NCBI GenBank assembly: GCA_018000455.1 | Contig: JAGNJW010000007.1 | Coordinates: 1 to 64,000 of the forward strand | DNA: 64,000 bases | Reading direction: 5' to 3' | Source of the DNA: Acidobacteriota bacterium | GTDB lineage: Bacteria > Acidobacteriota > Vicinamibacteria > Vicinamibacterales > UBA2999 | In this document: positions 1 through 64,000 of the stretch, in pieces | Layout: each line of letters begins with the position of its first letter | How positions within the stretch are numbered: position 1 is the first letter of the stretch | Position numbers and translations under genes: made by a program | The notes under the pieces: model-generated | The model's database searches: none | What the model was told of the DNA's origin: nothing | What the model saw: the letters and a program-made list of their open reading frames with translations, nothing else

Positions 1-92
1 TCGTACGCGCCTTCGCCCGCCTCGTACGCGTGCACCGCGCGTCGGCGGAGGGTGTCATCCCACGGGTTCGGCATCTCGAGAGTAAAGTACAT
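1..92 (-). CDS. IS630-like transposase, N-terminal fragment (runs off left edge)
   Basis: The minus strand reads from an ATG at 92 (or the in-frame ATG at 74) to the window edge without a stop. From 74 it begins MPNPWDDTLRRRAVHAYEAG, which resembles the first helix of the helix-turn-helix domain of IS630/Tc1-type transposases (pattern D-LR-RAV-AYE-GEG). Only about 30 codons are visible, so the catalytic DDE domain cannot be checked. The fragment lies beside damaged genes and dispersed repeats, which fits an accessory, mobile-element-affected strip. It could also be another helix-turn-helix protein; the family call rests on this short match. Confidence 0.5.
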   Translation of the reverse strand, partial: MYFTLEMPNPWDDTLRRRAVHAYEAGEGAY

Positions 93-147
93 CTCGGCCG
101 CTGACTCAAGTGCTAACTGGGGTTAGTTCGACGCGCCGAGTACGCGC

Positions 148-175
148 GGCTCGCGGCTGAACCCCGATTCGTCAG
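148..175. repeat. 28-bp dispersed repeat, copy 1
   Basis: Matches 1560-1587 at 26 of 28 positions in the same orientation; the shared core is GGCTCGCGGCTGAACCCCG. This copy lies just downstream of the broken parE reading frame. Confidence 0.6.
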
Positions 176-185
176 CCGGAGTCGG

Positions 186-331
186 CTACCGTCGTTGCTT
201 CCAGTAGCCTGGGCGTCTGCTGGCGTGCGTGATCGCGACGATGTAGAGGTCGGCTCGCGCTTGCCCTCGTACCATCGGACCGCCTCGGTGAATTCTTCCG
301 AGGCCGGTGGCGCAATGCGAACCGGCTTCAC
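186..331 (-). pseudogene. ParE/RelE-type toxin remnant with internal deletion
   Basis: A GTG at 331 overlaps the antitoxin stop by 4 nt (GTGA), the usual layout of an addiction module. The first 25 codons give a typical ParE N-terminus (VKPVRIAPPASEEFTEAVRW then YEGKR). In another frame the last codons before the TAG at 186-188 give a typical ParE C-terminus (DLYIVAITHASRRPGYWKQ then RR). The two pieces abut directly, so roughly 45 middle codons are missing and the frame changes at the junction. An intact protein of this family is near 95-100 residues; here only about 48 codons remain. The toxin should be inactive while the antitoxin stays open. Confidence 0.75.
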
Positions 332-564
332 CGCCCGAGGACATCCTTGGCGATTCGCTGCTTCACGTCGTCCCACGACTCGAGAGGCATGGCACCCGAC
401 TCGATCGCGGCGATGCGTCGACCGATCTCTGCGTGCCACGCCGACTGGGCATCGGGATCGGCAGGGCCGTCCAGGCTGGCCAAGAGCTGCGCCGCCAGTT
501 CGGCCCGGGCGGACTCGTCGAGGCGCAAGGCGTCGGCCAGCAGGGCGGCAGCGGCTTTCGTCAT
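328..564 (-). CDS. addiction-module antitoxin component
   Basis: A 78-residue acidic, alanine-rich helical protein. It has the pattern of the putative addiction module component family (TIGR02574-like): an LRLDESARAELAAQLLASL helix, then a region ending in ESWDDVKQRI. Such proteins pair with ParE/RelE toxins, bind them and usually autorepress the operon. Its stop overlaps the GTG of the downstream toxin by 4 nt, so it would be translated first and coupled. Because the toxin is deleted internally, this is an orphan antitoxin. It might still protect against a related toxin elsewhere, which cannot be judged here. Confidence 0.75.
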   Translation of the reverse strand: MTKAAAALLADALRLDESARAELAAQLLASLDGPADPDAQSAWHAEIGRRIAAIESGAMPLESWDDVKQRIAKDVLGR

Positions 565-1031
565 GTCTGAATCCTACGCCTCGGTTCCGCGGCTCACAAG
601 CGGGCGAACCGGGGTCGTCGCGCGCATCTACGTGGCCGTCGTGACAGGCGACCTCGCACACCGGACACCAACGGGCGCCGGGGGGCGGGCGGCGGGGGCG
701 GGGACGTCCGGAACAGGCCGCGCAGGCGTGAGTCGTCAAACGACGAGGCGGCGCCGAAGTCCGCGTGGGGTGTTCGATGGCAGCGTCGGGCCAGCCTCGG
801 CCCGCGCCCGGGGCCCCGCGCTTCTGCCGACACTCGCCCCCGCTGTCGTTTGACGGCCTGTGGAGGGCCGGCCCCGCCACCGGCGTCCGCCCTCCGCCGC
901 TCCTCATCGACGGACGGAGGGTGACGTGCTCTGCCGCCGCAGCGGCTGACGCCTGGGCGTTGGTGCACGCGCCGACGAAACTCGGACTTGTCGCGAGGCG
1001 CACACGATGGGCGGTGCGCTATGCTGGTTTG
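565..1031. other. intergenic region, mostly dispersed repeat
   Basis: About 470 bp between the antitoxin (minus) and the DUF4160 gene (plus). No reading frame here resembles a protein family. Positions 631-756 hold the first copy of a 125-bp dispersed repeat. The rest is GC-rich with short hairpins and no clear promoter. Confidence 0.6.
631..756. repeat. 125-bp imperfect dispersed repeat, copy A
   Basis: Aligns along its length with 2398-2521 in the same orientation. Both copies start CGTGGCCGTCG, pass through a GACCTC-CACAC block and a G-rich centre, and share CCGTCCGGAACAGGCC or a one-base variant. Both end in a small hairpin (TCGTC, 4-nt loop, GACGA) followed by GGCGG. The loop differs (AAAC or GAAT) while the stem is kept, which suggests a structured element. 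Confidence 0.7.
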
Positions 1032-1271
1032 GTGAGTCCGACCGTGCTCCGGATCCGCGGCTATCGCTTCTACTTCTTCTCGCGCGAAGAGCCGCGTCCG
1101 CACGTCCATGTCCAGCACGCGGAAGGCGAGGCCAAGTTTTGGCTCGAGCCGAATATCGAGGTCGAGGGAAACTACGGACTCAAGCCGCGGCGCCTGGCCG
1201 AGGCGCTGAAGCTGGTCGAGGAGCACGCCAATGAATTCCGCCGCGCTTGGTCGAGGCACTTCCCCGGTTGA
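1032..1271 (+). CDS. DUF4160 family protein
   Basis: A 79-residue protein starting at a GTG (1032), chosen because family members start at the matching SPTVLRIRGYRF segment. It carries the family hallmark FYFFSREEPRPHVHVQHAEG, then KFWLEP and a C-terminal helix ending EFRRAWSRHF. DUF4160 proteins are small, of unknown biochemical role, and are often encoded directly before a DUF2442 gene, as here; the pair is regarded as toxin-antitoxin-like. The next gene starts inside this one (40-nt overlap), indicating one transcript. Upstream open codons do not resemble the family and are not included. Confidence 0.8.
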   Translation: MSPTVLRIRGYRFYFFSREEPRPHVHVQHAEGEAKFWLEPNIEVEGNYGLKPRRLAEALKLVEEHANEFRRAWSRHFPG

Positions 1272-1572
1272 GGTGACGAACGTCTCGGCTCACGGGTTCT
1301 GGATCTTCGTGGGAGAGCGAGAGCACTTTGTTGCGTTTGCCGAGTTCCCTTGGTTTCGCGACGCCGCGATTGGGGCCATCACCAACGTCCAGTTGCCGAG
1401 CCCTCGCCACCTCTACTGGCCCGACCTCGACATCGACCTGGCCGTCGAGTCCCTCGAACACCCAGAGAAGTACCCGCTGGTGAGCAAGGCACAGCCTGGC
1501 AAGGCGTTGCAGGCGACGAGCCGCGCGAAGGGTGCCAAATCGACAAGTCGGGCGCGCTCGGCTCGCGGCTGA
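1231..1572 (+). CDS. DUF2442 family protein
   Basis: A 113-residue protein. The core contains VTNVSAHGFWIFVGEREHFV, AFAEFPWFRDAAI and HLYWPDLDIDLAVESLEHPE, which is the DUF2442 pattern. The basic tail after about residue 90 is longer than usual. Its stop codon lies inside the second copy of the 28-bp repeat (1560-1587), so the tail may have been extended by that repeat. It overlaps the DUF4160 gene and is probably its partner. Molecular function is unknown; a role in a toxin-antitoxin-like pair is an inference from gene context. Confidence 0.8.
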   Translation: MNSAALGRGTSPVEVTNVSAHGFWIFVGEREHFVAFAEFPWFRDAAIGAITNVQLPSPRHLYWPDLDIDLAVESLEHPEKYPLVSKAQPGKALQATSRAKGAKSTSRARSARG

Positions 1573-1587
1573 ACCCCGGTCCGTCAG
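1560..1587. repeat. 28-bp dispersed repeat, copy 2
   Basis: Second copy of the repeat at 148-175 (26/28 identical). It supplies the TGA stop (1570-1572) of the DUF2442 gene. Confidence 0.6.
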
Positions 1588-1620
1588 GAACACGCAGGCG
1601 AATCGCGTCCCGAGGACTGC

Positions 1621-1941
1621 ATGGCGTCTGAACCCGTTGTCGTCGTCATCACCTACCGCGCGCAGCCCGGACACGGTCCGCGGGCGCTCAGCGAATTGCA
1701 GGCCCTGGTGCGCGAGGTGGTCGCGCGCGAGCCCGACTGCGGCGGCATCCGCATCCATCGCGACCCCGACGACGATACTCGGGTGTTGCTGTACGAGGAG
1801 TGGTCGTCGCGCGAGGCCTACCAGGGACCGCACATGCAGACCGCGCATCTCGGTGTCTTCATGACAAGCGCCCGTGAGTTCCTCGCCGGTCCGCCGACCA
1901 TCGAGTTGTGGCAACTCGAAGGAGATCACACCCGGAGCTAG
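1621..1941 (+). CDS. antibiotic biosynthesis monooxygenase (ABM) domain protein
   Basis: A 106-residue single-domain protein with the ferredoxin-like ABM fold pattern: an N-terminal strand (VVVVITYRAQPGH), a helix (ALSELQALVREVVAREPDCG), then RVLLYEEWSSREAYQGPHMQ and a helix carrying the HMQTAHLGVF segment. The Y-EEW--REAY---H--T-H pattern is typical of YgiN-like quinol monooxygenases and their relatives. Such proteins act as cofactor-independent oxygenases on small aromatic or quinone substrates; the substrate here is unknown. It stands alone, 48 bp after DUF2442 and 45 bp before the DinB pseudogene. Confidence 0.8.
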   Translation: MASEPVVVVITYRAQPGHGPRALSELQALVREVVAREPDCGGIRIHRDPDDDTRVLLYEEWSSREAYQGPHMQTAHLGVFMTSAREFLAGPPTIELWQLEGDHTRS

Positions 1942-1986
1942 TTGGCCCGGCACACGAGATCGATCAGATCAGACAGGAGCACTGCC

Positions 1987-2379
1987 ATGGCGAACGAACC
2001 GTTGATCGCTGAACTTGAGCAGTAAGCTGCCACGACGCGGCGTCTACTCGAGCGGGTGCCGGTGGCTGGGCTGGCGACCCCATCCCAAGTCGATGTCTCG
2101 CTGGGTCAGCTGGCCCTGCATGTCGCCGCGATTCCCGGCGATCTGAGCCGTCTCGCAGAGATGGACGGTCTCGACACGGCGACAGTGAACTTCGAGCCGC
2201 CCACGGCGCAGGACGCCGACGAGCTGCTGTCGAGTCTGGACCGAAGCGTGAGCGCGTCCAAGGAGTTCCTCGGACACCTCACGCCGTCACAAGCTGAAGC
2301 GCCCTGGCGCCTGACGATGCGCGGACAGGATGTCTGCACCGTGTACGGGCGGAGTGCCGACGACGACCCATTCGTGTAG
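1987..2379 (+). pseudogene. DinB-family protein, broken (in-frame stop plus internal deletion)
   Basis: From the ATG at 1987 the frame reads MANEPLIAELEQ and then a TAA (2023-2025). Past the stop the same frame continues as a recognisable DinB-type protein: AATTRRLLERVP, SLGQLALHVAAIPG, LSRLAEMDGLDT, NFEPPTA and a helix ending SKEFLGHL. Near the end the sequence jumps from APWRLTMRGQDVCTV straight to YGRSADDDPFV. The roughly 40 residues normally between them, including the metal-binding H-x-x-HH region, are missing. So there are two independent lesions: a nonsense codon and an in-frame internal deletion. Intact members are near 165-170 residues. DinB-fold proteins are often thiol-dependent transferases; this copy should be inactive. 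Confidence 0.75.
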
Positions 2380-2397
2380 CGGGGCGCCCTGTGCCTC

Positions 2398-2521
2398 GTG
2401 GCCGTCGCGAGAGACGACCTCACACACTGGACGACAGCGAAGCCTCCAGGCGGCGGGGGGCGGGGCCGTCCGGAACAGGCCACGCGGGGTTGAGTCGTCG
2501 AATGACGAGGCGGCCCGTCGG
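2398..2521. repeat. 125-bp imperfect dispersed repeat, copy B
   Basis: Second copy of the repeat at 631-756, in the same orientation. It begins 19 bp after the stop of the DinB pseudogene. Confidence 0.7.
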
Positions 2522-2660
2522 GCGCCGCGGGTTGGGAGCCGTCCGTTAACGAGGCCAGACACGAACACGTTCCAAGGGGACACGGCGCCGCCGTAGCGCG
2601 CGCCGTCTTTCACGAGTCGATCGCAGCCGTGGGCCGGTCCTCACCAAGGAGCCATGAATC

Positions 2661-3491
2661 GTGAAGCCGGGGCGCATGAGCCAGACCGCACTCGAGGTGG
2701 GAGCGTCGCTGGTCGCCTTGAGCGCGAAAGATGACTGGGCGCAACGACTGCCTCCTGGCCTGGTGGCCGCCACCGAGCGCCTTCTGCTGGCCTCGGGAGC
2801 GCCCGGTTATGGCCCTCGTCTGATTCGTCTATCCAAACGGCCGTGGATGATCCGCGTCTACGAATTGCAGGACCTCATGATGCCAGGGCAGTTCGAGGCT
2901 CTTGGCCACCGCAAGATCTTCGTGCAGCAGAAGGTCGAGGCGGCACTCGCGCACAGCGCGGGGCAAGTGCTAGTGATCGGGGCTGGCTTCGACACCCTCT
3001 GCCTGCGACTCGCGCCGCAATACAGCGCCGTGCAGTCCTTCGAGGTCGACCATCCCGCGACGTCCGCTGCCAAGGCGCGAGGCATCGCCCTCGAGGATGC
3101 ACCGGCGAACCTGATCCAGATCGCGGCGGATCTGGGAGAGCGACCGCTCTCGATGGTATTGTCCGAGGACGGCCGCTGGCAGACCTCGCTGCCCTCGGTG
3201 CTCGTCGCCGAGGGCCTCTTCCAATACCTGTCGGATGAGCAGGTGCGAGGGCTGTTCCGCGAGACCGCTAGATGCACACCACCTGGAAGCCAGTTTGTGT
3301 TCACACATGCGATTCCTGGGACTGGACGGATCCTGTCGATCCTGACGCGCCTCATCGCCGAGCCGTGGAAATCAGCCGTTCGCAGTGAGGACCTGCCGGA
3401 ATACGTCACAGGGACCGGCTGGGCGATCACTTCAGACGTCGACACCGACAGCGCCCACGGGGTCGAACGCTATGCGGTAGCTCGTCGGTGA
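2661..3491 (+). CDS. class I SAM-dependent methyltransferase (leucine carboxyl methyltransferase-like family)
   Basis: A 276-residue methyltransferase of the PPM1/LCMT-like family (TIGR00027-type). The GTG start is preferred over the ATG at 2676 because family members begin with a K-G-P/M-S-TA motif, seen here as MKPGRMSQTAL. The SAM-binding motif I is QVLVIGAGFDTLCLRL (about residues 99-114), followed by the acidic motif II region SFEVDHPATSAAK. Later come VLVAEGLFQYLSDEQVRGLF and FVFTHAIPG. These enzymes methylate carboxyl or hydroxyl groups on proteins or small molecules; the substrate cannot be read from the sequence. No operon partner is visible. Confidence 0.8.
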   Translation: MKPGRMSQTALEVGASLVALSAKDDWAQRLPPGLVAATERLLLASGAPGYGPRLIRLSKRPWMIRVYELQDLMMPGQFEALGHRKIFVQQKVEAALAHSAGQVLVIGAGFDTLCLRLAPQYSAVQSFEVDHPATSAAKARGIALEDAPANLIQIAADLGERPLSMVLSEDGRWQTSLPSVLVAEGLFQYLSDEQVRGLFRETARCTPPGSQFVFTHAIPGTGRILSILTRLIAEPWKSAVRSEDLPEYVTGTGWAITSDVDTDSAHGVERYAVARR

Positions 3492-3516
3492 TGCGGAATA
3501 TCAGCCGCTCAGCGCG

Positions 3517-5619
3517 TCAGCAGATCAGCTGATCGACTGGCACCGGACGGCCGAACAGGTAGCCCTGCATCACCGGGCAGCCGAGCTCGAGCAGCTTGTC
3601 CTTCTGCGCCGTGCGCTCGACGCCTTCGGCTACGACGTCCATCGAGAGGCTGCGTGCCACGCCGATGATCGCGGTGACGATGGCAGCATCGCGCGGGTCG
3701 GTCGTGATGTTCCTGATGAACGAGCGGTCGATCTTGAGCGCGTCGAGCGGCAGCGCCTTGAGATACGTCAGCGACGAGTAGCCGGTGCCGAAGTCGTCGA
3801 GGATGAGCGAGAAGCCGGCCTCCTTGAGCGCGCGCAGCGTCGGCACCGAGCGAGCGTGGTCGGCCAGCACGCTCTCGGTGATCTCGAGTGACACCGCGCT
3901 CGGGCTGAGGCGAGAGGCGGTCACGGCTTCGAGCAAGGTGTCGACGACGTCTGGCCGCTTGAACTGCTGGGCCGAGATGTTGACGGCCACGTTGACGCCG
4001 CGCGCATGCCAGCCGCGGGCCATCGATTCGCTGCTCGACTTGTGCAGGATCCAGCGGCCCAGTTCGTGGATCGAGCCGCTCTCTTCGGCCACGTGGATGA
4101 ACTGCGCCGGCGCGATGAGCCCCGCCTCGGGACGGTTCCACCGCATCAGCGCCTCGACCGCCACCACGCGGTTGGTGCGGCCGTCGACCTGCGGCTGGAA
4201 GTAGGCCACGAGCTCGTCGTTCTGCACGGCCCGCCGCAGATGCCCCTCGAGCAGCAGCCGCTGCAGCGCCGCATCGTTCAGCGCGCTGCTGAAGAACTGA
4301 AAGCAATCGCGGCCCGAGTCCTTGGCGTGATAGAGCGCCGCATCGGCCGTCTTGAACAGCTCCTCGACACTCTGGCCGTCCTGCGGGAAGACGCTGATGC
4401 CCATGCTGGTCGTGACGAACACTTCACCGTAGGGCGCCAGCGTGATGGGCTGCTTCAGCGCATTCTGCAGACGCCGCGCAATGCGCGGCACGTCCTCCAC
4501 TCGCTCCAGGTCGCCGATGGCGAGGATGAATTCGTCGCCGCCGAGTCTGGCGACGGTGTGGGTCTCGCCGTCGCCGTGACGATCGCGTGTGAAGAGATCG
4601 CTGTCGCGCGTCGTGTCGCGGAAGCGATCGGCCACCACCTTGAGCAGCTCATCGCCGGCCGTATGGCCCATCGTGTCGTTGACGCTCTTGAAGTTGTCGA
4701 GATCCACGAATACGGTGGCTACGAGCTGGCCGCGCCGCCGTGCCGTAGCGATCATGCCGCGCAGGCGTTCGGTGAAGAGCACGCGGTTGGGCAGGTGGGT
4801 CAGGCTGTCGTAGTAGGCCAGGAACTTGATGCGCTTCTCGGCCGCCGTGCGCTCGGTGATGTCTTGCAGCGTGCCCATCACGCGGGTGGCCCGCCCGTGC
4901 TCGTCGTGGACCGCCTCGCCCTGGGCGTGGAGCACGCGTGTCTGGCCGCCCTTCTGCACGAACTGAAGATCGATGGCGAAGGCTGGCAAGCCGCCCAGCA
5001 CCTGGTCGAGCGCCACCCGCACGGCCGCCTGATCAACCGTGTGCACACGATCGAGGAACCGCGCCATCGGCGCCGTGCGGATGGAATCGGGAACACCGAG
5101 CAGGCGATGGACCTCGGCCGACCACACGACGCGGTCTTCCTGCGGATCCCAGATCCAGTTGCCGAGCCGGGCGATGCGCTGGGCCTGCGCCAGGCTCGAC
5201 TCGCTGTTGCGCAGGTCGTGCAGCGTCCGCGTCACGCGCAGCATCTGCTGCACCCGGTGGCACAGGAGCGGCGTTGGCGCCGACCTGGTCGCGAAGTCGG
5301 ACGCCCCTGCTTCCTGCCCCTGGTGCACGGCGGCCGCGTCGTGCTCGGGAATCAGCAGCAGCACCGGCACATCGGCCATCCACGGCTGCGCGCGCAGCTC
5401 GAGAATCGCCTGCAGCGCCGAGCGGTCGCCGTCGAGCTCGGGGTCGAGCACGACCACGTGGGGCGCCGGGTCGGAGCACGCCGCGCACACGTCGGCGCAG
5501 GTGGTGGTCGTGGTCACCGTGAAGCCTGCGGACGAGAACGCGTCGGCCAGATGGGTACGGAGGTCCGGGGCCGCGGCCAGCAACAGGTGCGGCGGCGACT
5601 CCGTGCGCGGATCGGTCAC
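3517..5619 (-). CDS. REC-PAS-GGDEF-EAL bifunctional cyclic di-GMP protein
   Basis: A 700-residue cytoplasmic signalling protein starting at a GTG. Domains in order: receiver-like (about 10-130), PAS (about 145-260), GGDEF (about 265-435), EAL (about 445-695). The receiver keeps a candidate phosphoacceptor Asp59. However, the N-terminal acidic pair is replaced (LLLAAAPDL) and the conserved Lys-Pro is replaced by TRSAP, so phosphorylation may not work normally. The cyclase motif GGDEF is intact (360-364). A possible RxxD product-inhibition site (347-350) is displaced by a short insert. The phosphodiesterase keeps E489-A-L, N547, E579, DDFGTGYSSL (608-617), K629 and the E665 loop, so it should be active. 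It could make or degrade c-di-GMP depending on the PAS signal. No transmembrane segment is seen. Confidence 0.9.
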   Translation of the reverse strand: MTDPRTESPPHLLLAAAPDLRTHLADAFSSAGFTVTTTTTCADVCAACSDPAPHVVVLDPELDGDRSALQAILELRAQPWMADVPVLLLIPEHDAAAVHQGQEAGASDFATRSAPTPLLCHRVQQMLRVTRTLHDLRNSESSLAQAQRIARLGNWIWDPQEDRVVWSAEVHRLLGVPDSIRTAPMARFLDRVHTVDQAAVRVALDQVLGGLPAFAIDLQFVQKGGQTRVLHAQGEAVHDEHGRATRVMGTLQDITERTAAEKRIKFLAYYDSLTHLPNRVLFTERLRGMIATARRRGQLVATVFVDLDNFKSVNDTMGHTAGDELLKVVADRFRDTTRDSDLFTRDRHGDGETHTVARLGGDEFILAIGDLERVEDVPRIARRLQNALKQPITLAPYGEVFVTTSMGISVFPQDGQSVEELFKTADAALYHAKDSGRDCFQFFSSALNDAALQRLLLEGHLRRAVQNDELVAYFQPQVDGRTNRVVAVEALMRWNRPEAGLIAPAQFIHVAEESGSIHELGRWILHKSSSESMARGWHARGVNVAVNISAQQFKRPDVVDTLLEAVTASRLSPSAVSLEITESVLADHARSVPTLRALKEAGFSLILDDFGTGYSSLTYLKALPLDALKIDRSFIRNITTDPRDAAIVTAIIGVARSLSMDVVAEGVERTAQKDKLLELGCPVMQGYLFGRPVPVDQLIC

Positions 5620-5743
5620 TGGTTGTAACTATCGGTGCAAAGCAGCCCGGCAATTAGGCTGGAACGCGCCGGTATGTGCGAAATCAGGCCGGGAACGGCA
5701 CCTGCGGCCCCCGGGCGCTTAGTGCATGCGCGGGCAGACCCGA

Positions 5744-6388
5744 TCAGCGCGACACGACGGCGTCCGCTGCATCGAGCACGGCCAGGAACTCGGCCAGCAC
5801 CATCGCCGTGGCGCCCCAGACCCTGGCGCCCTCCACGTCGAAGTACGGCACGTCCATCAACTCCGACGGCCCACGCTCGCGCATTCGCTGCTCCCAGCGC
5901 ACGGCCTCCGGCGCCCGCAGATGCGACAGTGGCACCTCAATCAGGCGCTCCACTTCGGCCTCCGCGATAACGAACATGGGCCGCTCGGTGGCGATGCCAA
6001 CCACCGGATGCAGCAGGTGGTTGCTCACCGGGATGTGGAGCGGCGACAGCCGCCCGAGGATCTCGACCGCGCCGGGCGCAAGACCGATTTCCTCGAAGGC
6101 CTCGCGCAAGGCCGCCTGCTCGAACGATTCGCCGGCATCCACGCGCCCGCCAGGCAACGAGACCTGCCCGGTGTGATGGCGCAGCGCCGAGGCCCTGAGC
6201 GTGAGCGGCACCTGCCACACGCCGGCATGGGGATACACGAGCAGAAGGCCGGCGGCAAGCCGCAAGCCCGGCGGCACCGCGGGCGGGTCCCAGCCCGGCC
6301 GCGGCTGGGGCGCCATCGTCAGTTGCGCCTCGAGCCCGGGCAGAGTCGACGCGAGCCGCGTGCGCAGCGCCGTGGCGAAGGAACGCAT
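5744..6388 (-). CDS. Nudix hydrolase, CoA-pyrophosphatase-like
   Basis: A 214-residue protein with a full Nudix box from G81 to L103 (GRVDAGESF, then REAFEEIGL), preceded by GQVSLPGG. That HTGQVSLPGGR context and the C-terminal PYFDVEGARVWGATAMVLAEFL segment are typical of NudL/YeaB-type CoA diphosphohydrolases, which cleave CoA or acyl-CoA to phosphopantetheine and 3',5'-ADP. The start MRSFATAL is chosen because it leaves an 88-bp divergent gap to the amidohydrolase gene; longer N-terminal codons do not look like the family. The exact substrate is inferred from family features, not proven. Confidence 0.85.
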   Translation of the reverse strand: MRSFATALRTRLASTLPGLEAQLTMAPQPRPGWDPPAVPPGLRLAAGLLLVYPHAGVWQVPLTLRASALRHHTGQVSLPGGRVDAGESFEQAALREAFEEIGLAPGAVEILGRLSPLHIPVSNHLLHPVVGIATERPMFVIAEAEVERLIEVPLSHLRAPEAVRWEQRMRERGPSELMDVPYFDVEGARVWGATAMVLAEFLAVLDAADAVVSR

Positions 6389-6476
6389 CCTCGCGATCGT
6401 AGTGGGTTGACAGGCGACGCGGCAACCGGCGAGAGTTCGGTAGCGTCGTCGGGCCGCCGGCCCCGCGACCGGGAGG

Positions 6477-8216
6477 ATGTGTGTGACGCAGCCCAGAACG
6501 TGGCAGGTGTTGGGAGTGGCCGCAGCGCTGGTGACAGGTGCCGCCTGCGCGAGCGAACCGGCCGTCGAGCCGGCGACGATGGTCGTCAGAAACGGCAAGA
6601 TCGTCACGATGGAGGCGGCCGCGCCCGAGGTGCAGGCCCTGGCCGTGCGCGGCGACCGCATCGTGGCCACCGGCACCACCGCCGAGATCGAGAAATACGT
6701 CGGTCAGGCTACCGAGATCATCGACCTGGCGGGCTTGACCGCGGTGCCCGGCCTCATCGAGGGCCACGGCCACTTCATGGGCCTCGGCGGCTCGCGGATG
6801 GTCATCGACCTGATGGACGTCACGAGCTGGGATGAGATCGTCCGGCTCGTGGGCGAGGCGGCCGCCGTGGCGCAGCCCGGCGAGTGGATCCGCGGGCGCG
6901 GCTGGCATCAGGAGAAGTGGACGTCGGTGCCGCAGCCCAACGTCGAGGGCTTCCCCATCCACGATGCCCTCAGCAAGGTCTCGCCGAACAACCCGGTCAT
7001 GCTCGAACACGCCAGCGGCCACGCCACCTACGTGAACGCGAAGGCCATGGAAGAGGCGGGCATCACGGCCCGAACGACGAGCCCGGCCGGCGGCGACATC
7101 CTGAAAGACCGGGCCGGACGGCCGATCGGCGTACTGCGGGAAACCGCATCGCGTCTGGTCGGCGCGGCACTGTCGGCATGGGTCGACAAGAAGACGCCCG
7201 CGGAACGTGCGGCCGATGCCCGCAGGGTCATTGACGAGGCCGTGCAGGCCTCGCTCGAAAAAGGCATCACCTCGTTCCAGGATGCCGGCGAGAGCTTCTC
7301 CACCATCGACGTCATCAAGCAGGCTGCCGACGACGGCGCGCTGGGCATCCGCCTGTGGGTGATGGTGCGCGACAGCAACGAGAACATCGCGGCCAAGATG
7401 GCCCAATACAAAGCGGTGGGCCTGGCGAGCAACCACCTGACGATTGCCGCCATCAAGAAGACCATCGACGGCGCCATCGGCTCGCGCGGCGCCTGGCTGC
7501 TCGAGCCCTACAGTGACATGCCGACGAGCACCGGCCTGAACACGGCCCCGGTCGAGGAGGTGCGGGCGCTGGCGGCTCTGGCTGCCGCCAACGGGGTGCA
7601 GCTCGGCGTCCACGCCATCGGCGATCGCGCCAACCGCGAGTCGCTCGACATCTTCGAGGCCACCTTCAAGGCGAACCCCTCGGTGACCGACTGGCGCTGG
7701 CGGATCGAGCATGCGCAGCACCTGAGCGCGGCCGACATCCCGCGCTTCGGCCAGCTCGGCGTCATTGCCTCGATGCAGGGCATCCACGCGACCTCCGACG
7801 GGCCCTACGTGCGAGCGCGCCTCGGCGAGGCGCGGGTGGCCGAAGGCGGCTACGTGTGGCAGAAGCTGATGAAGAGCGGCGCCATCGTCTCGAACGGCAC
7901 CGACGTGCCGGTCGAGCGCATCGACCCGATGCCGAACTTCCACGCCACCATCACCCGCAAGCTCAAGGACGGCTCGCTCTTCTACCCCGACCAACGCATG
8001 AGCCGCGAGGAAGCGCTGAAGTCGTACACCTGGAACGCGGCCTACGCGGCCAAGGAAGAGATGCTCAAGGGCTCGCTGGCGGTGGGCAAGCTGGCCGACA
8101 TCACCGTGCTGACGAAAGACATCATGACGGTGCCGGAAGACGAGATCCCGGCCACCGACGTCGTCTATACAATCGTCGGCGGCAAGGTGATGTACCGCGG
8201 GGCCGCGGCGAAGTAG
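6477..8216 (+). CDS. exported YtcJ-like metal-dependent amidohydrolase
   Basis: A 579-residue amidohydrolase-3 family protein. The N-terminus has a hydrophobic signal (VLGVAAALVTGAACAS); a Cys at 24 could be lipidated, but the lipobox is weak. The metal-binding HxH is H97-G-H99 in PGLIEGHGHF. Later conserved pieces are GVHAIGDRANRESLDIF, WRIEHAQHLSAADIPRF and NGTDVPVERIDPM, which supply the remaining metal and catalytic residues. The family hydrolyses N-acyl or cyclic amide bonds; the substrate is unknown. It is divergent from the Nudix gene and convergent with mscL, with a large inverted repeat right after its stop. A GGGAGG ribosome site lies just upstream of the ATG. Confidence 0.88.
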   Translation: MCVTQPRTWQVLGVAAALVTGAACASEPAVEPATMVVRNGKIVTMEAAAPEVQALAVRGDRIVATGTTAEIEKYVGQATEIIDLAGLTAVPGLIEGHGHFMGLGGSRMVIDLMDVTSWDEIVRLVGEAAAVAQPGEWIRGRGWHQEKWTSVPQPNVEGFPIHDALSKVSPNNPVMLEHASGHATYVNAKAMEEAGITARTTSPAGGDILKDRAGRPIGVLRETASRLVGAALSAWVDKKTPAERAADARRVIDEAVQASLEKGITSFQDAGESFSTIDVIKQAADDGALGIRLWVMVRDSNENIAAKMAQYKAVGLASNHLTIAAIKKTIDGAIGSRGAWLLEPYSDMPTSTGLNTAPVEEVRALAALAAANGVQLGVHAIGDRANRESLDIFEATFKANPSVTDWRWRIEHAQHLSAADIPRFGQLGVIASMQGIHATSDGPYVRARLGEARVAEGGYVWQKLMKSGAIVSNGTDVPVERIDPMPNFHATITRKLKDGSLFYPDQRMSREEALKSYTWNAAYAAKEEMLKGSLAVGKLADITVLTKDIMTVPEDEIPATDVVYTIVGGKVMYRGAAAK

Positions 8217-8224
8217 TTGCGACC

Positions 8225-8327
8225 CGCTGGAGGTGGCGCCCGGAGGGTCCCTTCCTCCGGCGGAGATGATCGTACAGCGTCAGTTGGCGAAGCCGGAGGA
8301 AGGGACCCTCCGGGCGCCACTCCAGCG
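8225..8327. repeat. long near-perfect inverted repeat between convergent genes
   Basis: Left arm 8225-8261 and right arm 8292-8327 are reverse complements except for one missing base, separated by a 30-bp loop. The arm core is GGCGCCCGGAGGGTCCCTTC. It sits 8 bp after the amidohydrolase stop and 4 bp before the mscL stop codon. It could work as a bidirectional transcription terminator (there is no T-run), or be a REP/MITE-type element. Confidence 0.85.
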
Positions 8328-8331
8328 CACC

Positions 8332-8751
8332 CTACTTCTTCAGCGCGTCGCGAATCTCGCGCAGCAGCACCACGTCTTCCGGCGTCGGCGGGGCCGGCGG
8401 CGGCGGCGCGGGCTGCCTGGAGGCGTTGACGCTCTTCACCACCATGAAGAGCACGAAGCCGACAATCACGAGGTTGACGAGGGTGTTGACGAAGGACCCG
8501 TAGTTCAGCGTCACGGCGCCGGCCTCTTTGGCGGCCGCCAGCGACGCGTAGGGACCGGCCGCGGCGCCTTCCTTCAGCGTGACATACAGGTTCGAAAAGT
8601 CGGCGCCGCCGAGCGCAGTGCCCACCACCGGCATCAACACGTCGCCAACGAGCGAGCTCACCACGGCACCGAATACGCCGCCGATGATGACGCCGACTGC
8701 CAGGTCGAAGGCATTCCCCTTGACGATGAAATCCTTGAATTCCTTGAGCAT
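8332..8751 (-). CDS. mscL: large-conductance mechanosensitive channel MscL
   Basis: A 139-residue channel subunit. The start is the ATG at 8751, with a good ribosome site (GGGAGAGG) upstream; a GTG three codons earlier is less likely. It opens MLKEFKDFIVKGNAFDLAVG and continues into the pore helix GVIIGGVFGAVVSSLVGDVL, matching the MscL TM1 signature. TM2 is LVNLVIVGFVLFMVVKSVN. The C-terminal cytoplasmic helix after a proline-rich linker (PAPPPPAPPTPEDVVLLREI) is typical. MscL forms a homopentamer in the inner membrane that opens under extreme membrane tension and protects against hypo-osmotic shock. It lies 30 bp downstream of the DUF481 gene on the same strand. Confidence 0.95.
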   Translation of the reverse strand: MLKEFKDFIVKGNAFDLAVGVIIGGVFGAVVSSLVGDVLMPVVGTALGGADFSNLYVTLKEGAAAGPYASLAAAKEAGAVTLNYGSFVNTLVNLVIVGFVLFMVVKSVNASRQPAPPPPAPPTPEDVVLLREIRDALKK

Positions 8752-8781
8752 GCTTTCCACCTCTCCCGGATGTCGTGCTGG

Positions 8782-9546
8782 TCAGTACTTGTAGACGACG
8801 GACAGGACGATCGACTGATCGGCCTTCTTGAGCGCCGTGTTCGTCAGCTTGTTCTTGTAGGTACTGAGGAACTCGGTCTTCAGATCGAAGTTCCCCGCAA
8901 TCGAGGTCAGCAGTCCGGCCGAGAACGTATAGAACGCGTCATCGAAGTCCTTCATCTTCCACAGCGCCGTGGCCGCATGGACGAACTTGGTCTTCTCGGC
9001 AAACTGGTGAGTCAGCTTCTCGCCCGCGATGAGCGCGCCGCTGGTATCCACGTCGAGGCCTGTGTTCTTCTCGAACACCACACCGGCGCTGCCGTCGGTC
9101 GTCCACTCCGTGCGCTCGGTGGCGACCACTTTGAGGCTCAGGCCGCCCGTGGGCGCCAGGATGTAGTCGATGGCCTTGAAGTCGTCGCGGGCGAAGTTCG
9201 TCTGGCCGAAGACCGACAGACGCGGTGACAGCGCGTAGGCGAGGCGGGCATCGGCCTGCGACCGGTCCACGTTCGAGACGCCGTCGTTCGATCCCTTGAG
9301 CAGCAGTCCGCTGGACTTGAAGATGACGTTGGTGCCGTGGTCCTTGAGGATGTCGTAGCCGACGTTGGTCGTGGAGGTGTCGGAGTTGCCGCTCGTCAGC
9401 GCCAGCCCGCCACCGATGGAGCCGGTCCAGCCGGGAGGTGGAGGAGGCGGGGTGGGCGTCTGAGCGAGGCTGTCGGCGGCGACGACGAGAGTGAGAGCGA
9501 ACGGCAGGAACAGCAGACGAAGCGCGGGCGCAGCGAACGTAGACAC
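8782..9546 (-). CDS. DUF481 family outer-membrane beta-barrel protein
   Basis: A 254-residue exported protein. The GTG start at 9546 is preceded by a CAGGGGGA ribosome site. The signal peptide (LRLLFLPFALTLVVAADSLAQ) is followed by a proline-rich linker (TPTPPPPPPGW). The mature part starts with GSIGGGLALTSGNSDTSTTN, the DUF481 hallmark, and then shows alternating amphipathic strands up to a C-terminal YKY, as expected for a barrel ending in an aromatic residue. DUF481 proteins are outer-membrane proteins, some induced by salt stress; the exact role is unknown. The neighbour mscL makes an osmotic-response theme possible. Confidence 0.85.
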   Translation of the reverse strand: MSTFAAPALRLLFLPFALTLVVAADSLAQTPTPPPPPPGWTGSIGGGLALTSGNSDTSTTNVGYDILKDHGTNVIFKSSGLLLKGSNDGVSNVDRSQADARLAYALSPRLSVFGQTNFARDDFKAIDYILAPTGGLSLKVVATERTEWTTDGSAGVVFEKNTGLDVDTSGALIAGEKLTHQFAEKTKFVHAATALWKMKDFDDAFYTFSAGLLTSIAGNFDLKTEFLSTYKNKLTNTALKKADQSIVLSVVYKY

Positions 9547-9625
9547 GGAATCCCCCTGAGAAGAATGGTGGCCCGAAGCACACCGAGGGGGGCGGCACGC
9601 CGGGCACGGCGGCGTGTAAACGATA

Positions 9626-12019
9626 CTACAAACGGATGAGATAGGAGAGCTTCGCGAAGAAGCCATCGGATGTGCGGCGGTAGGCGCGCGTGCGGCTATC
9701 GCGGTCGTCGAGGCCGAGGCTGCTGCCATAGCCGGCGAACAACACCGTGCCTGGAGTGGGCTGATAGGAGAAGAGCCAGTCGAGGCGGAGCCGCCGCGTG
9801 GACCGGCGCGTTGCCGGCACGTAGCCGCTGCCGGCGCGAAGGTACACGGGCAGGCCGGTGCGCGAGTCGTCGCGCAGGGTGTCGACGAAGTTGCCGTCTT
9901 GCTCGGCGATGAGACGCACGAAGATCGGCCGCGTCACCTGGTACTCGACACGCAGGCGCGGAATGCGGCGGATGCCGGCGTAGGAGCCGTCTGACCGCCG
10001 CTGGAACGACTGCAGCTGATAGCGCCCTTCGACGCGCAGTTGCCCGGTGGGGCGCCAGGTGGCCGAAGCGTTGAGGAACACGATATCGGCCGACGACCAC
10101 TCGAAGAAGTTCTCGTCCCTGCCCCACACCGCCAGCACCTCGCCGTTGAGGCCGCCACGGGTCGGGGTCTCGGCCGACAGCACGTAGTCGAGGTTGGGCA
10201 GGCGCGGCGTGCCCACGTAGGGAGCAAAGCGCGTCGAGCCGTCGGCTTCGGGCACGGCGACGACGTAGTCGCGGTAGAGCGACTCGTCGTAGCCGAACGA
10301 CTCGATGAGCACCGAACCGCCCACCCTCCAGCCGCCATTCAGCGTCAGGTTCTGGTTGAAGTGGAGCTTGCGGTCCTGCGACGCGCGTCCGGCCATCAGG
10401 TCGTCGTAGACCCACTGCCCATCGAGGACGACGTCGCTCGTGAAGCGCTGGAACCAGCCACCGGGCGCCCCGAGCGTCGTCCACTGGTTGGTCAGGTTGA
10501 AGGCGGCGATGCCGCGGCGGTTGATGAACCCCGACTGCGCTTCGAACTTCGGATCGATGCCGCGCGCCTGCGCCCGCAGCCCGTAGCGGCGGCCGGCCCG
10601 GTTGAACGTGGCCTGCCAGAGCGGCGAGACGTCGGTGGCGGTGCCGGAGTCGGTGTGGCTGGCGGCGCCCTGCAGGAGCAGCGAATACACCTCCTTCCAC
10701 ACCAGGCGCGAGTCGACGCCGAGCACACGGTTCGAGCGGGCGCCGTCGACGCGGTCGGTGTAGACGAGCCCGAGCTTCGACGAGGTGCCGAGATCCTTCT
10801 GCGCGCGCAGGATGTTGAACACCGGATGATCGGTCCCGGTCGCCGACGCGGAGGCGTCGTCCACGGCGGCGAGATAGGCCACGCTCGTCGTGGGCGTGAG
10901 CCGGCCGGTCACCTTGGCAGCCGCCAGCGGCGCCACGACCCTCCTGGTGTAGATCAGGTTGTTTGGCGTGGCGTACTGTTCGATGCCGTCGAGGAAGAAC
11001 GGCCGTTTGTCGGGAAAGAACAACGCCTGCCGCGGATCGAACTGGAACTGCCCGGCATCAGCCTCGACCTGCGAGAAGTCGGGATTGACCGTGGCATTGA
11101 GCGTCATCGTCTGGGTGACGCCCCAGCGCACGTTGACCCCGACGTCGGGACGTTGCCCATCGTAGGTCCAGCCGTTCGCCGACGGCGCGCCGTCGATGCG
11201 GGCGGTGGCAACCGGGTTCAGGTCGAGCACCAGCCCGCGACGCAGATCGTGCAGCCCTTCGAGAAAACCCGCCTGCGACAGGAACGAGGCGCCCTCACGC
11301 CGGGCCGGCGCCCAACTGTCTTCGAGGCCGGCGCGGGGACTGACGCGCGTCACGTGCAGGCCCCAGCGCTGCTCGGCCCCCGACTGGTAGCGCAAGCTCT
11401 TGAACGGGATGCGCACCTCCACGACGTAGCCGGTGTCGTGCAATGCGCCGCGCGACTCGAAGACGAAGTCGGGGCTGCGGTCGACCTCTTCTCTGCCGAC
11501 CGCGAGGCCGCCAAAGCCGCCGCTGCTGCGCAGGCCCTCGACGAGGGAGCCGTCCATCTGCACGCCGAGTGGATTGACGGCGAAGACAAACGCCTGGCGG
11601 CCGTCGGCGAAGGTGCTCAGGAAGAACTGCACGTGATCGTCGGCATCGATGCGATCGCGGTCGGCCAGCGTGGCCTGCACGCCATCCGGCCCCGCCGTGG
11701 CACGCACGCCGAAATGCAACGCCGTCGGCGAATACCACACGAGCACCTCGGTCGTGCGGTCGGCCGCGCCGCCGTCGACCGGCGCGTAGCGCGAGAACCC
11801 GACGAGGCGCGCGGCGTCACCCCACACCGGTTCGTCGAGCACGCCGTCGACGACCACCTCGGTGTCGACCCGCGGCGGGCGCACCTGGAGCTGGCGGTCG
11901 ATCCCCGAGAACGCCGCGCCAGCGTCGGCGCCGGCCTCGGCGTGACGCGCACAGGCCAGGGCGAGCGCCACGAGCCAGAGGGCATCGCCGGGAACCCTGA
12001 ACCGCATGCGGCTGTTCAC
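9626..12019 (-). CDS. DUF5916 protein with family 9-like carbohydrate-binding domain
   Basis: A 797-residue exported protein. The GTG at 12019 or the ATG at 12007 could start it; a TACCGT box lies just upstream, so the ATG is plausible. After the signal peptide comes a carbohydrate-binding-type domain (about 45-230) opening with the typical VDGVLDEPVWGDAARLVGFS and containing DADDHVQFFLSTF. The rest (about 250-797) is DUF5916: NPDFSQVEADAGQFQFDPRQ and FFPDKRPFFLDGIEQY, followed by many amphipathic strands of a predicted outer-membrane barrel ending LSYLIRL. The family is common in Acidobacteriota and Bacteroidota and may bind or take up glycans; this is not established. Confidence 0.88.
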   Translation of the reverse strand: MNSRMRFRVPGDALWLVALALACARHAEAGADAGAAFSGIDRQLQVRPPRVDTEVVVDGVLDEPVWGDAARLVGFSRYAPVDGGAADRTTEVLVWYSPTALHFGVRATAGPDGVQATLADRDRIDADDHVQFFLSTFADGRQAFVFAVNPLGVQMDGSLVEGLRSSGGFGGLAVGREEVDRSPDFVFESRGALHDTGYVVEVRIPFKSLRYQSGAEQRWGLHVTRVSPRAGLEDSWAPARREGASFLSQAGFLEGLHDLRRGLVLDLNPVATARIDGAPSANGWTYDGQRPDVGVNVRWGVTQTMTLNATVNPDFSQVEADAGQFQFDPRQALFFPDKRPFFLDGIEQYATPNNLIYTRRVVAPLAAAKVTGRLTPTTSVAYLAAVDDASASATGTDHPVFNILRAQKDLGTSSKLGLVYTDRVDGARSNRVLGVDSRLVWKEVYSLLLQGAASHTDSGTATDVSPLWQATFNRAGRRYGLRAQARGIDPKFEAQSGFINRRGIAAFNLTNQWTTLGAPGGWFQRFTSDVVLDGQWVYDDLMAGRASQDRKLHFNQNLTLNGGWRVGGSVLIESFGYDESLYRDYVVAVPEADGSTRFAPYVGTPRLPNLDYVLSAETPTRGGLNGEVLAVWGRDENFFEWSSADIVFLNASATWRPTGQLRVEGRYQLQSFQRRSDGSYAGIRRIPRLRVEYQVTRPIFVRLIAEQDGNFVDTLRDDSRTGLPVYLRAGSGYVPATRRSTRRLRLDWLFSYQPTPGTVLFAGYGSSLGLDDRDSRTRAYRRTSDGFFAKLSYLIRL

Positions 12020-12166
12020 GGTATCAGAAGCCCGACCGCGCGCGGGGCACCGCCACGAGGCGAGCGGGACGAATCGCGACGTGAACGACAGCCAGCGACG
12101 CGACCAGCCGGGCGGTAGACACCCACGGGCCGGCCCTGAATGTCCGGCACCGAGCGCGAACGCCGC

Positions 12167-12790
12167 TCAGCGCAGCACGCGCGCGGCAAGCAGCAACAGC
12201 GCGACACCCGTGGCTGCTCCGAGCATCCGGCGCGGAACCGGACGGCCGAACAGCACGCGCATCCGGTGCAGCGCCAGCACCCAGGCGGAATGGCAGGCAA
12301 ACGCCATGCTGACGTGGCACGTCGCCAGCACCACATAGGCCCAGGGCGGCCACGAGGCCCGGATGAAGGTCGGTACGACCGTCAGGTAGAACGTGAGGAT
12401 CACCGGACCGAGCAGGTTGATCATCAGGCCCTCGCGCCAACTCTGGTGATGGGCACGGCGGGTTTGGGTGACGGCCATGACCAGCGGCGCGTGTCCCAGG
12501 TACGCGGTCCACAGGCTGCGCGCGCCGAGAAACGCGAGATAGCCGCCACCAGCCAGGCGCACCGCATCGAGCGCCCCCGGCCACACGCTTAGCAGGGCCG
12601 CGCCGCCGAGCCCAGCCACCGTCGCATGCGTGGCGTTGGCGCAGGCGGCGCCGAGGGCGGCAAACAGACCCGCGCGCCGTCCGCCATCGAGCGCGTTGCG
12701 CACGACAACCGCGGTGGTCGCGCCGGGCGTCGCGACGAAGACGAAGGTGAAGCTCAGGTAGGCGACGAAGAGCGGATCGCTGAGGCTCAT
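12167..12790 (-). CDS. LysE/RhtB-family amino-acid exporter
   Basis: A 207-residue inner-membrane protein with about six hydrophobic segments. It begins MSLSDPLFVAYLSFTFVFVA and then TPGATTAVVVRNALDGGRRAG, the LysE family signature (P-G/P near the end of helix 1, then a G-x-RAG loop). GGGYLAFLGARSLW marks the third helix. Family members export amino acids such as lysine, threonine or homoserine; specificity cannot be inferred. Its ATG overlaps the stop of the heme A synthase gene (ATGA), so the two are cotranscribed and translationally coupled. Confidence 0.85.
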   Translation of the reverse strand: MSLSDPLFVAYLSFTFVFVATPGATTAVVVRNALDGGRRAGLFAALGAACANATHATVAGLGGAALLSVWPGALDAVRLAGGGYLAFLGARSLWTAYLGHAPLVMAVTQTRRAHHQSWREGLMINLLGPVILTFYLTVVPTFIRASWPPWAYVVLATCHVSMAFACHSAWVLALHRMRVLFGRPVPRRMLGAATGVALLLLAARVLR

Positions 12791-13746
12791 GCGGCCGCGC
12801 GGCTGCCCGTCACCTGGTCACGCGAGGGCGCCGGCCACTTCCAGGCCACCAAGGCCAGGGCGGTGAGCGCGCCGAGCAGCAGGCTCGACACCGTCAGGTG
12901 CGCGATCTGCGCCGGCGGCGGCAGCGCGAAGCCGGCCAACACCATGCCGGCGGCGATCTGCACGACCACGGCCGCCAGCGCCGCGCTGGCCGTGTGCCTG
13001 AGCACCGGGTGCGCATCGTGACCTAGCCACGCCCACACCCACAGTCCGACGACCACGAGCGCCACCACGGCCGCCAGCTCGCGGTGATACGTGTCGAGCG
13101 CGCCGACGGCGGCCAGTACCTCGCCGCGCGGCAAGGCGGGCAACCCTTCGTCCACGAGCGCGCGGACCTGCGTGCCGAGTCCCACTTGCACGAGCAGCAG
13201 CGCCGTCGCGGCCCACGCCGCCCAGCCGAACAGGCCCAGCCCGGGCAATCGCGGCCGGGCCGCCGGCTGGCCGGCCACGAGCGATTCCACCGTCGCCCAC
13301 AGCAGCAACTGCACGATGATGAGCGCCACGATCATGTGCGCGGTCACGATCCACGGGGCCAGTTCGTGGGCCACGACGCGGCCGCCGAGCCAGCCCTGGT
13401 AACCGGTGAGGAGCAGTGCGGCTACCGTCGGCCAGAGGATGCGGCGGTCGTGCCGGTGATGGCGCCAGGCCGCCACCGTGGTGGCGAAGATCGCGACGCC
13501 CACACTGACGCCGAGCAGCCGGTTCAGATACTCGGTCCACATCAGCACCGGGTTGAACTGCGCGGGGTCGAAGCCCGGCGGAAGCGCCGCGACCGAGGCT
13601 GGGGGAATCCACGAGCCGAAGCAGCGCGGCCAGTCGGGACAGCCGAGGCCGGCGCCCGAGGCCCGCACGAGGCTGCCAACGGCGATGAGCACATAGGTCA
13701 GCGCCGTCGTCGTGATGGCGAAGCGCTGAAAGGACGAAAGACGCAT
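12787..13746 (-). CDS. ctaA: heme A synthase (CtaA/COX15 family)
   Basis: A 319-residue membrane protein with eight predicted helices in two four-helix halves. It oxidises the C8 methyl of heme O to give heme A for cytochrome oxidase. The start MRLSSFQRFA follows the upstream TACGAT box with a short leader. The extracytoplasmic Cys pair is kept (C36 and C42 in LGCPDWPRCFG), as are H137, H221 (in YHRELA) and H283 (in IAHLT). The first heme-ligand motif reads E72-Y-L-N75-R, with Asn where Bacillus CtaA has His60. No other heme or oxidase genes are adjacent. It overlaps the LysE-type gene by 4 nt. Confidence 0.9.
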   Translation of the reverse strand: MRLSSFQRFAITTTALTYVLIAVGSLVRASGAGLGCPDWPRCFGSWIPPASVAALPPGFDPAQFNPVLMWTEYLNRLLGVSVGVAIFATTVAAWRHHRHDRRILWPTVAALLLTGYQGWLGGRVVAHELAPWIVTAHMIVALIIVQLLLWATVESLVAGQPAARPRLPGLGLFGWAAWAATALLLVQVGLGTQVRALVDEGLPALPRGEVLAAVGALDTYHRELAAVVALVVVGLWVWAWLGHDAHPVLRHTASAALAAVVVQIAAGMVLAGFALPPPAQIAHLTVSSLLLGALTALALVAWKWPAPSRDQVTGSRAAA

Positions 13747-13812
13747 GGCAAAACCAACTCCAGGGCGATCGTACACCCTGTGCCAGAGCGCCCGGGCGAC
13801 GCGTGCCGGTGA

Positions 13813-15246
13813 CTACCCGCGGGCGACCGCCGGCTCACCCTCCGCGTCGCCGGTATCGGCGTCGGCTTCGGTGGGCGGCGCGTCGTTGGCCTCGAACGTC
13901 TTGTAGTCGAGCTGACCGAGCATCCGGCTCGTGACCGTGCCCGCCGTCATCGATCCGCTGACGTTGACGGCGGTGCGGCCCATGTCGATGAGCGGCTCGA
14001 CGGAGATGAGCAGCCCGGCCAGCGCCACCGGCAGGTTGAGGGCCGAGAGGACGACCAGCGCGGCGAAGGTGGCGCCGCCGCCGACGCCGGCGATGCCGAC
14101 CGACCCGAGCGTGGCGATGCCCACGACCGAGCCCATGAAGGACAGTGACGTCGGGTCGATGCCGGCGCCCGGCGCGATCATCACGGCCAGCATCGCTGGA
14201 TAGAGACCGGCGCAGGCGTTCTGGCCGATGGTGGCGCCGAAGCTCGCCGAGAAGTTGGCGACCGCCGGCGACACGCCGAGCCGGCTCACCTGGGTCTCGA
14301 CGCTGAGCGGAATGGTCGCCGCGCTCGAGCGCGACGTGAAGGCGAACGTCAGCACCGGCAGCACCTTCTGGTAGAAGCGGATGGGGTTCAGTCCGGTACC
14401 GGTGATGAGGGCCGCGTGCAGCAGCAGGATGATGCTGAGCCCGACATACGAGGCGATGACGAAGCCCCCCAGGTTGTAGACGTCGTCGACGTTGGACGTG
14501 CCCACGACGCGTGTCATGAGGGCCAGCACGCCGTAGGGCGTCAAGCGCAGCACCATGCGGACGAGCCGGAGGATGAGCGCCTGCAGGGCGTCGATGCCGT
14601 CTTGCACGCGCTCGCCGGTCTCGGGTTTCTCGCGCTTCAGCGCCAGCACCGCGAAGCCGAGCATGACCGAGAAGATCACGACGGCCATGATCGACGTGGA
14701 CCGCGTGCCCGACAGGTCGGCGAAGATGTTGACCGGCACCATCGACTGCAGCAGCGACGGCAGATCGAGCTTGGCGGCATCGCCGACGCGGGTCTCCATG
14801 AAGACGCCGCGTTCCAGTTCGCGGGCACCGCGCACGAGGCCTTCGGCGCGCAGGCCGAAGAGCGTGGTGACGCCGATACCGATGCCGGCCGAGATGGCGG
14901 TCGTGAGGAGCAGCACGCCGATCACGCCGCCGCTGATCTTCCCGAGCGCCTTGGCGTCGTGCAGCTTGGTGACCGCCGAGAGGATCGAGATGAAGACGAG
15001 CGGCACCACCACCATCTGCAGCAACCGCACGTAGATGCCGCCGACTACGCCGACCCAGGTCATGGTGCCGGAGATGGCCTGGCTGCCGAGGCCCCAGGCC
15101 GCCTGCACGAGCACGCCGAGCACGACCCCGAGCAGCACCGACAGCAGGACGTTGGTGCCGATGGAGGCGCCGCCCTTGCGCCGTTGGTACAGATAGCCCA
15201 TGGCGAGCACGAAGACGGCGACGTTGAGGAGGACTGGTAGGTTCAT
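13813..15246 (-). CDS. sodium/proton-coupled L-cystine-type symporter (DAACS family, TcyP-like)
   Basis: A 477-residue inner-membrane transporter of the dicarboxylate/amino acid:cation symporter family. The hallmark helical-hairpin serine motif is SRSSAATIPLSVETQVSRLG. GATIGQNACAGLYPAMLAVM and VEPLIDMGRTAVNVSGSMTA cover the substrate and cation-binding parts. Length and the NIFADLSGTRSTSIMAVVIFS segment fit the TcyP/YdjN cystine branch rather than glutamate carriers. The acidic C-terminal tail (PPTEADADTGDAEGE) is unusual. The ATG overlaps the stop of a 19-codon upstream reading frame, and a structured leader with a terminator hairpin precedes it, so conditional expression is likely. Confidence 0.85.
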   Translation of the reverse strand: MNLPVLLNVAVFVLAMGYLYQRRKGGASIGTNVLLSVLLGVVLGVLVQAAWGLGSQAISGTMTWVGVVGGIYVRLLQMVVVPLVFISILSAVTKLHDAKALGKISGGVIGVLLLTTAISAGIGIGVTTLFGLRAEGLVRGARELERGVFMETRVGDAAKLDLPSLLQSMVPVNIFADLSGTRSTSIMAVVIFSVMLGFAVLALKREKPETGERVQDGIDALQALILRLVRMVLRLTPYGVLALMTRVVGTSNVDDVYNLGGFVIASYVGLSIILLLHAALITGTGLNPIRFYQKVLPVLTFAFTSRSSAATIPLSVETQVSRLGVSPAVANFSASFGATIGQNACAGLYPAMLAVMIAPGAGIDPTSLSFMGSVVGIATLGSVGIAGVGGGATFAALVVLSALNLPVALAGLLISVEPLIDMGRTAVNVSGSMTAGTVTSRMLGQLDYKTFEANDAPPTEADADTGDAEGEPAVARG

Positions 15247-15302
15247 GCGAGCTCCAAGTGCACTGCCGTCTGTTGGACGCGGAGGCCGTCAGGCCGTTTC
15301 AT
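15243..15302 (-). CDS. possible 19-codon leader peptide upstream of the symporter
   Basis: An ATG at 15302 opens a short frame (MKRPDGLRVQQTAVHLELA) whose TGA overlaps the symporter ATG (ATGA). The arrangement would couple translation of the two. The peptide has no cysteine or other obvious run of a regulatory amino acid. No strong ribosome site is visible, so it may not be translated. Confidence 0.3.
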   Translation of the reverse strand: MKRPDGLRVQQTAVHLELA

Positions 15303-15324
15303 CGCGGGGCCTGGCCCCGAGAAC

Positions 15325-15362
15325 GCAAAAACAAAACGGCCCTCCCGATGTGGAGAGGGCCG
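15325..15362 (-). terminator. intrinsic terminator hairpin with T-run
   Basis: On the minus strand CGGCCCTC (15362-15355) pairs with GAGGGCCG (15344-15337) across a 10-nt loop, followed directly by TTTTGTTTTTG. It lies about 155 bp after the upstream amidohydrolase stop and about 80 bp before the symporter. It could end the first transcript or act as an attenuator for the second. Confidence 0.8.
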
Positions 15363-15516
15363 GTATAGCTGAGGTGGGCGGTCACGAGCGATCGAGACTC
15401 ACGACGCACACGCTGCAGGCCCTCTGCCACAGGTGCGGCAACAACAGCGGAATCGTCCAGCGCGGCAGAGGTTCGGGGCCAAGTGAGCGGAGTCTAGTCC
15501 CGGGCACCGGCAGGCG
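15363..15516 (-). promoter_or_regulatory. structured leader region before the symporter terminator
   Basis: Non-coding DNA between the amidohydrolase stop and the terminator. An 8-bp inverted repeat (15421-15428 with 15464-15471, CCTCTGCC/GGCAGAGG) could form a stem around a 35-nt loop. A TATACC box lies on the minus strand just before the terminator. No known riboswitch class was recognised. Confidence 0.3.
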
Positions 15517-16794
15517 TCAACGTCGGTCGACGACCACACGACCGTCCTTCATCACCCAGCGCACCCCTGTGAACAGGACGTCGATCCGGGCCAGCGGATC
15601 GCCGTCGACGGCGACGAGATCGGCCGCGAAGCCGGGCGCCACGCGGCCCAGCCGGGTCTCGAGACCGAACAGGCGGGCGGGAATGGTCGTGGCCGTGGCG
15701 AGGGCCTGAACCGGCGTCATCCCGGCCTCGACGAACCACCCGAGCTCCCGCGTGTTCTGTCCGAACATCGTGTAGACGGCGTCCGAGCCCATCGCCAGCG
15801 GCACGCCGAGGGCGACGGCAGACTTCACCGAGGCGAGATTGCGGCGAATGTAGTCTTGAAGACCCGCCTCGGCACTTTCCGGAAAGGCGTACTCCGCGCG
15901 GGCGTCGACGTAATAGCGGTTGTGATCCACGGTCGGCACCCAGACCGTGCCGCGGCGCTTCATCTCGGCCAGCGTCGCCTCGTTCACCTCGGCCCCGTGC
16001 TCCACCGAATCGGCGCCGGCGCGCACCGCATCGGCCACGCCGGTCGGGCCGTAGGAGTGAATGGCCACCTTCTTGCCGCGCGCGTGCGCGGCCTCGACGA
16101 TGGCCTGCATCTCGTCGAAGCTCACCGTCTGCGTACCGTCGACGACGTCGAAGCCGCCGCGCGAGCCGAAGACCTTGATCCAGTCGACCCCGGCCGCCAC
16201 CCGTGACTCGACCTGTGCGGCCATGCCCGTCGGGTCGGGCGGCGCGCCGGTGCGCGCCGAGATGCCCGGTCCCGATGCCAGGATGCGCGGTCCGACCATC
16301 GCCCCCGACGCGGTGAGCTCGCGCATGGCCAGGTCCATGTCGTTACCGGCATTCAGGTCGCGAACGGTCGTCACGCCCGTTTCGAGCGTGCGCCGGGCGT
16401 TCTCCTGGGCCAGGAAGACGGTGACGGCCGGAAGGCGGCGCTGCCCGCGCGGCACGGTCCCCGGCGTGCGATCCCAGTAGTAGGTGATGTGCGTATGCGC
16501 GTCGATGAGTCCAGGCAGTCCGGTGAAGCGTCGCAGATCGACCACGATGGCGTCGGCCGGCACCGCCGCGTCGCCCTGCCCGACGCTGCGGATCGTATCG
16601 CCGTCGATGACCACCACGGCATCGCGCAGCACCTGGGCGCCGTCCCACAGCGTGCCAAACCGCACCGCGTGAGGCTGTGCCGCGGACGGCACCGCGAGCG
16701 CGCCGACGAGCGCCACGCTGAGGGCGCAGGTTGCCCACCGTGGGCGGCCCAGCCACAACATCAGCGCCGCAACAGAGGTCATGGGTCGCAGCAT
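15517..16794 (-). CDS. exported imidazolonepropionase-like amidohydrolase
   Basis: About 425 residues from the ATG at 16794 (421 from the in-frame ATG at 16782). A signal peptide (WATCALSVALVGALAVPSAAQ) directs export. The metal-dependent hydrolase core has GLPGLIDAHTHITYYW (HxH), a Lys in VDWIKVFGSRGG as the likely metal-bridging residue, His in KVAIHSYGPTG and DSVEHGAEV, and the catalytic Asp in LAMGSDAVYTMF. It ends with the usual small beta domain (GRVAPGFAADLVAVDGDPL). Related enzymes are prolidase- or carboxypeptidase-like peptidases or hydrolases; the substrate is unknown. It is a different subfamily from the YtcJ-like enzyme at 6477-8216. Confidence 0.88.
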   Translation of the reverse strand: MLRPMTSVAALMLWLGRPRWATCALSVALVGALAVPSAAQPHAVRFGTLWDGAQVLRDAVVVIDGDTIRSVGQGDAAVPADAIVVDLRRFTGLPGLIDAHTHITYYWDRTPGTVPRGQRRLPAVTVFLAQENARRTLETGVTTVRDLNAGNDMDLAMRELTASGAMVGPRILASGPGISARTGAPPDPTGMAAQVESRVAAGVDWIKVFGSRGGFDVVDGTQTVSFDEMQAIVEAAHARGKKVAIHSYGPTGVADAVRAGADSVEHGAEVNEATLAEMKRRGTVWVPTVDHNRYYVDARAEYAFPESAEAGLQDYIRRNLASVKSAVALGVPLAMGSDAVYTMFGQNTRELGWFVEAGMTPVQALATATTIPARLFGLETRLGRVAPGFAADLVAVDGDPLARIDVLFTGVRWVMKDGRVVVDRR

Positions 16795-16861
16795 GTGGCT
16801 GCACTCGAACCCTGTCAAGGTGCACCTTGGACGATGCAGGTGGGTTGGTAGAGTGGCGGCG

Positions 16862-16987
16862 ATGAATTGTCTCGGGCAATCCCGGTCGGGGTCGAGCGGC
16901 GGACTCGCGCACGTGAACCGCCGACAATGGCTGGCGCAGAGCGCGGCCCTGGCCGCTCGTGCGACCAGGCCCAGAGCTGGGCGATAG
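16862..16987 (+). pseudogene. truncated start of a Tat-exported protein
   Basis: An ATG at 16862 sits 7 nt after a TAGAGT box. The 41-codon frame contains VNRRQWLAQSAALAA, a twin-arginine signal (an internal GTG at 16913 may be the original start), and then stops at 16985-16987. Nothing recognisable follows before the large minus-strand gene. This looks like the first codons of an exported enzyme whose body has been deleted. Confidence 0.4.
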
Positions 16988-17027
16988 CCACATGAGCGCA
17001 CGGAGGCTGTCGCGGTTCGGAGCACTC

Positions 17028-19484
17028 TCAAGATCCGCTCGGGAACTGGTGGCTGTAGCAAACCACCGACGTCCCGTCGCAGGGCGTTGTCGCATCGAGC
17101 GCCGGCTCGACCGCGCCGGCGGCCGTGTCGGCGAAGGCGCCCCACGCCACCTTGAGGCCGTGGCGCCCCCGCAGATAGGCCGCACGCTGATACACCTCGA
17201 TATCGACGAGACCAGTCGTCCGCCACTTGATGAGCAGGCTCGAGGCGCCGGACTCGACGATCTCTCCGCTCGGGTAGAACACGTCAACGGCGCCAAGGCC
17301 GGGCAGCGTCCACGTGAATGGCGTTCCGGACGTCCGCAGCCGATTGACGAGCATCCGGGTCGACGGTTCGTAGAGTGAGTGGTCGTAGCTGGCCGTAGCG
17401 GTGGCGATCGGCACAAACCCGAGTAGCTCGTCACCGGCGACGCCGGCGTCGTCTTCGAACCACCCGCCGAGATCGGTGTAGAACGCGCTGAAGTCTTGCG
17501 GCTGCGGCGAGTAGGCGTTGCATAGCCGTGCCTCGGCGGACCACTCCCAGCGTCGGGGAGTGGGCTCGAAGCGCTGGCTGCGCGGGTCAGCCATGTCGGC
17601 GTCGAGCACCGACTGCAAGGCGTGCTGCACGGTGGCCGGCAGGTGCGCGTAGTAGCAGACGCGGTCGATGAGGGCGGGGCCGATGAGCGCGAACTCCATC
17701 TGCACCACCGGGGTCGCGACCCCCAGCCCCTCAGGGTCGCCGGCGAAGTAGCCGGGGTGTCCCGACACTTCGGTCGCGATGACTTGCGGGAAGGCGACGA
17801 CCTCGCCAGCCGCCACCGTCAGGCCACTCACGCCCGGCAGATCGCCGGGCGGCCCCACGTAGGTGTCGGTGTCGATGCCGGTCGCCGCCAGGATGCGATC
17901 GCGCAGGCCTGAAGCAATGCGGCCGACATGGTCGAGACGCAGCGCGTGACCCAGGTAGAGCTGCAGCTCGAGCTGCCACTTGGGCGCGTTGTCCAGGTAG
18001 AGCCCATTCGGCGGCGTGTAGGTGAGCGAATTCAAGGTCGCCGCCAGCGGACTCCTGTAAGCCGGCACGCGACTTCGCAGCAGCGCCCCGTCCGAGCCGC
18101 CGTACACCGCACAGCGCTCACCGGTGTCGCAGACGCCATTGCCGTTGCCCGCGATCTCGGTGAGCTCGGCGCGGGTGCGCGTGAAGAACCCCATCAGATT
18201 GCCCTTGGCATCGCCCTGAGGGTGGCCGGTGAGCGGCGAGAAGTGGGCGCCGTAGGGGCCGACCGAGACATCGATGGGGCCGCCCGGGGTCGATGCCAGT
18301 AGCGAGGACGTGCCGACGCTGTACTCGAACGGCAGGGACAGGGCGGCTATCTGATTGCCGCTGATGACCCAGCGCCGCCCGATCTTCCGCCAGGCGCCCA
18401 GCGGGTTGTCGCCGGGCTCGGCGTGCGTGTCGACGTAGAAGTCCGCGCCTGACGCGGCGCGGCGCTGCTGGTCGAAGGTGGCGCCCAAGGCCTGCTGCAG
18501 CAGTGGGGAGACATCGGCATCCGGCACGGTGTTGACCGAGCGGATGCGGTTGAACGCCGCAGCGACTCGGCCATGAGCGGCGCGCTCGTCGTTGAACTCC
18601 GCCAGGACGTCCCCTAGCGTTTGCCCGTAGTGCAGATAGCCGGGAGCAAACGAGGGGTGCATCGCGCCAAACATTCGGCGATCGGCGAAGTCGTCGGCGA
18701 GGCGTCCGAGTGCGGCCAGCACGCCGGCCACGTCGTCGGACCGCGTGCTGGTAGAACGGCCGCCGATCATCGAGCCGGTCCGAGTGCCGTCGCAGTCGAT
18801 GGCCGAATACGTACCGGCGTAAAGCTTCGACCCGGCGTCGAACGTCATCGAGACCGTCGCCGCGCCTGGGCAGGCGCCGCCAGTGCCCAGCTCGACGCTC
18901 AGCGTCGATCCGGTGGCGGAGAGCGACGTCACCCACCCCGCGCAGCCCCAAGGAAGGCAGTTGCGCCGCCCCACGTAGGCTCCGCTCACGAGATTGCCGG
19001 CGTCATCGAACACCGCGGCCACACTGAGAATGGACGGCGTGCCGACCGGCACCGGCGCCGCCAACACGAATCGCTGCTCGTGCAGCATGTGGTCGGTTCG
19101 TCGCAGGTTCAGGCGCCCGACCGACCGCCCGTCGTCAACCGTCGCCACGATGCGGTCGCCGCGCAACCGGCCGGACACCGTCAGTGCGACGGTCTCCACC
19201 GGGTCACGTATCTCGATCGTCAACCGCAACCGCCGTCCGCGGCGCATGCCCTCGACGATCGTCTGCGACTCGGTGCCCCCGAGGACGTAGCCGAGAAGCT
19301 GTCGTCCGTCCCGTTCCGCGAGTTCCAGCACGACGGGGCGATCGATTCCATCATGGGTCCAGACACCGACCCAGGTACCGGCCGCTGACGGCGGACCGCC
19401 GGAGGCATGGGCCGCAACCGGCAGCACGATCATCAGGACCGCGGCGGTAAGAGCCAACAGGACGGATTTTGCCGTGTTCATCAT
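17028..19484 (-). CDS. large exported protein of unknown function
   Basis: An 818-residue protein with a clear signal peptide (SVLLALTAAVLMIVLPVAAHAS). I do not recognise the family. Residues about 35-130 form a strand-rich domain (GTWVGVWTHDGIDRPVVLEL, LTVSGRLRGDRIVATVDDGR) of lipocalin or carbohydrate-binding appearance. Residues about 140-230 form a second strand-rich block with four cysteines (NCLPWGCAGW, GGACPG, IDCDG). About 265-390 is helical. About 400-700 is mixed, with CDTGERCAVYGG and CYYAHLP. The C-terminal part is strand-rich and carries another Cys pair (TPCDGTSVVCYSHQF). The many cysteines suggest disulfides in the periplasm or outside the cell. It is divergent from the sigma factor/kinase pair; a TAGTTT box lies about 36 nt upstream of the start. 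Confidence 0.75.
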   Translation of the reverse strand: MMNTAKSVLLALTAAVLMIVLPVAAHASGGPPSAAGTWVGVWTHDGIDRPVVLELAERDGRQLLGYVLGGTESQTIVEGMRRGRRLRLTIEIRDPVETVALTVSGRLRGDRIVATVDDGRSVGRLNLRRTDHMLHEQRFVLAAPVPVGTPSILSVAAVFDDAGNLVSGAYVGRRNCLPWGCAGWVTSLSATGSTLSVELGTGGACPGAATVSMTFDAGSKLYAGTYSAIDCDGTRTGSMIGGRSTSTRSDDVAGVLAALGRLADDFADRRMFGAMHPSFAPGYLHYGQTLGDVLAEFNDERAAHGRVAAAFNRIRSVNTVPDADVSPLLQQALGATFDQQRRAASGADFYVDTHAEPGDNPLGAWRKIGRRWVISGNQIAALSLPFEYSVGTSSLLASTPGGPIDVSVGPYGAHFSPLTGHPQGDAKGNLMGFFTRTRAELTEIAGNGNGVCDTGERCAVYGGSDGALLRSRVPAYRSPLAATLNSLTYTPPNGLYLDNAPKWQLELQLYLGHALRLDHVGRIASGLRDRILAATGIDTDTYVGPPGDLPGVSGLTVAAGEVVAFPQVIATEVSGHPGYFAGDPEGLGVATPVVQMEFALIGPALIDRVCYYAHLPATVQHALQSVLDADMADPRSQRFEPTPRRWEWSAEARLCNAYSPQPQDFSAFYTDLGGWFEDDAGVAGDELLGFVPIATATASYDHSLYEPSTRMLVNRLRTSGTPFTWTLPGLGAVDVFYPSGEIVESGASSLLIKWRTTGLVDIEVYQRAAYLRGRHGLKVAWGAFADTAAGAVEPALDATTPCDGTSVVCYSHQFPSGS

Positions 19485-19767
19485 CGGGATCCTCGCGAGG
19501 TTCGGTGCTCAAACTACCGTGTGTCATCCGGTCACGGCCCGGGGACGAACATCATCGTGATACCCGGATCGTGGACATCGATACCCGTGACCAGGTTTGC
19601 GCAGTGCACGAGAGCCTGAACGTACAGTTCCCTGGAGTTGCCGCCAGCGGGCGCGCCAGGCTCAGGGCCAGTCGGCTAGTCCACGCGGGCCGGGCGAAAA
19701 CGGGGACATCGCCCGTCTTGCGGCACCCTGGAGGCCGTGGCACCATGCCGTTGACGCCGGAATCGTG

Positions 19768-20367
19768 ATGACCCCTTCAGGCCTCGGCAGAGACACCGAG
19801 CAGGCGGGCGACATCACGGCCTGCCTGCTGGCCTTGAAGGCGGGCGGGCGGGCCGAGGTGGACGCGCTCTTCTCGGCCGTCTACGACCGGCTCCACCGGC
19901 TGGCCCGGGCCCGGCTGCGCGGCGCCCGCGGGCACACGCTCGACGCCACGGCCCTGGTGCACGAGGTGTTCCTGCGTTTCGTGGACGCGCCCCGCACGGA
20001 CTTCCACGACCGCCAGCACTTCTTCGCCACCGCCGCGCGGGCCATGCGGCAGATCGTCGTGAGTCACGCCCGGCGGCGGATTGCCGCCAAGCGTGGCGGC
20101 GGCGTGACCGTGGTCTCGCTCTACGACGAGGCGGCGCCAGCGACGGTCAGCCTCGAAGACGTCCTCACCGTGGATCGGGCCCTCTCTCAGTTGGCGGCCG
20201 CCAGCCCGCGGCTGGTCACCATCGTCGAGTTGTGCTTCTTCTCGGGGATGACCACCGACGAGGCCGGCGAGGCGCTCGGTCTGAGCGCCCGCACGGTCAA
20301 GCGCGAGTGGCAGAAGGCCCGCATCCTGCTCATGGCATTGCTGCAGAGCCCGCAACGAGGCCCGTGA
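19768..20367 (+). CDS. ECF-type RNA polymerase sigma factor (TIGR02999-like)
   Basis: A 199-residue sigma factor. The ATG at 19768 is preferred; a GTG lies one codon upstream. Region 2 contains ALFSAVYDRLHRLARARLR and LDATALVHEVFLRFVDAP, and HFFATAARAMRQIVVSHARR follows, the exact pattern of the SigX-like TIGR02999 group. Region 4 is TTDEAGEALGLSARTVKREW, the helix-turn-helix for the -35 box. No anti-sigma gene is adjacent. Instead a Ser/Thr kinase gene starts 47 bp downstream, a pairing common in Acidobacteriota and Planctomycetes in which the kinase is thought to control the sigma factor. Targets could include the divergent 818-residue protein gene, but this is only inference. Confidence 0.88.
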   Translation: MTPSGLGRDTEQAGDITACLLALKAGGRAEVDALFSAVYDRLHRLARARLRGARGHTLDATALVHEVFLRFVDAPRTDFHDRQHFFATAARAMRQIVVSHARRRIAAKRGGGVTVVSLYDEAAPATVSLEDVLTVDRALSQLAAASPRLVTIVELCFFSGMTTDEAGEALGLSARTVKREWQKARILLMALLQSPQRGP

Positions 20368-20414
20368 CCCCGTTTCGTTGACGACTGCGTTCTATCAGGG
20401 AAAGGACTGCGGCC

Positions 20415-23400
20415 GTGACACACGACGAGCTGCTCGACCGGTGGCCCGAGGCCGAACGCATCCTCGACGCGCTGCTGGATCTCCCGGAGGAGGAGCGCCG
20501 GCGGCGCGCGCGAGCCGCCTGTGGCGACGACCGACGGCTGTGGGCCGTCGTCGAGCGTCTGCTGGCGGTGGCCACTGACGAGGGCGACCTCCTCGGACTG
20601 CCAGACGACCTGCTCGACGAACCGGCCGACCGCGAGGTCCCCACCGAGGTCGGTCCCTATCGGCTCCTCGACGAGATCGGGCGCGGCGGCATGAGCCGGG
20701 TCTTCCGGGCAGTGCGGGAGGGGTCGGCCGTGCCGCAGCCGGTAGCGCTGAAACTGCTGGACCGGCGGACGACGCCCGGTGCGCTGCGCCGTTTCGACCG
20801 CGAACGCGACACGCTGGCGCGGCTGGTCCACCCGCACATCGCGCGCCTCATCGACGGCGGCGTGGCTGCCGACGGCACGCCCTACCTGGTGATGGACCTG
20901 GTCGAGGGACAGGCCATCGACACGCACTGCGACAACCGGGCGCTCGGCGTGCTCGACCGCCTGCGGCTGTTCCGGCAGGTGCTCGTGGCGGTGGAGTTCG
21001 CGCACGCGCAGCTCATCGTGCATCGAGACATCAAGCCAGCCAACGTCTTCGTCGACACCTACGGCTCGGTGAAGCTGCTCGATTTTGGCATCGCCAAGTG
21101 GCTCGATGACGCTGCGGACGCCTCGTTGACGCAGGCGCAACAGCGCGTGCTGACGCCCGCCCACGCCGCCCCGGAACAGTTCCGAGGCGAACCGATCACA
21201 GCCGCCACCGACGTCTACCAGCTCGGACTGCTGCTCTACCACCTGCTCACCGGCCGCCCGGCCCACGTCGTCGCCGGCGCGACCCACGACGCCATCGCCC
21301 ACGCCGTGCTCGAAACCGATCCGTCGCCACCGAGCCAGGCGGTTCGTCCCGCCGCCGCCGACCATGTCGAGGCCGGCGATCGCACGCGGGCCGCCTCCCT
21401 GCGCGGCGCCACCACCATCCAGGCGCTGTCGCGCGGCCTCTCGGGCGACCTCGACGCGATCCTGCTCAAGGCGCTGCGCAAGTCCCCGCGCGACCGCTAC
21501 GCCAGCGTCGAGGCGTTCCGCCGCGATCTCGACGACTTCCTGGGCTCGAGACCGGTATCGGCCAGGCGTGGCACGCTGCTGTATGCGGCGCGCAAGTACG
21601 CCCTCCGGCATCGTGCCAGTGTGGCGGCGGCGACGGCGGCGACGCTGGCGCTGGTGGTCGGCTTGGTGGCCGTCGTGGCGCAGGCGCAGGCCACGGCCGC
21701 CGAGCGTGACCGCGCGCGGCTGGCCGAGGCGCGGGCCTCAGCCATCAACCGCTATCTGGTGCGCGATCTGCTGGCCGCCGCGACGCCGGCCGGCGCCCAG
21801 GGCCACGCCGTGAGCGTCGCCGATGTGCTGGCCAACGGCTCGCGTAGCGTCAGCTACGCCTTTGGTGGCCAGCCGCTCGTCGAGGCCGACGTACGCATGA
21901 CCCTGTCAGACAGCTACGCCGCTCTCGGGCAGTACGCCGACGCCGAGGCGCACCTGCGGGCTGCCCGCGGGCTGCTGGAGGAGGTCGCGCCGCGCGATCA
22001 GGCCGCGGTGCTGCGCGCACGGGCCAAGCTGGCGCGCCTCGCCTTCGAACAAGGCCGCTTCGCCGAGGCGCGCGCCGAGACCGGGACGGTGCTGGCAGCA
22101 CAGACCGCGGCAGGCGGCGCCGGCCACGTCGACACCCTGATCACCGCCATGCTGTACTCGCGCGTGCTGCGCCGCCAGGGCGAGCTGGCCGAAGCCGAGC
22201 GGGTTGCCCGCGACGCGCTGGCGGCCACGTCGCGCTACCCGGACGACTGGCGCCTCGGCGCCGAGGCGCGCAGCCGTCTCGCCGACGTGCTCATCGACCT
22301 CCGCAAGGGCGAGGAGGCCGAGCCGCTGACGCACGAGGCGCTCGAGCTGACGCGCGCCAACCTGGGCCCCGCGCATCCAGAGGTGCTGGCGGCGATGTCG
22401 CTGCAGGTTCTAGCCGTCGACGCCCAGCTCCGGTTCGATGAGGGTTTGGCCCTCGCCAAGGAACTGGCCTTCGCCTACGAGCAGGTCTACGGCCCCGACC
22501 ACCCACTGACGGCACGCGCGCACAACAACGTGGCCATGGCGCACGACCGGCTGGGCCACGACCGGGAGGCGCGCGTCGAGATCGAGCGTGCCCTGGCCAT
22601 CTACCGCAAGACGCTCGGGCCCACGCACGTCGACACGATCAACGTGCTGCGCAACCTCGGAATCCTAGTCGGCCGGGCCGAGCCGGCCCGGGCCGAGCCC
22701 ATCTATCGCGAGGTGCTCGCCGCGCGCCTCAGCATGCTGGGACCGGTGCATACCGACACCATCCTCTCGGCCATGGGCCTGGCGACGCTCCTGCAGAAGG
22801 TCCCGAATCATCCCGACGCCCACCCGGCCGCCGTGAGGTTTCTGGACCTGTGCGACCGGCTGGCCGCTGCGGCCGGGTCCGATCCTCGCGGCCTCGACAG
22901 CTGCGCCACCTATCTCCTCGACATGGCGCCATCCGACCTGCGCAGTCCCACGCGCGCACTGCAGCTGGCCGAGCAGGCGGCGGCCGCCGAGGGCCGCACG
23001 CAAGACCGGCGCCTGCGAACGGTGGCTCGGGCTCAGGAGGCCCTGGGCAACCACACCGGCGCGATGGCCACCATGCGCGAGGCGCTCGCACTACCCGATG
23101 CGCTGCAGTCGTGGAGCACCGAGGAGGTCTACGTCGACCTCATGACGGAGCACGGCTCGCCTGGCGATCTGGAAGCGTGGCTGGTGGCCCGGCTGCAGCG
23201 ATTCCGCGAGCGGCGCGGCGATGGCGATCCACTGATGTCGAGAACCGAGCGCCACCTGGCGCGGCTCTACGAGCGCACCGATCGACTGGGCGAGGCCGAG
23301 ATGCGGTTTCGCTCCGTGCTCGAGCGCCTCAGCAGGGCGCGGCCCGACATCGACTTCGAACTGGGCCGCGCCATGAGCGAGCTCGGCGGCGTCTTGCAGC

Positions 23401-23600
23401 GACGCGGCGCCCGCGACGAAGCCGAGCCGTTGCTCGTAGGCGGCTTCGAGGCGCTCATGGGCGACATCCGTTCAAGGCCTGCCACCCGCGTCGAAGCGCG
23501 AGACCGGGTGGTACGCCTGTACGAGACCTGGAATCGGCCAGCCGACGCCGAGCGGTGGCGGCGGCGATCGCTGACGCCGCCGTTCGCCTCCGCCCGGTGA
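20415..23600 (+). CDS. membrane Ser/Thr protein kinase with TPR-rich extracytoplasmic part
   Basis: A 1061-residue protein from a GTG start. An N-terminal helical segment (1-75) precedes the kinase domain (about 82-375). The glycine loop is EIGRGGMSRVF, the ATP Lys is K113, the catalytic loop is HRDIKPAN (Asp205) and DFG begins at Asp223, so it should be active. One membrane helix (about 403-425, ATAATLALVVGLVAVVAQAQ) separates it from a long alpha-helical region made of TPR-like repeats with LGPAHPEVLAAM, YGPDHPLTARAHNNVAMAHD and LGPTHVDTINVLRNLG. These TPRs probably sense or bind a partner outside the cytoplasm. It is the second gene of the sigma factor/kinase pair. Confidence 0.92.
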   Translation: MTHDELLDRWPEAERILDALLDLPEEERRRRARAACGDDRRLWAVVERLLAVATDEGDLLGLPDDLLDEPADREVPTEVGPYRLLDEIGRGGMSRVFRAVREGSAVPQPVALKLLDRRTTPGALRRFDRERDTLARLVHPHIARLIDGGVAADGTPYLVMDLVEGQAIDTHCDNRALGVLDRLRLFRQVLVAVEFAHAQLIVHRDIKPANVFVDTYGSVKLLDFGIAKWLDDAADASLTQAQQRVLTPAHAAPEQFRGEPITAATDVYQLGLLLYHLLTGRPAHVVAGATHDAIAHAVLETDPSPPSQAVRPAAADHVEAGDRTRAASLRGATTIQALSRGLSGDLDAILLKALRKSPRDRYASVEAFRRDLDDFLGSRPVSARRGTLLYAARKYALRHRASVAAATAATLALVVGLVAVVAQAQATAAERDRARLAEARASAINRYLVRDLLAAATPAGAQGHAVSVADVLANGSRSVSYAFGGQPLVEADVRMTLSDSYAALGQYADAEAHLRAARGLLEEVAPRDQAAVLRARAKLARLAFEQGRFAEARAETGTVLAAQTAAGGAGHVDTLITAMLYSRVLRRQGELAEAERVARDALAATSRYPDDWRLGAEARSRLADVLIDLRKGEEAEPLTHEALELTRANLGPAHPEVLAAMSLQVLAVDAQLRFDEGLALAKELAFAYEQVYGPDHPLTARAHNNVAMAHDRLGHDREARVEIERALAIYRKTLGPTHVDTINVLRNLGILVGRAEPARAEPIYREVLAARLSMLGPVHTDTILSAMGLATLLQKVPNHPDAHPAAVRFLDLCDRLAAAAGSDPRGLDSCATYLLDMAPSDLRSPTRALQLAEQAAAAEGRTQDRRLRTVARAQEALGNHTGAMATMREALALPDALQSWSTEEVYVDLMTEHGSPGDLEAWLVARLQRFRERRGDGDPLMSRTERHLARLYERTDRLGEAEMRFRSVLERLSRARPDIDFELGRAMSELGGVLQRRGARDEAEPLLVGGFEALMGDIRSRPATRVEARDRVVRLYETWNRPADAERWRRRSLTPPFASAR

Positions 23601-23694
23601 AGCGCTGACGCCTCAGGACCCAAACCGCACCGACACCTCCCAGCGAACGGCACGGCGCGTCGCCGTCGCCGAACGGCGGAGGTCGAAGCGGCGC

Positions 23695-26013
23695 TTACGC
23701 CTTGAGCGCTGCCAGCACCCGCGCCGTCGTGAACGGCACGCGGCGCATCCGCACGCCGGTGGCATCGAAGACGGCGTTGGCCACCGCCGCCAGCATCGGC
23801 TTGCAGGCCGTCTCGCCGGCGCCGTAGTGCTTGAGATCCGGCCGGTTCGGATTCGGATCGCCGTTCACCTGCACGATGTCGATCCGCTCCGGCACATCCG
23901 CGTGGGTCAGCGTCGGCGAACTCGCCCAGTCCACGGTGAGCATCTTCGTATCGTCGAACCGCGCCTCCTCGTAGAGCGCACGGCTGACCGAGTGCAGCAG
24001 CGCGCCTTCGAGGGTGCGCGTCAACGCCTCGGGGTTGATGACGAGACCGCAGTCGTGCGCGCAGACGATGCGCTTGACCCAGATCCGTCCCGTGCGCCGG
24101 TTGACCTCGACGTCGACCATCTCGACCGCCACGGTCTCGCTGCGATATGCATAAGCCACGCCGCGTCCGGTGACGACATCAGTCGCCGGGCGCGGGCCCG
24201 GCGATGGGCGCGCCGTCCAGCCGAACGTCTCCGCGGCCGCCTTGAGGCAGGCGATCGAACGCGCGCGCTTGTGGCCGGCATCGTCGCTGGTGCCACGTTC
24301 GAGCAGCGCCAGGCGGAAGGCTACGGGATCGGCTTTGGCCGCCGCGGCCAGCTCGTCGATGAAGCTCTCGGACGCGAACGTCACCTGCGGGCCATCGGGA
24401 TCGCGCAGGTTGCCGGTGCGCACGGGTGTCTCCCAGGCCAGCGGCATCGGCACGACGCTGCCGGCCATGCGCCGGATGGGAATGGCGTACTTGTCGGACG
24501 GAAAGGACGCACGTCCGGGCGCTGGCTCGGCCTTGCGCTGCCCGGTGAGCTGCGCGATGAGCACCGTCTCTGGTTCGTTGTAGCCGACGTGGTTGTAGTC
24601 GGCGGCACGCGCGTCGTAGTCGAGCGCCGTGAGCTGTCCCTGCGCATCGAGCGCGCCGCGCATCGTGACCGCATACGCCGGGCCCTTGGTGTCCCACGCC
24701 GTCTCTTCCTGCCGTGACCACTGCACGCGCACCGGGCGCTGCAGTTCGGTGGCCAGGAACGCGGCCTCGAAGCCGGCATCGTCGGCGGCCGTGCGTCCGT
24801 AGGCCTGCGGCCCCTGCATCCACACGACGCGCACCTTGTCGCGTGGGATGTTCAGGAATCGGGCGACGCCGTTTCGTAGCCCGTACGACTTCATGTCGTT
24901 CGAGTAGATCGTGAGCTGGCCGTTCGAGGGATCGGCGAGCGCGTGCGCCGGTCCATAGGCCGTGTGCCCCTGGAACGGGACGTCGTATTGTGCCTCGAGC
25001 GCTGTGGCGGCGCCGAGAATCGCCGTGTCCACATCGCCGGTGACCGACGGTGGGCTCGACGACGACGGCGCCGTCGCGCGCATGTAGGTGAACAGATCTT
25101 CGGAGGCCGGGAAGGGCTTGGTCGCCGGCGGCGTCCACTCGGCTTTGAGCTGCCGGGCGGCAGCAATCGCCTGCTCCTCTCGCTCGCACACGACCGCCAG
25201 GTAGTTGCCCTTGCGCACGACCTTGACGAGACCGGGCACGCCGGCCACCGACGCCTCATCGACCGAAGTGAGCGTGGCCCCGACCATCGGCGGCCGCACG
25301 TTGCGCGCGTGCAGCATCCCAGGCACCTTCACGTCCACCGCCCAGCGCTGCATGCCGTCGACCTTGGCCGGGATGTCGTCGCGCCTGGGCGACTTCCCCA
25401 CGTTCTTCATGTCCTGCACGGCCTTGAGCGGCGCTTTGCCGGTCGTGGTGTCGGTGTTCTTGCCGGTGAGCGTGACGTTGAACTTCTTGCCGCCGATGAG
25501 CTCGCCGTAGGTGATGCCGCGGTCGGCCGAGTCGCCGACCTTCGTGCTCACGACGCCGTCGCTGACGGTGAGTGCGGTGACCGGCACGCCGAAGTGCAGC
25601 GCCGCCATGTCGAGCAGCACGCGGCGCGCCTCGGCCGCCACGCGTCGCATCGGGTAGCCATCGGTCTGGAGCGCGTCGGACCCGCCCGAGCCGCCCTGAT
25701 CGACGGTGACGTCGGTACTCCCCATCACGCAGGTCGTCTTGGCGAAGTCGATGTCGAGCTCGTCCGACATGATCTGGCGGAACGCCGTGCCGGTGCCCTG
25801 GCCCAGATCGGTCTTGCCGACGAAGAACGTGGCCGTGTTGTCGGGCCGGACGACGATCCAGGAATCGAGCTGGAGGAAGTCGGGATCGGGATACGGTCCG
25901 CTGGCGGCAGGACGCTGCAGGAACGCCTCGACGCCCTCGACCGAGATCGCCGCCACCGAGGCGACGAGGAGTCCTGAGGTCTGGAGAAACTGGCGACGGC
26001 TCGCGGGGGCCAT
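23695..26013 (-). CDS. molybdenum hydroxylase large subunit (IorB-like, Tat-exported)
   Basis: A 772-residue protein of the xanthine dehydrogenase superfamily, closest in layout to isoquinoline 1-oxidoreductase beta subunits and periplasmic aldehyde dehydrogenases. The N-terminus has a Tat signal (MAPASRRQFLQTSGLLVASV). The core shows VVRPDNTATFFVGKTDLGQG, then the cofactor-binding region GGSGGSDALQTDGY, and near the end HYGAGETACKPMLAAVANAV, where the Glu of the GxGE motif is the general base. It binds molybdopterin cytosine dinucleotide and hydroxylates N-heterocycles or aldehydes. It directly follows the small Fe-S subunit (1-nt overlap, TAATG). The cytochrome c subunit found in many such operons is not next to it. 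Confidence 0.9.
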   Translation of the reverse strand: MAPASRRQFLQTSGLLVASVAAISVEGVEAFLQRPAASGPYPDPDFLQLDSWIVVRPDNTATFFVGKTDLGQGTGTAFRQIMSDELDIDFAKTTCVMGSTDVTVDQGGSGGSDALQTDGYPMRRVAAEARRVLLDMAALHFGVPVTALTVSDGVVSTKVGDSADRGITYGELIGGKKFNVTLTGKNTDTTTGKAPLKAVQDMKNVGKSPRRDDIPAKVDGMQRWAVDVKVPGMLHARNVRPPMVGATLTSVDEASVAGVPGLVKVVRKGNYLAVVCEREEQAIAAARQLKAEWTPPATKPFPASEDLFTYMRATAPSSSSPPSVTGDVDTAILGAATALEAQYDVPFQGHTAYGPAHALADPSNGQLTIYSNDMKSYGLRNGVARFLNIPRDKVRVVWMQGPQAYGRTAADDAGFEAAFLATELQRPVRVQWSRQEETAWDTKGPAYAVTMRGALDAQGQLTALDYDARAADYNHVGYNEPETVLIAQLTGQRKAEPAPGRASFPSDKYAIPIRRMAGSVVPMPLAWETPVRTGNLRDPDGPQVTFASESFIDELAAAAKADPVAFRLALLERGTSDDAGHKRARSIACLKAAAETFGWTARPSPGPRPATDVVTGRGVAYAYRSETVAVEMVDVEVNRRTGRIWVKRIVCAHDCGLVINPEALTRTLEGALLHSVSRALYEEARFDDTKMLTVDWASSPTLTHADVPERIDIVQVNGDPNPNRPDLKHYGAGETACKPMLAAVANAVFDATGVRMRRVPFTTARVLAALKA

Positions 26014-26477
26014 TAGGCCATCCTCCGGGCCGCGAGCTTCACGGCGGCGTTGATGCGGTAATAGGTCATGCAGCGGCACAGTGTGCGACGCATGCCCTCG
26101 CGGATCTCGGCATCGCTCGGATTCGGCGTCTTGTCGAGCAGCGCCTTGGCCGTGAGCATCTGGCCGTTCTGGCAGAAGCCGCACGCCGGCACCTGCTCAT
26201 CGAGCCAGGCCTGCTGGATGGGATGCAGCACACCGTCCTTCGCGAGGCCTTCGAGCGTCGTGATCTCGACCCCGGCCGCCTGCGACACCGGCCGGACGCA
26301 CGAGCGCACGGCCTCGCCGGCAATCAGCACCGTGCAGGCGCCGCACTGGCCGAGGCCGCAGCCGAAGCGCGGCCCGGCGAGATCGAGGTCGTTGCGCAGC
26401 ACGTAGAGCAGGGGCGTCGTCGGTTCGATGTCTAGCGTGTGCCGCGCGCCATTGACGAGCAGGGTGATGGCAGCCAT
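26013..26477 (-). CDS. molybdenum hydroxylase small subunit with two 2Fe-2S clusters (IorA-like)
   Basis: A 154-residue protein. The plant-type cluster uses C40, C45, C48 and C60 (in FGCGLGQCGACTV and RSC). The second cluster uses C99, C102, C134 and C136 (CGFC and LCRC). All eight cysteines are present and the length matches the family. It carries electrons from the molybdenum site of the large subunit. No signal peptide is present, so it would be co-exported with the Tat signal of its partner. The start is the ATG at 26477; upstream codons in the same frame belong to a remnant of an unrelated enzyme. Confidence 0.93.
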   Translation of the reverse strand: MAAITLLVNGARHTLDIEPTTPLLYVLRNDLDLAGPRFGCGLGQCGACTVLIAGEAVRSCVRPVSQAAGVEITTLEGLAKDGVLHPIQQAWLDEQVPACGFCQNGQMLTAKALLDKTPNPSDAEIREGMRRTLCRCMTYYRINAAVKLAARRMA

Positions 26478-26546
26478 CCGGGGATGATACGACCGTTTGC
26501 CGCGGGACATGATGCCCGCGCCGTGATGCCGCAACGCCGCCGCGTC

Positions 26547-26705
26547 AACCCGCACCACGTACTTCACGCTCTTGTAGCCGAGTTGGTGCGGCACACGCAG
26601 CCGCAGCGGACCGCCACATCCCACCGGCAGATCGGCGCCGTTCATGCCCCAGGTCACCAGCGTCTGCGCGTGCAGGGCTTCGGCGATGTCGATGGTCTCC
26701 CGCGA
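26547..26705 (-). pseudogene. remnant of a molybdopterin sulfite-oxidase-fold enzyme
   Basis: About 52 codons read RETIDIAEALHAQTLVTWGM, then NGADLPVGCGGPLRLRVPHQ and LGYKSVKYVVRV. This is the conserved segment of the sulfite oxidase/YedY-type domain, near the D-A-HPQT and G-PLR--P---G-K--K motifs. No start codon region, Moco-binding cysteine or C-terminal domain is present around it. The frame runs on without a stop into the 2Fe-2S subunit gene downstream. It is a leftover of a deleted gene, on the same strand. Confidence 0.7.
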
Positions 26706-26799
26706 GTCCGGGTCGGTCGGGCAGTAGGCAACACCTCCAGGCGCGTGTCGACGCGTGTCGTCGTCATCGTCAGCGCTGGCTGGCGTCGCTGGCGGGGGG

Positions 26800-26805
26800 T
26801 AGACT
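26800..26805 (+). promoter_or_regulatory. TAGACT -10 box, leaderless-type promoter
   Basis: TAGACT ends 6 nt before the GTG at 26812, so transcription would begin at or next to the start codon. The same box and spacing occur before the Uma2 gene (41662-41667). Confidence 0.5.
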
Positions 26806-26811
26806 ACGGCC

Positions 26812-27021
26812 GTGCCTGACTCCCCGCGCGTGATCGAGCGGTTCCGTACGACGGTCGATCTGTGGGCCACTGGCCTGACGCTCCGCCGCCAGGCGATTCG
26901 GCGCAACCGGCCGGACGCCTCTGACGAAGAAGTGGACGCGCTATTGACGGCGTGGCTGCAGGAACGCCCGGGCGCCGAGTGGGGTGACGGAGCAAGGCCC
27001 GACTGGCACCGCCGCACGTGA
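26812..27021 (+). CDS. small protein paired with nucleotidyltransferase
   Basis: A 69-residue basic protein starting at a GTG. It reads as two helices (VIERFRTTVDLWATGLTLRR and SDEEVDALLTAWLQERP) and ends GAEWGDGARPDWHRRT. I cannot assign it to a named family. Its stop overlaps the GTG of the following nucleotidyltransferase gene by 4 nt (GTGA), so the two are coupled. Size, charge and position ahead of a toxin-like nucleotidyltransferase suggest it could be the antitoxin or a binding partner; this is inference. There is no leader or ribosome site, so it is probably translated from a leaderless mRNA. Confidence 0.7.
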   Translation: MPDSPRVIERFRTTVDLWATGLTLRRQAIRRNRPDASDEEVDALLTAWLQERPGAEWGDGARPDWHRRT

Positions 27022-27626
27022 CCGACACCGCCAGCCCGACGCTCCTGCTCGCCGCACTGCGGCAGACCGCGCGCCTTCTCGATGCGCGTCATCAGTCCTG
27101 GGCGCTGGTCGGCGGTCTCGCGGTGTCAATTCGTGCCGAACCGCGCTTCACGCGCGACATCGATCTCGCCGTCGCCGTCGCGGATGACGAGGCTGCAGAA
27201 TCTCTCGTTGCCGATTTCGTGGCCGCGACATATACGCTGAAGCTGTCGCTCGAGCAGCGGGCCCTTGGCCGGCTCGCCGCGGTCAGACTGCTGCCTCCGG
27301 GCCAGCCTGAAGAGGGCGTCGTAATCGATCTGCTGTTCACCTCCTCCGGCATCGAGCCCGAGATCTGCCGGGATGCCGAGCGGCTGGAGATCGCGCCAGG
27401 ACTGACCGTCCCCGTGGCGCAGGCCGGACACCTGGTGGCAATGAAGGTCCTGGCGCTGGCGCCGGATCGCCCGCAGGACGGCGTCGACCTTCGCGCGCTG
27501 GTGGCTCAGCTCACGCAGGAGGACCGGAGGCGCGCCATCGACGCCGTGGCACGCATCGAAGCACGCGGCGCGAATCGGGGCAAGGCGCTTGGCGCCGAAC
27601 TCGAGCGGTGGCTGGAGGGCACGTGA
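27018..27626 (+). CDS. AbiEii-like nucleotidyltransferase
   Basis: A 202-residue protein with the minimal nucleotidyltransferase fold: G32-G33 in LVGGLAVSIRAEPRFTRDID, the metal-binding D47-I-D49, and a third carboxylate D104 in VVIDLLF. The following HLVAMKVLAL and DGVDLRAL segments form the helical part seen in AbiEii and related abortive-infection or toxin nucleotidyltransferases. These enzymes add nucleotides to an RNA (for example tRNA) or protein and are held off by a partner. Here the partner would be the overlapping 69-residue protein rather than the usual larger AbiEi regulator. Substrate and toxicity are unknown. Confidence 0.8.
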   Translation: MTDTASPTLLLAALRQTARLLDARHQSWALVGGLAVSIRAEPRFTRDIDLAVAVADDEAAESLVADFVAATYTLKLSLEQRALGRLAAVRLLPPGQPEEGVVIDLLFTSSGIEPEICRDAERLEIAPGLTVPVAQAGHLVAMKVLALAPDRPQDGVDLRALVAQLTQEDRRRAIDAVARIEARGANRGKALGAELERWLEGT

Positions 27627-27705
27627 GCTGGTCCCCCGGCACGCCAGCGCGGCTCACGGTCGTGCCCAACTGGCGCGAGGAGCCGAGGGCGCACCCCGGC
27701 CAGCT

Positions 27706-27722
27706 AGCGGGGAGACCCCGCT
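27706..27722 (+). terminator. possible terminator hairpin without T-run
   Basis: AGCGGGG and CCCCGCT form a 7-bp stem with a 3-nt loop, 80 bp after the nucleotidyltransferase stop. No T-run follows, so termination strength is doubtful. Confidence 0.35.
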
Positions 27723-27750
27723 CGGCCTCATGACCGTCGGCCCCAGGGGC

Positions 27751-27756
27751 TATAGT
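27751..27756 (+). promoter_or_regulatory. TATAGT -10 box, leaderless-type promoter
   Basis: TATAGT ends 7 nt before the ATG at 27764, matching the spacing of the other TANNNT-start pairs in the window. Confidence 0.45.
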
Positions 27757-27763
27757 CGACCTC

Positions 27764-29188
27764 ATGCCCGATCTTCGAGAGCCGCTCGACGACCTGCTGC
27801 GCCAGCCGCGCCGCTACACGTCCCATCTGGAGTTCCCGGACCCGGCGGGCATCTACCTCTACGACGACACCCTGCGCGACGGCGAGCAGATGCCGGGCGT
27901 GGCGTTCTCGCCAGAACAGAAGGTCGAGCTGGCAGGGCTGCTGGGCGACATCGGGATCGACGTCGCCGACGTGGCGTTTCCCATCTCCTCGGCGAGCGAC
28001 CGGCACGCCTTGCAGCTCATTCTCGAGGCTCGCCGCGACGGCCGGATCAATCCACGCATGGACGTGCTGGCGATGTGCCGGGCCGTCCCCGCTGACATCG
28101 ACTGCGTGCTCGACGTCGCCCGCGAGGCTGGCTGCCAACCCGGGGACCTGTCGGTGCTCATCCTCTCCACCGTCTCGGACCTGCATCTGAAATACAAACT
28201 CGGGCGCACGCTGCTGGCGCGCGAGGGCCAGCCGGAATCAGCTTGGCTCGACACCCCGGTGGCGTACTACCGCGAGGCCAACATCCGTCTCATCACCGAC
28301 GCCATCCGCTACGCCAAGTCGTGTGGCCTCGAGCGCATCGAGTTCGCGGCCGAAGATGCCAGCCGCGGGCACCTCGACTACACGCTCGAATGGGCCGAGG
28401 CCTGCATCGCCGCCGGCGGCACCCGCTTCTGCTTCTCGGACACCTGCGGCGTCTTCACGCCGGAGGCGGTCGATCACTACTTCCCGCCGATCGTCGAGGC
28501 GCTCGGGGTCAAAGCGGGACGGGTGCAGCTCACCGCCCACTTCCACAACGACTTCGGGCTGGGCGCGATCAACACCGTGCGCGCGGTGCTGCACGGCGCC
28601 ACGCACCCGAGCCTGACGGCCAACGGCATCGGCGAACGGGCGGGCAATACCTCGATTCACCAGTTCGTGATGGTGCTCAAGGAGCTCTACGGAGTGACGC
28701 TGCCGCGCTTCAAGTACGAGCGCTTACACGAGCTCAGGCGGGCCATCGAGCGCGCGTCGGGCATCCCGATCCAACCGCACGAGCCAATCATCGGCGAGGG
28801 GGTGTTCTCGCACGAATCAGGAATCCACACCGCGGCCATCCTCGTGCACCCTGCCATCTACCAGTTCATCCGCGAAGCGGAGGTCGGCGGCACGCATCGG
28901 TTCGTGTTCGGCAAGCACTCGGGTCGAGCGGCCGTGGAAGACGTGCTGGCGCGCCACGCGGTCCTGCTGGCGGGCCACGACGTGACGCTGACCGACGACC
29001 TGGTGACCGAGGTGCTGGACCGCGTCAAGGTGCTCCGCGAGCAGCACATCGGCGCGCAGCAGGTTGCAGTCGAGACCTACTACGCCAACTATCACCAGCT
29101 CGGTATTGGCGAAGCGGCGCTGGTGGAACTCGCGCTCGAAGTCGCGGCGCTGCCGCGGCCAGGCGGCGGAGCGCCGCGCAACGCCTAA
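27764..29188 (+). CDS. isopropylmalate/homocitrate synthase-type enzyme (DRE-TIM metallolyase)
   Basis: A 474-residue enzyme that condenses acetyl-CoA with a 2-oxoacid. The signature DDTLRDGEQMPGV lies at 34-46 (R38 and D39 catalytic or metal residues), and the metal-binding HxH is H259/H261 in LTAHFHNDFGLGAINT. NGIGERAGNTSIHQFVMVL and GEGVFSHESGIHTAAI are also typical. After the barrel it keeps the linker subdomains (FGKHSGRAAVEDVL) but has no clear LeuA regulatory domain, which resembles homocitrate synthase/NifV-like enzymes more than feedback-regulated LeuA. The 2-oxoacid substrate cannot be decided. No leucine or lysine genes are adjacent. Confidence 0.85.
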   Translation: MPDLREPLDDLLRQPRRYTSHLEFPDPAGIYLYDDTLRDGEQMPGVAFSPEQKVELAGLLGDIGIDVADVAFPISSASDRHALQLILEARRDGRINPRMDVLAMCRAVPADIDCVLDVAREAGCQPGDLSVLILSTVSDLHLKYKLGRTLLAREGQPESAWLDTPVAYYREANIRLITDAIRYAKSCGLERIEFAAEDASRGHLDYTLEWAEACIAAGGTRFCFSDTCGVFTPEAVDHYFPPIVEALGVKAGRVQLTAHFHNDFGLGAINTVRAVLHGATHPSLTANGIGERAGNTSIHQFVMVLKELYGVTLPRFKYERLHELRRAIERASGIPIQPHEPIIGEGVFSHESGIHTAAILVHPAIYQFIREAEVGGTHRFVFGKHSGRAAVEDVLARHAVLLAGHDVTLTDDLVTEVLDRVKVLREQHIGAQQVAVETYYANYHQLGIGEAALVELALEVAALPRPGGGAPRNA

Positions 29189-29197
29189 CCCCTGCGA

Positions 29198-30241
29198 TCA
29201 GTCAGCCTGAAAGTGCACGTCCGGCAGGCCTCGCAGCCGCGCCGCGGCGTCCTCAGGCGTGAGATCGCGTCCGGGCATGGCGAGCATCTCGAAACCGACC
29301 ATGAACTTGCGCACCGTCGCTCCGCGCAGGAGCGGCGGATACACGTGCAGATGCAGCGTCCACTCGGGATGTGCGCGGCCGTCGAAGGGCGCCTGATGGA
29401 ACCCCATGCTGTAGGGGAAGCTGGTCTCGAACAGGTTGTCGTAGCGGATCGTGAGGCGCCTCAGCACGTCTGCCAGACGTCCGCCGTCGTCGTCATTCAG
29501 ATCGAGCAGTGTGCGGAGTGGCCGCCGCGGCACGACGATCGTCTCGAAGGGCCAGGCCGCCCAGAACGGGACGAACGCGACGAAGCCCTCGTTCTCGAGA
29601 ACAATCCGATCGCCGCTCGCCAGCTCCTCGGCCAGCACGTCGGCCAGCAGCGGCCGTTTGTGCCGCTCGAAATACCGCTCCTGATGCGCCAGCTCCTTCA
29701 ATGTCTCATTGGGCAGGTGCTCGGTGGCCCAGATCTGGCCGTGGGGATGGGGGTTGGAGCAGCCCATCGCTTGGCCTCTGTTCTCGAAGATCTGCACGCA
29801 GGCGATGTCGTCGCGGGCCCCGAGCCGGCGCGTCTCGTCGGTCCACGTCTCGACGACCGCCACGACGTCGGCCTGACGCATCCGCGCCAGGCTCAGGTCG
29901 TGACGTGGCGAGAAGCACACCACGCGGCAGACTCCGTTCTCCGGCTCCGCCACGAGCACGCTCGTCGACGCCGTGGTCGCGCCGGCCACCTTTGGCAACA
30001 ACGCGGGAAAGTCGTTGTCGAAGACGAAGGTGCCTGTGTAGTCGGGGTTGCGATGCCCACCGGCCCGCAGGTTGCCCGCGCACAGGTAGCACGCCGGGTC
30101 GTGCGCGACGGCGACCTCCGCCGCCGCACGCTCGATCTGCCCCTGCCAGGGACGCAAAGTGCGCTGCGGGCTCACCAGGACGTAGTCGCCAGTCAGCGGG
30201 TTCAAGCGACGATGCGGACGGTCGAACACGTGCGTCTCCAT
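29198..30241 (-). CDS. galT: galactose-1-phosphate uridylyltransferase
   Basis: A 347-residue Leloir-pathway enzyme exchanging UMP between UDP-glucose and galactose-1-phosphate. The active site is HPHGQIWATEHLP, whose central His forms the UMP intermediate. The N-terminal RRLNPLTGDYVLVSPQRTLR and zinc-site Cys pair (CYLC), and the C-terminal LHLHVYPPLLR, agree with the family over its full length. The start ATG lies 16 bp after the galK stop. It is the last gene of the symporter-galK-galT operon. Confidence 0.95.
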   Translation of the reverse strand: METHVFDRPHRRLNPLTGDYVLVSPQRTLRPWQGQIERAAAEVAVAHDPACYLCAGNLRAGGHRNPDYTGTFVFDNDFPALLPKVAGATTASTSVLVAEPENGVCRVVCFSPRHDLSLARMRQADVVAVVETWTDETRRLGARDDIACVQIFENRGQAMGCSNPHPHGQIWATEHLPNETLKELAHQERYFERHKRPLLADVLAEELASGDRIVLENEGFVAFVPFWAAWPFETIVVPRRPLRTLLDLNDDDGGRLADVLRRLTIRYDNLFETSFPYSMGFHQAPFDGRAHPEWTLHLHVYPPLLRGATVRKFMVGFEMLAMPGRDLTPEDAAARLRGLPDVHFQAD

Positions 30242-30257
30242 CTCTCAGTGGCCGGGC

Positions 30258-31433
30258 TCACGCCCGCCGGTGGACGATCTCGGTGCCGTCGGTCAGGCGG
30301 CACCGGTGGAGCACGGGCTCGGCGCGGAGGGTCTCGCGGTAGACCGTCGTCATGTCGTCCTCGAAGCGCGGCAGCGCCTCCTCGCGCACCAGGGTGATGG
30401 TGCAGCCGCCGAAGCCGGCCCCCATCATGCGGCTGCCAAGCACGCCGGGAACCCGCCGGGCCGCGTCGGTCAGGATGTCCAACTCCGAAGACGACACCTC
30501 GAAGCCGAGTTGCAGTCCTCGGTGGCTCTCGTTCATGAGGCGCCCGAGGCGTTCCAGGTCGCCGCTCTCGAGCGCCGCGCGCGCGTCGACGACGCGCGCG
30601 TTCTCCCGCAGCACGTAGTCGCAGCGCGCGAACACTGTCGGATTCATGACCGAACGGGCGGCCTCCAGCATCTCGGCAGTCGCATCGCGCAGGCTCCACA
30701 CGTCCGGGTGACGCGATCTGAGCAGCGCCAGGCCCTCGCCACACTGCGCGCGCCGCTGGTTGTAGGCGCCGTCGGCCGCAAGCGATCGGCGGACATGCGA
30801 GTCGCACAGCACGATGGCGAGTCCGGCCTCGGCACAAAGGATGTACTCGTGGCTGAGATCGCGGCAGTCGAGCCGAATAACGTGACCCGACCGGCCCAGC
30901 AGCGACGCGAACTGGTCCATGAGGCCGCACAACACGCCGGCGTGGCGGTGCTCGACGCGCTGTCCGAGTTGCGCCAGCGACAACCGGTCGTAGCCCAGGG
31001 CGAACAACTCGTTCAGGCCGAACGCCAGCCCGCAGGTCAGCGCGGCCGACGACGACAAGCCGCTGCCGATCGGCAGGTCTCCGCCGAAGACGCAGTCGAC
31101 GCCTCGCGGTGCACGACCATCAAGGGACATCTCCGCGTACACACCCAGCAGGTATCTCGACCAGCCGGGCGCAGCGCCATCTCCGGTGGCCACTGCCGTC
31201 TCGAACGACTCGTCCCGGTCGGCGGCGTGGAAGCGACACTGTGCGTCGTCCCTGGCGCGTAGGGCCAGCCAGACACCCTTGTCGATGGCGGCCGGCATGA
31301 CCAGCCCGAGCGCGGCGTCGGTGTGCTCGCCGATGAGGTTGATGCGGCCAGGTCCGCGCACCACGAGGTCCGGACTCCCGTAGACGCGTTCGCACGCCGC
31401 GCGGATGCGACGGCACTGCGGATGCTCACTCAC
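30258..31433 (-). CDS. galK: galactokinase
   Basis: A 391-residue GHMP kinase that phosphorylates galactose at C1 with ATP. It has the galactokinase signature GRINLIGEHTDAALGLVMPA near the N-terminus and the ATP-binding loop GGDLPIGSGLSSSAALTCG. The catalytic Asp is in GLMDQFASLLG, and the third motif is MMGAGFGGCTITLV. Length is normal. Its start overlaps the end of the small membrane protein gene by 8 nt, showing operon coupling. Confidence 0.95.
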   Translation of the reverse strand: MSEHPQCRRIRAACERVYGSPDLVVRGPGRINLIGEHTDAALGLVMPAAIDKGVWLALRARDDAQCRFHAADRDESFETAVATGDGAAPGWSRYLLGVYAEMSLDGRAPRGVDCVFGGDLPIGSGLSSSAALTCGLAFGLNELFALGYDRLSLAQLGQRVEHRHAGVLCGLMDQFASLLGRSGHVIRLDCRDLSHEYILCAEAGLAIVLCDSHVRRSLAADGAYNQRRAQCGEGLALLRSRHPDVWSLRDATAEMLEAARSVMNPTVFARCDYVLRENARVVDARAALESGDLERLGRLMNESHRGLQLGFEVSSSELDILTDAARRVPGVLGSRMMGAGFGGCTITLVREEALPRFEDDMTTVYRETLRAEPVLHRCRLTDGTEIVHRRA

Positions 31434-31644
31434 GCGACGGTCCGGCGGCGCGCCGTCGCGCCAATAGCGCCGCGACGAGCATCACGGCTCCGAACAGCAG
31501 GACGACGGCGCCCCATATCAAGTTGACGTTGATGCCAAGCGACCGGCGGTAGATCTCGGCCGGTGAGACGAGCCCGAAGCCGGTCAACAACAGACCCAGC
31601 AGCGTGAAGAGCAAACCCACCGGCAGGCGCAGATCGAAGGTCAT
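31426..31644 (-). CDS. small two-helix membrane protein in the galactose operon
   Basis: A 72-residue protein with two hydrophobic helices (LPVGLLFTLLGLLLTGFGLV and NLIWGAVVLLFGAVMLVAAL) joined by a short loop SPAEIYRRSLGINV, and a basic C-terminus (ARRRAAGPSRE) that should lie in the cytoplasm. It starts 4 bp after the symporter stop and overlaps galK by 8 nt, so it is clearly part of the operon. Small proteins of this shape sit beside sodium/solute symporters in related clusters; a helper role for the symporter is inference. Confidence 0.75.
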   Translation of the reverse strand: MTFDLRLPVGLLFTLLGLLLTGFGLVSPAEIYRRSLGINVNLIWGAVVLLFGAVMLVAALLARRRAAGPSRE

Positions 31645-31648
31645 GGCG

Positions 31649-33391
31649 TCACGCGAAGACGACGTTCAAAGCGATGGCCCCGCCCAGGATGACGCCGCCC
31701 AGATAGAGCGGCCGCCGGTACCACGGCAGGTGCCGATCGTCGTGACGCGGGGTGAGGCTGTAAACGAGTCCGCGCAGGTCGTCGTCGGTCATGGTGCGCC
31801 GCGTCAGCGTGCTGACGAGGATCGTGACACCAAAGCAGGTGCTCCACGACCAGATGGCGGTCCAGAAGTTCTGCGCCATCTCGCTGGGGTAGACGTGCAC
31901 GACCGCGCCCAGCCAGCCGCCCTTGACGAGGCTCTCGGCACCCACCGGCATGCTCAGGCCATGGTGGAGGGCTGCGGCCATCGTGCCTGCGACAAGACCC
32001 GCGAAGGCGCCGTGTCCGGTGGTGCGCGTCCAGAACATCCCCAGCAGGAAGGTCGCAAAGAGCGGCGCGTTCACGAAGGCGAAGATGAGCTGCAGCATGT
32101 CCATGATGTTGTTGAAATGGACGGCGACGTAGGCGGTGAGGACCGAGAGCAAGATGCCGAAGACGGTGGCCATGCGGCCCATCCACAGGTAGTGGGCGTC
32201 ACTCCGGTCCTTGGCGATGTGGCTCTGGTAGATGTCGTAGGTCCACACGGTGTTGAATGCCGTGACGTTGCCCGCCATCCCGCTCATGAACGATGCCATC
32301 AGCGCCGTGAGCCCCAGTCCCAGCATGCCGGTCGGGAAGTAGTGCGCGAGCATGAGCGGGATCGTCAGGTCGTAGTCGTAGGCGTTCCCCTTGACAGGCA
32401 GCGCGAAACCACTCTGCCCGGCCTTGAAGGTGAGGGCGATGGCGATCATGCCTGGCAGGATGACGAGAAACGGAAAGAGCATCTTCGGCACGGCGGCGAT
32501 GAGGGGCACGGTACGGGCGGCGGTTTCGTTCTCGGCCACCATGGCGCGCTGGACGACCAGGAAGTCGGTGCACCAGTAGCCGAACGACAGCACGAAGCCC
32601 AGGCCCATCGCCATCCCGAACCACTCGACGCCCATCGGGTTGGCACCCGCCGAGCCGAGGTGCGCCCAGGTACTCACCCACGCGCCCGAGGCGTAGGCCT
32701 GCCCCTGCAGGTTGGTGCTGCCGGCGGCCACTACGTCCAGGCGCTCCACCAGTCCAGACCAGCCGCCGGCATCGCGCAGGCCGAGGAACACCAGCGGGAG
32801 AAAGCCCAGCACGATCAGGAAGAACTGCAGCACCTCGTTGTAGATGGCCGAGGTCAGGCCGCCGAGAAAGATGTAGGCCAGCACGATCGAGGCGCTGGCC
32901 CACAGCGCGAGATCGAAATCCCAACCGAGCAGCAGGTTCAGCAGCTTCGCCATCGCGTACATCGAGACGCCGCTCGAGAAGATCGTCATGGTGGCGAAGC
33001 TGAAGGCGTTGAAGGTGCGCGTCTTCTCGTCGAAGCGCAGCTTCAGGTATTCCGGCACGCTGCGCGCGCGGGAGCCGTAGTAGAAGGGCATCATGAAGAC
33101 GCCCACGAAGACCATCGCCGGCACCGCGCCTACCCAGTAGAAGTGCGCCGTCGCCATGCCGTACTTCGCACCCGACGCCGCCATGCCCATCACTTCCTGT
33201 GCGCCCAGGTTGGCGCTGAGGAAGGCCAACCCGGCAATCCACGCGGGAATCGAGCGTCCCGACAGGAAGAAGTCGGTCGAGCTCAGCATCCGGCGCTTCA
33301 ACACGACGCCGATGCCGATGACGAAGGCGAAGTAGAGCACGAGGATCGCCCAGTCGATGGCGCCGAGCTGGATGTAGGTCTGGGTGTCGAT
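31649..33391 (-). CDS. sodium/solute symporter (SSS family), probable galactose/glucose transporter; ATC start
   Basis: A 580-residue inner-membrane protein with about 14 hydrophobic segments. FFLSGRSIPAWIAGLAFLSA and ANLGAQEVMGMAASGAKYG are the SSS/SGLT helix 1-2 motif, and LTALMASFMSGMAGNVTAFN the sodium-site helix. The best start is a rare ATC at 33391. A strong ribosome site (AGGAAGG) lies 7 nt upstream and a TACAAT box at 33436-33431 would start RNA about 33 nt before it. The upstream in-frame ATGs (33472, 33463) lie before this box and encode residues unlike the family. The product would import galactose with sodium for GalK and GalT. Confidence 0.88.
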   Translation of the reverse strand: MDTQTYIQLGAIDWAILVLYFAFVIGIGVVLKRRMLSSTDFFLSGRSIPAWIAGLAFLSANLGAQEVMGMAASGAKYGMATAHFYWVGAVPAMVFVGVFMMPFYYGSRARSVPEYLKLRFDEKTRTFNAFSFATMTIFSSGVSMYAMAKLLNLLLGWDFDLALWASASIVLAYIFLGGLTSAIYNEVLQFFLIVLGFLPLVFLGLRDAGGWSGLVERLDVVAAGSTNLQGQAYASGAWVSTWAHLGSAGANPMGVEWFGMAMGLGFVLSFGYWCTDFLVVQRAMVAENETAARTVPLIAAVPKMLFPFLVILPGMIAIALTFKAGQSGFALPVKGNAYDYDLTIPLMLAHYFPTGMLGLGLTALMASFMSGMAGNVTAFNTVWTYDIYQSHIAKDRSDAHYLWMGRMATVFGILLSVLTAYVAVHFNNIMDMLQLIFAFVNAPLFATFLLGMFWTRTTGHGAFAGLVAGTMAAALHHGLSMPVGAESLVKGGWLGAVVHVYPSEMAQNFWTAIWSWSTCFGVTILVSTLTRRTMTDDDLRGLVYSLTPRHDDRHLPWYRRPLYLGGVILGGAIALNVVFA

Positions 33392-33430
33392 GCGACGCCT
33401 TCCTCTCGGACGCGGAACCGGACAGCGCCG

Positions 33431-33436
33431 ATTGTA
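33431..33436 (-). promoter_or_regulatory. TACAAT -10 box of the symporter-galKT operon
   Basis: On the minus strand TACAAT would start RNA near 33424, giving a leader of about 33 nt that contains the AGGAAGG ribosome site (33405-33399). It shares the divergent gap with the GH42 promoter. Confidence 0.5.
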
Positions 33437-33486
33437 GTCGAGGCTTTGGCCGTCGGCCCCCATCCGCCGCAACCGTCTGATGGTGT

Positions 33487-33492
33487 TACCGT
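33487..33492 (+). promoter_or_regulatory. TACCGT -10-like box before the beta-galactosidase gene
   Basis: TACCGT ends 9 nt before the ATG at 33502, so the transcript would have almost no leader. No ribosome site is seen. Confidence 0.35.
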
Positions 33493-33501
33493 GGGGCCGG
33501 C

Positions 33502-35604
33502 ATGAACGTCACCACACTCGGCACGGTGCTCGCGGTGGGGATGCTGCTCGCCCAGGCATCACCGCTCGCCCAGCCCACGGCCCAGCGGTTCTTTCCCAAG
33601 GCCGATCTGATGGACGTCGGGGTCTACTACTACCCCGAGCAGTGGCCGCGCGACCAATGGGCCCGAGACCTGGGGAATATCAAGAAGCTGGGCTTCAGCT
33701 TCACGCACTTCGCCGAGTTTGCCTGGACGTACCTCGAGCCCGAGGACGGCACGTTCGACTTCGCCTGGTTGGACGAAGCGGTCGCGCGAGCACACGAGGC
33801 CGGGCTGAAGGTGATCCTGTGCACGCCCTCGCCGGCACCGCCAGCGTGGATGGCCGACGAGCACCCTGAAATTCTGCTCACCGGCGCCGATGGTCGTCGC
33901 CGCGAGCACGGCACGCGCGCCAACGGCTCGCTGTCCAATCCGCGCTTCCTTGCCTACGTCGATCGCATCGTGGCAAAGCTGGCCGAACGCTACGGCACGG
34001 ACGAGCGCATCTGGGGCTGGCAGATCGACAACGAGCCCGAGTCGACGCCCGACTACAGTGCGTCGGCCCGCACCGCGTTTCAGAGCTGGCTGCGCACCAG
34101 ATACGGCACCGTCGAGCGGCTGAACGACGCCTGGGGCGGCAGCTTCTGGAGCCTGCGCTACGCGCGTTTCGATCAGGTCGGACTGCCCAATCCGAGCATG
34201 ACCGGCGAAGACAAGCTGAGCCCGCACGCGCTGGTCGACTTCCAACGCTTCAACGCCGACACGCAGGCCGCGTTCCTGGATCGCCAGGCGACGATTCTTC
34301 GTCAACACACACGGCCCGAGCAGTGGGTGACGTCCAACTTCATGAACGCCACCGAGATGAGCGACCCGCGACGTCCGCAGGCGCTCGACTTCCCCTCCTT
34401 CACGATGTACCTCGTGGCCGGTGCCAACTTCCTCGGCGGGCAGACGTTCCGCTACGGCAACCCGTATCGCCTGATGGAGGCGAGCGACTACTTCCGGCCG
34501 ATTGCCGGCGTCACCGGCGTGATGGAGCTGCAGCCCGGGCAGATCAACTGGGCCACGACCAACCCCAAGCCAGAGCCGGGCGCGGTGCGCATGTGGGTCT
34601 GGCATGCCTTCGGCGGCGGCTCGTCGTTCCTGTGCACCTACCGCTACCGGCAGCCGCGCTTCGGCAGCGAGATGTACCACGAGGGCATCGTGGGGCTCGA
34701 CGGCGTGACGCTCTCGCAAGGCGGCCGCGAGTTCGTGCAGGCCATGCAGGAACTGCAGTCCGCGAAAGCCGCCTACGATCCAGCGACCACGCTGCCGCCT
34801 TCGCTGGCCGCGCGCCGGACGGCGCTGCTCTGGAGTCATGACGTGATGTGGGACCTCGACCAGCAGAAGCAGGGCGAGCATTGGTCCACCTGGCGCCACC
34901 GCAACCTGTATTCAACGATCGTGAAATCCACCGGAGCACCGCTCGACTTCATCGCCGAAGGCGACGACTTCTCGCGCTATCCGTTTCTCGTCGCACCGGC
35001 CTATCAGCTGGCGTCGACGGCACTAATCGAGAAGTGGACGCGCTACGTGGAGGGCGGCGGCCACTTGATTCTCACGCCGCGATCGGCGCAGAAGGGCGCG
35101 GACGGACACTTCCCCGAGGTGCCGCTCGGTGCCCGCCTGGAGGCGCTCGTCGGCGCCCGTCTCGAAGGCATCGACACGCTACCGCTCGACCGCAAGGGTC
35201 AGATCGCGATGGGGACTCGTTCGTTCTCGTGGCGTGCGTGGGCCGACCTGTTCCGTCCACAGGCCGGCACGACGACCTTGGCCACCTACGCCGATCAGTT
35301 CTACGCCGGCGCCGCGGCCGCCATCACGAGACGCCTCGGCAAGGGGACGGTGACCTACATCGGCGTCGAGACCATCGACGCCGCACTCGAACGGGAGCTG
35401 GTGCGCCAGGTTTACGAACGCGCGCGGGTGCCGATCGAGGACCTGCCGGCGGGGGTCTACGTCGATTGGCGCGACGGCTTCTTCGTGGGCGTGAACTACT
35501 CGGCGTTGCCTGTCCGGCTCCGCCTCGGCCCGAAGAGCCGGATGGTCGTGGGCACCAACCCGCTGGCGCCGGCGCAGGTGCTGGTGTGGAAGGACGCGCA
35601 GTAG
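33502..35604 (+). CDS. exported GH42 beta-galactosidase
   Basis: A 700-residue glycoside hydrolase family 42 enzyme. A signal peptide (LGTVLAVGMLLAQASPLAQP) is followed by the (beta/alpha)8 barrel starting MDVGVYYYPEQWPRDQWARD. The acid/base Glu is in IWGWQIDNEPEST and the probable nucleophile Glu in TGVMELQPGQINW. The middle trimerisation-type domain (about 410-620) and a small C-terminal strand domain ending LVWKDAQ complete the usual GH42 layout. It should release galactose from lactose-like or plant galactosides outside the cytoplasm. It is divergent from the symporter-galK-galT operon, and the next gene starts 2 bp after its stop. Confidence 0.92.
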   Translation: MNVTTLGTVLAVGMLLAQASPLAQPTAQRFFPKADLMDVGVYYYPEQWPRDQWARDLGNIKKLGFSFTHFAEFAWTYLEPEDGTFDFAWLDEAVARAHEAGLKVILCTPSPAPPAWMADEHPEILLTGADGRRREHGTRANGSLSNPRFLAYVDRIVAKLAERYGTDERIWGWQIDNEPESTPDYSASARTAFQSWLRTRYGTVERLNDAWGGSFWSLRYARFDQVGLPNPSMTGEDKLSPHALVDFQRFNADTQAAFLDRQATILRQHTRPEQWVTSNFMNATEMSDPRRPQALDFPSFTMYLVAGANFLGGQTFRYGNPYRLMEASDYFRPIAGVTGVMELQPGQINWATTNPKPEPGAVRMWVWHAFGGGSSFLCTYRYRQPRFGSEMYHEGIVGLDGVTLSQGGREFVQAMQELQSAKAAYDPATTLPPSLAARRTALLWSHDVMWDLDQQKQGEHWSTWRHRNLYSTIVKSTGAPLDFIAEGDDFSRYPFLVAPAYQLASTALIEKWTRYVEGGGHLILTPRSAQKGADGHFPEVPLGARLEALVGARLEGIDTLPLDRKGQIAMGTRSFSWRAWADLFRPQAGTTTLATYADQFYAGAAAAITRRLGKGTVTYIGVETIDAALERELVRQVYERARVPIEDLPAGVYVDWRDGFFVGVNYSALPVRLRLGPKSRMVVGTNPLAPAQVLVWKDAQ

Positions 35605-35606
35605 GC

Positions 35607-37358
35607 GTGCGGCGCTGGGCCTGGGCGCTGCTGCTGGTCGCGAGTGCCTGGCCCGTGGGAGCACAGGGTCTTTCCACGCAAGCCGTCGACCTGACGCACA
35701 CGTTCTTCAGCCGCCGCGCCTCCTGGATGACGCTGCACACGACCGGCGCACCCGCGACGCTGCGCGTCGTCTTCAGCCGCATGCAGGAGGAGAAGGGCAA
35801 CCTGCTGGAGCTCACCTTCACTGCCGAAGACGGCCGCGTGGCGCCGGTCGCCTTCACCGCCACGCCGAGCCATATCTCAGTGGCGACTGGCGGCGCCGGC
35901 ACGGCGCGCGCGACCGCCTATATCGCCAGCGCGTTCGATGCCGTCGTCGACAGCGACGGATTGGGCCTCGACATCGCGTCGCTCAAGCCCGAGCTGACGC
36001 TCACCGCCTGCACGACGGCCGCCCCCGTGCGCTGCAGCGCGTCGATCGACGGCTGGACGGTCACCCTCGACGTGGCGCACGGCGTGGCTCGCCGCGATGG
36101 CGACCGCTGGCGTCTGGCGCCGGCCTCAGGCCGGTTGCTGGCGGCGATCCGCATGCACCAAGGCCCGGCACCAGCGCCTATGACGGCCAATCCGGCGCGC
36201 GACCTGAAAGTCATCGACGACGACTGGCGAGCCTTTCGCACCCGGATGCCATCAGTGCCTGCCACGCGCCTGCCGATGGCCGAAGCGGCGTGGTGGAACT
36301 TGTGGAGCCTGCAGGCACCGGCAGACACGCATCTTCGGACCGACGCCGTGCTCGTCGCCAAGGCGGAGATGAACGCCGTCTGGGCCTGGGACCACTGCTT
36401 CCCTGCGCTCGCACTCGGGTTGACCGATGCGCAGGCCGGCTTCGAGCAGCTGGTGCTGCCCTTCTACAACGCGGACGAGCACGGCCAGCTGCCGGATGTG
36501 ACCTCCCCCGACGCGCTGTACCTCGGGGTGACCAAGCCGCCGATCCACGGCTGGGCGCTCGGGAAGCTGATGGATCGCCACACGCTCAGCGCCGCGCAGT
36601 TGACGGACTTCTACCCCCGGCTCGCGAAGTGGACACAGTTCTGGTTCACGCGTCGCGACACCGACGGCAATGGCTTTCCGGAATACGGCGGCGAGCACTC
36701 CGGTTGGGACAGCGGCTGGGACAACGCCACCGTGCTCGGCAACCCGACGACCAAGTACGAGACGCCCGAGTTGCAGGCCTATCTGGTGCTGCAGATGAAG
36801 GCGCTGGCGCGCGTGGCGAGGCAACTCGGCCGCTCCGAAGACGCCGACGCCTGGGATCGCCGCGCCGATCGGCATCTTGCCGGCATGCTCACGCGCTTCT
36901 GGAACGGGCAGCACTTCCTGGTGCGCCCGATCGGCGGCGACGTCACCACCGAGCCGACCTCACTCCTCAATCTCATGCCGCTGGTGCTCGGCGAGCACCT
37001 GCCGGCGGCGGTCTTCGCGCGCATGGCCGATGACCTCGAGCGACGTTTCCTGACGCCCTTCGGCCCGGCCACCGAGGCGCCGACGAGCCCGCTCTACGTC
37101 GCCGACGGCTACTGGCGGGGCCCGATCTGGGCGCCCTCGACCTACTTGCTGGCCGACGGGCTGCGCCGTGGCGGCCGCAACGACCTGGCCACGGAAATCG
37201 CGCGCCGCTTCTCGGACCTCACGGCGCACGCCGGCGGTTACTACGAGAACTACGACGCGCTGCGCGGCATCGGGTTACGGACGCGGGGCTTCGCCTGGAC
37301 CTCGGCGGTCGACATCCTGCTGATGCACGAGTACCTGCTGACGCCCGCACCACGCTGA
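35607..37358 (+). CDS. exported GH63-like (alpha/alpha)6-barrel glycoside hydrolase
   Basis: A 583-residue protein from a GTG 2 bp after the beta-galactosidase stop. The signal peptide is WAWALLLVASAWPVGAQG. Residues about 30-210 form a strand-rich N-terminal domain and 215-583 an alpha-barrel. The barrel shows AVWAWDHCFPALALG with the likely catalytic Asp, EYGGEHSGWDSGWDNATV, and GYWRGPIWAPSTYLL. The last conserved Glu lies in GGYYENYDAL. This pattern fits GH63 and related glucosidase/mannosylglycerate hydrolase enzymes. It inverts alpha-glycosidic bonds, so with the beta-galactosidase it may break down a mixed oligosaccharide. The exact substrate is unknown. Confidence 0.85.
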   Translation: MRRWAWALLLVASAWPVGAQGLSTQAVDLTHTFFSRRASWMTLHTTGAPATLRVVFSRMQEEKGNLLELTFTAEDGRVAPVAFTATPSHISVATGGAGTARATAYIASAFDAVVDSDGLGLDIASLKPELTLTACTTAAPVRCSASIDGWTVTLDVAHGVARRDGDRWRLAPASGRLLAAIRMHQGPAPAPMTANPARDLKVIDDDWRAFRTRMPSVPATRLPMAEAAWWNLWSLQAPADTHLRTDAVLVAKAEMNAVWAWDHCFPALALGLTDAQAGFEQLVLPFYNADEHGQLPDVTSPDALYLGVTKPPIHGWALGKLMDRHTLSAAQLTDFYPRLAKWTQFWFTRRDTDGNGFPEYGGEHSGWDSGWDNATVLGNPTTKYETPELQAYLVLQMKALARVARQLGRSEDADAWDRRADRHLAGMLTRFWNGQHFLVRPIGGDVTTEPTSLLNLMPLVLGEHLPAAVFARMADDLERRFLTPFGPATEAPTSPLYVADGYWRGPIWAPSTYLLADGLRRGGRNDLATEIARRFSDLTAHAGGYYENYDALRGIGLRTRGFAWTSAVDILLMHEYLLTPAPR

Positions 37359-37442
37359 GGCGTCGCAGGCGCACGCCGCGCAGGACGTCGCGCCGACCGA
37401 CACGGCTGTCGGGACCGTCCGGCGGACACGCGCGGTCTGCGG

Positions 37443-38903
37443 TCAGCCGGCTCGCCGCGCGATGCGCCCGTTCACGCGAATCCACTGCACGAGGCCGTCA
37501 TCATCGCGGATGAACTCGTAAGGCATGCCGGTGTACTGGCCCGACAGCGCGTAGGCGACGTCGGGCCCGTAGAAGGCCACTGGCGCCTCTGGCGAACCGC
37601 CACCGGTGGCCACCACGAGTTGCGCGCCCACACGCCGCACTTGGACCGTGCCCACGGGCGGCCGCTGGTAGGTGCCCACGTAGAGATCCGGATCCGGTGG
37701 CCGGGCGAGAGCCGTGGCATGTGACGTCATGGCCTCGTTGATGCCACGGTGGCCCACGATCTGGCCGGGTGCGAGCGCCACGCCGGCGTAGGTCTCGAGG
37801 ATCGCCGCCTCGACGTCCTGTACGAGCCGCCAGCCCTCGACGTGATTGGTGAGCACGGTGAAGGCGAGAGCCCTGGCCGGCACGAGCTGCAGCAGCAGGC
37901 AATGGCCGTTGAGCGTGCCGCCATGCGCGAGGGTCGCCACGCCGCCGACGCTGCGCGTGTGCCAGCCAAGGCCCATTCCGTCCGTGGTGGCGTTCTTCGC
38001 CAGCTGAGTCGTCTGCATCAGGCCAAGCCCTGCGCGTGAGAGGTGCGGCGTGCCGCCTGCCGTCCGGCCATCGCCGAGGTGGAAGCGCGCGTAGCGCATG
38101 AGATCGGCAATCGAGGTCAGGACGCCGCCGGCGGTCGTGCTCGACGTGGTCTGAAACGGCCGAACCACTTCGGCCGCGCCGGCGCGATCGCGGTGGCCGA
38201 GCGTGTAGCGCCAGGTCATCGCGTCGGTGAGGCGCGTGACCGTGTGCGACAGTCCGAGCGGCGCGAAGACGAGCTCGTCGAGGGCGTCGTGAATCGACTT
38301 GCCGGTCACCACCTCGATGACGCGGCCGGTCAGCGCGAAGCCGGCGTTGTTGTAGCTCCACACGCGGCCGGCCGGCGCCAGCTGCGGCAGCGTGGGCATG
38401 ATCGTGGAGGCAAAGTGCGCCAGCGCGCCGGCGCCGCGGTCTTCGGTCGTGAGCTGCCCTTCCCACCCCGGCGTGTGCGTGAGGCAGTGCCAGAGCGACA
38501 CCGTGCGGCTGGTCTCGTCGTCGAGCACGCGGAACTCGGGAAGGTAGCGCTGAATGGGCGCCCTGAGGTCGAGCGTGCCCAACTCCACCAGCCGCATCAC
38601 GGCGGTGGCGGTAATCGTCTTCGAGATCGAGGCGATCGTGAAGAGCGTGTCGCTCGTGACCGGCGTCGGGTCGTCGAGGCTCGTCACGCCAAAACCGCGC
38701 ACCGTGGTGGCGCCGTCCACCACCACCCCGAGCCCGACCCCGGGCACGCGGTACTCGCGCATCTTCCGGGCGATGAGCGTGGCGATCGCCTCGAAGCGGA
38801 CGTCTGCCGGGCTGGCCGGCGCCACCGCCTGCGCGGCTGCCGACGGGCGCGACGACAGCAGGACGGGCACGGGCGTCAGGCGCAGGAACTGGCGTCGATG
38901 CAT
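37443..38903 (-). CDS. exported serine beta-lactamase-family hydrolase
   Basis: A 486-residue penicillin-binding-protein-like hydrolase. It starts at the ATG at 38903, 7 nt after a TAGACT box. The N-terminus MHRRQFLRLTPVPVLL is a twin-arginine-type signal. The catalytic SxxK is SISK in TLFTIASISKTITATAVMRL; the YxN motif is YNN in VWSYNNAGFALTG; the third motif is HGG in LAHGGTLNG. A C-terminal strand domain (about 395-486, PDLYVGTYQRPPVGTVQVRR) follows. Such proteins are usually esterases or D-amino-acid peptidases rather than resistance enzymes. It faces the NTF2-like gene with overlapping promoters. Confidence 0.88.
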   Translation of the reverse strand: MHRRQFLRLTPVPVLLSSRPSAAAQAVAPASPADVRFEAIATLIARKMREYRVPGVGLGVVVDGATTVRGFGVTSLDDPTPVTSDTLFTIASISKTITATAVMRLVELGTLDLRAPIQRYLPEFRVLDDETSRTVSLWHCLTHTPGWEGQLTTEDRGAGALAHFASTIMPTLPQLAPAGRVWSYNNAGFALTGRVIEVVTGKSIHDALDELVFAPLGLSHTVTRLTDAMTWRYTLGHRDRAGAAEVVRPFQTTSSTTAGGVLTSIADLMRYARFHLGDGRTAGGTPHLSRAGLGLMQTTQLAKNATTDGMGLGWHTRSVGGVATLAHGGTLNGHCLLLQLVPARALAFTVLTNHVEGWRLVQDVEAAILETYAGVALAPGQIVGHRGINEAMTSHATALARPPDPDLYVGTYQRPPVGTVQVRRVGAQLVVATGGGSPEAPVAFYGPDVAYALSGQYTGMPYEFIRDDDGLVQWIRVNGRIARRAG

Positions 38904-38910
38904 GCGGCAC

Positions 38911-38916
38911 AGTCTA
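38911..38916 (-). promoter_or_regulatory. TAGACT -10 box, leaderless-type promoter
   Basis: On the minus strand TAGACT ends 7 nt before the ATG at 38903. It overlaps by two bases a TACGAT box reading the other way (38915-38920). Confidence 0.45.
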
Positions 38917-38920
38917 CGAT
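38915..38920 (+). promoter_or_regulatory. TACGAT -10 box for the NTF2-like gene
   Basis: TACGAT on the plus strand would give a leader of about 32 nt with a GGGAGG ribosome site before the ATG at 38959. Confidence 0.4.
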
Positions 38921-38958
38921 GGCTGCGCGCGGCCAGACATGGCGCACGGGAGGACGGG

Positions 38959-39468
38959 ATGCGGACGACAACCGAACTGTTCTGGCTGACGCTGGCTGGG
39001 GCCGTGCCGATGGCGGTGGCGATGGCAGCGGTGGGGGGCCAGGGCGCGCCGGCCGACGACGCGGCCGCCATCCGCGCCGCCCGCGCCGACTCGAACGCCG
39101 CCATTGCCAGGCATGACACCGCCGGCATCGCCAGGCACTGGTTGCCCGACGTGTCGATCGTCACCTCCACCGGCACCCACGGCGATGGCCAGGCTGTGAA
39201 CGCCAGCCGCATGGCAGCGCAGTTCGAACGCCGGCCCGACACGATCTACGTGCGGACGCCGTCGTCCATCGACGTCTTCGCCGCCTGGAACGTTGCCTCG
39301 GAGCGCGGCGAGTGGACCGGCCGGTGGACCGAACCCGACGGCGTCGTGAACATCGCCGGCACCTACCTGGCGCAGTGGCGCAAGGCGCAAGGCGTGTGGC
39401 GCATCCAGGCCGAGGTGTTCGTACCCACGACGTGCTCCGGTGCGAGCTACTGCGCCAGCCATCCGTAG
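38959..39468 (+). CDS. exported NTF2-like (DUF4440/SnoaL-type) protein
   Basis: A 169-residue protein with a signal peptide (LTLAGAVPMAVAMAAVGGQG) and then the NTF2 cone fold pattern: a helix AAAIRAARADSNAAIARHDT, DTAGIARHWLPDVSIVTSTG, then strands DVFAAWNVASERGEWTGRWT, GTYLAQWRKAQGVWRIQAEV. Family members bind small hydrophobic ligands or act as ketosteroid isomerase-like enzymes; function here is unknown. A good GGGAGG ribosome site precedes the ATG. The C-terminus has a Cys pair (CSGASYC). Confidence 0.8.
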   Translation: MRTTTELFWLTLAGAVPMAVAMAAVGGQGAPADDAAAIRAARADSNAAIARHDTAGIARHWLPDVSIVTSTGTHGDGQAVNASRMAAQFERRPDTIYVRTPSSIDVFAAWNVASERGEWTGRWTEPDGVVNIAGTYLAQWRKAQGVWRIQAEVFVPTTCSGASYCASHP

Positions 39469-39733
39469 CCGGCGCACATCTTCCGCCTGTGAAGCACGGC
39501 GGCGTGGCCTGCCTGCCCGTGTCCGGCCCTACCCGCCCCACGACGCGAAGTCCGCGTCGCGGGGACTCGACCTGGACCGGTAGCCTGCGCCAAGACTCAG
39601 GGTCCCGTCGTCACGTCGGTCGTCGTCCATAAGGACGGCAGGGTGGGTCTGGTCACGGTCCTCCACCACATCCTGACGCAGGCGCCGACCAGACCGAGCC
39701 GGCACCAGGAGGAAATGCGCGCTGGCGTCCCGG

Positions 39734-41407
39734 TCAGCGGGCACTTCGAGGGCGGGGCACTACCTCGTTTCGGAGTCGTGTGCGCGGGCTGCTCGTGGGC
39801 GGCGGAGCGACGGTGCTCCACCAGTCGCGCAGTTGCCCCTCATCCCATTCTCCGCTGACCTCGATCTGATCGAGAAGCCTCAGGACCTCTCGCGCCGATT
39901 GCGGCCGGTCCGTCGGGCTCTTGGCCAGCAGGCACGTCAGGAGGGCCTCGAGAGCACCCGGCACGGGTCCAGCCACCTTGGCGAAGAGGGGGGATGGGAT
40001 CGCCTTGTGGACGTGGGCGAACATCAGCGCCACGACGGTGTCTTCATCGAACAGATGTCGTCCCGCCAGCAGCCAATACGCCACGCAGCCCACGGCATAG
40101 AGATCGGCCCGATGATCGACGTCGTCGGGGGCCACGGCCATTTCGGGAGCCATGAAGGCCGGCGTGCCCAGAATTTCATCCTCGCGTGTCAGCCCAGTCG
40201 GGTCATCGCGGTCGGAGCGGGAGATTCCGGTGACCAGCCCGAAGTCGAGCACCTTGATGATGTCCAGCTTCGCTCCCTGCCGGCACAGGAAGATGTTCGC
40301 AGGCTTGATGTCCCGATGGATCAGACCCTGCTCGTGGGCCTCAGCCAGCGAGAGACATCTCTGACGAACCATCCGCACGACACGCCACGCTGGCTGCGGG
40401 CCGTCGCGCCGGACGAGCGCGTCGAGATCCATGCCGTCCAGAAGTTCCATCACGTAGTAGAAGTCGCCGGCGTCGGTGCGTCCGAAGTCGTACAACTCCA
40501 CGGTGTGCGTGGAACGCAGGTGAGCCGTGGCTCGCGCTTCGCGCTCGAAGCGGCGCAGCGCGTTGGCCGCCTGCTCCGGTCCGGCTCGGATCCGATCCGA
40601 CTTGATGAGCTTGAGGGCGGCTGGCCGGGCCAGCATCTTGTGCCTGGCCAGCCAGACCTCTCCCATCCCGCCGTGGCCCAGTTCCTCGAGCAACTCGTAG
40701 CTTCCCAACTCCCGCGACCGACGGCGCTCCTCGCGCAGCGCATTGTCGATGCGATGAATGGCAATGGACATGAAGAGGCTGAGGACCACGCTGAGTGGCA
40801 CGTTGGCGAACGTCTCGGGCGACAGGATCGCCCAGTAGTCGATTCCGCTCATCAGGGACCACCCGACCGGGAGGGCGAGCAGCGGCAAGGCAAGCGACAG
40901 CGCCAACAGCAGGTGCCTACTGGGTGAGCCCGGCACGAACGGCGGAAAGAGCGCCATCAACAGGCACGTCCATGGCAGCCCGTCGACGAGGCTGATCGGC
41001 TGCGCGCCAGAAGCCAGCGACTCCACGCTCACCGCATCCGACCACTGAAAGAAGTGAAGAGCCTCGAGAGTCTGATGGAGCCCGACCGAGAAGACCATGA
41101 AACAGGCGAGCCGCGTCAGGGTTCCGAGCGACGCGTCGGTCTTCCGGGCGGCGAGGTACACCGACCATGCCAGCGCGGCCATTACGACGTTCTTCAGACG
41201 CGCGGGACTCGTCAGACCCGAGGTCGCGAAGCCGGCGTGCATGGCGAGATCGAGGGGAACGGCAACGCTGTAGGCCACCGCCGCGAGCGCCGCAAAGGCG
41301 GCAACACGATTCCTGATGCTCGCGGCGAGAACCGGATCGCCCTCGTCCCGGGCCGGCGATGCTCCCGTCCCGCTGTCTCGCCGGAGAAGTGTAGTGGCTT
41401 CGTGCAT
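39734..41407 (-). CDS. membrane-anchored Ser/Thr protein kinase
   Basis: A 557-residue protein. The N-terminal half (about 28-245) has roughly six membrane helices, such as NRVAAFAALAAVAYSVAVPL and SRHLLLALSLALPLLALPVG, and no known sensor domain. The kinase domain (about 260-530) has ELGHGGMGEVWLARH (glycine loop), AALKLIKSD (ATP Lys), HRDIKPANIF (catalytic Asp) and KVLDFGLVTG (DFG), so it should be active. GTPAFMAPEMA is the typical activation-segment end. The short C-terminal tail is proline and arginine-rich. Unlike the kinase at 20415-23600 the membrane part is N-terminal and there is no TPR domain or sigma factor beside it. Its target is unknown. Confidence 0.88.
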   Translation of the reverse strand: MHEATTLLRRDSGTGASPARDEGDPVLAASIRNRVAAFAALAAVAYSVAVPLDLAMHAGFATSGLTSPARLKNVVMAALAWSVYLAARKTDASLGTLTRLACFMVFSVGLHQTLEALHFFQWSDAVSVESLASGAQPISLVDGLPWTCLLMALFPPFVPGSPSRHLLLALSLALPLLALPVGWSLMSGIDYWAILSPETFANVPLSVVLSLFMSIAIHRIDNALREERRRSRELGSYELLEELGHGGMGEVWLARHKMLARPAALKLIKSDRIRAGPEQAANALRRFEREARATAHLRSTHTVELYDFGRTDAGDFYYVMELLDGMDLDALVRRDGPQPAWRVVRMVRQRCLSLAEAHEQGLIHRDIKPANIFLCRQGAKLDIIKVLDFGLVTGISRSDRDDPTGLTREDEILGTPAFMAPEMAVAPDDVDHRADLYAVGCVAYWLLAGRHLFDEDTVVALMFAHVHKAIPSPLFAKVAGPVPGALEALLTCLLAKSPTDRPQSAREVLRLLDQIEVSGEWDEGQLRDWWSTVAPPPTSSPRTRLRNEVVPRPRSAR

Positions 41408-41661
41408 CGACCCCGTTTCACTCGCGGCCTGCCTGACCTCAGTCTTCGGCAGCGGCCGCCCATGGTCGCACCCGCGGGAGTCTGGTGCAACGATACGACA
41501 GGGAGGGGCGGTCCTCCTCGACATCCAGGCGTAGCGGATTCCGCCAGAGGAGCCCTCTCGCGTGTTCGCGGGATCTGCAACCGGTGGCCGGCGCCCGCCC
41601 GACTTTCGTCGTGATCGCTCTCGGCACGCACCTGGCACTGGCAACGGTCAATGGCCGGGGG

Positions 41662-41667
41662 TAGACT
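41662..41667 (+). promoter_or_regulatory. TAGACT -10 box, leaderless-type promoter
   Basis: TAGACT ends 6 nt before the ATG at 41674, the same box and spacing as at 26800-26805. Confidence 0.5.
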
Positions 41668-41673
41668 GCCGTC

Positions 41674-42270
41674 ATGGCCGGGGAGGAATCGATGCGCTCG
41701 CCTGCGGCTCCCGTCGACACACGGCTCACCTACGACGACTTCCTGCTCTTTCCGGACGACGGGAAGCGGCACGAGATCATCGACGGGGAACACTACGTGA
41801 CCCCGTCGCCGAATCTACGGCACCAGGACCTGGTCGGGCGACTGTATGTGGCCATCAGCGCCTACCTGGCCACTCGACCTGGCACCGGCCGGCTGTTCCT
41901 GGCGCCACTCGACGTCGTGCTCTCGCACCACGACATCGTCGAGCCCGACCTGCTTTTCGTGGCCGCGGATCAGCGCGACATCCTGACCGAGAAGAACGTT
42001 CAAGGCCCGCCGGCGCTGGTCGTCGAGGTGTTGTCGAAGAGCACCCGCAAGCGCGACGCGCAAATCAAGCGGCGGCTCTTCGAACGCACGGGCGTGCGCG
42101 AATACTGGCTGGTCGATCCGGAACTCGACAGCGTGCAGGTGTTCCGCCCGGTCGAGGGACGCCTCAAGCGCGTGGTCGCACTCACGTCCGAAGACGACCA
42201 CACGCTCACAACGCCGCTCCTTCCAGGCTGTGCGATCGGGATGCGCGAGCTGTTCCGCGCGCCAGCATAG
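41674..42270 (+). CDS. Uma2-family (DUF820) putative endonuclease
   Basis: A 198-residue PD-(D/E)XK-fold protein. RLTYDDFLLFPDDGKRHEII and DGEHYVTPSPNLRHQDLVGR are the N-terminal hallmarks. The active-site carboxylates are in DIVEPDLLFVAADQ and ALVVEVLSKSTRKRD (E-x-x-S/K pattern). RRLFERTGVREYWLVDPELD is also typical. The family spreads as many paralogues; its biological role is unclear, although a nuclease activity is expected from the fold. The last 10 bp before the next (broken, opposite-strand) gene show that the 3' end of that gene was cut right beside this stop. Confidence 0.85.
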   Translation: MAGEESMRSPAAPVDTRLTYDDFLLFPDDGKRHEIIDGEHYVTPSPNLRHQDLVGRLYVAISAYLATRPGTGRLFLAPLDVVLSHHDIVEPDLLFVAADQRDILTEKNVQGPPALVVEVLSKSTRKRDAQIKRRLFERTGVREYWLVDPELDSVQVFRPVEGRLKRVVALTSEDDHTLTTPLLPGCAIGMRELFRAPA

Positions 42271-42755
42271 GCGGCGCGCCCAGCCGTCGGGATCGAGCAC
42301 GTGGAAGCTCTTGAAGTCCGCTCCCACCATGTCTTCACGGGGATTCAGGCCGCGGCGTGTGAGCTCGGCCTTCACGCCCTCGGTGTCCCATGGCTCGATG
42401 CCGTAGGAGATGTGGTTGACGACGCCCGTCACCGGCGGACGCGGCGGCTGACCAGCCGCTACCGCTGGCGCCGGCCACCTTCGGGACGCCGCGAGTTCCT
42501 GATGATGATCTCGCCGACATCGCCGATGCGCAGCGTCGCCTGGTTCTTGCCGTTGTCATTGGCGATTTCCCAGCCCATCAGGTTGGCGTACCATGCGGCG
42601 CTCTTCGTGTTGTCGTTGACCGAGTACGAAATGTGATCAAAGTGCACCGCCTTCCAGGGTGCTTTCGTCTGTGCCGCGGCGCTCGCCGGCGCGAGCGTCG
42701 CGCCGGCCAGCGCCAGCACCGCCAGGCTCTTGATCAACTGGCGGCGATCCTTTCA
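42271..42755 (-). pseudogene. VOC-family (glyoxalase-like) exported protein, broken
   Basis: The 5' part has a twin-arginine signal (DRRQLIKSLAVLALAGATLA) but no usable ATG; the codon at the expected start is TGA. It continues VHFDHISYSVNDNTKSAAWY and WEIANDNGKNQATLRIGDVG, the first VOC half. Between about 42459 and 42432 the frame shifts, and the second half follows as GVVNHISYGIEPWDTEGVKA and FKSFHVLDPDGW. The last residues of the family (after DPDGW) are gone and the sequence meets the end of the Uma2 gene. So the gene has lost its start, its frame and its C-terminus. VOC proteins are metal-dependent lyases or dioxygenases. Confidence 0.75.
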
Positions 42756-42919
42756 GGCAATTGACGGGGCGGTCACTCGAGATCGCGGTCGTTGTCGACA
42801 TCCACCAGTTCCAGCTCCCACGAAATGCGGATTCTGAGCGTGGGCATGCGCGCGGCGGTGACGTCCACCCAGGGCCGCGCCGGCACGCATCCGATCCCGT
42901 CCATGCGGCGCCATGGTAC

Positions 42920-43132
42920 ATGCGCGCCCCCGTGGCGCGGGTCTTCGCGTTCCACGAACGCGACGACACGTTGCCGCGGCTGAGCCCACCCTTCCCGCCG
43001 GTGCGCGTCATCAGCCGCGAAGGCAGCATCCGGCCGGGCGCCCGGATGGAACTGCGGATCGGGCCGATCCGCTGGCTGGCCCTGCACACGGCCTACGAAA
43101 TGAACCGCCTGTTCTTCGACGAGCCGTCGTGA
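42920..43132 (+). pseudogene. SRPBCC/polyketide-cyclase-like fragment
   Basis: A 70-codon frame from the ATG at 42920 reads APVARVFAFHERDDTLPRLS and PPFPPVRVISREGSIRPGAR and ends YEMNRLFFDEPS. This is the first half of a START/SRPBCC domain (pattern AP--RVFAFHE-----L-RL-PP). The first strand upstream and the whole C-terminal half with the long helix are absent. A stop follows FFDEPS. It appears cut at both ends and is unlikely to fold alone. Confidence 0.6.
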
Positions 43133-43174
43133 TTCCCATGGACGGCCAGCGTGCTCGGGCGCATGATGCCCGGC

Positions 43175-44332
43175 ATGGCTGACGCTTCGTCCCGGCTGCG
43201 CTCGATCGACGTCCTGCGCGGGCTGATCATGGTGGTCATGGCCCTCGACCACGTCGGCCTGATGGTGGGCCGCTTCCACTCGCAGGAGATGTGGGCCGGC
43301 GCGTGGACGCGCTATCAGAGCGCGCTGCCGTTCCTGACCCGCTTCGTCACGCACTTCTGCGCGCCTGGATTCTTCCTGTTGATGGGCGCCGGCATGGCGC
43401 TAATGGCCGGGGCACGGGCGCGTCAGGGGTGGACGGACGGGCACATCACGCGCAGCATCGTCACCCGCGGGCTGCTGCTCGTCGTGGTGGCGACGTTCTT
43501 CGAGGTGCCGGCGTTTCTCATCGCCACGCTCAGCGGACCGCCGCTTGGCGACAATTCCGAGTTCGCCATCCCCGGCACCCCGGAGCGACGCTGGGTGCTC
43601 ACGGTGCTCTTCGCGCTGGGCACGTCGATGGCGGTGAGCGGGCTGCTGATTCGCGCGCGCTCAGCGGTGTGGGCGCTGTTGGCTGCGGCGGCGCTGCTCG
43701 TCACGGCCGTCACCACACCAGGGCCGGAGCACGTCGACACGGTCTACGGCTTCGGCCGAACCGTGCTGATGCTCTCGCGGTGGAGCCACGGCGTGTGGGC
43801 GCAGTATCCGCTGGTGCCGTGGTTCGGCATCGCCGCCCTGGGCGTGCTCCTGGGGCGGGCGCTGGCCGCTGACAAAGCGCGCGTCTACCGCGCGCTGCCG
43901 TGGGTGGGCCTGGCCTGCCTCGCTCTGGCCGTTGGCCTGCGCGCCGCCGGCGCCTTCGGCAATCTGCGCGCGCCGCGCGACGGCTCGTGGATCGAGTTCC
44001 TGAACCTCATCAAGTACCCGCCGTCGCTGGTCTTCACGCTGTTCATGGTGGGCGGAAACCTGCTGCTGCTCGCTTTTCTCGAGCGCGCGCAGGTGTGGAC
44101 GACGGGTCTTGGACGCGTCATCGAGACCTTCGGCCGGTCGCCGCTCGCCTTCTACATCGCGCACCTGTGGCTCTTTTCGCTCATCGGCGTGGCGTGGTTC
44201 CGCCAGGGCACGGGCTACGGCGCGGTCTACGCGATCTGGCTCGGCGGCCTGGTGCCGCTGTATCTCGTCACCCGCTGGTACGGCGCCTTCGTTGCGCGCC
44301 GGCCCGCCACCTCGGCGTGGAAGTACTTCTGA
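43175..44332 (+). CDS. DUF1624 membrane protein (heparan-alpha-glucosaminide acetyltransferase-like)
   Basis: About 385 residues from the ATG at 43175 (393 from the in-frame codon at 43151). It has around ten membrane helices. The opening SRLRSIDVLRGLIMVVMALD then HVG is the family signature, with the conserved Asp-His at the end of helix 1. TRFVTHFCAPGFFLLMGAGM follows. The fold is the YeiB/HGSNAT acyltransferase type, moving acetyl groups across the membrane onto sugars or other acceptors; the acceptor is unknown. No partner gene is adjacent. Confidence 0.85.
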   Translation: MADASSRLRSIDVLRGLIMVVMALDHVGLMVGRFHSQEMWAGAWTRYQSALPFLTRFVTHFCAPGFFLLMGAGMALMAGARARQGWTDGHITRSIVTRGLLLVVVATFFEVPAFLIATLSGPPLGDNSEFAIPGTPERRWVLTVLFALGTSMAVSGLLIRARSAVWALLAAAALLVTAVTTPGPEHVDTVYGFGRTVLMLSRWSHGVWAQYPLVPWFGIAALGVLLGRALAADKARVYRALPWVGLACLALAVGLRAAGAFGNLRAPRDGSWIEFLNLIKYPPSLVFTLFMVGGNLLLLAFLERAQVWTTGLGRVIETFGRSPLAFYIAHLWLFSLIGVAWFRQGTGYGAVYAIWLGGLVPLYLVTRWYGAFVARRPATSAWKYF

Positions 44333-44398
44333 TCCGCGGCCGGTGCAAGGGCCGCCTGCATGCCGGGAGTACAATTCCGCTCACTTCAGGAGTTGCCC

Positions 44399-45415
44399 AT
44401 GCCACGCGCTCTCGCCATCCTGTGCCTGACCACTGCCGTCGCGTCGTCCGCCGCTGCGCAGACTGCCAGCCCGCCCCGTAACGATCTGCCGCAGCCCTAC
44501 CGCACCACGCGCGACTGGGGCCAGTTGCCGCCAGGCGTGAAGTGGGCGGCGGTCACGGCCATCGAGACGGCGCCAGACGGCACCCTCTACGTCGTGCACC
44601 GGTGCGTCGGGAACTCCTGTGAGGGCCGCAGCGAACCGCCGATCCTGGCCTTCGACAAGACCGGCAAGCTGCTGCGCAGCTTCGGCCAGGGGATGTTCAA
44701 CTTCCCGCACGGCGGCACTGTCGACCGCGACGGCAACCTGTGGATGACCGACGCCCGCGGGGCCAACGGCATCGGCCACCAGGCCATCAAACTGAGTCCT
44801 CAGGGCAAGGTCCTGATGACCCTGGGCACCAAGGGCGTCAGCGGCTCCGGTCGCGCCCACTTCGACCAGCCGACCGACGTCGTCGAGGCGCCCAATGGCG
44901 ATCTGTTCGTGACCGACAGCCACCGCGACGGCACGAACAACCGCGTGGTGCACTTCACGAAGGACGGCACCTACGTGAAGGAATGGGGCAGGAAGGGCAG
45001 CGGTCCCGGTGAGTTCAGCGAGCCGCACTCGATCGCCATGGATTCGCGCGGGCGCCTGTTCGTGGGCGACCGCGAGAACAACCGCATCCAGCTCTTCGAC
45101 CAGAGCGGCCGCTTCCTCGAGGAGTGGCGGCAGTTCGGGCGCCCGAGCGGGATCGTCATCACCCAGGACGACACGATTTACGTCGCCGACTCCGAGTCCG
45201 GCGGGCGTGACACCGGCGCCCACGAGCTGCCCGGCATCAAGAAGGGCATCCGCATCGGCAGCGCGAAGGACGGATCGGTCACGGCCTTCATCGAAGACCT
45301 GGAGCCGCTGGCGGTCGAACACGCCGGCGCCGAGGGCGTCGGGGTGGACGCCAACGGCAACGTCTACGGCGGCGTGGTGCGACGTCAGATGCTCGAACGT
45401 CATGTGAAGAAGTAG
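44399..45415 (+). CDS. exported NHL-repeat beta-propeller protein
   Basis: A 338-residue protein starting at the ATG at 44399 with an AGGAG ribosome site; a TACAAT box (44370-44375) gives a 17-nt leader. The signal peptide is LAILCLTTAVASSAAAQ. The mature part is a six-bladed propeller of NHL-type repeats: FNFPHGGTVDRDGNLWMTDA, HFDQPTDVVEAPNGDLFVTD, FSEPHSIAMDSRGRLFVGDR, and GVGVDANGNVYGGV. It resembles peptidyl-alpha-hydroxyglycine lyase-like propellers, but no enzymatic claim can be made. A conserved Cys pair (CVGNSC) lies in the first blade. Confidence 0.85.
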   Translation: MPRALAILCLTTAVASSAAAQTASPPRNDLPQPYRTTRDWGQLPPGVKWAAVTAIETAPDGTLYVVHRCVGNSCEGRSEPPILAFDKTGKLLRSFGQGMFNFPHGGTVDRDGNLWMTDARGANGIGHQAIKLSPQGKVLMTLGTKGVSGSGRAHFDQPTDVVEAPNGDLFVTDSHRDGTNNRVVHFTKDGTYVKEWGRKGSGPGEFSEPHSIAMDSRGRLFVGDRENNRIQLFDQSGRFLEEWRQFGRPSGIVITQDDTIYVADSESGGRDTGAHELPGIKKGIRIGSAKDGSVTAFIEDLEPLAVEHAGAEGVGVDANGNVYGGVVRRQMLERHVKK

Positions 45416-45676
45416 CGCCAGCCCCCTGCCCGGAGTCATCCGCCGGCCGTAGCGTCTCGCCGTCCCGGCTCCGTTTCGCCGCGTCGGTCACTCGCACCTC
45501 CCGGCGAATCGCCCGAGGTCCAAGCACTTCTGGGGGCCCCCATCCCCTGACCTGACGTCGCCCGCCTCCCGGTGCGAGTGTCGGTTCCCCGATCGACGAC
45601 GGCTCAAGTCGCCGGGCCGGCGAGACGCCACGGCCGGCGGACGTTCGTCGGTTGCGCCTGCACGTCAGCTTGGACG

Positions 45677-45682
45677 TATGCT
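45677..45682 (+). promoter_or_regulatory. TATGCT -10 box, leaderless-type promoter
   Basis: TATGCT ends 6 nt before the ATG at 45689; a TTGCGC -35-like box lies 19 nt upstream (45652-45657). The 273 bp before this gene otherwise hold only a 12-bp palindrome at 45531-45542. Confidence 0.45.
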
Positions 45683-45688
45683 CCCGGC

Positions 45689-46195
45689 ATGGCAGACGAA
45701 AGCGTAGACCGGCTGAACGCGGTGGGTGTGTTGACGCGGCGCGAGATCGAGGCGCGCATTCTGGCGCCCGTCATACAGGCGCTGGGCCAGCGCTTCGGCC
45801 GCGACGAGGTCGTCGGCATCGTGCGTGAGGTGATTGCGGACATTGCGCGCGAACAGGGTCGCGCCATGGCCGCGTCGCGCGAGGACGCGTCACTCGCGAG
45901 CTTCGCGCAGACGCTCGGCCCGTGGCAGAAGGACGGCGCCATGCAGCTGCGCGTCGTCCAGCAAGCGCCGGCGCAGTTCGAATTCGACGTCACGCGCTGT
46001 CGCTACGCCGAGATGTATCGCGCGCTCGGCATCCCGGAACTCGGCGAGGTGCTGTCGTGCCAGCGCGACGCCTCGCTCATCGAGGGCTTCAATCCGGACG
46101 TCACGCTGACGCGCACGCAGACGATCATGCAGGGCGCCGCCTGCTGCGACTTCCGCTACCGCGCGGCCAGGTCAGCGCACGCCGGCGAGGAGTAG
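45689..46195 (+). CDS. L-2-amino-thiazoline-4-carboxylic acid hydrolase-like protein
   Basis: A 168-residue protein. [20 protein letters not shown] and [21 protein letters not shown] form the helical N-terminal half. The C-terminal half has [40 protein letters not shown] and [13 protein letters not shown], with Cys in CRYAEMY, LSCQRD and CCDFRY. This matches the ATC hydrolase family (PF14196-like). Founding members open the thiazoline ring in cysteine synthesis from ATC; most homologues have unknown roles. The ATG is chosen for its leaderless-type box. Confidence 0.8.
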
Positions 46196-46213
46196 ATCGA
46201 CCGCGGATCGCCG

Positions 46214-47680
46214 TCAGGGCCGGAGGCGGACGACGACGCCAGTGGTCCCATCGCGCGGCCCGCCGGGCGTGTCGTCGGCGATCGCCGCATAGACGACGCC
46301 GTCGCCGCTCACGAGATCCTCGAGCCGCCCCCGGAGCCCTGGCACCAAACCGTTCAGGTCGGCGGGCACGGCCAGCCGCACCACCCCGGAGGGCCACTCG
46401 CGGACCGCGACAATCGCGATCTGCGCAAGATCGAGCACGCCTTCGGTGGTCAATGCGTCGAACCGCAGCAGGCGCTCGGCGCCCTGGTCCTCGGACCGAA
46501 ACAGTGCGATGCCTGCGTTGGGGCCGCCGGGCGCCACGTCGAGCGGGCGCACCATTGCCCGTGCCGGTCCGTCCGGCAGCAGCCCCAGGAGCTGGCGCGT
46601 CGACGGATGCCAGGCAATGGCCAAGGGGTGGGCGGTGACGCGTGTGAGCGCGCCGTCGGTCGGCGTCCTGCCGTCGGCGGTCAGCCGCACGACGGCCGGC
46701 ACCGGCAGACTTGCCGCAGGGTGGCCGTCGAACCCCAGTCCCGGAGGCAGCGCTACGTACAGCAGGCCGTCGGGACCGAAGGCCAGGCGTGGCGTCTCCG
46801 CCCGCAGGCGTTCATGGCCCCCGGCCGCATCGCCCCCGGCGGGCGCCTCCGGAGTCAGCGCCGCATCGAAGATCGCCGCCGGCTCGCCGAGACGATCGCC
46901 GACCTCACGCAGTCGCACGATGCGCGCGCGAAGGCGCGCGGCCCCGTCCCGATAGGTGTACGAGACAAACGCGTGACGCGTCGTGGCGACGTCGGGAGGC
47001 ACCGCGAGGGCCAACGCCCCTGTCGGCGGCGGATCCAGCAACCTCGCCGCGTCCAGCGCCACCTCCACGCCGCCCGGCTCGCCCGGATGCACTACGTAGA
47101 CGTGGCCGTCGCCTGCGGCGACGAGCACGCGGCCATCCGGCAGCGGCGCCAGCTGCGCGGGCATGAGGACGTCCCGCGCGATGACGTCGGCGGCGAGCCC
47201 GACGCCGGCGGACAACATCGCGGGCGGCGCCGACACGCGCCCCTCAGCGACGGCGTCGGGCAGCTGCGAGGCGCTGCGGTTGGTGCGTGTCGACACCTTC
47301 TGCACGGTGATCGGCGGTGAGCGCTCGCTCTCGTAGTCAGAGCCGGGAGCGACGGCGACGAGTTCGATCGTGTGGACGCCGTCGCTCATCGCCGGCAGCG
47401 GCCCCGAGCAGTCGGATTCGGTGTCGCTGACGGTGCAGGTGGCCTGGTCGACACTGACCCCTATGCCGTCGATGTAGGCGCGATACGAATAGAGCGTCCC
47501 GTCACCCGGCTGGTACCAGGCGAGGCGTTCGCGCCCGGTCACTACCGTCGCACCGGGCACGGCCGGCGTAGTGGCGGGCGGGGGCGGGGCGGGCGTCTTG
47601 CCACCGCACCCGCCGGCGGCCACTGCCGCCGCCACGGCGAAGCCGGCACCGAGCGCAGCGATCACACGCACGCCCTCCAT
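46214..47680 (-). CDS. lipoprotein with glucose/sorbosone-dehydrogenase-type beta-propeller
   Basis: A 488-residue protein. The N-terminus (FAVAAAVAAGGCGGKTP) is a lipoprotein signal with the lipidated Cys at 25. Residues about 45-125 look like a fibronectin-like domain (RLAWYQPGDGTLYSYRAYID, SDGVHTIELVAVAPGSDY). Residues about 150-488 form a propeller with LAPLPDGRVLVAAGDGHVYV, LAFGPDGLLYVALPPGLGFD, GALTRVTAHPLAIAWHPSTR and a final DGVVYAAIADDTPGG blade. This fits PQQ-dependent sugar dehydrogenase-like proteins, but the catalytic His and the PQQ-binding arginines cannot be identified with confidence. It may bind sugars without oxidising them. Confidence 0.78.
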   Translation of the reverse strand: MEGVRVIAALGAGFAVAAAVAAGGCGGKTPAPPPPATTPAVPGATVVTGRERLAWYQPGDGTLYSYRAYIDGIGVSVDQATCTVSDTESDCSGPLPAMSDGVHTIELVAVAPGSDYESERSPPITVQKVSTRTNRSASQLPDAVAEGRVSAPPAMLSAGVGLAADVIARDVLMPAQLAPLPDGRVLVAAGDGHVYVVHPGEPGGVEVALDAARLLDPPPTGALALAVPPDVATTRHAFVSYTYRDGAARLRARIVRLREVGDRLGEPAAIFDAALTPEAPAGGDAAGGHERLRAETPRLAFGPDGLLYVALPPGLGFDGHPAASLPVPAVVRLTADGRTPTDGALTRVTAHPLAIAWHPSTRQLLGLLPDGPARAMVRPLDVAPGGPNAGIALFRSEDQGAERLLRFDALTTEGVLDLAQIAIVAVREWPSGVVRLAVPADLNGLVPGLRGRLEDLVSGDGVVYAAIADDTPGGPRDGTTGVVVRLRP

Positions 47681-47773
47681 GCTATGGCGAATTCGCCGGC
47701 ACCACGCAAGCTCGTGAATGCGCGTGCAGCCGAGCTGGCGAGACTCGAAACACCGCCCCGGCGCTGACCGCCG

Positions 47774-49536
47774 TCAGCTCGGCGTGCGGTCCATCTGCTC
47801 GAGGGCCGTGACACCGCTGCGCATGCCGAGCAGCCAGATGGCGATGCTCATGGCCACCGCGGTGCCGAACGACAGCGCCATCATCCACTGCTGCCAGCCG
47901 GTCAAGGCCCGCTGGCGCGTCTGGGCGAAGAGGTAGACCGATGACGGCCAGCCGGTGAGCGCGATCATCGCCAGCACGTAGAGCACCGCGAGCACCATGA
48001 AGGCGACGCCGCCGTAGGAGCCCGCCACCTGCGACGGGTTGTCGGCGGCAAAGCGCGGATAGCGGGCGCCGAGGCCCGCCGCGAGCCCGACCAGCGCGAA
48101 CGCCATCAGGAACACTGACGCCGCCGCCACCTGCTTCAGAAACGGGTCGCTGCCGAGGAACTCGTTGCCGGCGATGGTCAGGCACTCGGTGAGCACCACT
48201 ACCGGAATGAGCCCGGTCCAGAACTTGGACCACAGAAAGGCGCGCATCGAGATCGGCGCGCTGCGGATGATCCAGAAGGCGGCCCCTTCGGCCGACACCG
48301 CCGGGAACACGAAGCGAACGGTCACCGTCGCCATGACGAACCCGGCCATGCCCAGGTTGAGAAAGGCGTAGGCGTTCTTGATGACACCACTCATGTACGG
48401 GATGCGGTCGAGGTCGAGCACGCGGAAGTTGTAGAGGTAGACCAGCACCAGCGCCACGAGCAGCAGGAGCTGCGACCACTGGCTGACGTCGCGCAGGAAC
48501 ACCTTGAGATCCTTCACGAGGAGCTGACGCGTGACCGGTGCCAGGGGCAGCAGGCCGACGCTGCGATCGACGACGCGCCATTCGGCAAAGCGGGCCTTTC
48601 GTGCCTCCTGCGACTTGCTGTAGCCGGCGAAATGCCAGCGCTCGAAGGCCGCCGCCAGGCCGATGACGATGGCGGAGGCGGTGGTCCAGAGTGCGGCCAC
48701 GTGCAGCCAGTCGCTGCCGCCCTGCAGGCTCGCGAAGATGGCTTCCCCGGCCCAGAACGACGGCAGCAGCGGCGTGACCGGCGACTGCAGCGTGGCGAAG
48801 AAGTCGGTCACGACCGGCATCGATTCCACCCGTAGCAGGCGCTCGGGCTGAATGACGCGCAGCAGGATGACCAGGCTGGTCGCGAAGACGAGCCCCATCA
48901 ACATCAGGATGTCGCGCGCCCGCCGCGCCGGGAAGACGTTGACGAGCAAGAGGGTCACCGCCGTGCCAAGGCCCACCGGAATGACGACGAACGGCGCGAT
49001 GGTCAGCGTGGCGACGGCCACGAACGACCACGGCGCGCACTTGGCGATGCCCACGCCGGCCAGCACGGGCACGAGAAACACCACGATCATCCATCCCGCC
49101 TGCGACATCGTGCGGGCGAAGCGGGCGAAGAACACCCGCCGGGCAGACACCGGCGAGGCGAACACCAGGCGCAGATCGTCGGAGAGGAAGAAGGTCGAGA
49201 GCGCCGACACCACGCCGCTGAAGGCGAGGAACGACAGGAACGTGAGGAACAGCCACGACAGCCCGATGCGGATCAGGTAGTCGCCGAGCTCGGCGTATTG
49301 CGCCGCCTGGTAGGTGACCCAGAAGGCGCCGGCGACCAGCGCGGCCACGACGGTGAGGCCGATGGCGCCGAAGACGAGCCCGCGCAGCAGGTCGCCACGC
49401 TCGCGCCGCCGGGCCCGGTTGCGCGACGCCCACCAGCCGGGAAGGAGCTGGAAGGTGAACGGCCGGGTCAGGGCGCCCGCGTGGCCGGCGGAGGCCTCCG
49501 GCCCGGGGAATCGCGCGCGCAGGACCTCGGTCGTCA

Positions 49537-49537
<1 letters not shown>
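47774..49537 (-). CDS. ABC transporter permease (ABC-2-type, large)
   Basis: A 587-residue membrane protein with about 12 hydrophobic segments in two halves, for example LRGLVFGAIGLTVVAALVAG and WMIVVFLVPVLAGVGIAKCA. A cytoplasmic loop (about 320-350) carries RKARFAEWRVVDRSVGLLPL. It resembles putative ABC exporters with a fused double permease. The ATG at 49537 overlaps the ATPase stop by 1 nt (TGATG), so it is the third gene of the transglutaminase-ATPase-permease operon. The substrate is unknown. Confidence 0.82.
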
Positions 49538-50285
<748 letters not shown>

Positions 50286-50289
<4 letters not shown>

Positions 50290-51938
50290 GAGCCCCCCCG
50301 GCACGGCAGCGCCCAGCAGCCGCAGGTTTGGCGTGTGGGCAGCGCAAATGACAGCGGCCTGGCATCTGCGGCATCGGCCAGCGGGCGTCCGACGATGACG
50401 GGCGAGGTGTTGGGCGCCATCTCGGCCTCGAGCACGGTCAGCTTGAGATGGCCGATGAGCGGCAGGATGGCCGGCTGCTTGTCGAGCCCGCCCTGCAGGA
50501 GCCGCAGGTGCGTCGTATCCGCCGGGAACTGGTTGAAGGTCGGATCGACCGGCAGCCAGTAGCCACGCGACGGGCCGACATCGATCCACACCTCGGGCCA
50601 GGCGTGATAGTAGAAGGCGCCGCGCACCATCGCCAGGCCGACGTTGATTCTGGCCGGCAGGCCGGCGGCCCGGGCCAGGGCCACGTAGAGTGCCGTGTGC
50701 TCGTTGCAGTCGCCGACCTTCGTGCGCAGCACTTCCTTCGCTGACGGCAGGCTGACCGTCGGCTTCTTGTCGAGCATGGCGTTCACTTCGCGCACCAGGC
50801 GCTCGGCCTTGGTGCGCGGATCGGTGGCGCCGCCGACGATCCGCCGTGCCTGCTCGACGATCTCGGGATCGTCGCTCTCGATGAACGTCTCGGGGCCGAG
50901 GAACCGGCTGCGATCGGGATCGGCCGGGCCGGCCACGAGCGTGCGCGGATCGGTGACGTCGAGCACATTGCCCGTCATGCGCTGCGTCGCGCCAGCGAAA
51001 TCGAAGCCGGCCAGGTCCACGTCGTTGAACTCGACCTTCAGCCTCACGACGTCGGTCGGCTCGGTGACCGGCACACGCAGCGTGGGCACGATCGCCGCCG
51101 CCTGCAGCATGTCGGATCTGACGCGCGCCGAGACGGCCAGCTGCTGGGCCTGCTCGGGCGTCTCACGCACCGACATCAGGCCGAGCGGGCTCTCCTCGCG
51201 CACGATGGCGCCGGTGTCGGTGATCCACGCCGTGGTCGTGAGGCCCGCATAGCCGAGGTCGACCTTGAACGCCGGAATCGGGCGGCCGCTCGTGAGCACG
51301 ATCTCGCGGGCGTGAACGCGCACGGCCACGGGCGCATTGCTGAGCGTGGCCGGATCGAACACCATGAGCTGGTGCGTGGCGCCGGCAACGAGACCCGCGC
51401 TCGCCAGACGGCGCGCCATGGTGAGCATCAGCGCCGGCGGTTCCTCGAGGGTGCGCGTCTCGGTGCGAACGCTGCCCGCGGAGCGGATCTCGACAACGAG
51501 CGTGAGGCCGTCGACGACGCCCGAGAGCGTCAGCGGGCCGGTGCCCGGATCGAGTGAGAAGTCGAACGACTGGAGCTGGAAGGCCTGATCGACGCGGGCC
51601 GTCGTGCGGATGGCCGCCGGCGTGGTCGCGCCGAGCAGCGACATCTGGAGGCGGCCGTCTTCCTGCAGTTCGAAGCCCCCCTCGACGGGCACGAGCTGCC
51701 CGACCGTGAAGCCAACCTTTTCGCCCCGATAGTAGACGCCGCGCCATTCGGCCTCGGTGCCGTAGCGCGCCAGGTCGGTGGCGAGATTCGCGGGCGACGC
51801 CTGGAGGTAGGCGCGGTGCAGGAGCACGCCCATGCACGCCACCCAGGCGGCCAGGGCCAGACACGACAGCGGCCGTGTGACCCGGCGGGGCAAGGCGCGG
51901 TGCAGTGGGAGGCGTGGCACAACGGGCTCGGACACCAT
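50286..51938 (-). CDS. membrane-anchored transglutaminase-like protein
   Basis: A 550-residue protein with an N-terminal membrane anchor (LSCLALAAWVACMGVLLHRA). The middle part is strand-rich (YGTEAEWRGVYYRGEKVGFT, LTLSGVVDGLTLVVEIRS). The C-terminal transglutaminase domain has the triad Cys in VGDCNEHTALYVALARAAGL, His in YYHAWPEVWIDV and Asp in WLPVDPTFNQF. Such enzymes may act as proteases or cross-linkers of periplasmic proteins. It is the first gene of the operon with the ABC ATPase and permease, so it may process the exported substrate. Start and stop overlaps mark one transcript. Confidence 0.85.
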
Positions 51939-52026
51939 TGTCGGTATCGGATCCGGACACGACTGGCGTCAGGGTCCCGCCGTGCCAGACCGTGCATGTA
52001 GTGGCAGACCGTCCGACTGAAGCGCA

Positions 52027-52671
52027 ATGGTGCCGCCGCCGATTCCACAGCAGGACGCGTTTGCCCGCGATCGGCGGGCCCGCGCCATTGTTGTGATCCA
52101 ACGACGTTTGCCCTTTCCGCGCCGGCGCCGCCCCCTCCCTGGGGCGGAGGCGAAGCCGTGCGTTCGCCCGCCGGTGCGCCGCGGCGTGTCGCGCCCGCGC
52201 CGCACGGCCGGCGAGACGCGGCTGGCGTCCACGCCCAAGTCCACGACGCCAGCGCTCGTCCCCGACGCCAGCGAATCCGCGATTGTGGTGGCGACCGCCG
52301 ATCCGTCCCTGCTGCGCATGCTCACCTTCGCACTCGACCAGATGCGCCTGCCCCACCGCGCCTTCACCTCCGGCACGCGGGTGCTCAAGTCACTGCTCGA
52401 CATGCCTGCTTGCGGCCGCCCCACGGTGGTCGTGCTCGACGTGGATCTGCCGGGCGTGGACGGCCACGCGATCCTCGAGCGACTCGGCGTCGCGCGTCCC
52501 GACGCCTTCCTCATCGTGGTGCTGTCGTCGCACGCCGACGAATCGGTGCAGGTGCGCTCGCTGCTCGCCGGAGCGCTCGACCACCTGGCCAAGCCCTTCA
52601 ACATCCGTGTGCTGATGGCGAAGCTGCAGCGCTGGACGACCATCGCACGCCGCTCTGGGGCGGCCGCCTGA
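52027..52671 (+). CDS. response regulator with basic N-terminal extension
   Basis: Up to 214 residues from the ATG at 52027; the in-frame GTG at 52093 gives 192. Residues about 1-85 are basic and proline-rich with no known domain and may partly be non-coding. Residues about 88-205 are a receiver: ATADPSLLRMLTFALDQM, the phosphoacceptor Asp in TVVVLDVDLPGVDG, the switch Ser in VVLSSHADES and the conserved Lys in LAKPFNIR. No output domain follows, so it may act through protein binding. Its TGA overlaps the ATG of the HEAT-repeat gene (TGATG), so it is coupled to a glycan synthesis operon it may control. Confidence 0.82.
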   Translation: MVPPPIPQQDAFARDRRARAIVVIQRRLPFPRRRRPLPGAEAKPCVRPPVRRGVSRPRRTAGETRLASTPKSTTPALVPDASESAIVVATADPSLLRMLTFALDQMRLPHRAFTSGTRVLKSLLDMPACGRPTVVVLDVDLPGVDGHAILERLGVARPDAFLIVVLSSHADESVQVRSLLAGALDHLAKPFNIRVLMAKLQRWTTIARRSGAAA

Positions 52672-53738
52672 TGCTCTCGATCGATGTCATCGCGGTGGCG
52701 CTGGCCGTGGAAGGCACGCTCATCGCAGCGGCGCTCGGCGGCCTCGTCGTCCTGCGGATCTACCTCGTGTGGCGCGCCCGGCAGGTGGAGTCGGGGGTGA
52801 GCCGCCTCGAGCCACTGCTGCACGCGTGGCTGGTCGAGAATGCCGACGTCTCGGCGATCGTCCACTTCCTGCGCGCGCAGCCGCCCCACGTCGCCTTCCG
52901 CAGCGTGGCGCGCCTGGCCACCGCCTACGTCACCTTCGAACGTCAGCAGATTCTGGCACCGCTCCTGCGCGACGAGCCGTGGGTCCGCAACGTGTTGCGG
53001 CGTGGCCGCTCCGTCTTCTGGTGGCGCCGCTTCGACGCCGCGCGCCTGCTCTCGATTGTCGGCGGCTCGGCCGACGTCACGCTCGTCGCCTCGCTGCTCT
53101 CGGATCGCAGTCCCGCCGTGCGGCTGGTGGCCATCGACGCGGCGGCGCGCCTGGGCGGCCGGCTCGTCGACCTCGAGCTCGACAGCCTGCCCGGCCGGCA
53201 GGACGCCGTGCAGCAGTACCAGTTCGCCGCTCTCAACCGCCACCCGGCCATCGTCGCGGCGGCGCTCGTGCCGCGGCTGCGCCCCGAGGTGCCCACGGTG
53301 ATGCTGAATGCCTGGATCGACGCCGCCGGCGCCTCGGCCAATCCCGTCGCGCTCCGCCAGGTGCGCAGCCTGGCGCTGCACGAGGCGCCGGAGGTCCGGC
53401 TGCACGTGGCGCGCGCGCTGCGCCGTCTCGCCGAGCCCGAAACGGCGCCGGTGCTGCTGTCGCTGCTGGCCGACGAAGACTGGCGCGTGCGGGCGCAAGC
53501 GGCCCGTGCGCTCGGCGCCCTGCGCGTGACGTCGGCAGCCCGGCCGCTGGCCGCCGCGGTGCGCGACCGGGCGTGGTGGGTCCGCTACCGCGCCGCGCTG
53601 GCGCTGGCGCAGATCGGCGGCGAGGCGCGCGAGCTGCTGCTCGAGGTCAGCCGTGGCAGCGACCCGCTGGCGCGCGATATGTCGGCACTGGTCGCCGGCC
53701 TGTCCTCGGCGGCGGTCGTCGAGATGTCGGAGGTCTAG
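52671..53738 (+). CDS. membrane-anchored HEAT-repeat protein
   Basis: A 355-residue protein. One N-terminal membrane helix (VEGTLIAAALGGLVVLRIYL) is followed by a cytoplasmic helical solenoid. Recognisable HEAT/PBS-type repeats include ADVTLVASLLSDRSPAVRLV, VALRQVRSLALHEAPEVRLH, ETAPVLLSLLADEDWRVRAQ and AARPLAAAVRDRAWWVRYRA. HEAT solenoids are scaffolds for protein partners. Its start overlaps the response regulator and the glycosyltransferase starts 3 bp after its stop, so it may link the regulator to the synthase. I know of no characterised operon of exactly this composition. Confidence 0.85.
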   Translation: MLSIDVIAVALAVEGTLIAAALGGLVVLRIYLVWRARQVESGVSRLEPLLHAWLVENADVSAIVHFLRAQPPHVAFRSVARLATAYVTFERQQILAPLLRDEPWVRNVLRRGRSVFWWRRFDAARLLSIVGGSADVTLVASLLSDRSPAVRLVAIDAAARLGGRLVDLELDSLPGRQDAVQQYQFAALNRHPAIVAAALVPRLRPEVPTVMLNAWIDAAGASANPVALRQVRSLALHEAPEVRLHVARALRRLAEPETAPVLLSLLADEDWRVRAQAARALGALRVTSAARPLAAAVRDRAWWVRYRAALALAQIGGEARELLLEVSRGSDPLARDMSALVAGLSSAAVVEMSEV

Positions 53739-53741
53739 GGC

Positions 53742-55229
53742 GTGGCCGCATCCGCCATGTCCTGGTTCGTGAATCTGGTCACGATGGCCGACGTCGCCAT
53801 CCTGTGGTACATGCTCGCCGTCAACTCGTTCTTCGCGCTGCTCCTGGTGCTGGCGGCACCGCAGCTCTTCTCACACTGGCGCTTCGGCAGCGAAGACGTG
53901 CTCGCGCGCAGCCTGACGTCGTCGGCCGTGCCGCGCGTCAGCATCCTGGTGCCGGCGCACAACGAGGCCGTGACGATCGTCGACAGCCTGCGGGCGCTGC
54001 TCACGCTGCAGTATCCGTACTTCGAAGTGATCCTCGTGAACGACGGCTCGACCGACGACACGATGGAGCAGCTCATCGCCGCCTACGATCTCTACGAGGT
54101 GCCGCCGGCGGTGATGCGCCGCCTGCACACCGAGCGTGTCAAGGGCTACTACCGCTCGAAGACGTGGACCAAACTGCTCGTGGTCAACAAGCTGAACGGC
54201 GGCAAGGCCGATTCGCTCAACGTTGGCCTCGATGCGGCGCGCTTCCCCTTCGTGCTGGCGTGCGACGCCGATACGCTCATCGAGCCCGACGCGCTGCTGC
54301 GCCTGGCACGGCCCTTTCTCTTCGACCAGAAGATCGCCGCCGTCGGCGGCACGATTCGCGTGGTGAATTCGTGCCAGGTCGAAGAAGGCCGCGTCGTCGA
54401 TGCACGGGTCGACGGCCGCTGGCTCGCGGGCATCCAGACGGTCGAGTACCTGCGCGCGTTCCTGTTCGGGCGGCTCGGCTGGAACCTGCTCGGCGGCAAC
54501 CTGATCATCTCCGGGGCGTTCGGTTTGTTCCGTCGCGACTACCTCACCGAGATCCTCGGTTACGAGACGGGCACGGTGACCGAAGACTTCGAGCTCATCG
54601 TGCGCCTCCAGCGTTACCTCAAGGAACAGGGCGCCGTCGCCAAGGTGGTGTTCATTCCTGACCCGGTGGCGTGGACGGAGGTGCCGACGTCGATCGCCGT
54701 GCTGGGCCGCCAGCGCGAACGCTGGCACCGCGGTCTCATCGCGACGATGGTGGCGCACCGCCGGGTCATCTTCAACCCGCGCTACGGAGCGACGGGTCTC
54801 ATCGCGATGCCCTACTTCCTCTTCGCCGAGCTGCTGGCGCCCATCGTCGAAGCCGTCGGACTCGTCATCACCGTGCTGTGCACCCTGGCCGGCGTGCTGG
54901 CACCGCGATTCGCGTTCTACTTCTTCGTCGCCGCGTATCTGTACGGCACGCTCCTGTCGCTGGCGGCCATCCTGATGGAGGAGGTCAGTTTCCACAGGTA
55001 TCGCCGTCCGGCCGACACGCTGCGGCTCGTCTTCTTCGCCTTCGTCGAACCGTTCGGCTACCGCCAGATCACGGTCTGGTTCCGTCTCAAGGCGTTCGTC
55101 CGCTACTTCCAGGGGGACCATTCCTGGGGCCGGATGAAGCGCGAAGGGTTCGGTGGGGCGGTAGCGGACGCACCCCCCGCGGCGCCGGTGACGCCGGTGC
55201 CCGAGGTGCGGCTGCCACCGGCGGCCTGA
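53742..55229 (+). CDS. membrane glycosyltransferase family 2 (PgaC/cellulose-synthase-like)
   Basis: A 495-residue processive-type GT2 enzyme. The GTG at 53742 has a GGAGG site; an ATG at 53757 is an alternative. One N-terminal helix (WYMLAVNSFFALLLVLAAPQ) precedes the catalytic domain: VSILVPAHNEAVTIVDSLRA, VILVNDGSTDDTM, the DxD in LACDADTLIEPD, TEDFELIVRLQRY and the QRxRW motif as RQRERWHRG. Four C-terminal helices (about 350-440) form the export channel. Such enzymes polymerise and secrete beta-linked glycans such as poly-N-acetylglucosamine or cellulose. The polymer is unknown. No c-di-GMP-binding PilZ domain is visible. Confidence 0.9.
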   Translation: MAASAMSWFVNLVTMADVAILWYMLAVNSFFALLLVLAAPQLFSHWRFGSEDVLARSLTSSAVPRVSILVPAHNEAVTIVDSLRALLTLQYPYFEVILVNDGSTDDTMEQLIAAYDLYEVPPAVMRRLHTERVKGYYRSKTWTKLLVVNKLNGGKADSLNVGLDAARFPFVLACDADTLIEPDALLRLARPFLFDQKIAAVGGTIRVVNSCQVEEGRVVDARVDGRWLAGIQTVEYLRAFLFGRLGWNLLGGNLIISGAFGLFRRDYLTEILGYETGTVTEDFELIVRLQRYLKEQGAVAKVVFIPDPVAWTEVPTSIAVLGRQRERWHRGLIATMVAHRRVIFNPRYGATGLIAMPYFLFAELLAPIVEAVGLVITVLCTLAGVLAPRFAFYFFVAAYLYGTLLSLAAILMEEVSFHRYRRPADTLRLVFFAFVEPFGYRQITVWFRLKAFVRYFQGDHSWGRMKREGFGGAVADAPPAAPVTPVPEVRLPPAA

Positions 55230-55255
55230 CGCGGGCGGCGACGTTGGCGGCGGCC

Positions 55256-55846
55256 CTACCGTCCGGGCTTCGCGGCGGGCTTCGGCGGAATCTGGCGTCG
55301 CGTATCGGGCACGAAGTGCTCGCGGGCCGGCATCCGCACCTTGGGCAGCGTTGCCTTGTCGACGACCTCGCCCTCGGCGATGAGTTCGTTGGCATGCAGC
55401 AGGAACGCGGTGAGCGCGTAGACCTCGTCGTCGGTCAGCGAGCCAGGCGCCGTGGGCGGCATGGCGCGCCGGATGTAGTCGAAGACGGTCGTCGCATACG
55501 GCCAGTAGTTACCGATCGTGTGACGCAGGTCGGGCTCCTGCGAGAACGGAAAGCCGGTGCGCGGCTCGCGCCCGACCAGGATGTCGTTGGGCCCTTCCGT
55601 TCCCGTCTTCCCGTGGCACTGCGCGCACTTCGACGCGTAGATCGGGGCGCCGTCGGCGGGGGTGCCGCGCCCGGCCGGCAGGCCGCTGCCGTCGGGCTTG
55701 ATGTCGATGTCGATGGCCGCGATCTCGGCCGCCGTGGCCGGTCGGCCGAAGCCGAAGCGGGCCGGCGCCTGGGCGGCGGCCGGACCCGGCCCGCTGGCCA
55801 GGCACAGCGTGACGGCAGCCGCGATGGCCAGCCTCGTGCGCGTCAT
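55256..55846 (-). CDS. SoxD-like cytochrome c
   Basis: A 196-residue exported cytochrome c. The signal peptide is LAIAAAVTLCLASGPGPAAA. The heme motif is C74-A-Q-C77-H78, and the likely axial Met is in IRRAMPPTAPGSLTDDE. FGFGRPATAAEIAAIDIDIK and GSGLPAGRGTPADGAPIYAS are the typical SoxD-type opening. It receives electrons from SoxC and passes them to the respiratory chain. The start overlaps the soxC stop by 4 nt (ATGA). No other sox genes are adjacent, so it probably belongs to a stand-alone sulfite dehydrogenase. Confidence 0.85.
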   Translation of the reverse strand: MTRTRLAIAAAVTLCLASGPGPAAAQAPARFGFGRPATAAEIAAIDIDIKPDGSGLPAGRGTPADGAPIYASKCAQCHGKTGTEGPNDILVGREPRTGFPFSQEPDLRHTIGNYWPYATTVFDYIRRAMPPTAPGSLTDDEVYALTAFLLHANELIAEGEVVDKATLPKVRMPAREHFVPDTRRQIPPKPAAKPGR

Positions 55847-57030
55847 GCCCACGCCTCCTCCTTGTAGACCACCTGGCCGTCGGCCTTCACCACCCAGCCA
55901 GTGATCGGGTTCAGGTGGTAGCCCGTGGTGCCGGGTCCGCGCAGCGCGAGCAATTTTGCCCGCGTCGGCTGCACGTAGCCGGTCTCGTCCACCGCGCGGC
56001 TCATGATGACGGCCTCGCCGCCCGTCCATTCGAAGAGATGGCGGAAGCGGGTGTGGGCCATCGGCAGCACCGGTTCCTGCAGCTGCGCGGCCACCCAGGT
56101 CGTTCCGCCATTGGTGCTGACGTCGACGCGCCGGATCCTGCCGGCCCCGGTCCAGGCGATGCCCTTGATCTCCACCCACCCGCGCTCCAGCGTGTTGGGA
56201 TACGCGGGGTAGGTGATGAGCGAGCGCGCGTCCATGCGGAAGCTGAACATCCGCGAGGTGCCGTTGGCGAAGGGCTCGGTGTACTTCGAGGTCTCTTCGC
56301 GGGTCATGAACGGCGAGTCCGACACCTCGATGCGCCGCAGCCATTTCACGCTGGCGTTGCCTTCCCAGCCGGGCAGGAAGAGCCGTGCCGGATAGCCCTG
56401 CTCGGGACGCAGCGCCTCGCCGTTCTGACCGTAAGCAACGAGCGCGTCGAGCTGCGCCTTCTCGATGGGCACGCTGCGCGTGAGCACGGCGGCGTCGTTG
56501 CCCTCGGCCAGCAGCCACGTGGCGCCGGGTCGCACGCCGACCTCCCGCAGCAACGTCGCCAGGCGCACGCCCGTCCACTCGCTCGTGCTCGTGAGCCCTG
56601 CCAGCTGTCCGGGCGTGGTTTCGGGTCCCGCGGTGCGCCCGAGATTGCCGGAGCATTCCAGGAAGCAGATCTGCGAGTGCGACGGGAAACGCTTCAGATC
56701 GGCGAGCGTGAAGATCGTCGGGCGCTCGACCATCCCGTGAATGAGCAGCGAGTAGGTGGCCGGATCGATCTCGGGCACGCCGCCGTGATGCCGCTCGAAA
56801 TGCAGGTCGGACGGCGTGATGATGCCCATGAGGTCCTGGTGCGGCGTGCTCGACGCCGCCTGGCCGCGCACGATGCGCTCGGCGCGCTCGCCGGCGGCCC
56901 GCCGGCCAACGGCCCGGGGCGGCCTGCCCCGCACCTTGCTCGGGTCGACCGGAGCCTGCGCCTGGGCTGTCGTTCCCAGAGCCACCGCGCCGGCCGCACC
57001 GGCCAGCAAGTCTCGTCGCGTCACCTTCAT
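55843..57030 (-). CDS. soxC: SoxC-like sulfite dehydrogenase, molybdopterin subunit
   Basis: A 395-residue Tat-exported protein (TRRDLLAGAAGAVALGTTAQ). The molybdenum ligand is C126 in ICFLECSGNLGR. LLAEGNDAAVLTRSVPIEKA and NGEALRPEQGYPARLFLPGW are conserved SoxC segments, and the C-terminal dimer domain contains RIRRVDVSTNGGTTWVAA. It should oxidise sulfite or a sulfur-bound intermediate in the periplasm with SoxD as acceptor. A TATACT box on the minus strand (57071-57066) would give a leader of about 30 nt. The two genes overlap by 4 nt. Confidence 0.9.
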   Translation of the reverse strand: MKVTRRDLLAGAAGAVALGTTAQAQAPVDPSKVRGRPPRAVGRRAAGERAERIVRGQAASSTPHQDLMGIITPSDLHFERHHGGVPEIDPATYSLLIHGMVERPTIFTLADLKRFPSHSQICFLECSGNLGRTAGPETTPGQLAGLTSTSEWTGVRLATLLREVGVRPGATWLLAEGNDAAVLTRSVPIEKAQLDALVAYGQNGEALRPEQGYPARLFLPGWEGNASVKWLRRIEVSDSPFMTREETSKYTEPFANGTSRMFSFRMDARSLITYPAYPNTLERGWVEIKGIAWTGAGRIRRVDVSTNGGTTWVAAQLQEPVLPMAHTRFRHLFEWTGGEAVIMSRAVDETGYVQPTRAKLLALRGPGTTGYHLNPITGWVVKADGQVVYKEEAWA

Positions 57031-57065
57031 CTCGGACCTCGTCGGCACCAGGGCCGCTCGGCGCG

Positions 57066-57071
57066 AGTATA
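57066..57071 (-). promoter_or_regulatory. TATACT -10 box upstream of soxC
   Basis: TATACT on the minus strand lies about 35 nt before the soxC ATG at 57030, a normal leadered promoter. Confidence 0.45.
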
Positions 57072-57241
57072 GCGGGTCGGCTTGCCCTCGCTCGCGGCCA
57101 GGTCTCCGGTCCGGTCGCGAAGGCCGGTGCGGCTGGACGAGGGTCCGTTGGCGGAGCGCAGCGTCAGGAGCGCACAGACGGCCCTCGAGGCCGCTGCAAG
57201 AAAACACCGGGCCGTCGTTCTCTCCCAGGAGGACGACGCCG

Positions 57242-59476
57242 ATGCCGCTCATGAGACCAGCCTGGACGTGGCTGACCGCCGACCCGCGCCACGGGCAAGT
57301 CGCCACGCTGGCCGCACTGCTCGCTTACGGGCTGGTGTGGCTCGACTTCGACGTCAGCGCCGCGCAAATCGCCGTGACAATCGGGACGGCGATCGCCGCG
57401 CAGCGCGCCGGCGACTGGTGGCGCGGCGCACCGTGGGCGTCGGGCCTGAAGAGCGCCCTCATCTCGTCGCTGTCGTTGTGCCTGCTGCTGCGCACCGACG
57501 ACCTGGGCTGGGCAGCGGCCGGCGCGGCGATGGCCGTCGCCTCGAAGTTCCTCCTCCGCGTCAACGGCAAGCACGTCTTCAACCCCACCAACGGGGCGCT
57601 CATCGCGCTGGTGCTCGTGACCGACGCAGCGTGGGTCTCACCCGGCCAGTGGGGCACGGGCGCCACCTTCGTCTTCGCCATCGCCGCAGCGGGCCTTGCC
57701 GTGGTGCATCGCTCCACGCGCAGCGACGTCACGCTCGCCTTCATCGCCAGCTACGCCACGCTCGTCGTGGCGCGGTCGCTGTGGCTCGGCGAGCCACTGA
57801 CCATTCCGCTGCATCGGCTCGAGAGCGGTGCCTTCCTGCTCTTTGCCTTCTTCATGATCTCCGACCCCAAGACGACGCCCGATTCGCGCGCCGGCCGCGT
57901 GCTGCTGGCGACGCTCGTGGCGCTTGGGGCGGCCTACGTGCACTTCCGGCTGTTTCGCCCGAACGGCTTTCTGTGGGCGCTCGTTCTGGCCGCGCCGCTC
58001 GTGCCGCTCCTCGACCGTCTGCTCCCGGCCCGGCGCTACGAATGGCCGCGTCTGCTCTCACCCCTGCCCCGCTTCGACTGGAGGATTCCGATGACGCGCA
58101 AGACCGCCGTGTTCGTGTTCGCCGCACTGGCCGCTCTGGGCCACGCCACTCCGGCCGCCGCCTTCTGCGGTTTCTACGTCGCCAAGGCCGACACCACGAT
58201 CTTCAACAAGGCCTCGCAGGTCGTGCTGGTGCGCGACGGCGACCGAACGGTCATCACGATGGCCAACGACTTCCGCGGTGATCCGCGCGAGTTCGCGATG
58301 GTGATTCCCGTGCCCACCAGCATCACGCGCGAGCAGATCCACGTGGCCGACGCGGCACTCGTCTCGCACCTGGATGCCTACACGGCGCCACGTCTGGTCG
58401 AGTACTTCGACGCCGACCCCTGCGCGCGCTACGACCGCATGAGGGCGCTGGAGGCGCCGATGCCGTCGGCGATGTCGGTGGCGGGGTTGTCGCGCGATGA
58501 GCGCCGGGCGAAGAATCTCGGCGTCACCATCGAGGCGCGCTACACGGTGGGCGAGTACGACATCCTGATCCTGTCGGCCGAGCAGAGCACGGGACTCGAA
58601 ACGTGGCTGCGCGAGAGCGGCTACAGGATTCCCGCCGGCGCCTCGCGTGTGCTCGGCAGCTACATCCGCCAGCAGATGCGCTTTTTCGTCGCCAAGGTGA
58701 ACCTCGCCGAGCAGTCGAAGCTCGGGTTCTCGACACTCAGGCCGATCCAGGTGGCCTACGAGTCGCCCAAGTTCATGCTGCCGATCCGGCTCGGCATGGT
58801 GAACGCCGATGGCGCCCAGGAGCTGTTCGTCTACGCGCTCACCAGGAAGGGCCGGGTCGAGAGCACCAACTACCGCACCGTGAAGCTCACGACCGACGTC
58901 GAGATTCCCACTTACGTGAAAGACCCGGCCGAGTTCGCCAAGATGTACAAGGCGATGTTCGACCAGCACGTTGGCCGCGAGGACATGCGCGCGGTGTTCC
59001 AGGAGTACGCGTGGGACATGGCCTGGTGCGATCCGTGCGCGGCCGATCCGCTGTCGCGCGATGAACTGCGCAGCCTCGGCGTCTTCTGGCTCGACGGCGG
59101 GAGCGACATCGTCAGGCCGGCGATCGGGCGGCCGGTGGCCGCGCCCGAGAACGTCTTCGTGACGCGCCTGCACGTCCGCTACGACCAGGCCCACTTCCCC
59201 GAAGACCTGGTGTTCCACGAAACGGGCGACCGCACGAACTTCCAGGGCCGCTACGTGCTGCGTCATGCCTGGTCGGGACCGGCCACCTGCGAGGCCGGCG
59301 AGGCCTACCGCCGCACCGTCCGCGACCGTCAGGCCCGCGAGGCCGAGACGCTGGCCACGCTCACCGGCTGGCACCTCGAGGACATCCGGCGGAGGCAGGG
59401 CGAGGGGCCTGTCGCCCCACCACGCGGACCGGAGAACGATGCCCCCGTATCCTGGTGGCGCAAGCTGTGGAAGTAG
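57242..59476 (+). CDS. RnfD/NqrB-like membrane protein fused in frame to DUF2330 protein
   Basis: A single open frame of 744 codons from the ATG at 57242 (AGGAGG ribosome site). Codons 1-283 encode a membrane protein with about eight helices and the RnfD/NqrB-type region GKHVFNPTNGALIALVLVTD and LFAFFMISDPKTTPDSRAG. RnfD and NqrB are membrane flavin-carrying subunits of ion-pumping electron-transport complexes; single-gene relatives of unknown role are common. From codon 284 (58091) a DUF2330 protein follows, without a stop between. An internal ATG with its own GGAGG site and a signal peptide suggest the two are normally separate proteins. The rest of an Rnf complex is absent. Confidence 0.8.
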   Translation: MPLMRPAWTWLTADPRHGQVATLAALLAYGLVWLDFDVSAAQIAVTIGTAIAAQRAGDWWRGAPWASGLKSALISSLSLCLLLRTDDLGWAAAGAAMAVASKFLLRVNGKHVFNPTNGALIALVLVTDAAWVSPGQWGTGATFVFAIAAAGLAVVHRSTRSDVTLAFIASYATLVVARSLWLGEPLTIPLHRLESGAFLLFAFFMISDPKTTPDSRAGRVLLATLVALGAAYVHFRLFRPNGFLWALVLAAPLVPLLDRLLPARRYEWPRLLSPLPRFDWRIPMTRKTAVFVFAALAALGHATPAAAFCGFYVAKADTTIFNKASQVVLVRDGDRTVITMANDFRGDPREFAMVIPVPTSITREQIHVADAALVSHLDAYTAPRLVEYFDADPCARYDRMRALEAPMPSAMSVAGLSRDERRAKNLGVTIEARYTVGEYDILILSAEQSTGLETWLRESGYRIPAGASRVLGSYIRQQMRFFVAKVNLAEQSKLGFSTLRPIQVAYESPKFMLPIRLGMVNADGAQELFVYALTRKGRVESTNYRTVKLTTDVEIPTYVKDPAEFAKMYKAMFDQHVGREDMRAVFQEYAWDMAWCDPCAADPLSRDELRSLGVFWLDGGSDIVRPAIGRPVAAPENVFVTRLHVRYDQAHFPEDLVFHETGDRTNFQGRYVLRHAWSGPATCEAGEAYRRTVRDRQAREAETLATLTGWHLEDIRRRQGEGPVAPPRGPENDAPVSWWRKLWK
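58091..59476 (+). CDS. DUF2330 exported protein (internal start within the fused frame)
   Basis: 461 residues if translated from the ATG at 58091, which has a TGGAGG site 7 nt upstream. The signal peptide (AVFVFAALAALGHATPAAAF) leads to the DUF2330 opening CGFYVAKADTTIFNKASQVV and VITMANDFRGDPREFAMVIP. Other hallmarks are LSAEQSTGLETWLRESGYRI and FFVAKVNLAEQSKLGFSTLR. Four or more cysteines (CARYD, CDPCAADP, ATCEAGE) suggest disulfides. DUF2330 proteins are periplasmic or membrane-tethered, of unknown function. It is the same frame as the RnfD-like part. Confidence 0.82.
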   Translation: MTRKTAVFVFAALAALGHATPAAAFCGFYVAKADTTIFNKASQVVLVRDGDRTVITMANDFRGDPREFAMVIPVPTSITREQIHVADAALVSHLDAYTAPRLVEYFDADPCARYDRMRALEAPMPSAMSVAGLSRDERRAKNLGVTIEARYTVGEYDILILSAEQSTGLETWLRESGYRIPAGASRVLGSYIRQQMRFFVAKVNLAEQSKLGFSTLRPIQVAYESPKFMLPIRLGMVNADGAQELFVYALTRKGRVESTNYRTVKLTTDVEIPTYVKDPAEFAKMYKAMFDQHVGREDMRAVFQEYAWDMAWCDPCAADPLSRDELRSLGVFWLDGGSDIVRPAIGRPVAAPENVFVTRLHVRYDQAHFPEDLVFHETGDRTNFQGRYVLRHAWSGPATCEAGEAYRRTVRDRQAREAETLATLTGWHLEDIRRRQGEGPVAPPRGPENDAPVSWWRKLWK

Positions 59477-59538
59477 CGGCGGCTTGCACCGGCCGCGGGG
59501 CGCCGCTAGGATGGCGGTGTCCCGCGGAGGCCCATTGA

Positions 59539-60654
59539 ATGTCTGAGAAACTCACTCGCCGCGAATTCGTCCAGACCTCCACCGCCGCTGGCCTCGCGCT
59601 CGGCGCCGGGCCGGCCTTCGGCCAGGCGCCAGCCGTGCGCATCGGCGGGGTGAAGCCGGTCGTCATCGCCTCCGACAACGGCAACGTGTTCAAGAACGGC
59701 GGCGCCAGCACCACCGTGCAGCTCGCCTTCGAGATGATGACGAGCGGCGGCAAGGACGTGCTCGACTCGCTCATCGCCGGCGTCAACCTCTGCGAGCTCG
59801 ATCCGGAAGAGGCGGGCGTGGGCTACGGCGGGCTGCCCAACGCCGACGGCGTCGTGCAGCTCGACTCCTGCTGCATGCACGGCCCGGCCAGACGCGCCGG
59901 CGGCGTGGCGGCGCTCGAAGGCGTGCGCGCGCCGTCGCTGGTCGCCAAGGCCGTCATGGAGCAGACCGACCATCACCTGCTCGTCGGCAAGGGGGCACAG
60001 GAGTTTGCGCGTTCGATGGGCTTCACGATCGAAGCCGATCTGAACACCGAGAAGTCGCGGCGGCTGTGGCTCGAGTGGAAGCGGCGGGTCGATCCCGAGC
60101 ACTATCTCGATCCGAAGAAGCGCGACCGGGCCGGCCTCGTGGCCGGCCTGAGCATGGTCGAGGACGGCCTCATCGATCCCAACCACTTCTGGGGCACCAT
60201 CAACTGTGACGGCATCAACGCCAAAGGCGACATCTGCGGCGTGACGACCACGAGCGGCATGGCGTGGAAGATCCCCGGACGGGCGGGCGATTCGCCGATT
60301 CTCGGCGCCGGCCTCTACGTCGACAACGAAGTTGGGGCGGCCGGCTCCACCGGCCGTGGCGAGGCGAACCTCTACGGCCTGTGCTCGTTCCTCATCGTCG
60401 AAGAGATGCGCCGCGGCAAGTCGCCGAAAGACGCCGGCATGGAGGCGCTGCGCCGCATCAAAGCGAACACGATCGAGAAACGCCTGCTGAACGCGAAGGG
60501 CGAGCCGCTGTTCAACCTCAGCTTCTACATGTTCAACAAGAAGGGCGAGTTCGCCGCCGTCGCGATGTACCAGACGAAGTTCGCCGTGTGCACCGACAAC
60601 GGCCCCGAGACGCGCAACTCCGAGCCCCTGCTTCCGGGCAACGGCAGCAACTAG
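59539..60654 (+). CDS. Tat-exported N4-glycosylasparaginase
   Basis: A 371-residue Ntn-hydrolase. The ATG follows a GCGGAGG site; a TAGGAT box lies at 59507-59512. The N-terminus is a Tat signal (LTRREFVQTSTAAGLALGAG). Autocleavage would fall before the Thr in WGTINCDGINAKGDICGV, exposing it as nucleophile. TTTSGMAWKIPGRAGDSPIL and GAGLYVDNEVGAAGSTGRGE are the conserved substrate and oxyanion segments. It removes the Asn from glycan-Asn or acts as an asparaginase-like peptidase in the periplasm. Its stop TAG and last bases overlap the end of the palindromic element that follows, so the insertion trimmed or defined the C-terminus. Confidence 0.9.
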   Translation: MSEKLTRREFVQTSTAAGLALGAGPAFGQAPAVRIGGVKPVVIASDNGNVFKNGGASTTVQLAFEMMTSGGKDVLDSLIAGVNLCELDPEEAGVGYGGLPNADGVVQLDSCCMHGPARRAGGVAALEGVRAPSLVAKAVMEQTDHHLLVGKGAQEFARSMGFTIEADLNTEKSRRLWLEWKRRVDPEHYLDPKKRDRAGLVAGLSMVEDGLIDPNHFWGTINCDGINAKGDICGVTTTSGMAWKIPGRAGDSPILGAGLYVDNEVGAAGSTGRGEANLYGLCSFLIVEEMRRGKSPKDAGMEALRRIKANTIEKRLLNAKGEPLFNLSFYMFNKKGEFAAVAMYQTKFAVCTDNGPETRNSEPLLPGNGSN

Positions 60655-60815
60655 TGTCCTGGAACCGAAGTTCGGTGACGAATATTCCTGGTGCGGCGCC
60701 CGGATCGCAAGGCGCGACGACCGAGGATATGGCGTATATCCAAGGGAGGAGCAACGCCGCGAGGCGGGATGCCCCGCCAGGAATATGTCAGCGAACTTCG
60801 GTTCCAGGACACTAG
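60651..60815. mobile_element. 165-bp MITE/REP-like palindromic element
   Basis: Perfect 24-bp terminal inverted repeats (60651-60674 and 60792-60815) start CTAGTGTCCTGGAACCGAAG. Pairing continues imperfectly inward (GAATATTCCTGG with CCAGGAATATG) and the centre (GGATATGGCGTATATCC) is itself palindromic, so the whole element can fold on itself. Each end is CTAG, matching a TA or CTAG target duplication as made by IS630/Tc1-type transposases. It has no coding capacity. Confidence 0.8.
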
Positions 60816-60830
60816 GCCGGCCGGGTACGC

Positions 60831-61358
60831 ATGGCGGCGTTGGCAGCGCTCGTCCTGCTGCTCGGAGCGATGTTCGGCGGTGCACTGGCCGTCGACGGCT
60901 GGCGCGCGAGGCGCCTGCGCGCCTGGGCCGAGGCACACGGCCTGTCGGCCGTTGACCGCAAGGCCGACGGTGGCGCCCTGCTCGCCCACGCCAACCGCTT
61001 CTCACGCCGCGTGCGATCGTTCGGCCTGAGCTTTCACCAGGCGACGCCCGCCGATGAGCTCTGGGTCGCCGAACATCGCGCCAACGTGACGACGCGGCCG
61101 GCCGAGAAGTGGTACACGCTGGTGGTCGTGCGCATACCGGGTGCGGCGCTGCCGGCGGTGGCCGCGGGCCCGGAAAGCGCCACGGCGCTCGACCAGGTCC
61201 ACCCGGGCCTCGCCACATGGCCTCACGGCGGTGACATCGCGCTTGACGGTGAGTTCGTGCGCTGGCGCAGGCCGGGCCTGCTCTGGCCGTGGTCGGTCGA
61301 GGCGACCATCGCCCACGGGCGCGAGCTGGTGACGCTCGTCACCGGTGCCGGGCACTGA
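60831..61358 (+). CDS. single-helix membrane protein of unknown function
   Basis: A 175-residue protein. One membrane helix at the N-terminus (AALAALVLLLGAMFGGALAV) is followed by a basic stretch (WRARRLRAWAEAHG) and a globular domain with strands such as WYTLVVVRIPGAALPA and DIALDGEFVRWRRPGLLWPW. No family is recognised. It begins 16 bp after the palindromic element; no clear promoter other than within that element is visible. It converges with the methyltransferase gene. Confidence 0.65.
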   Translation: MAALAALVLLLGAMFGGALAVDGWRARRLRAWAEAHGLSAVDRKADGGALLAHANRFSRRVRSFGLSFHQATPADELWVAEHRANVTTRPAEKWYTLVVVRIPGAALPAVAAGPESATALDQVHPGLATWPHGGDIALDGEFVRWRRPGLLWPWSVEATIAHGRELVTLVTGAGH

Positions 61359-61370
61359 GGAGCCGCGGCG

Positions 61371-61922
61371 TTATTTCTTCGGAATGGTCCAGAAGTAGAC
61401 CTTCCGGCCGTTCACGTCGAGTTCCTGCTCCGGCTTCCAGTCGCCCATGTTGAAGGCGTGCGACACGATGCGGGTGCCGGGCTTGAGCTCCTTCATCAGC
61501 TTCGGCATCAGCTTCTGGTTGAGCGACGGCAGCAGATACAACGTCACGACCGTGGCCTCGGAGATGTTGGCCTCGAAGAGGTCGCCCTGGATGATGCGCA
61601 CGCGGTCGCCGACGCCGCTCTTCTGGACGTTCTCGGTGGCCTCCTTGACGCGCTGGGGGTCGATGTCGATGCCGACGCCGCGGGCGCCGTACTTCTTCGC
61701 GGCGGTCACCGGGATGCGGCCATCGCCGGTGCCCAGGTCGTAGACGACGTCATCCTTCGTGACCTTCGCCACCTGGAGCATCGCCTCCACCACGTCCTCG
61801 GGTGTCGGCACGTAGATGACGTCGGGTCGCCGGGCGGCAACGGCCGTGTCCTGGGCAAAGGCGAGGCCGGGGGCGACGGTGAGGACGGTCGCCAGGGTCA
61901 AGGCGGTCAGCAGTCGGCTCAT
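61371..61922 (-). CDS. exported class I SAM methyltransferase-like protein
   Basis: A 183-residue protein with a signal peptide (LLTALTLATVLTVAPGLAFA). The Rossmann core has motif I VVYDLGTGDGRIPVTAAKKY, the acidic motif GVGIDIDPQRVKEA and VRIIQGDLFEANISEATVV. SAM is not expected in the periplasm, so either the signal is retained as an anchor or the protein has another role; this family is nevertheless common with such signals. A TATACT box (61956-61951, minus) and a GAAGGAG site precede the ATG. Function is unknown. Confidence 0.8.
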   Translation of the reverse strand: MSRLLTALTLATVLTVAPGLAFAQDTAVAARRPDVIYVPTPEDVVEAMLQVAKVTKDDVVYDLGTGDGRIPVTAAKKYGARGVGIDIDPQRVKEATENVQKSGVGDRVRIIQGDLFEANISEATVVTLYLLPSLNQKLMPKLMKELKPGTRIVSHAFNMGDWKPEQELDVNGRKVYFWTIPKK

Positions 61923-61950
61923 GTGGCGGGCTCCTTCGGGGCGGGAGGCG

Positions 61951-61956
61951 AGTATA
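61951..61956 (-). promoter_or_regulatory. TATACT -10 box upstream of the exported methyltransferase gene
   Basis: TATACT on the minus strand lies 28 nt before the ATG at 61922, with a GAAGGAG site between. The 276-bp gap to the xth gene otherwise holds only a 10-bp palindrome CGAACGTTCG near 62055. Confidence 0.45.
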
Positions 61957-62198
61957 CCGTCCCTGCTCTCCCGCTTTGACGCATCCGTGCCCGGCATGGC
62001 CGCGACCTGCCCGCCGAGTCACCCCTGGGCGCCGGCTCACGCTGAAGACCGAACGAACGTTCGAGTCCACCCGCGCGGGGACGGCGCCCGCGCACGCCGC
62101 ACCCGGCGGAGTTGCCCGCCTGGCCGCCGTCGCCGCCGCCTGCCGGGCGATAGAAATCCGTCTGCAGCGGCTGGCGGCCGGGCGATGATCGGTGGTCC

Positions 62199-62957
62199 AT
62201 GAAAATCGCGACCTGGAACGTCAACGGCATCCGCGCCCGTCAGGGGCAGCTCCTCGAGTGGCTCGCCGCCGAGCGGCCTGACATCGTGTGCCTGCAGGAA
62301 ATCAAGGCCAGCCTCGACCAGCTCCCGTTCGACCTGCGCGACCTCGAGGGCTACTGGACCGGCTGGCACGGCGAGAAGGGATATTCGGGCGTTGGGCTGC
62401 TGGTCAGCAAGACGTTCGTCCATACGCCGCCCGTTTACACCCATCCTGCCTTCGACTTCGAGCAGCGTGTCATCTCGGCCGAGCTCGACTTGGGTCAGGG
62501 GCCGGTCGTGACCTCGTCGTTCTACGTTCCGAACGGCGGCAAGGACTACCTAGCGAAGATCCGCTTCCTGACCGACATGGACGCCTGGGCGGCCGCACAT
62601 CAAGCCGCCGGCCGCAGCGTGCTCTTTGCCGGCGATCTCAACGTGGCACGCACCGACCTCGACATCCATCCGAAGGAGCGGAAGCTCAATCAGGTCGGCG
62701 CGCGCGAGGACGAACGCGCCCTTATCGAGCGCCTGCTGTCACGCGGCCTGGTCGACGTCGGCCGCACCCTGCATCCCGCCGACGACGCGCTCTTCACGTG
62801 GTGGGCGCCGTGGCGCAACTTGAAGCAGCGCAATATCGGTTGGCGGATCGACTACATCGTGGCGTCGGGCCCACTGGCGTCGGGCGCTGTGACCTGTGTC
62901 GTGCAACGGGAGTTCGGCACGAGCGACCACGGCCCCGTCGTCGCCATCTTCGCGTGA
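62199..62957 (+). CDS. xth: exodeoxyribonuclease III
   Basis: A 252-residue AP endonuclease/3' exonuclease. MKIATWNVNGIRARQGQLLE, VCLQEIKAS (metal Glu), VTSSFYVPNGG, LFAGDLNVARTDLDIHP and the final SDHGPVVAIF (catalytic Asp-His) are all present. Length is normal for the bacterial ExoIII family. It repairs abasic sites and removes blocked 3' ends. It stands alone, divergent from the exported methyltransferase gene. Confidence 0.95.
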   Translation: MKIATWNVNGIRARQGQLLEWLAAERPDIVCLQEIKASLDQLPFDLRDLEGYWTGWHGEKGYSGVGLLVSKTFVHTPPVYTHPAFDFEQRVISAELDLGQGPVVTSSFYVPNGGKDYLAKIRFLTDMDAWAAAHQAAGRSVLFAGDLNVARTDLDIHPKERKLNQVGAREDERALIERLLSRGLVDVGRTLHPADDALFTWWAPWRNLKQRNIGWRIDYIVASGPLASGAVTCVVQREFGTSDHGPVVAIFA

Positions 62958-63041
62958 TAGGCGCGCGGCCCATGACGCCGACCGTTGGGTGTGCTCGAGG
63001 AGTTCGAGGGCACCGCGCAGTAGCCCTCGGTGAGGTCCGTC

Positions 63042-63545
63042 GTGCCTGAAGACCAGGAATTCCCGTGGTTCGCCATCTGGACCAAATCGCGCCACGAGCA
63101 GGTCGTGCGACAGCAGCTCGAACAGAAGGGCATCGAGGTTTTCCTGCCCACCGTGGTCCGCTGGTCGCGCTGGAAAGACCGGAAGAAACAGGTCGCCTGG
63201 CCGCTCTTCCCGGGCTACTGTTTCGCGCGCTTTCCGGCCAGTGAACGCGTAGCCGTCCTCTCGTGCGCCGGCGCGGCCGGCATCGTGTCGTTCGACGGCG
63301 CGCCGGCACCCATTCCCGATGCCGAGCTGGCCGCCATCCGCCAGCTGGTCGAGTCGGATCTGCAATTCGACCCCTGCCCGCTCATCAACGAGGGGGATCG
63401 CGTCGAGGTGATCTCCGGTCCGCTGCGCGGCGCGGTGGGGCGGCTCACCCGCAAGGGCGCTCACGCCCGCCTCGTGCTCGCCGTCGATCTGATCGGCCAG
63501 GGGGCCTCGGTGGAGGTCGACGCCGCCGACGTGCGGCCCTATTGA
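63042..63545 (+). CDS. NusG paralogue, UpxY/RfaH-type antiterminator
   Basis: A 167-residue protein from the GTG at 63042, with GTGAGG 6 nt upstream (a GTG at 63030 is an alternative). The NGN domain has EFPWFAIWTKSRHEQVVRQQ, GIEVFLPTVVRWSRWKDRKK and VAWPLFPGYCFARFPASERV. The KOW domain has EGDRVEVISGPLRGAVGRLT. Unlike housekeeping NusG it has the LFPGY-type RfaH/UpxY signature. Such paralogues usually sit first in a long surface-polysaccharide operon and allow read-through. Only the TatT-like gene follows before the window ends. Confidence 0.85.
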   Translation: MPEDQEFPWFAIWTKSRHEQVVRQQLEQKGIEVFLPTVVRWSRWKDRKKQVAWPLFPGYCFARFPASERVAVLSCAGAAGIVSFDGAPAPIPDAELAAIRQLVESDLQFDPCPLINEGDRVEVISGPLRGAVGRLTRKGAHARLVLAVDLIGQGASVEVDAADVRPY

Positions 63546-63633
63546 GGCGGCGCCGGCCCCCCGTACCCTCGGCGGGCAAATTTTCGTCTATCCTGAGGTG
63601 ACGTTGGTACTTCAAGCTTCTGCTTCCATCCGG

Positions 63634-64000
63634 ATGCGGCTGGCCGTGGCCGGACTGACCGCGCTCTCGCTCGCCGGCTGTTCCTTCAAGACCTTTGCCG
63701 TCAACAAGTTAGGCAACGCGCTGTCGGCCCCCGGCCCGTCCGTCTACACGACCGACGACGACCCCGATCTCATCAAGGCGGCGCTGCCGTTTTCGCTCAA
63801 GACGCTCGAGTCCCTGCTGCAGACCTCGCCGAAGCACAAGGGCATGCTGCTCACGGCCTGCTCGGGCTTCACCTCCTACGCGAATGCGTTCGTGCAGCTC
63901 GACGCCGAGGCGCTGGAATCAACCGACTACGAAGAAAGCGAACGGCTGAAGGTGCGGGCCCGGCGTCTCTACCTGCGGGGACGCGACTACTGCATGCGGC
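63634..64000 (+). CDS. TRAP transporter TatT component family lipoprotein, partial
   Basis: At least 122 codons from the ATG at 63634 (in-frame GTG at 63598 or TTG at 63604 are alternatives with a GAGGTG site) to the window edge. MRLAVAGLTALSLAGCSFKT is a lipoprotein signal with the lipidated Cys at 16. KTFAVNKLGNALSAPGPSVY and DDDPDLIKAALPFSLKTLES, then LLTACSGFTSYANAFVQLDA, match the TatT family of TPR-like lipoproteins. TatT forms a periplasmic lipoprotein trimer that works with TRAP transporters. The rest lies outside the window. Confidence 0.8.
   Translation, partial: MRLAVAGLTALSLAGCSFKTFAVNKLGNALSAPGPSVYTTDDDPDLIKAALPFSLKTLESLLQTSPKHKGMLLTACSGFTSYANAFVQLDAEALESTDYEESERLKVRARRLYLRGRDYCMR

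Follow-up and report, generated by a model that had tools for sequence, protein, structure and literature searches.

How might a receiver protein control a glycan synthase when a HEAT-repeat protein is encoded between them? Genes for three such proteins lie together in DNA of 64,000 nucleotides from an Acidobacteriota bacterium (GenBank assembly GCA_018000455.1, contig JAGNJW010000007.1, positions 1 to 64,000; the window, meaning this whole stretch). The first-pass annotation of the window proposed a phosphorelay-controlled glycan exporter in which the HEAT protein links regulator and synthase. We favor, with moderate confidence, a synthase-dependent polysaccharide exporter in which the HEAT solenoid would be the adaptor between receiver and synthase; both the interaction and the product are inferred.

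Table 1. Features of the three-gene unit (window positions).
Feature	Position	Strand	Evidence and details
Receiver-domain protein (REC)	52027..52671	+	PF00072, 54.1 bits, aa 87-200; ATG start as listed
REC domain	52285..52626	+	Thr90-Ala91, 52294-52299; Asp138, 52438-52440; Ser167; Lys189, 52591-52593
HEAT protein	52671..53738	+	PF13646 (HEAT_2), 66.6 bits; AF2 model; hydropathy
Membrane GT2 synthase, predicted processive type	53742..55229	+	Glyco_tranf_2_3, 83 bits; motifs NDGS, DAD, TED, QRERW

The three genes form one tight unit. Reading frames for REC, a HEAT protein with a transmembrane (TM) anchor, and a GT2 synthase (GT) were where the annotation had placed them. The final base of the REC stop codon (TGA, 52669-52671) is the first base of the HEAT start codon (ATG, 52671-52673), and the HEAT stop codon (TAG, 53736-53738) is followed by a gap of 3 bp and the GTG (53742) that starts the GT gene. 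Pfam scores for Response_reg, HEAT_2 and Glyco_tranf_2_3 in these proteins all exceeded the curated cut-offs. The REC start at ATG 52027 is uncertain: GTG 52093 is an alternative, the segment shared by aligned proteins of this REC type begins near V23, and the N-terminal extension shows loose constraint (dN/dS of 0.45). The neighboring ORFs that we scanned, encoding a transglutaminase-like protein and a cytochrome c, are both on the opposite strand, giving the trio the appearance of a stand-alone cassette. Farther out in the window, an ABC ATPase gene adjoins an ABC_tran_2 permease gene (47774-50589, minus strand) beside the transglutaminase-like ORF (50286-51938), and a single open frame (56816-59476, plus strand) combines an NQR2/RnfD-like membrane domain with a DUF2330 domain.

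The linkage of REC, HEAT and GT genes is real. We built a GT profile (A1) from 14 relatives, scanned 84,980 species, each represented by a single genome, and took 80 GT loci, the best 80 of 525 relatives (hereafter the best 80). A HEAT gene was immediately 5' of the GT gene in 77 of the 77 readable loci among the best 80: 73 were recognized by a first HMM, three by position (L125, L129 and L136, which a rebuilt HMM includes) and one as a fusion (L142); contig ends truncate L072, L096 and L140, which are outside this count. Pfam alone found HEAT_2 in 71 of 77 proteins, from 76 loci of the best 80 plus the window. Of the 74 loci of the best 80 that could be read for REC (L067, L072, L074, L082, L096 and L140 were cut), 67 had a REC gene on the same strand no more than 4 kb upstream, and by distance it was right before the HEAT gene in 50 of those 67. 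The seven loci with none upstream were L073 (REC on the opposite strand), L076 (REC downstream), L093, L114, L122, L123 and L145. The annotation had staked its reading on the genes being linked in other genomes, and they are. Loci of the best 80 carrying the set came from at least 13 named bacterial phyla, and three of the loci lack a phylum assignment.

The HEAT-GT pair was equally constant in other samples. In a clostridial family, 25 of 146 genomes had a match and HEAT was present in 26 of 26 loci (L149-L174). Among relatives of the window genome there were 21 GT matches, 18 of them readable (L032, L035 and L043 were cut), and all 18 had HEAT, 17 by HMM and L031 by a partial HEAT at a contig edge. 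Plasmids gave 16 matches; all eight that were read had HEAT, two of them from haloarchaea. Five of these eight had an upstream response regulator (Salinirubellus, Haloarcula, Mesorhizobium, Erythrobacter and Emticicia), and those of Deinococcus, Legionella and Bacteroides had HEAT-GT and no REC. The lack of REC at some loci suggests that this input is replaceable. The window genome (G000) itself has a second, diverged copy on contig C35 (30% identity for HEAT, 50% for GT), in which HEAT again precedes GT and a longer protein with a C-terminal REC precedes both. Across 63 loci, distance-matrix correlations were 0.81 for HEAT-GT, 0.71 for REC-GT and 0.63 for REC-HEAT, values that include the species phylogeny uncorrected.

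The HEAT-linked GTs are one clade, apart from PgaC-like GTs. The window GT has the D, DxD, TED and QxxRW motifs and flanking TM helices expected of processive GT2 enzymes, its AF2 model has a pLDDT of 89.2, and among solved structures Foldseek placed hyaluronan synthase and BcsA closest to it; we predict that it is a processive-type synthase. The description "PgaC-like" in the annotation held as a statement of similarity (TIGR03937 is the best NCBIfam match) and not as one of membership (127.1 bits versus a cut-off of 422.3). If the enzyme were an ordinary PgaC/IcaA-type PNAG synthase with neighbors gathered by chance, this top match would be explained, but the score is far below the cut-off and the comparisons that follow make such an identity very improbable. 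As controls, we took 44 TIGR03937-type matches from Acidobacteriota (loci L175-L204 and L214-L227). Twenty-two were left out, all among the 30 loci L175-L204, because the 1.5-kb flank is taken up by their own long ORFs (roughly 700 aa or more), which leaves the upstream gene out of view. HEAT was upstream in none of the 21 readable PgaC-like loci; the remaining control, L216, has both HEAT and REC and is a member of the HEAT clade (636 bits). HEAT-linked GTs scored at least 233 bits against the GT profile and other PgaC-like GTs at most 166, with 67 for E. coli PgaC and 33 for E. coli YaiP. In a quick tree (LG+G4, 132 rows) in which some long PgaC-like branches are unreliable, one branch with an SH-aLRT of 98 split 109 HEAT-linked GTs from 23 PgaC-like GTs.

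The genes around the synthase also differ from those of known systems. Like PgaABCD and IcaADBC, the trio combines a membrane GT2 that has the D,D,D,QxxRW set with a small operon partner (pgaD is annotated beside pgaC). Unlike them, it has HEAT in place of PgaD, YaiO (see below) in place of PgaA, and no adjacent deacetylase of the PgaB type; no pgaA, pgaB or pgaD was found in the ORFs scanned beside the trio, which were those for cytochrome c and transglutaminase. PilZ was missing, as the annotation had noted, from the Pfam matches of the trio and the scanned flanking ORFs. The synthase fold is shared with BcsA-BcsB; in contrast, Pfam found no PilZ domain in the trio GT, we noticed no BcsB, and the likely input would be REC instead of c-di-GMP. 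The E. coli yaiS-yaiP-yaiX-yaiO cluster likewise has a GT2 near a YaiO barrel gene, but no HEAT or receiver gene is annotated there.

The HEAT protein is probably a cytosolic solenoid on a membrane anchor. Its one N-terminal hydrophobic stretch (aa 4-22) is modelled within a helix (4-56), and the remainder is an all-helical solenoid (AF2 pLDDT of 96, pTM of 0.87). An N-terminal hydrophobic stretch was present in 72 of 76 HEAT proteins from the best 80, and in 62 of those 72 the C-terminal side of the TM segment was the more positively charged, a bias that probably places the solenoid in the cytosol. A natural HEAT-GT fusion (L142) has an additional hydrophobic segment between the two parts, an arrangement that would follow from HEAT lying inside and the GT N-terminus, as is probable, outside. 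Directly 5' of this fusion, an ORF (L142:5388-7481) joins a Clostridium metallo-beta-lactamase domain of the ODP family to GGDEF and REC. A second apparent fusion, L166, was rejected, as it consists of two in-frame ORFs separated by a stop. Foldseek matches to the solenoid were designed alphaReps, PP2A-A and importins, which gave no hint of function. CSI1 is a partner of plant cellulose synthase. The passages available on CSI1 describe a helical-repeat (armadillo) protein that serves a processive GT2; it connects to microtubules and not to a receiver domain, and we draw the likeness as analogy, claiming no common descent.

The receiver in the window has lost part of its phosphorylation site. 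We judged REC residues against CheY positions 12, 13, 57, 87 and 109. A fully competent-looking site was present in 57 of the 67 upstream RECs of the best 80, with 60 Asp, six Glu and one Asn at position 57. In the window REC, Thr90-Ala91 replaces both Mg2+-binding acidic residues, and the equivalent of the phospho-Asp (Asp138), Ser167 and Lys189 are retained. The same T-A-D-S-K set occurs in four counterparts (L021-L024), that is, in all five genomes readable for this type; the second copy and two counterparts (L025 and L061) have D-A-E-T-K, with Asp changed to Glu. The nearest outside relative, L066 from Gemmatimonadota, is intact (E-D-D-T-K), so loss of the acidic pair looks derived. We found no histidine kinase ORF beside the window trio among the flanking ORFs scanned; at 41 loci of the best 80 there is one in the flanks, on either strand. 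Given the altered sites of both copies and no kinase in the scanned flanks, the phosphorelay control that the annotation proposed is doubtful for the window copy. In 18 of the 67 REC-bearing loci of the best 80, REC terminates a longer ORF (>310 aa); examples of such proteins have HPt and GGDEF domains, and in L020 and L051 the GGDEF domain, read by eye, lacks its motif.

The altered receiver nevertheless appears to be kept. The dN/dS of REC was 0.15-0.20 in three comparisons, indicating purifying selection; in the comparison with G003 it was 0.196, versus 0.126 for HEAT and 0.104 for GT. These values bear on a different explanation, in which HEAT and GT are a constitutive synthase pair, with HEAT as an assembly or chain-guiding subunit, and the receiver acts elsewhere or in trans and is a decaying relic in this genome. 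The seven readable loci of the best 80 without an upstream REC, the lost acidic pair and the Asp-to-Glu change in the paralogue are what such a pair would predict. A relic, however, would not be expected to be under purifying selection and to keep its Asp, Ser and Lys, or REC to persist 5' of HEAT in most phyla of the best 80, and we consider the constitutive pair unlikely. Judging from its residues, we believe that the window receiver is probably a pseudo-receiver, either fixed or signalled by binding instead of phosphorylation.

There is a precedent for a receiver that acts on a glycan enzyme. In the available passages of a study of Myxococcus xanthus (PMC12802240), the single-domain response regulator EpsW acts directly, and post-translationally, on the polysaccharide enzyme EpsZ. 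By those passages, EpsZ differs from the trio GT in being a monotopic phosphoglycosyl transferase of a Wzx/Wzy pathway, EpsW requires phosphorylation, and a HEAT protein is not mentioned.

A YaiO barrel is a recurrent partner of the synthase. YaiO (PF19413, E < 1e-30) was in the flanks of 37 of the 54 loci of the best 80 that are outside Actinomycetota and Bacillota, versus none of the 26 inside; Pfam confirms 34 of the 37. Weak matches at L068, L105, L119, L126 and L132 were dropped before counting. Twenty of the 37 were upstream on the same strand and 10 were on the opposite strand. Among 59 relatives, 13 had both GT and YaiO, four GT only, one YaiO only and 41 neither (Fisher test, 7.6e-9, which ignores shared ancestry), and in genera g2, g11 and g16 YaiO was found only in the GT-bearing genome. 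In a sister genus (G007, L024), REC, HEAT, GT and YaiO are contiguous, with the YaiO ORF starting right after that of GT. The annotation was thus correct that outer-membrane genes are missing beside the trio, although not for the genome: its only YaiO is on another contig, C52 (L229, G000:C52:56500-70000; 1491-7240, minus strand), and the ORFs that follow it on the same strand are a TPR one and one for a membrane protein of the sulfatase family (848 aa). This operon is a candidate for the unlinked half of the trio system.

Sulfatase-fold enzymes are a second recurrent partner: at 14 of the best 80 loci, one lies near the GT or is fused to it. The C52 enzyme resembles these weakly, so that the same role for it is our inference. 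Such a partner also recalls BcsA-BcsB(-BcsG): the pEtN transferase of E. coli Bcs complexes presumably has the sulfatase fold. Titles of structures 9fmv and 9fmz place that transferase in the complexes. In Sphingobacterium and Weeksellaceae (L095, L112, L127, L129 and L135), GT and a C-terminal sulfatase-fold (LtaS/BcsG-like) membrane domain form one protein of about 1150 aa. In Bacillaceae, large proteins are encoded just 3' of the GT (L090:10293-13592, L092 and L121), with kin in Myxococcota and shorter kin at L071:10377-11540 and L086:10304-11401; the L090 protein has zero Pfam matches, and the family shares stretches around ADTYGVY and WSGW.

The sulfatase-fold transferases could instead indicate that the product is a glycolipid in the membrane or a short primer glycan, to be extended or phospho-decorated afterwards, and not an exported long polymer. 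Some GT2 membrane enzymes produce lipid-linked sugars. Against this, the D,D,D,QxxRW set is complete, the fold is nearest to hyaluronan and cellulose synthases, and the YaiO barrel is tied to the non-monoderm loci of the best 80; we regard a glycolipid product as quite unlikely.

Based on these results, the exporter that we favor would have as its core the GT2 synthase and an obligate, membrane-anchored cytosolic HEAT solenoid. HEAT would dock on the synthase at its cytosolic face as an adaptor or co-subunit, holding the place that PilZ, PgaD or BcsB-type partners have in other systems, and REC, the usual but replaceable input, would dock on HEAT and set synthase activity post-translationally. 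The chain would leave diderm cells through YaiO and may be decorated by the sulfatase-fold phospho-group transferase; in the window genome, both of these would be supplied from the unlinked operon. Adjacency and co-inheritance of HEAT, REC and GT fall short of proving binding, and HEAT as the link between regulator and synthase, as the annotation had it, is the most economical reading. More tentatively, the trio may represent a pan-prokaryotic synthase class in which HEAT replaces PilZ/c-di-GMP or a co-polymerase and relays receiver state, with the receivers of several lineages, that of the window included, phosphorylation-independent (Mg2+ site lost) or locked-on (Asp to Glu).

Post-translational control of synthase-dependent polysaccharides has mostly been told as a c-di-GMP story. 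We found no description of a REC-HEAT-GT trio in the open-licence literature, to which the search was confined, and provisionally consider the module undescribed; a HEAT match in PMC10434189 was, in the part available, an unrelated gene list. The gene set seems to be a broadly distributed machine, so far little studied, that makes and controls an exported polysaccharide. A single scan placed it in at least 13 named bacterial phyla, and it also occurs in haloarchaea and, as HEAT-GT lacking REC, in Deinococcus. Carriers include tractable hosts, among them Flavobacterium johnsoniae (L136), Mesorhizobium ciceri WSM1271 (L208) and Haloarcula (L213), so control by HEAT and the receiver is open to testing now. 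If our reading is true, many proteins labelled "HEAT repeat domain-containing", and many YaiO proteins, would gain a function, and there would be a second general logic that ties two-component signalling directly to matrix output.
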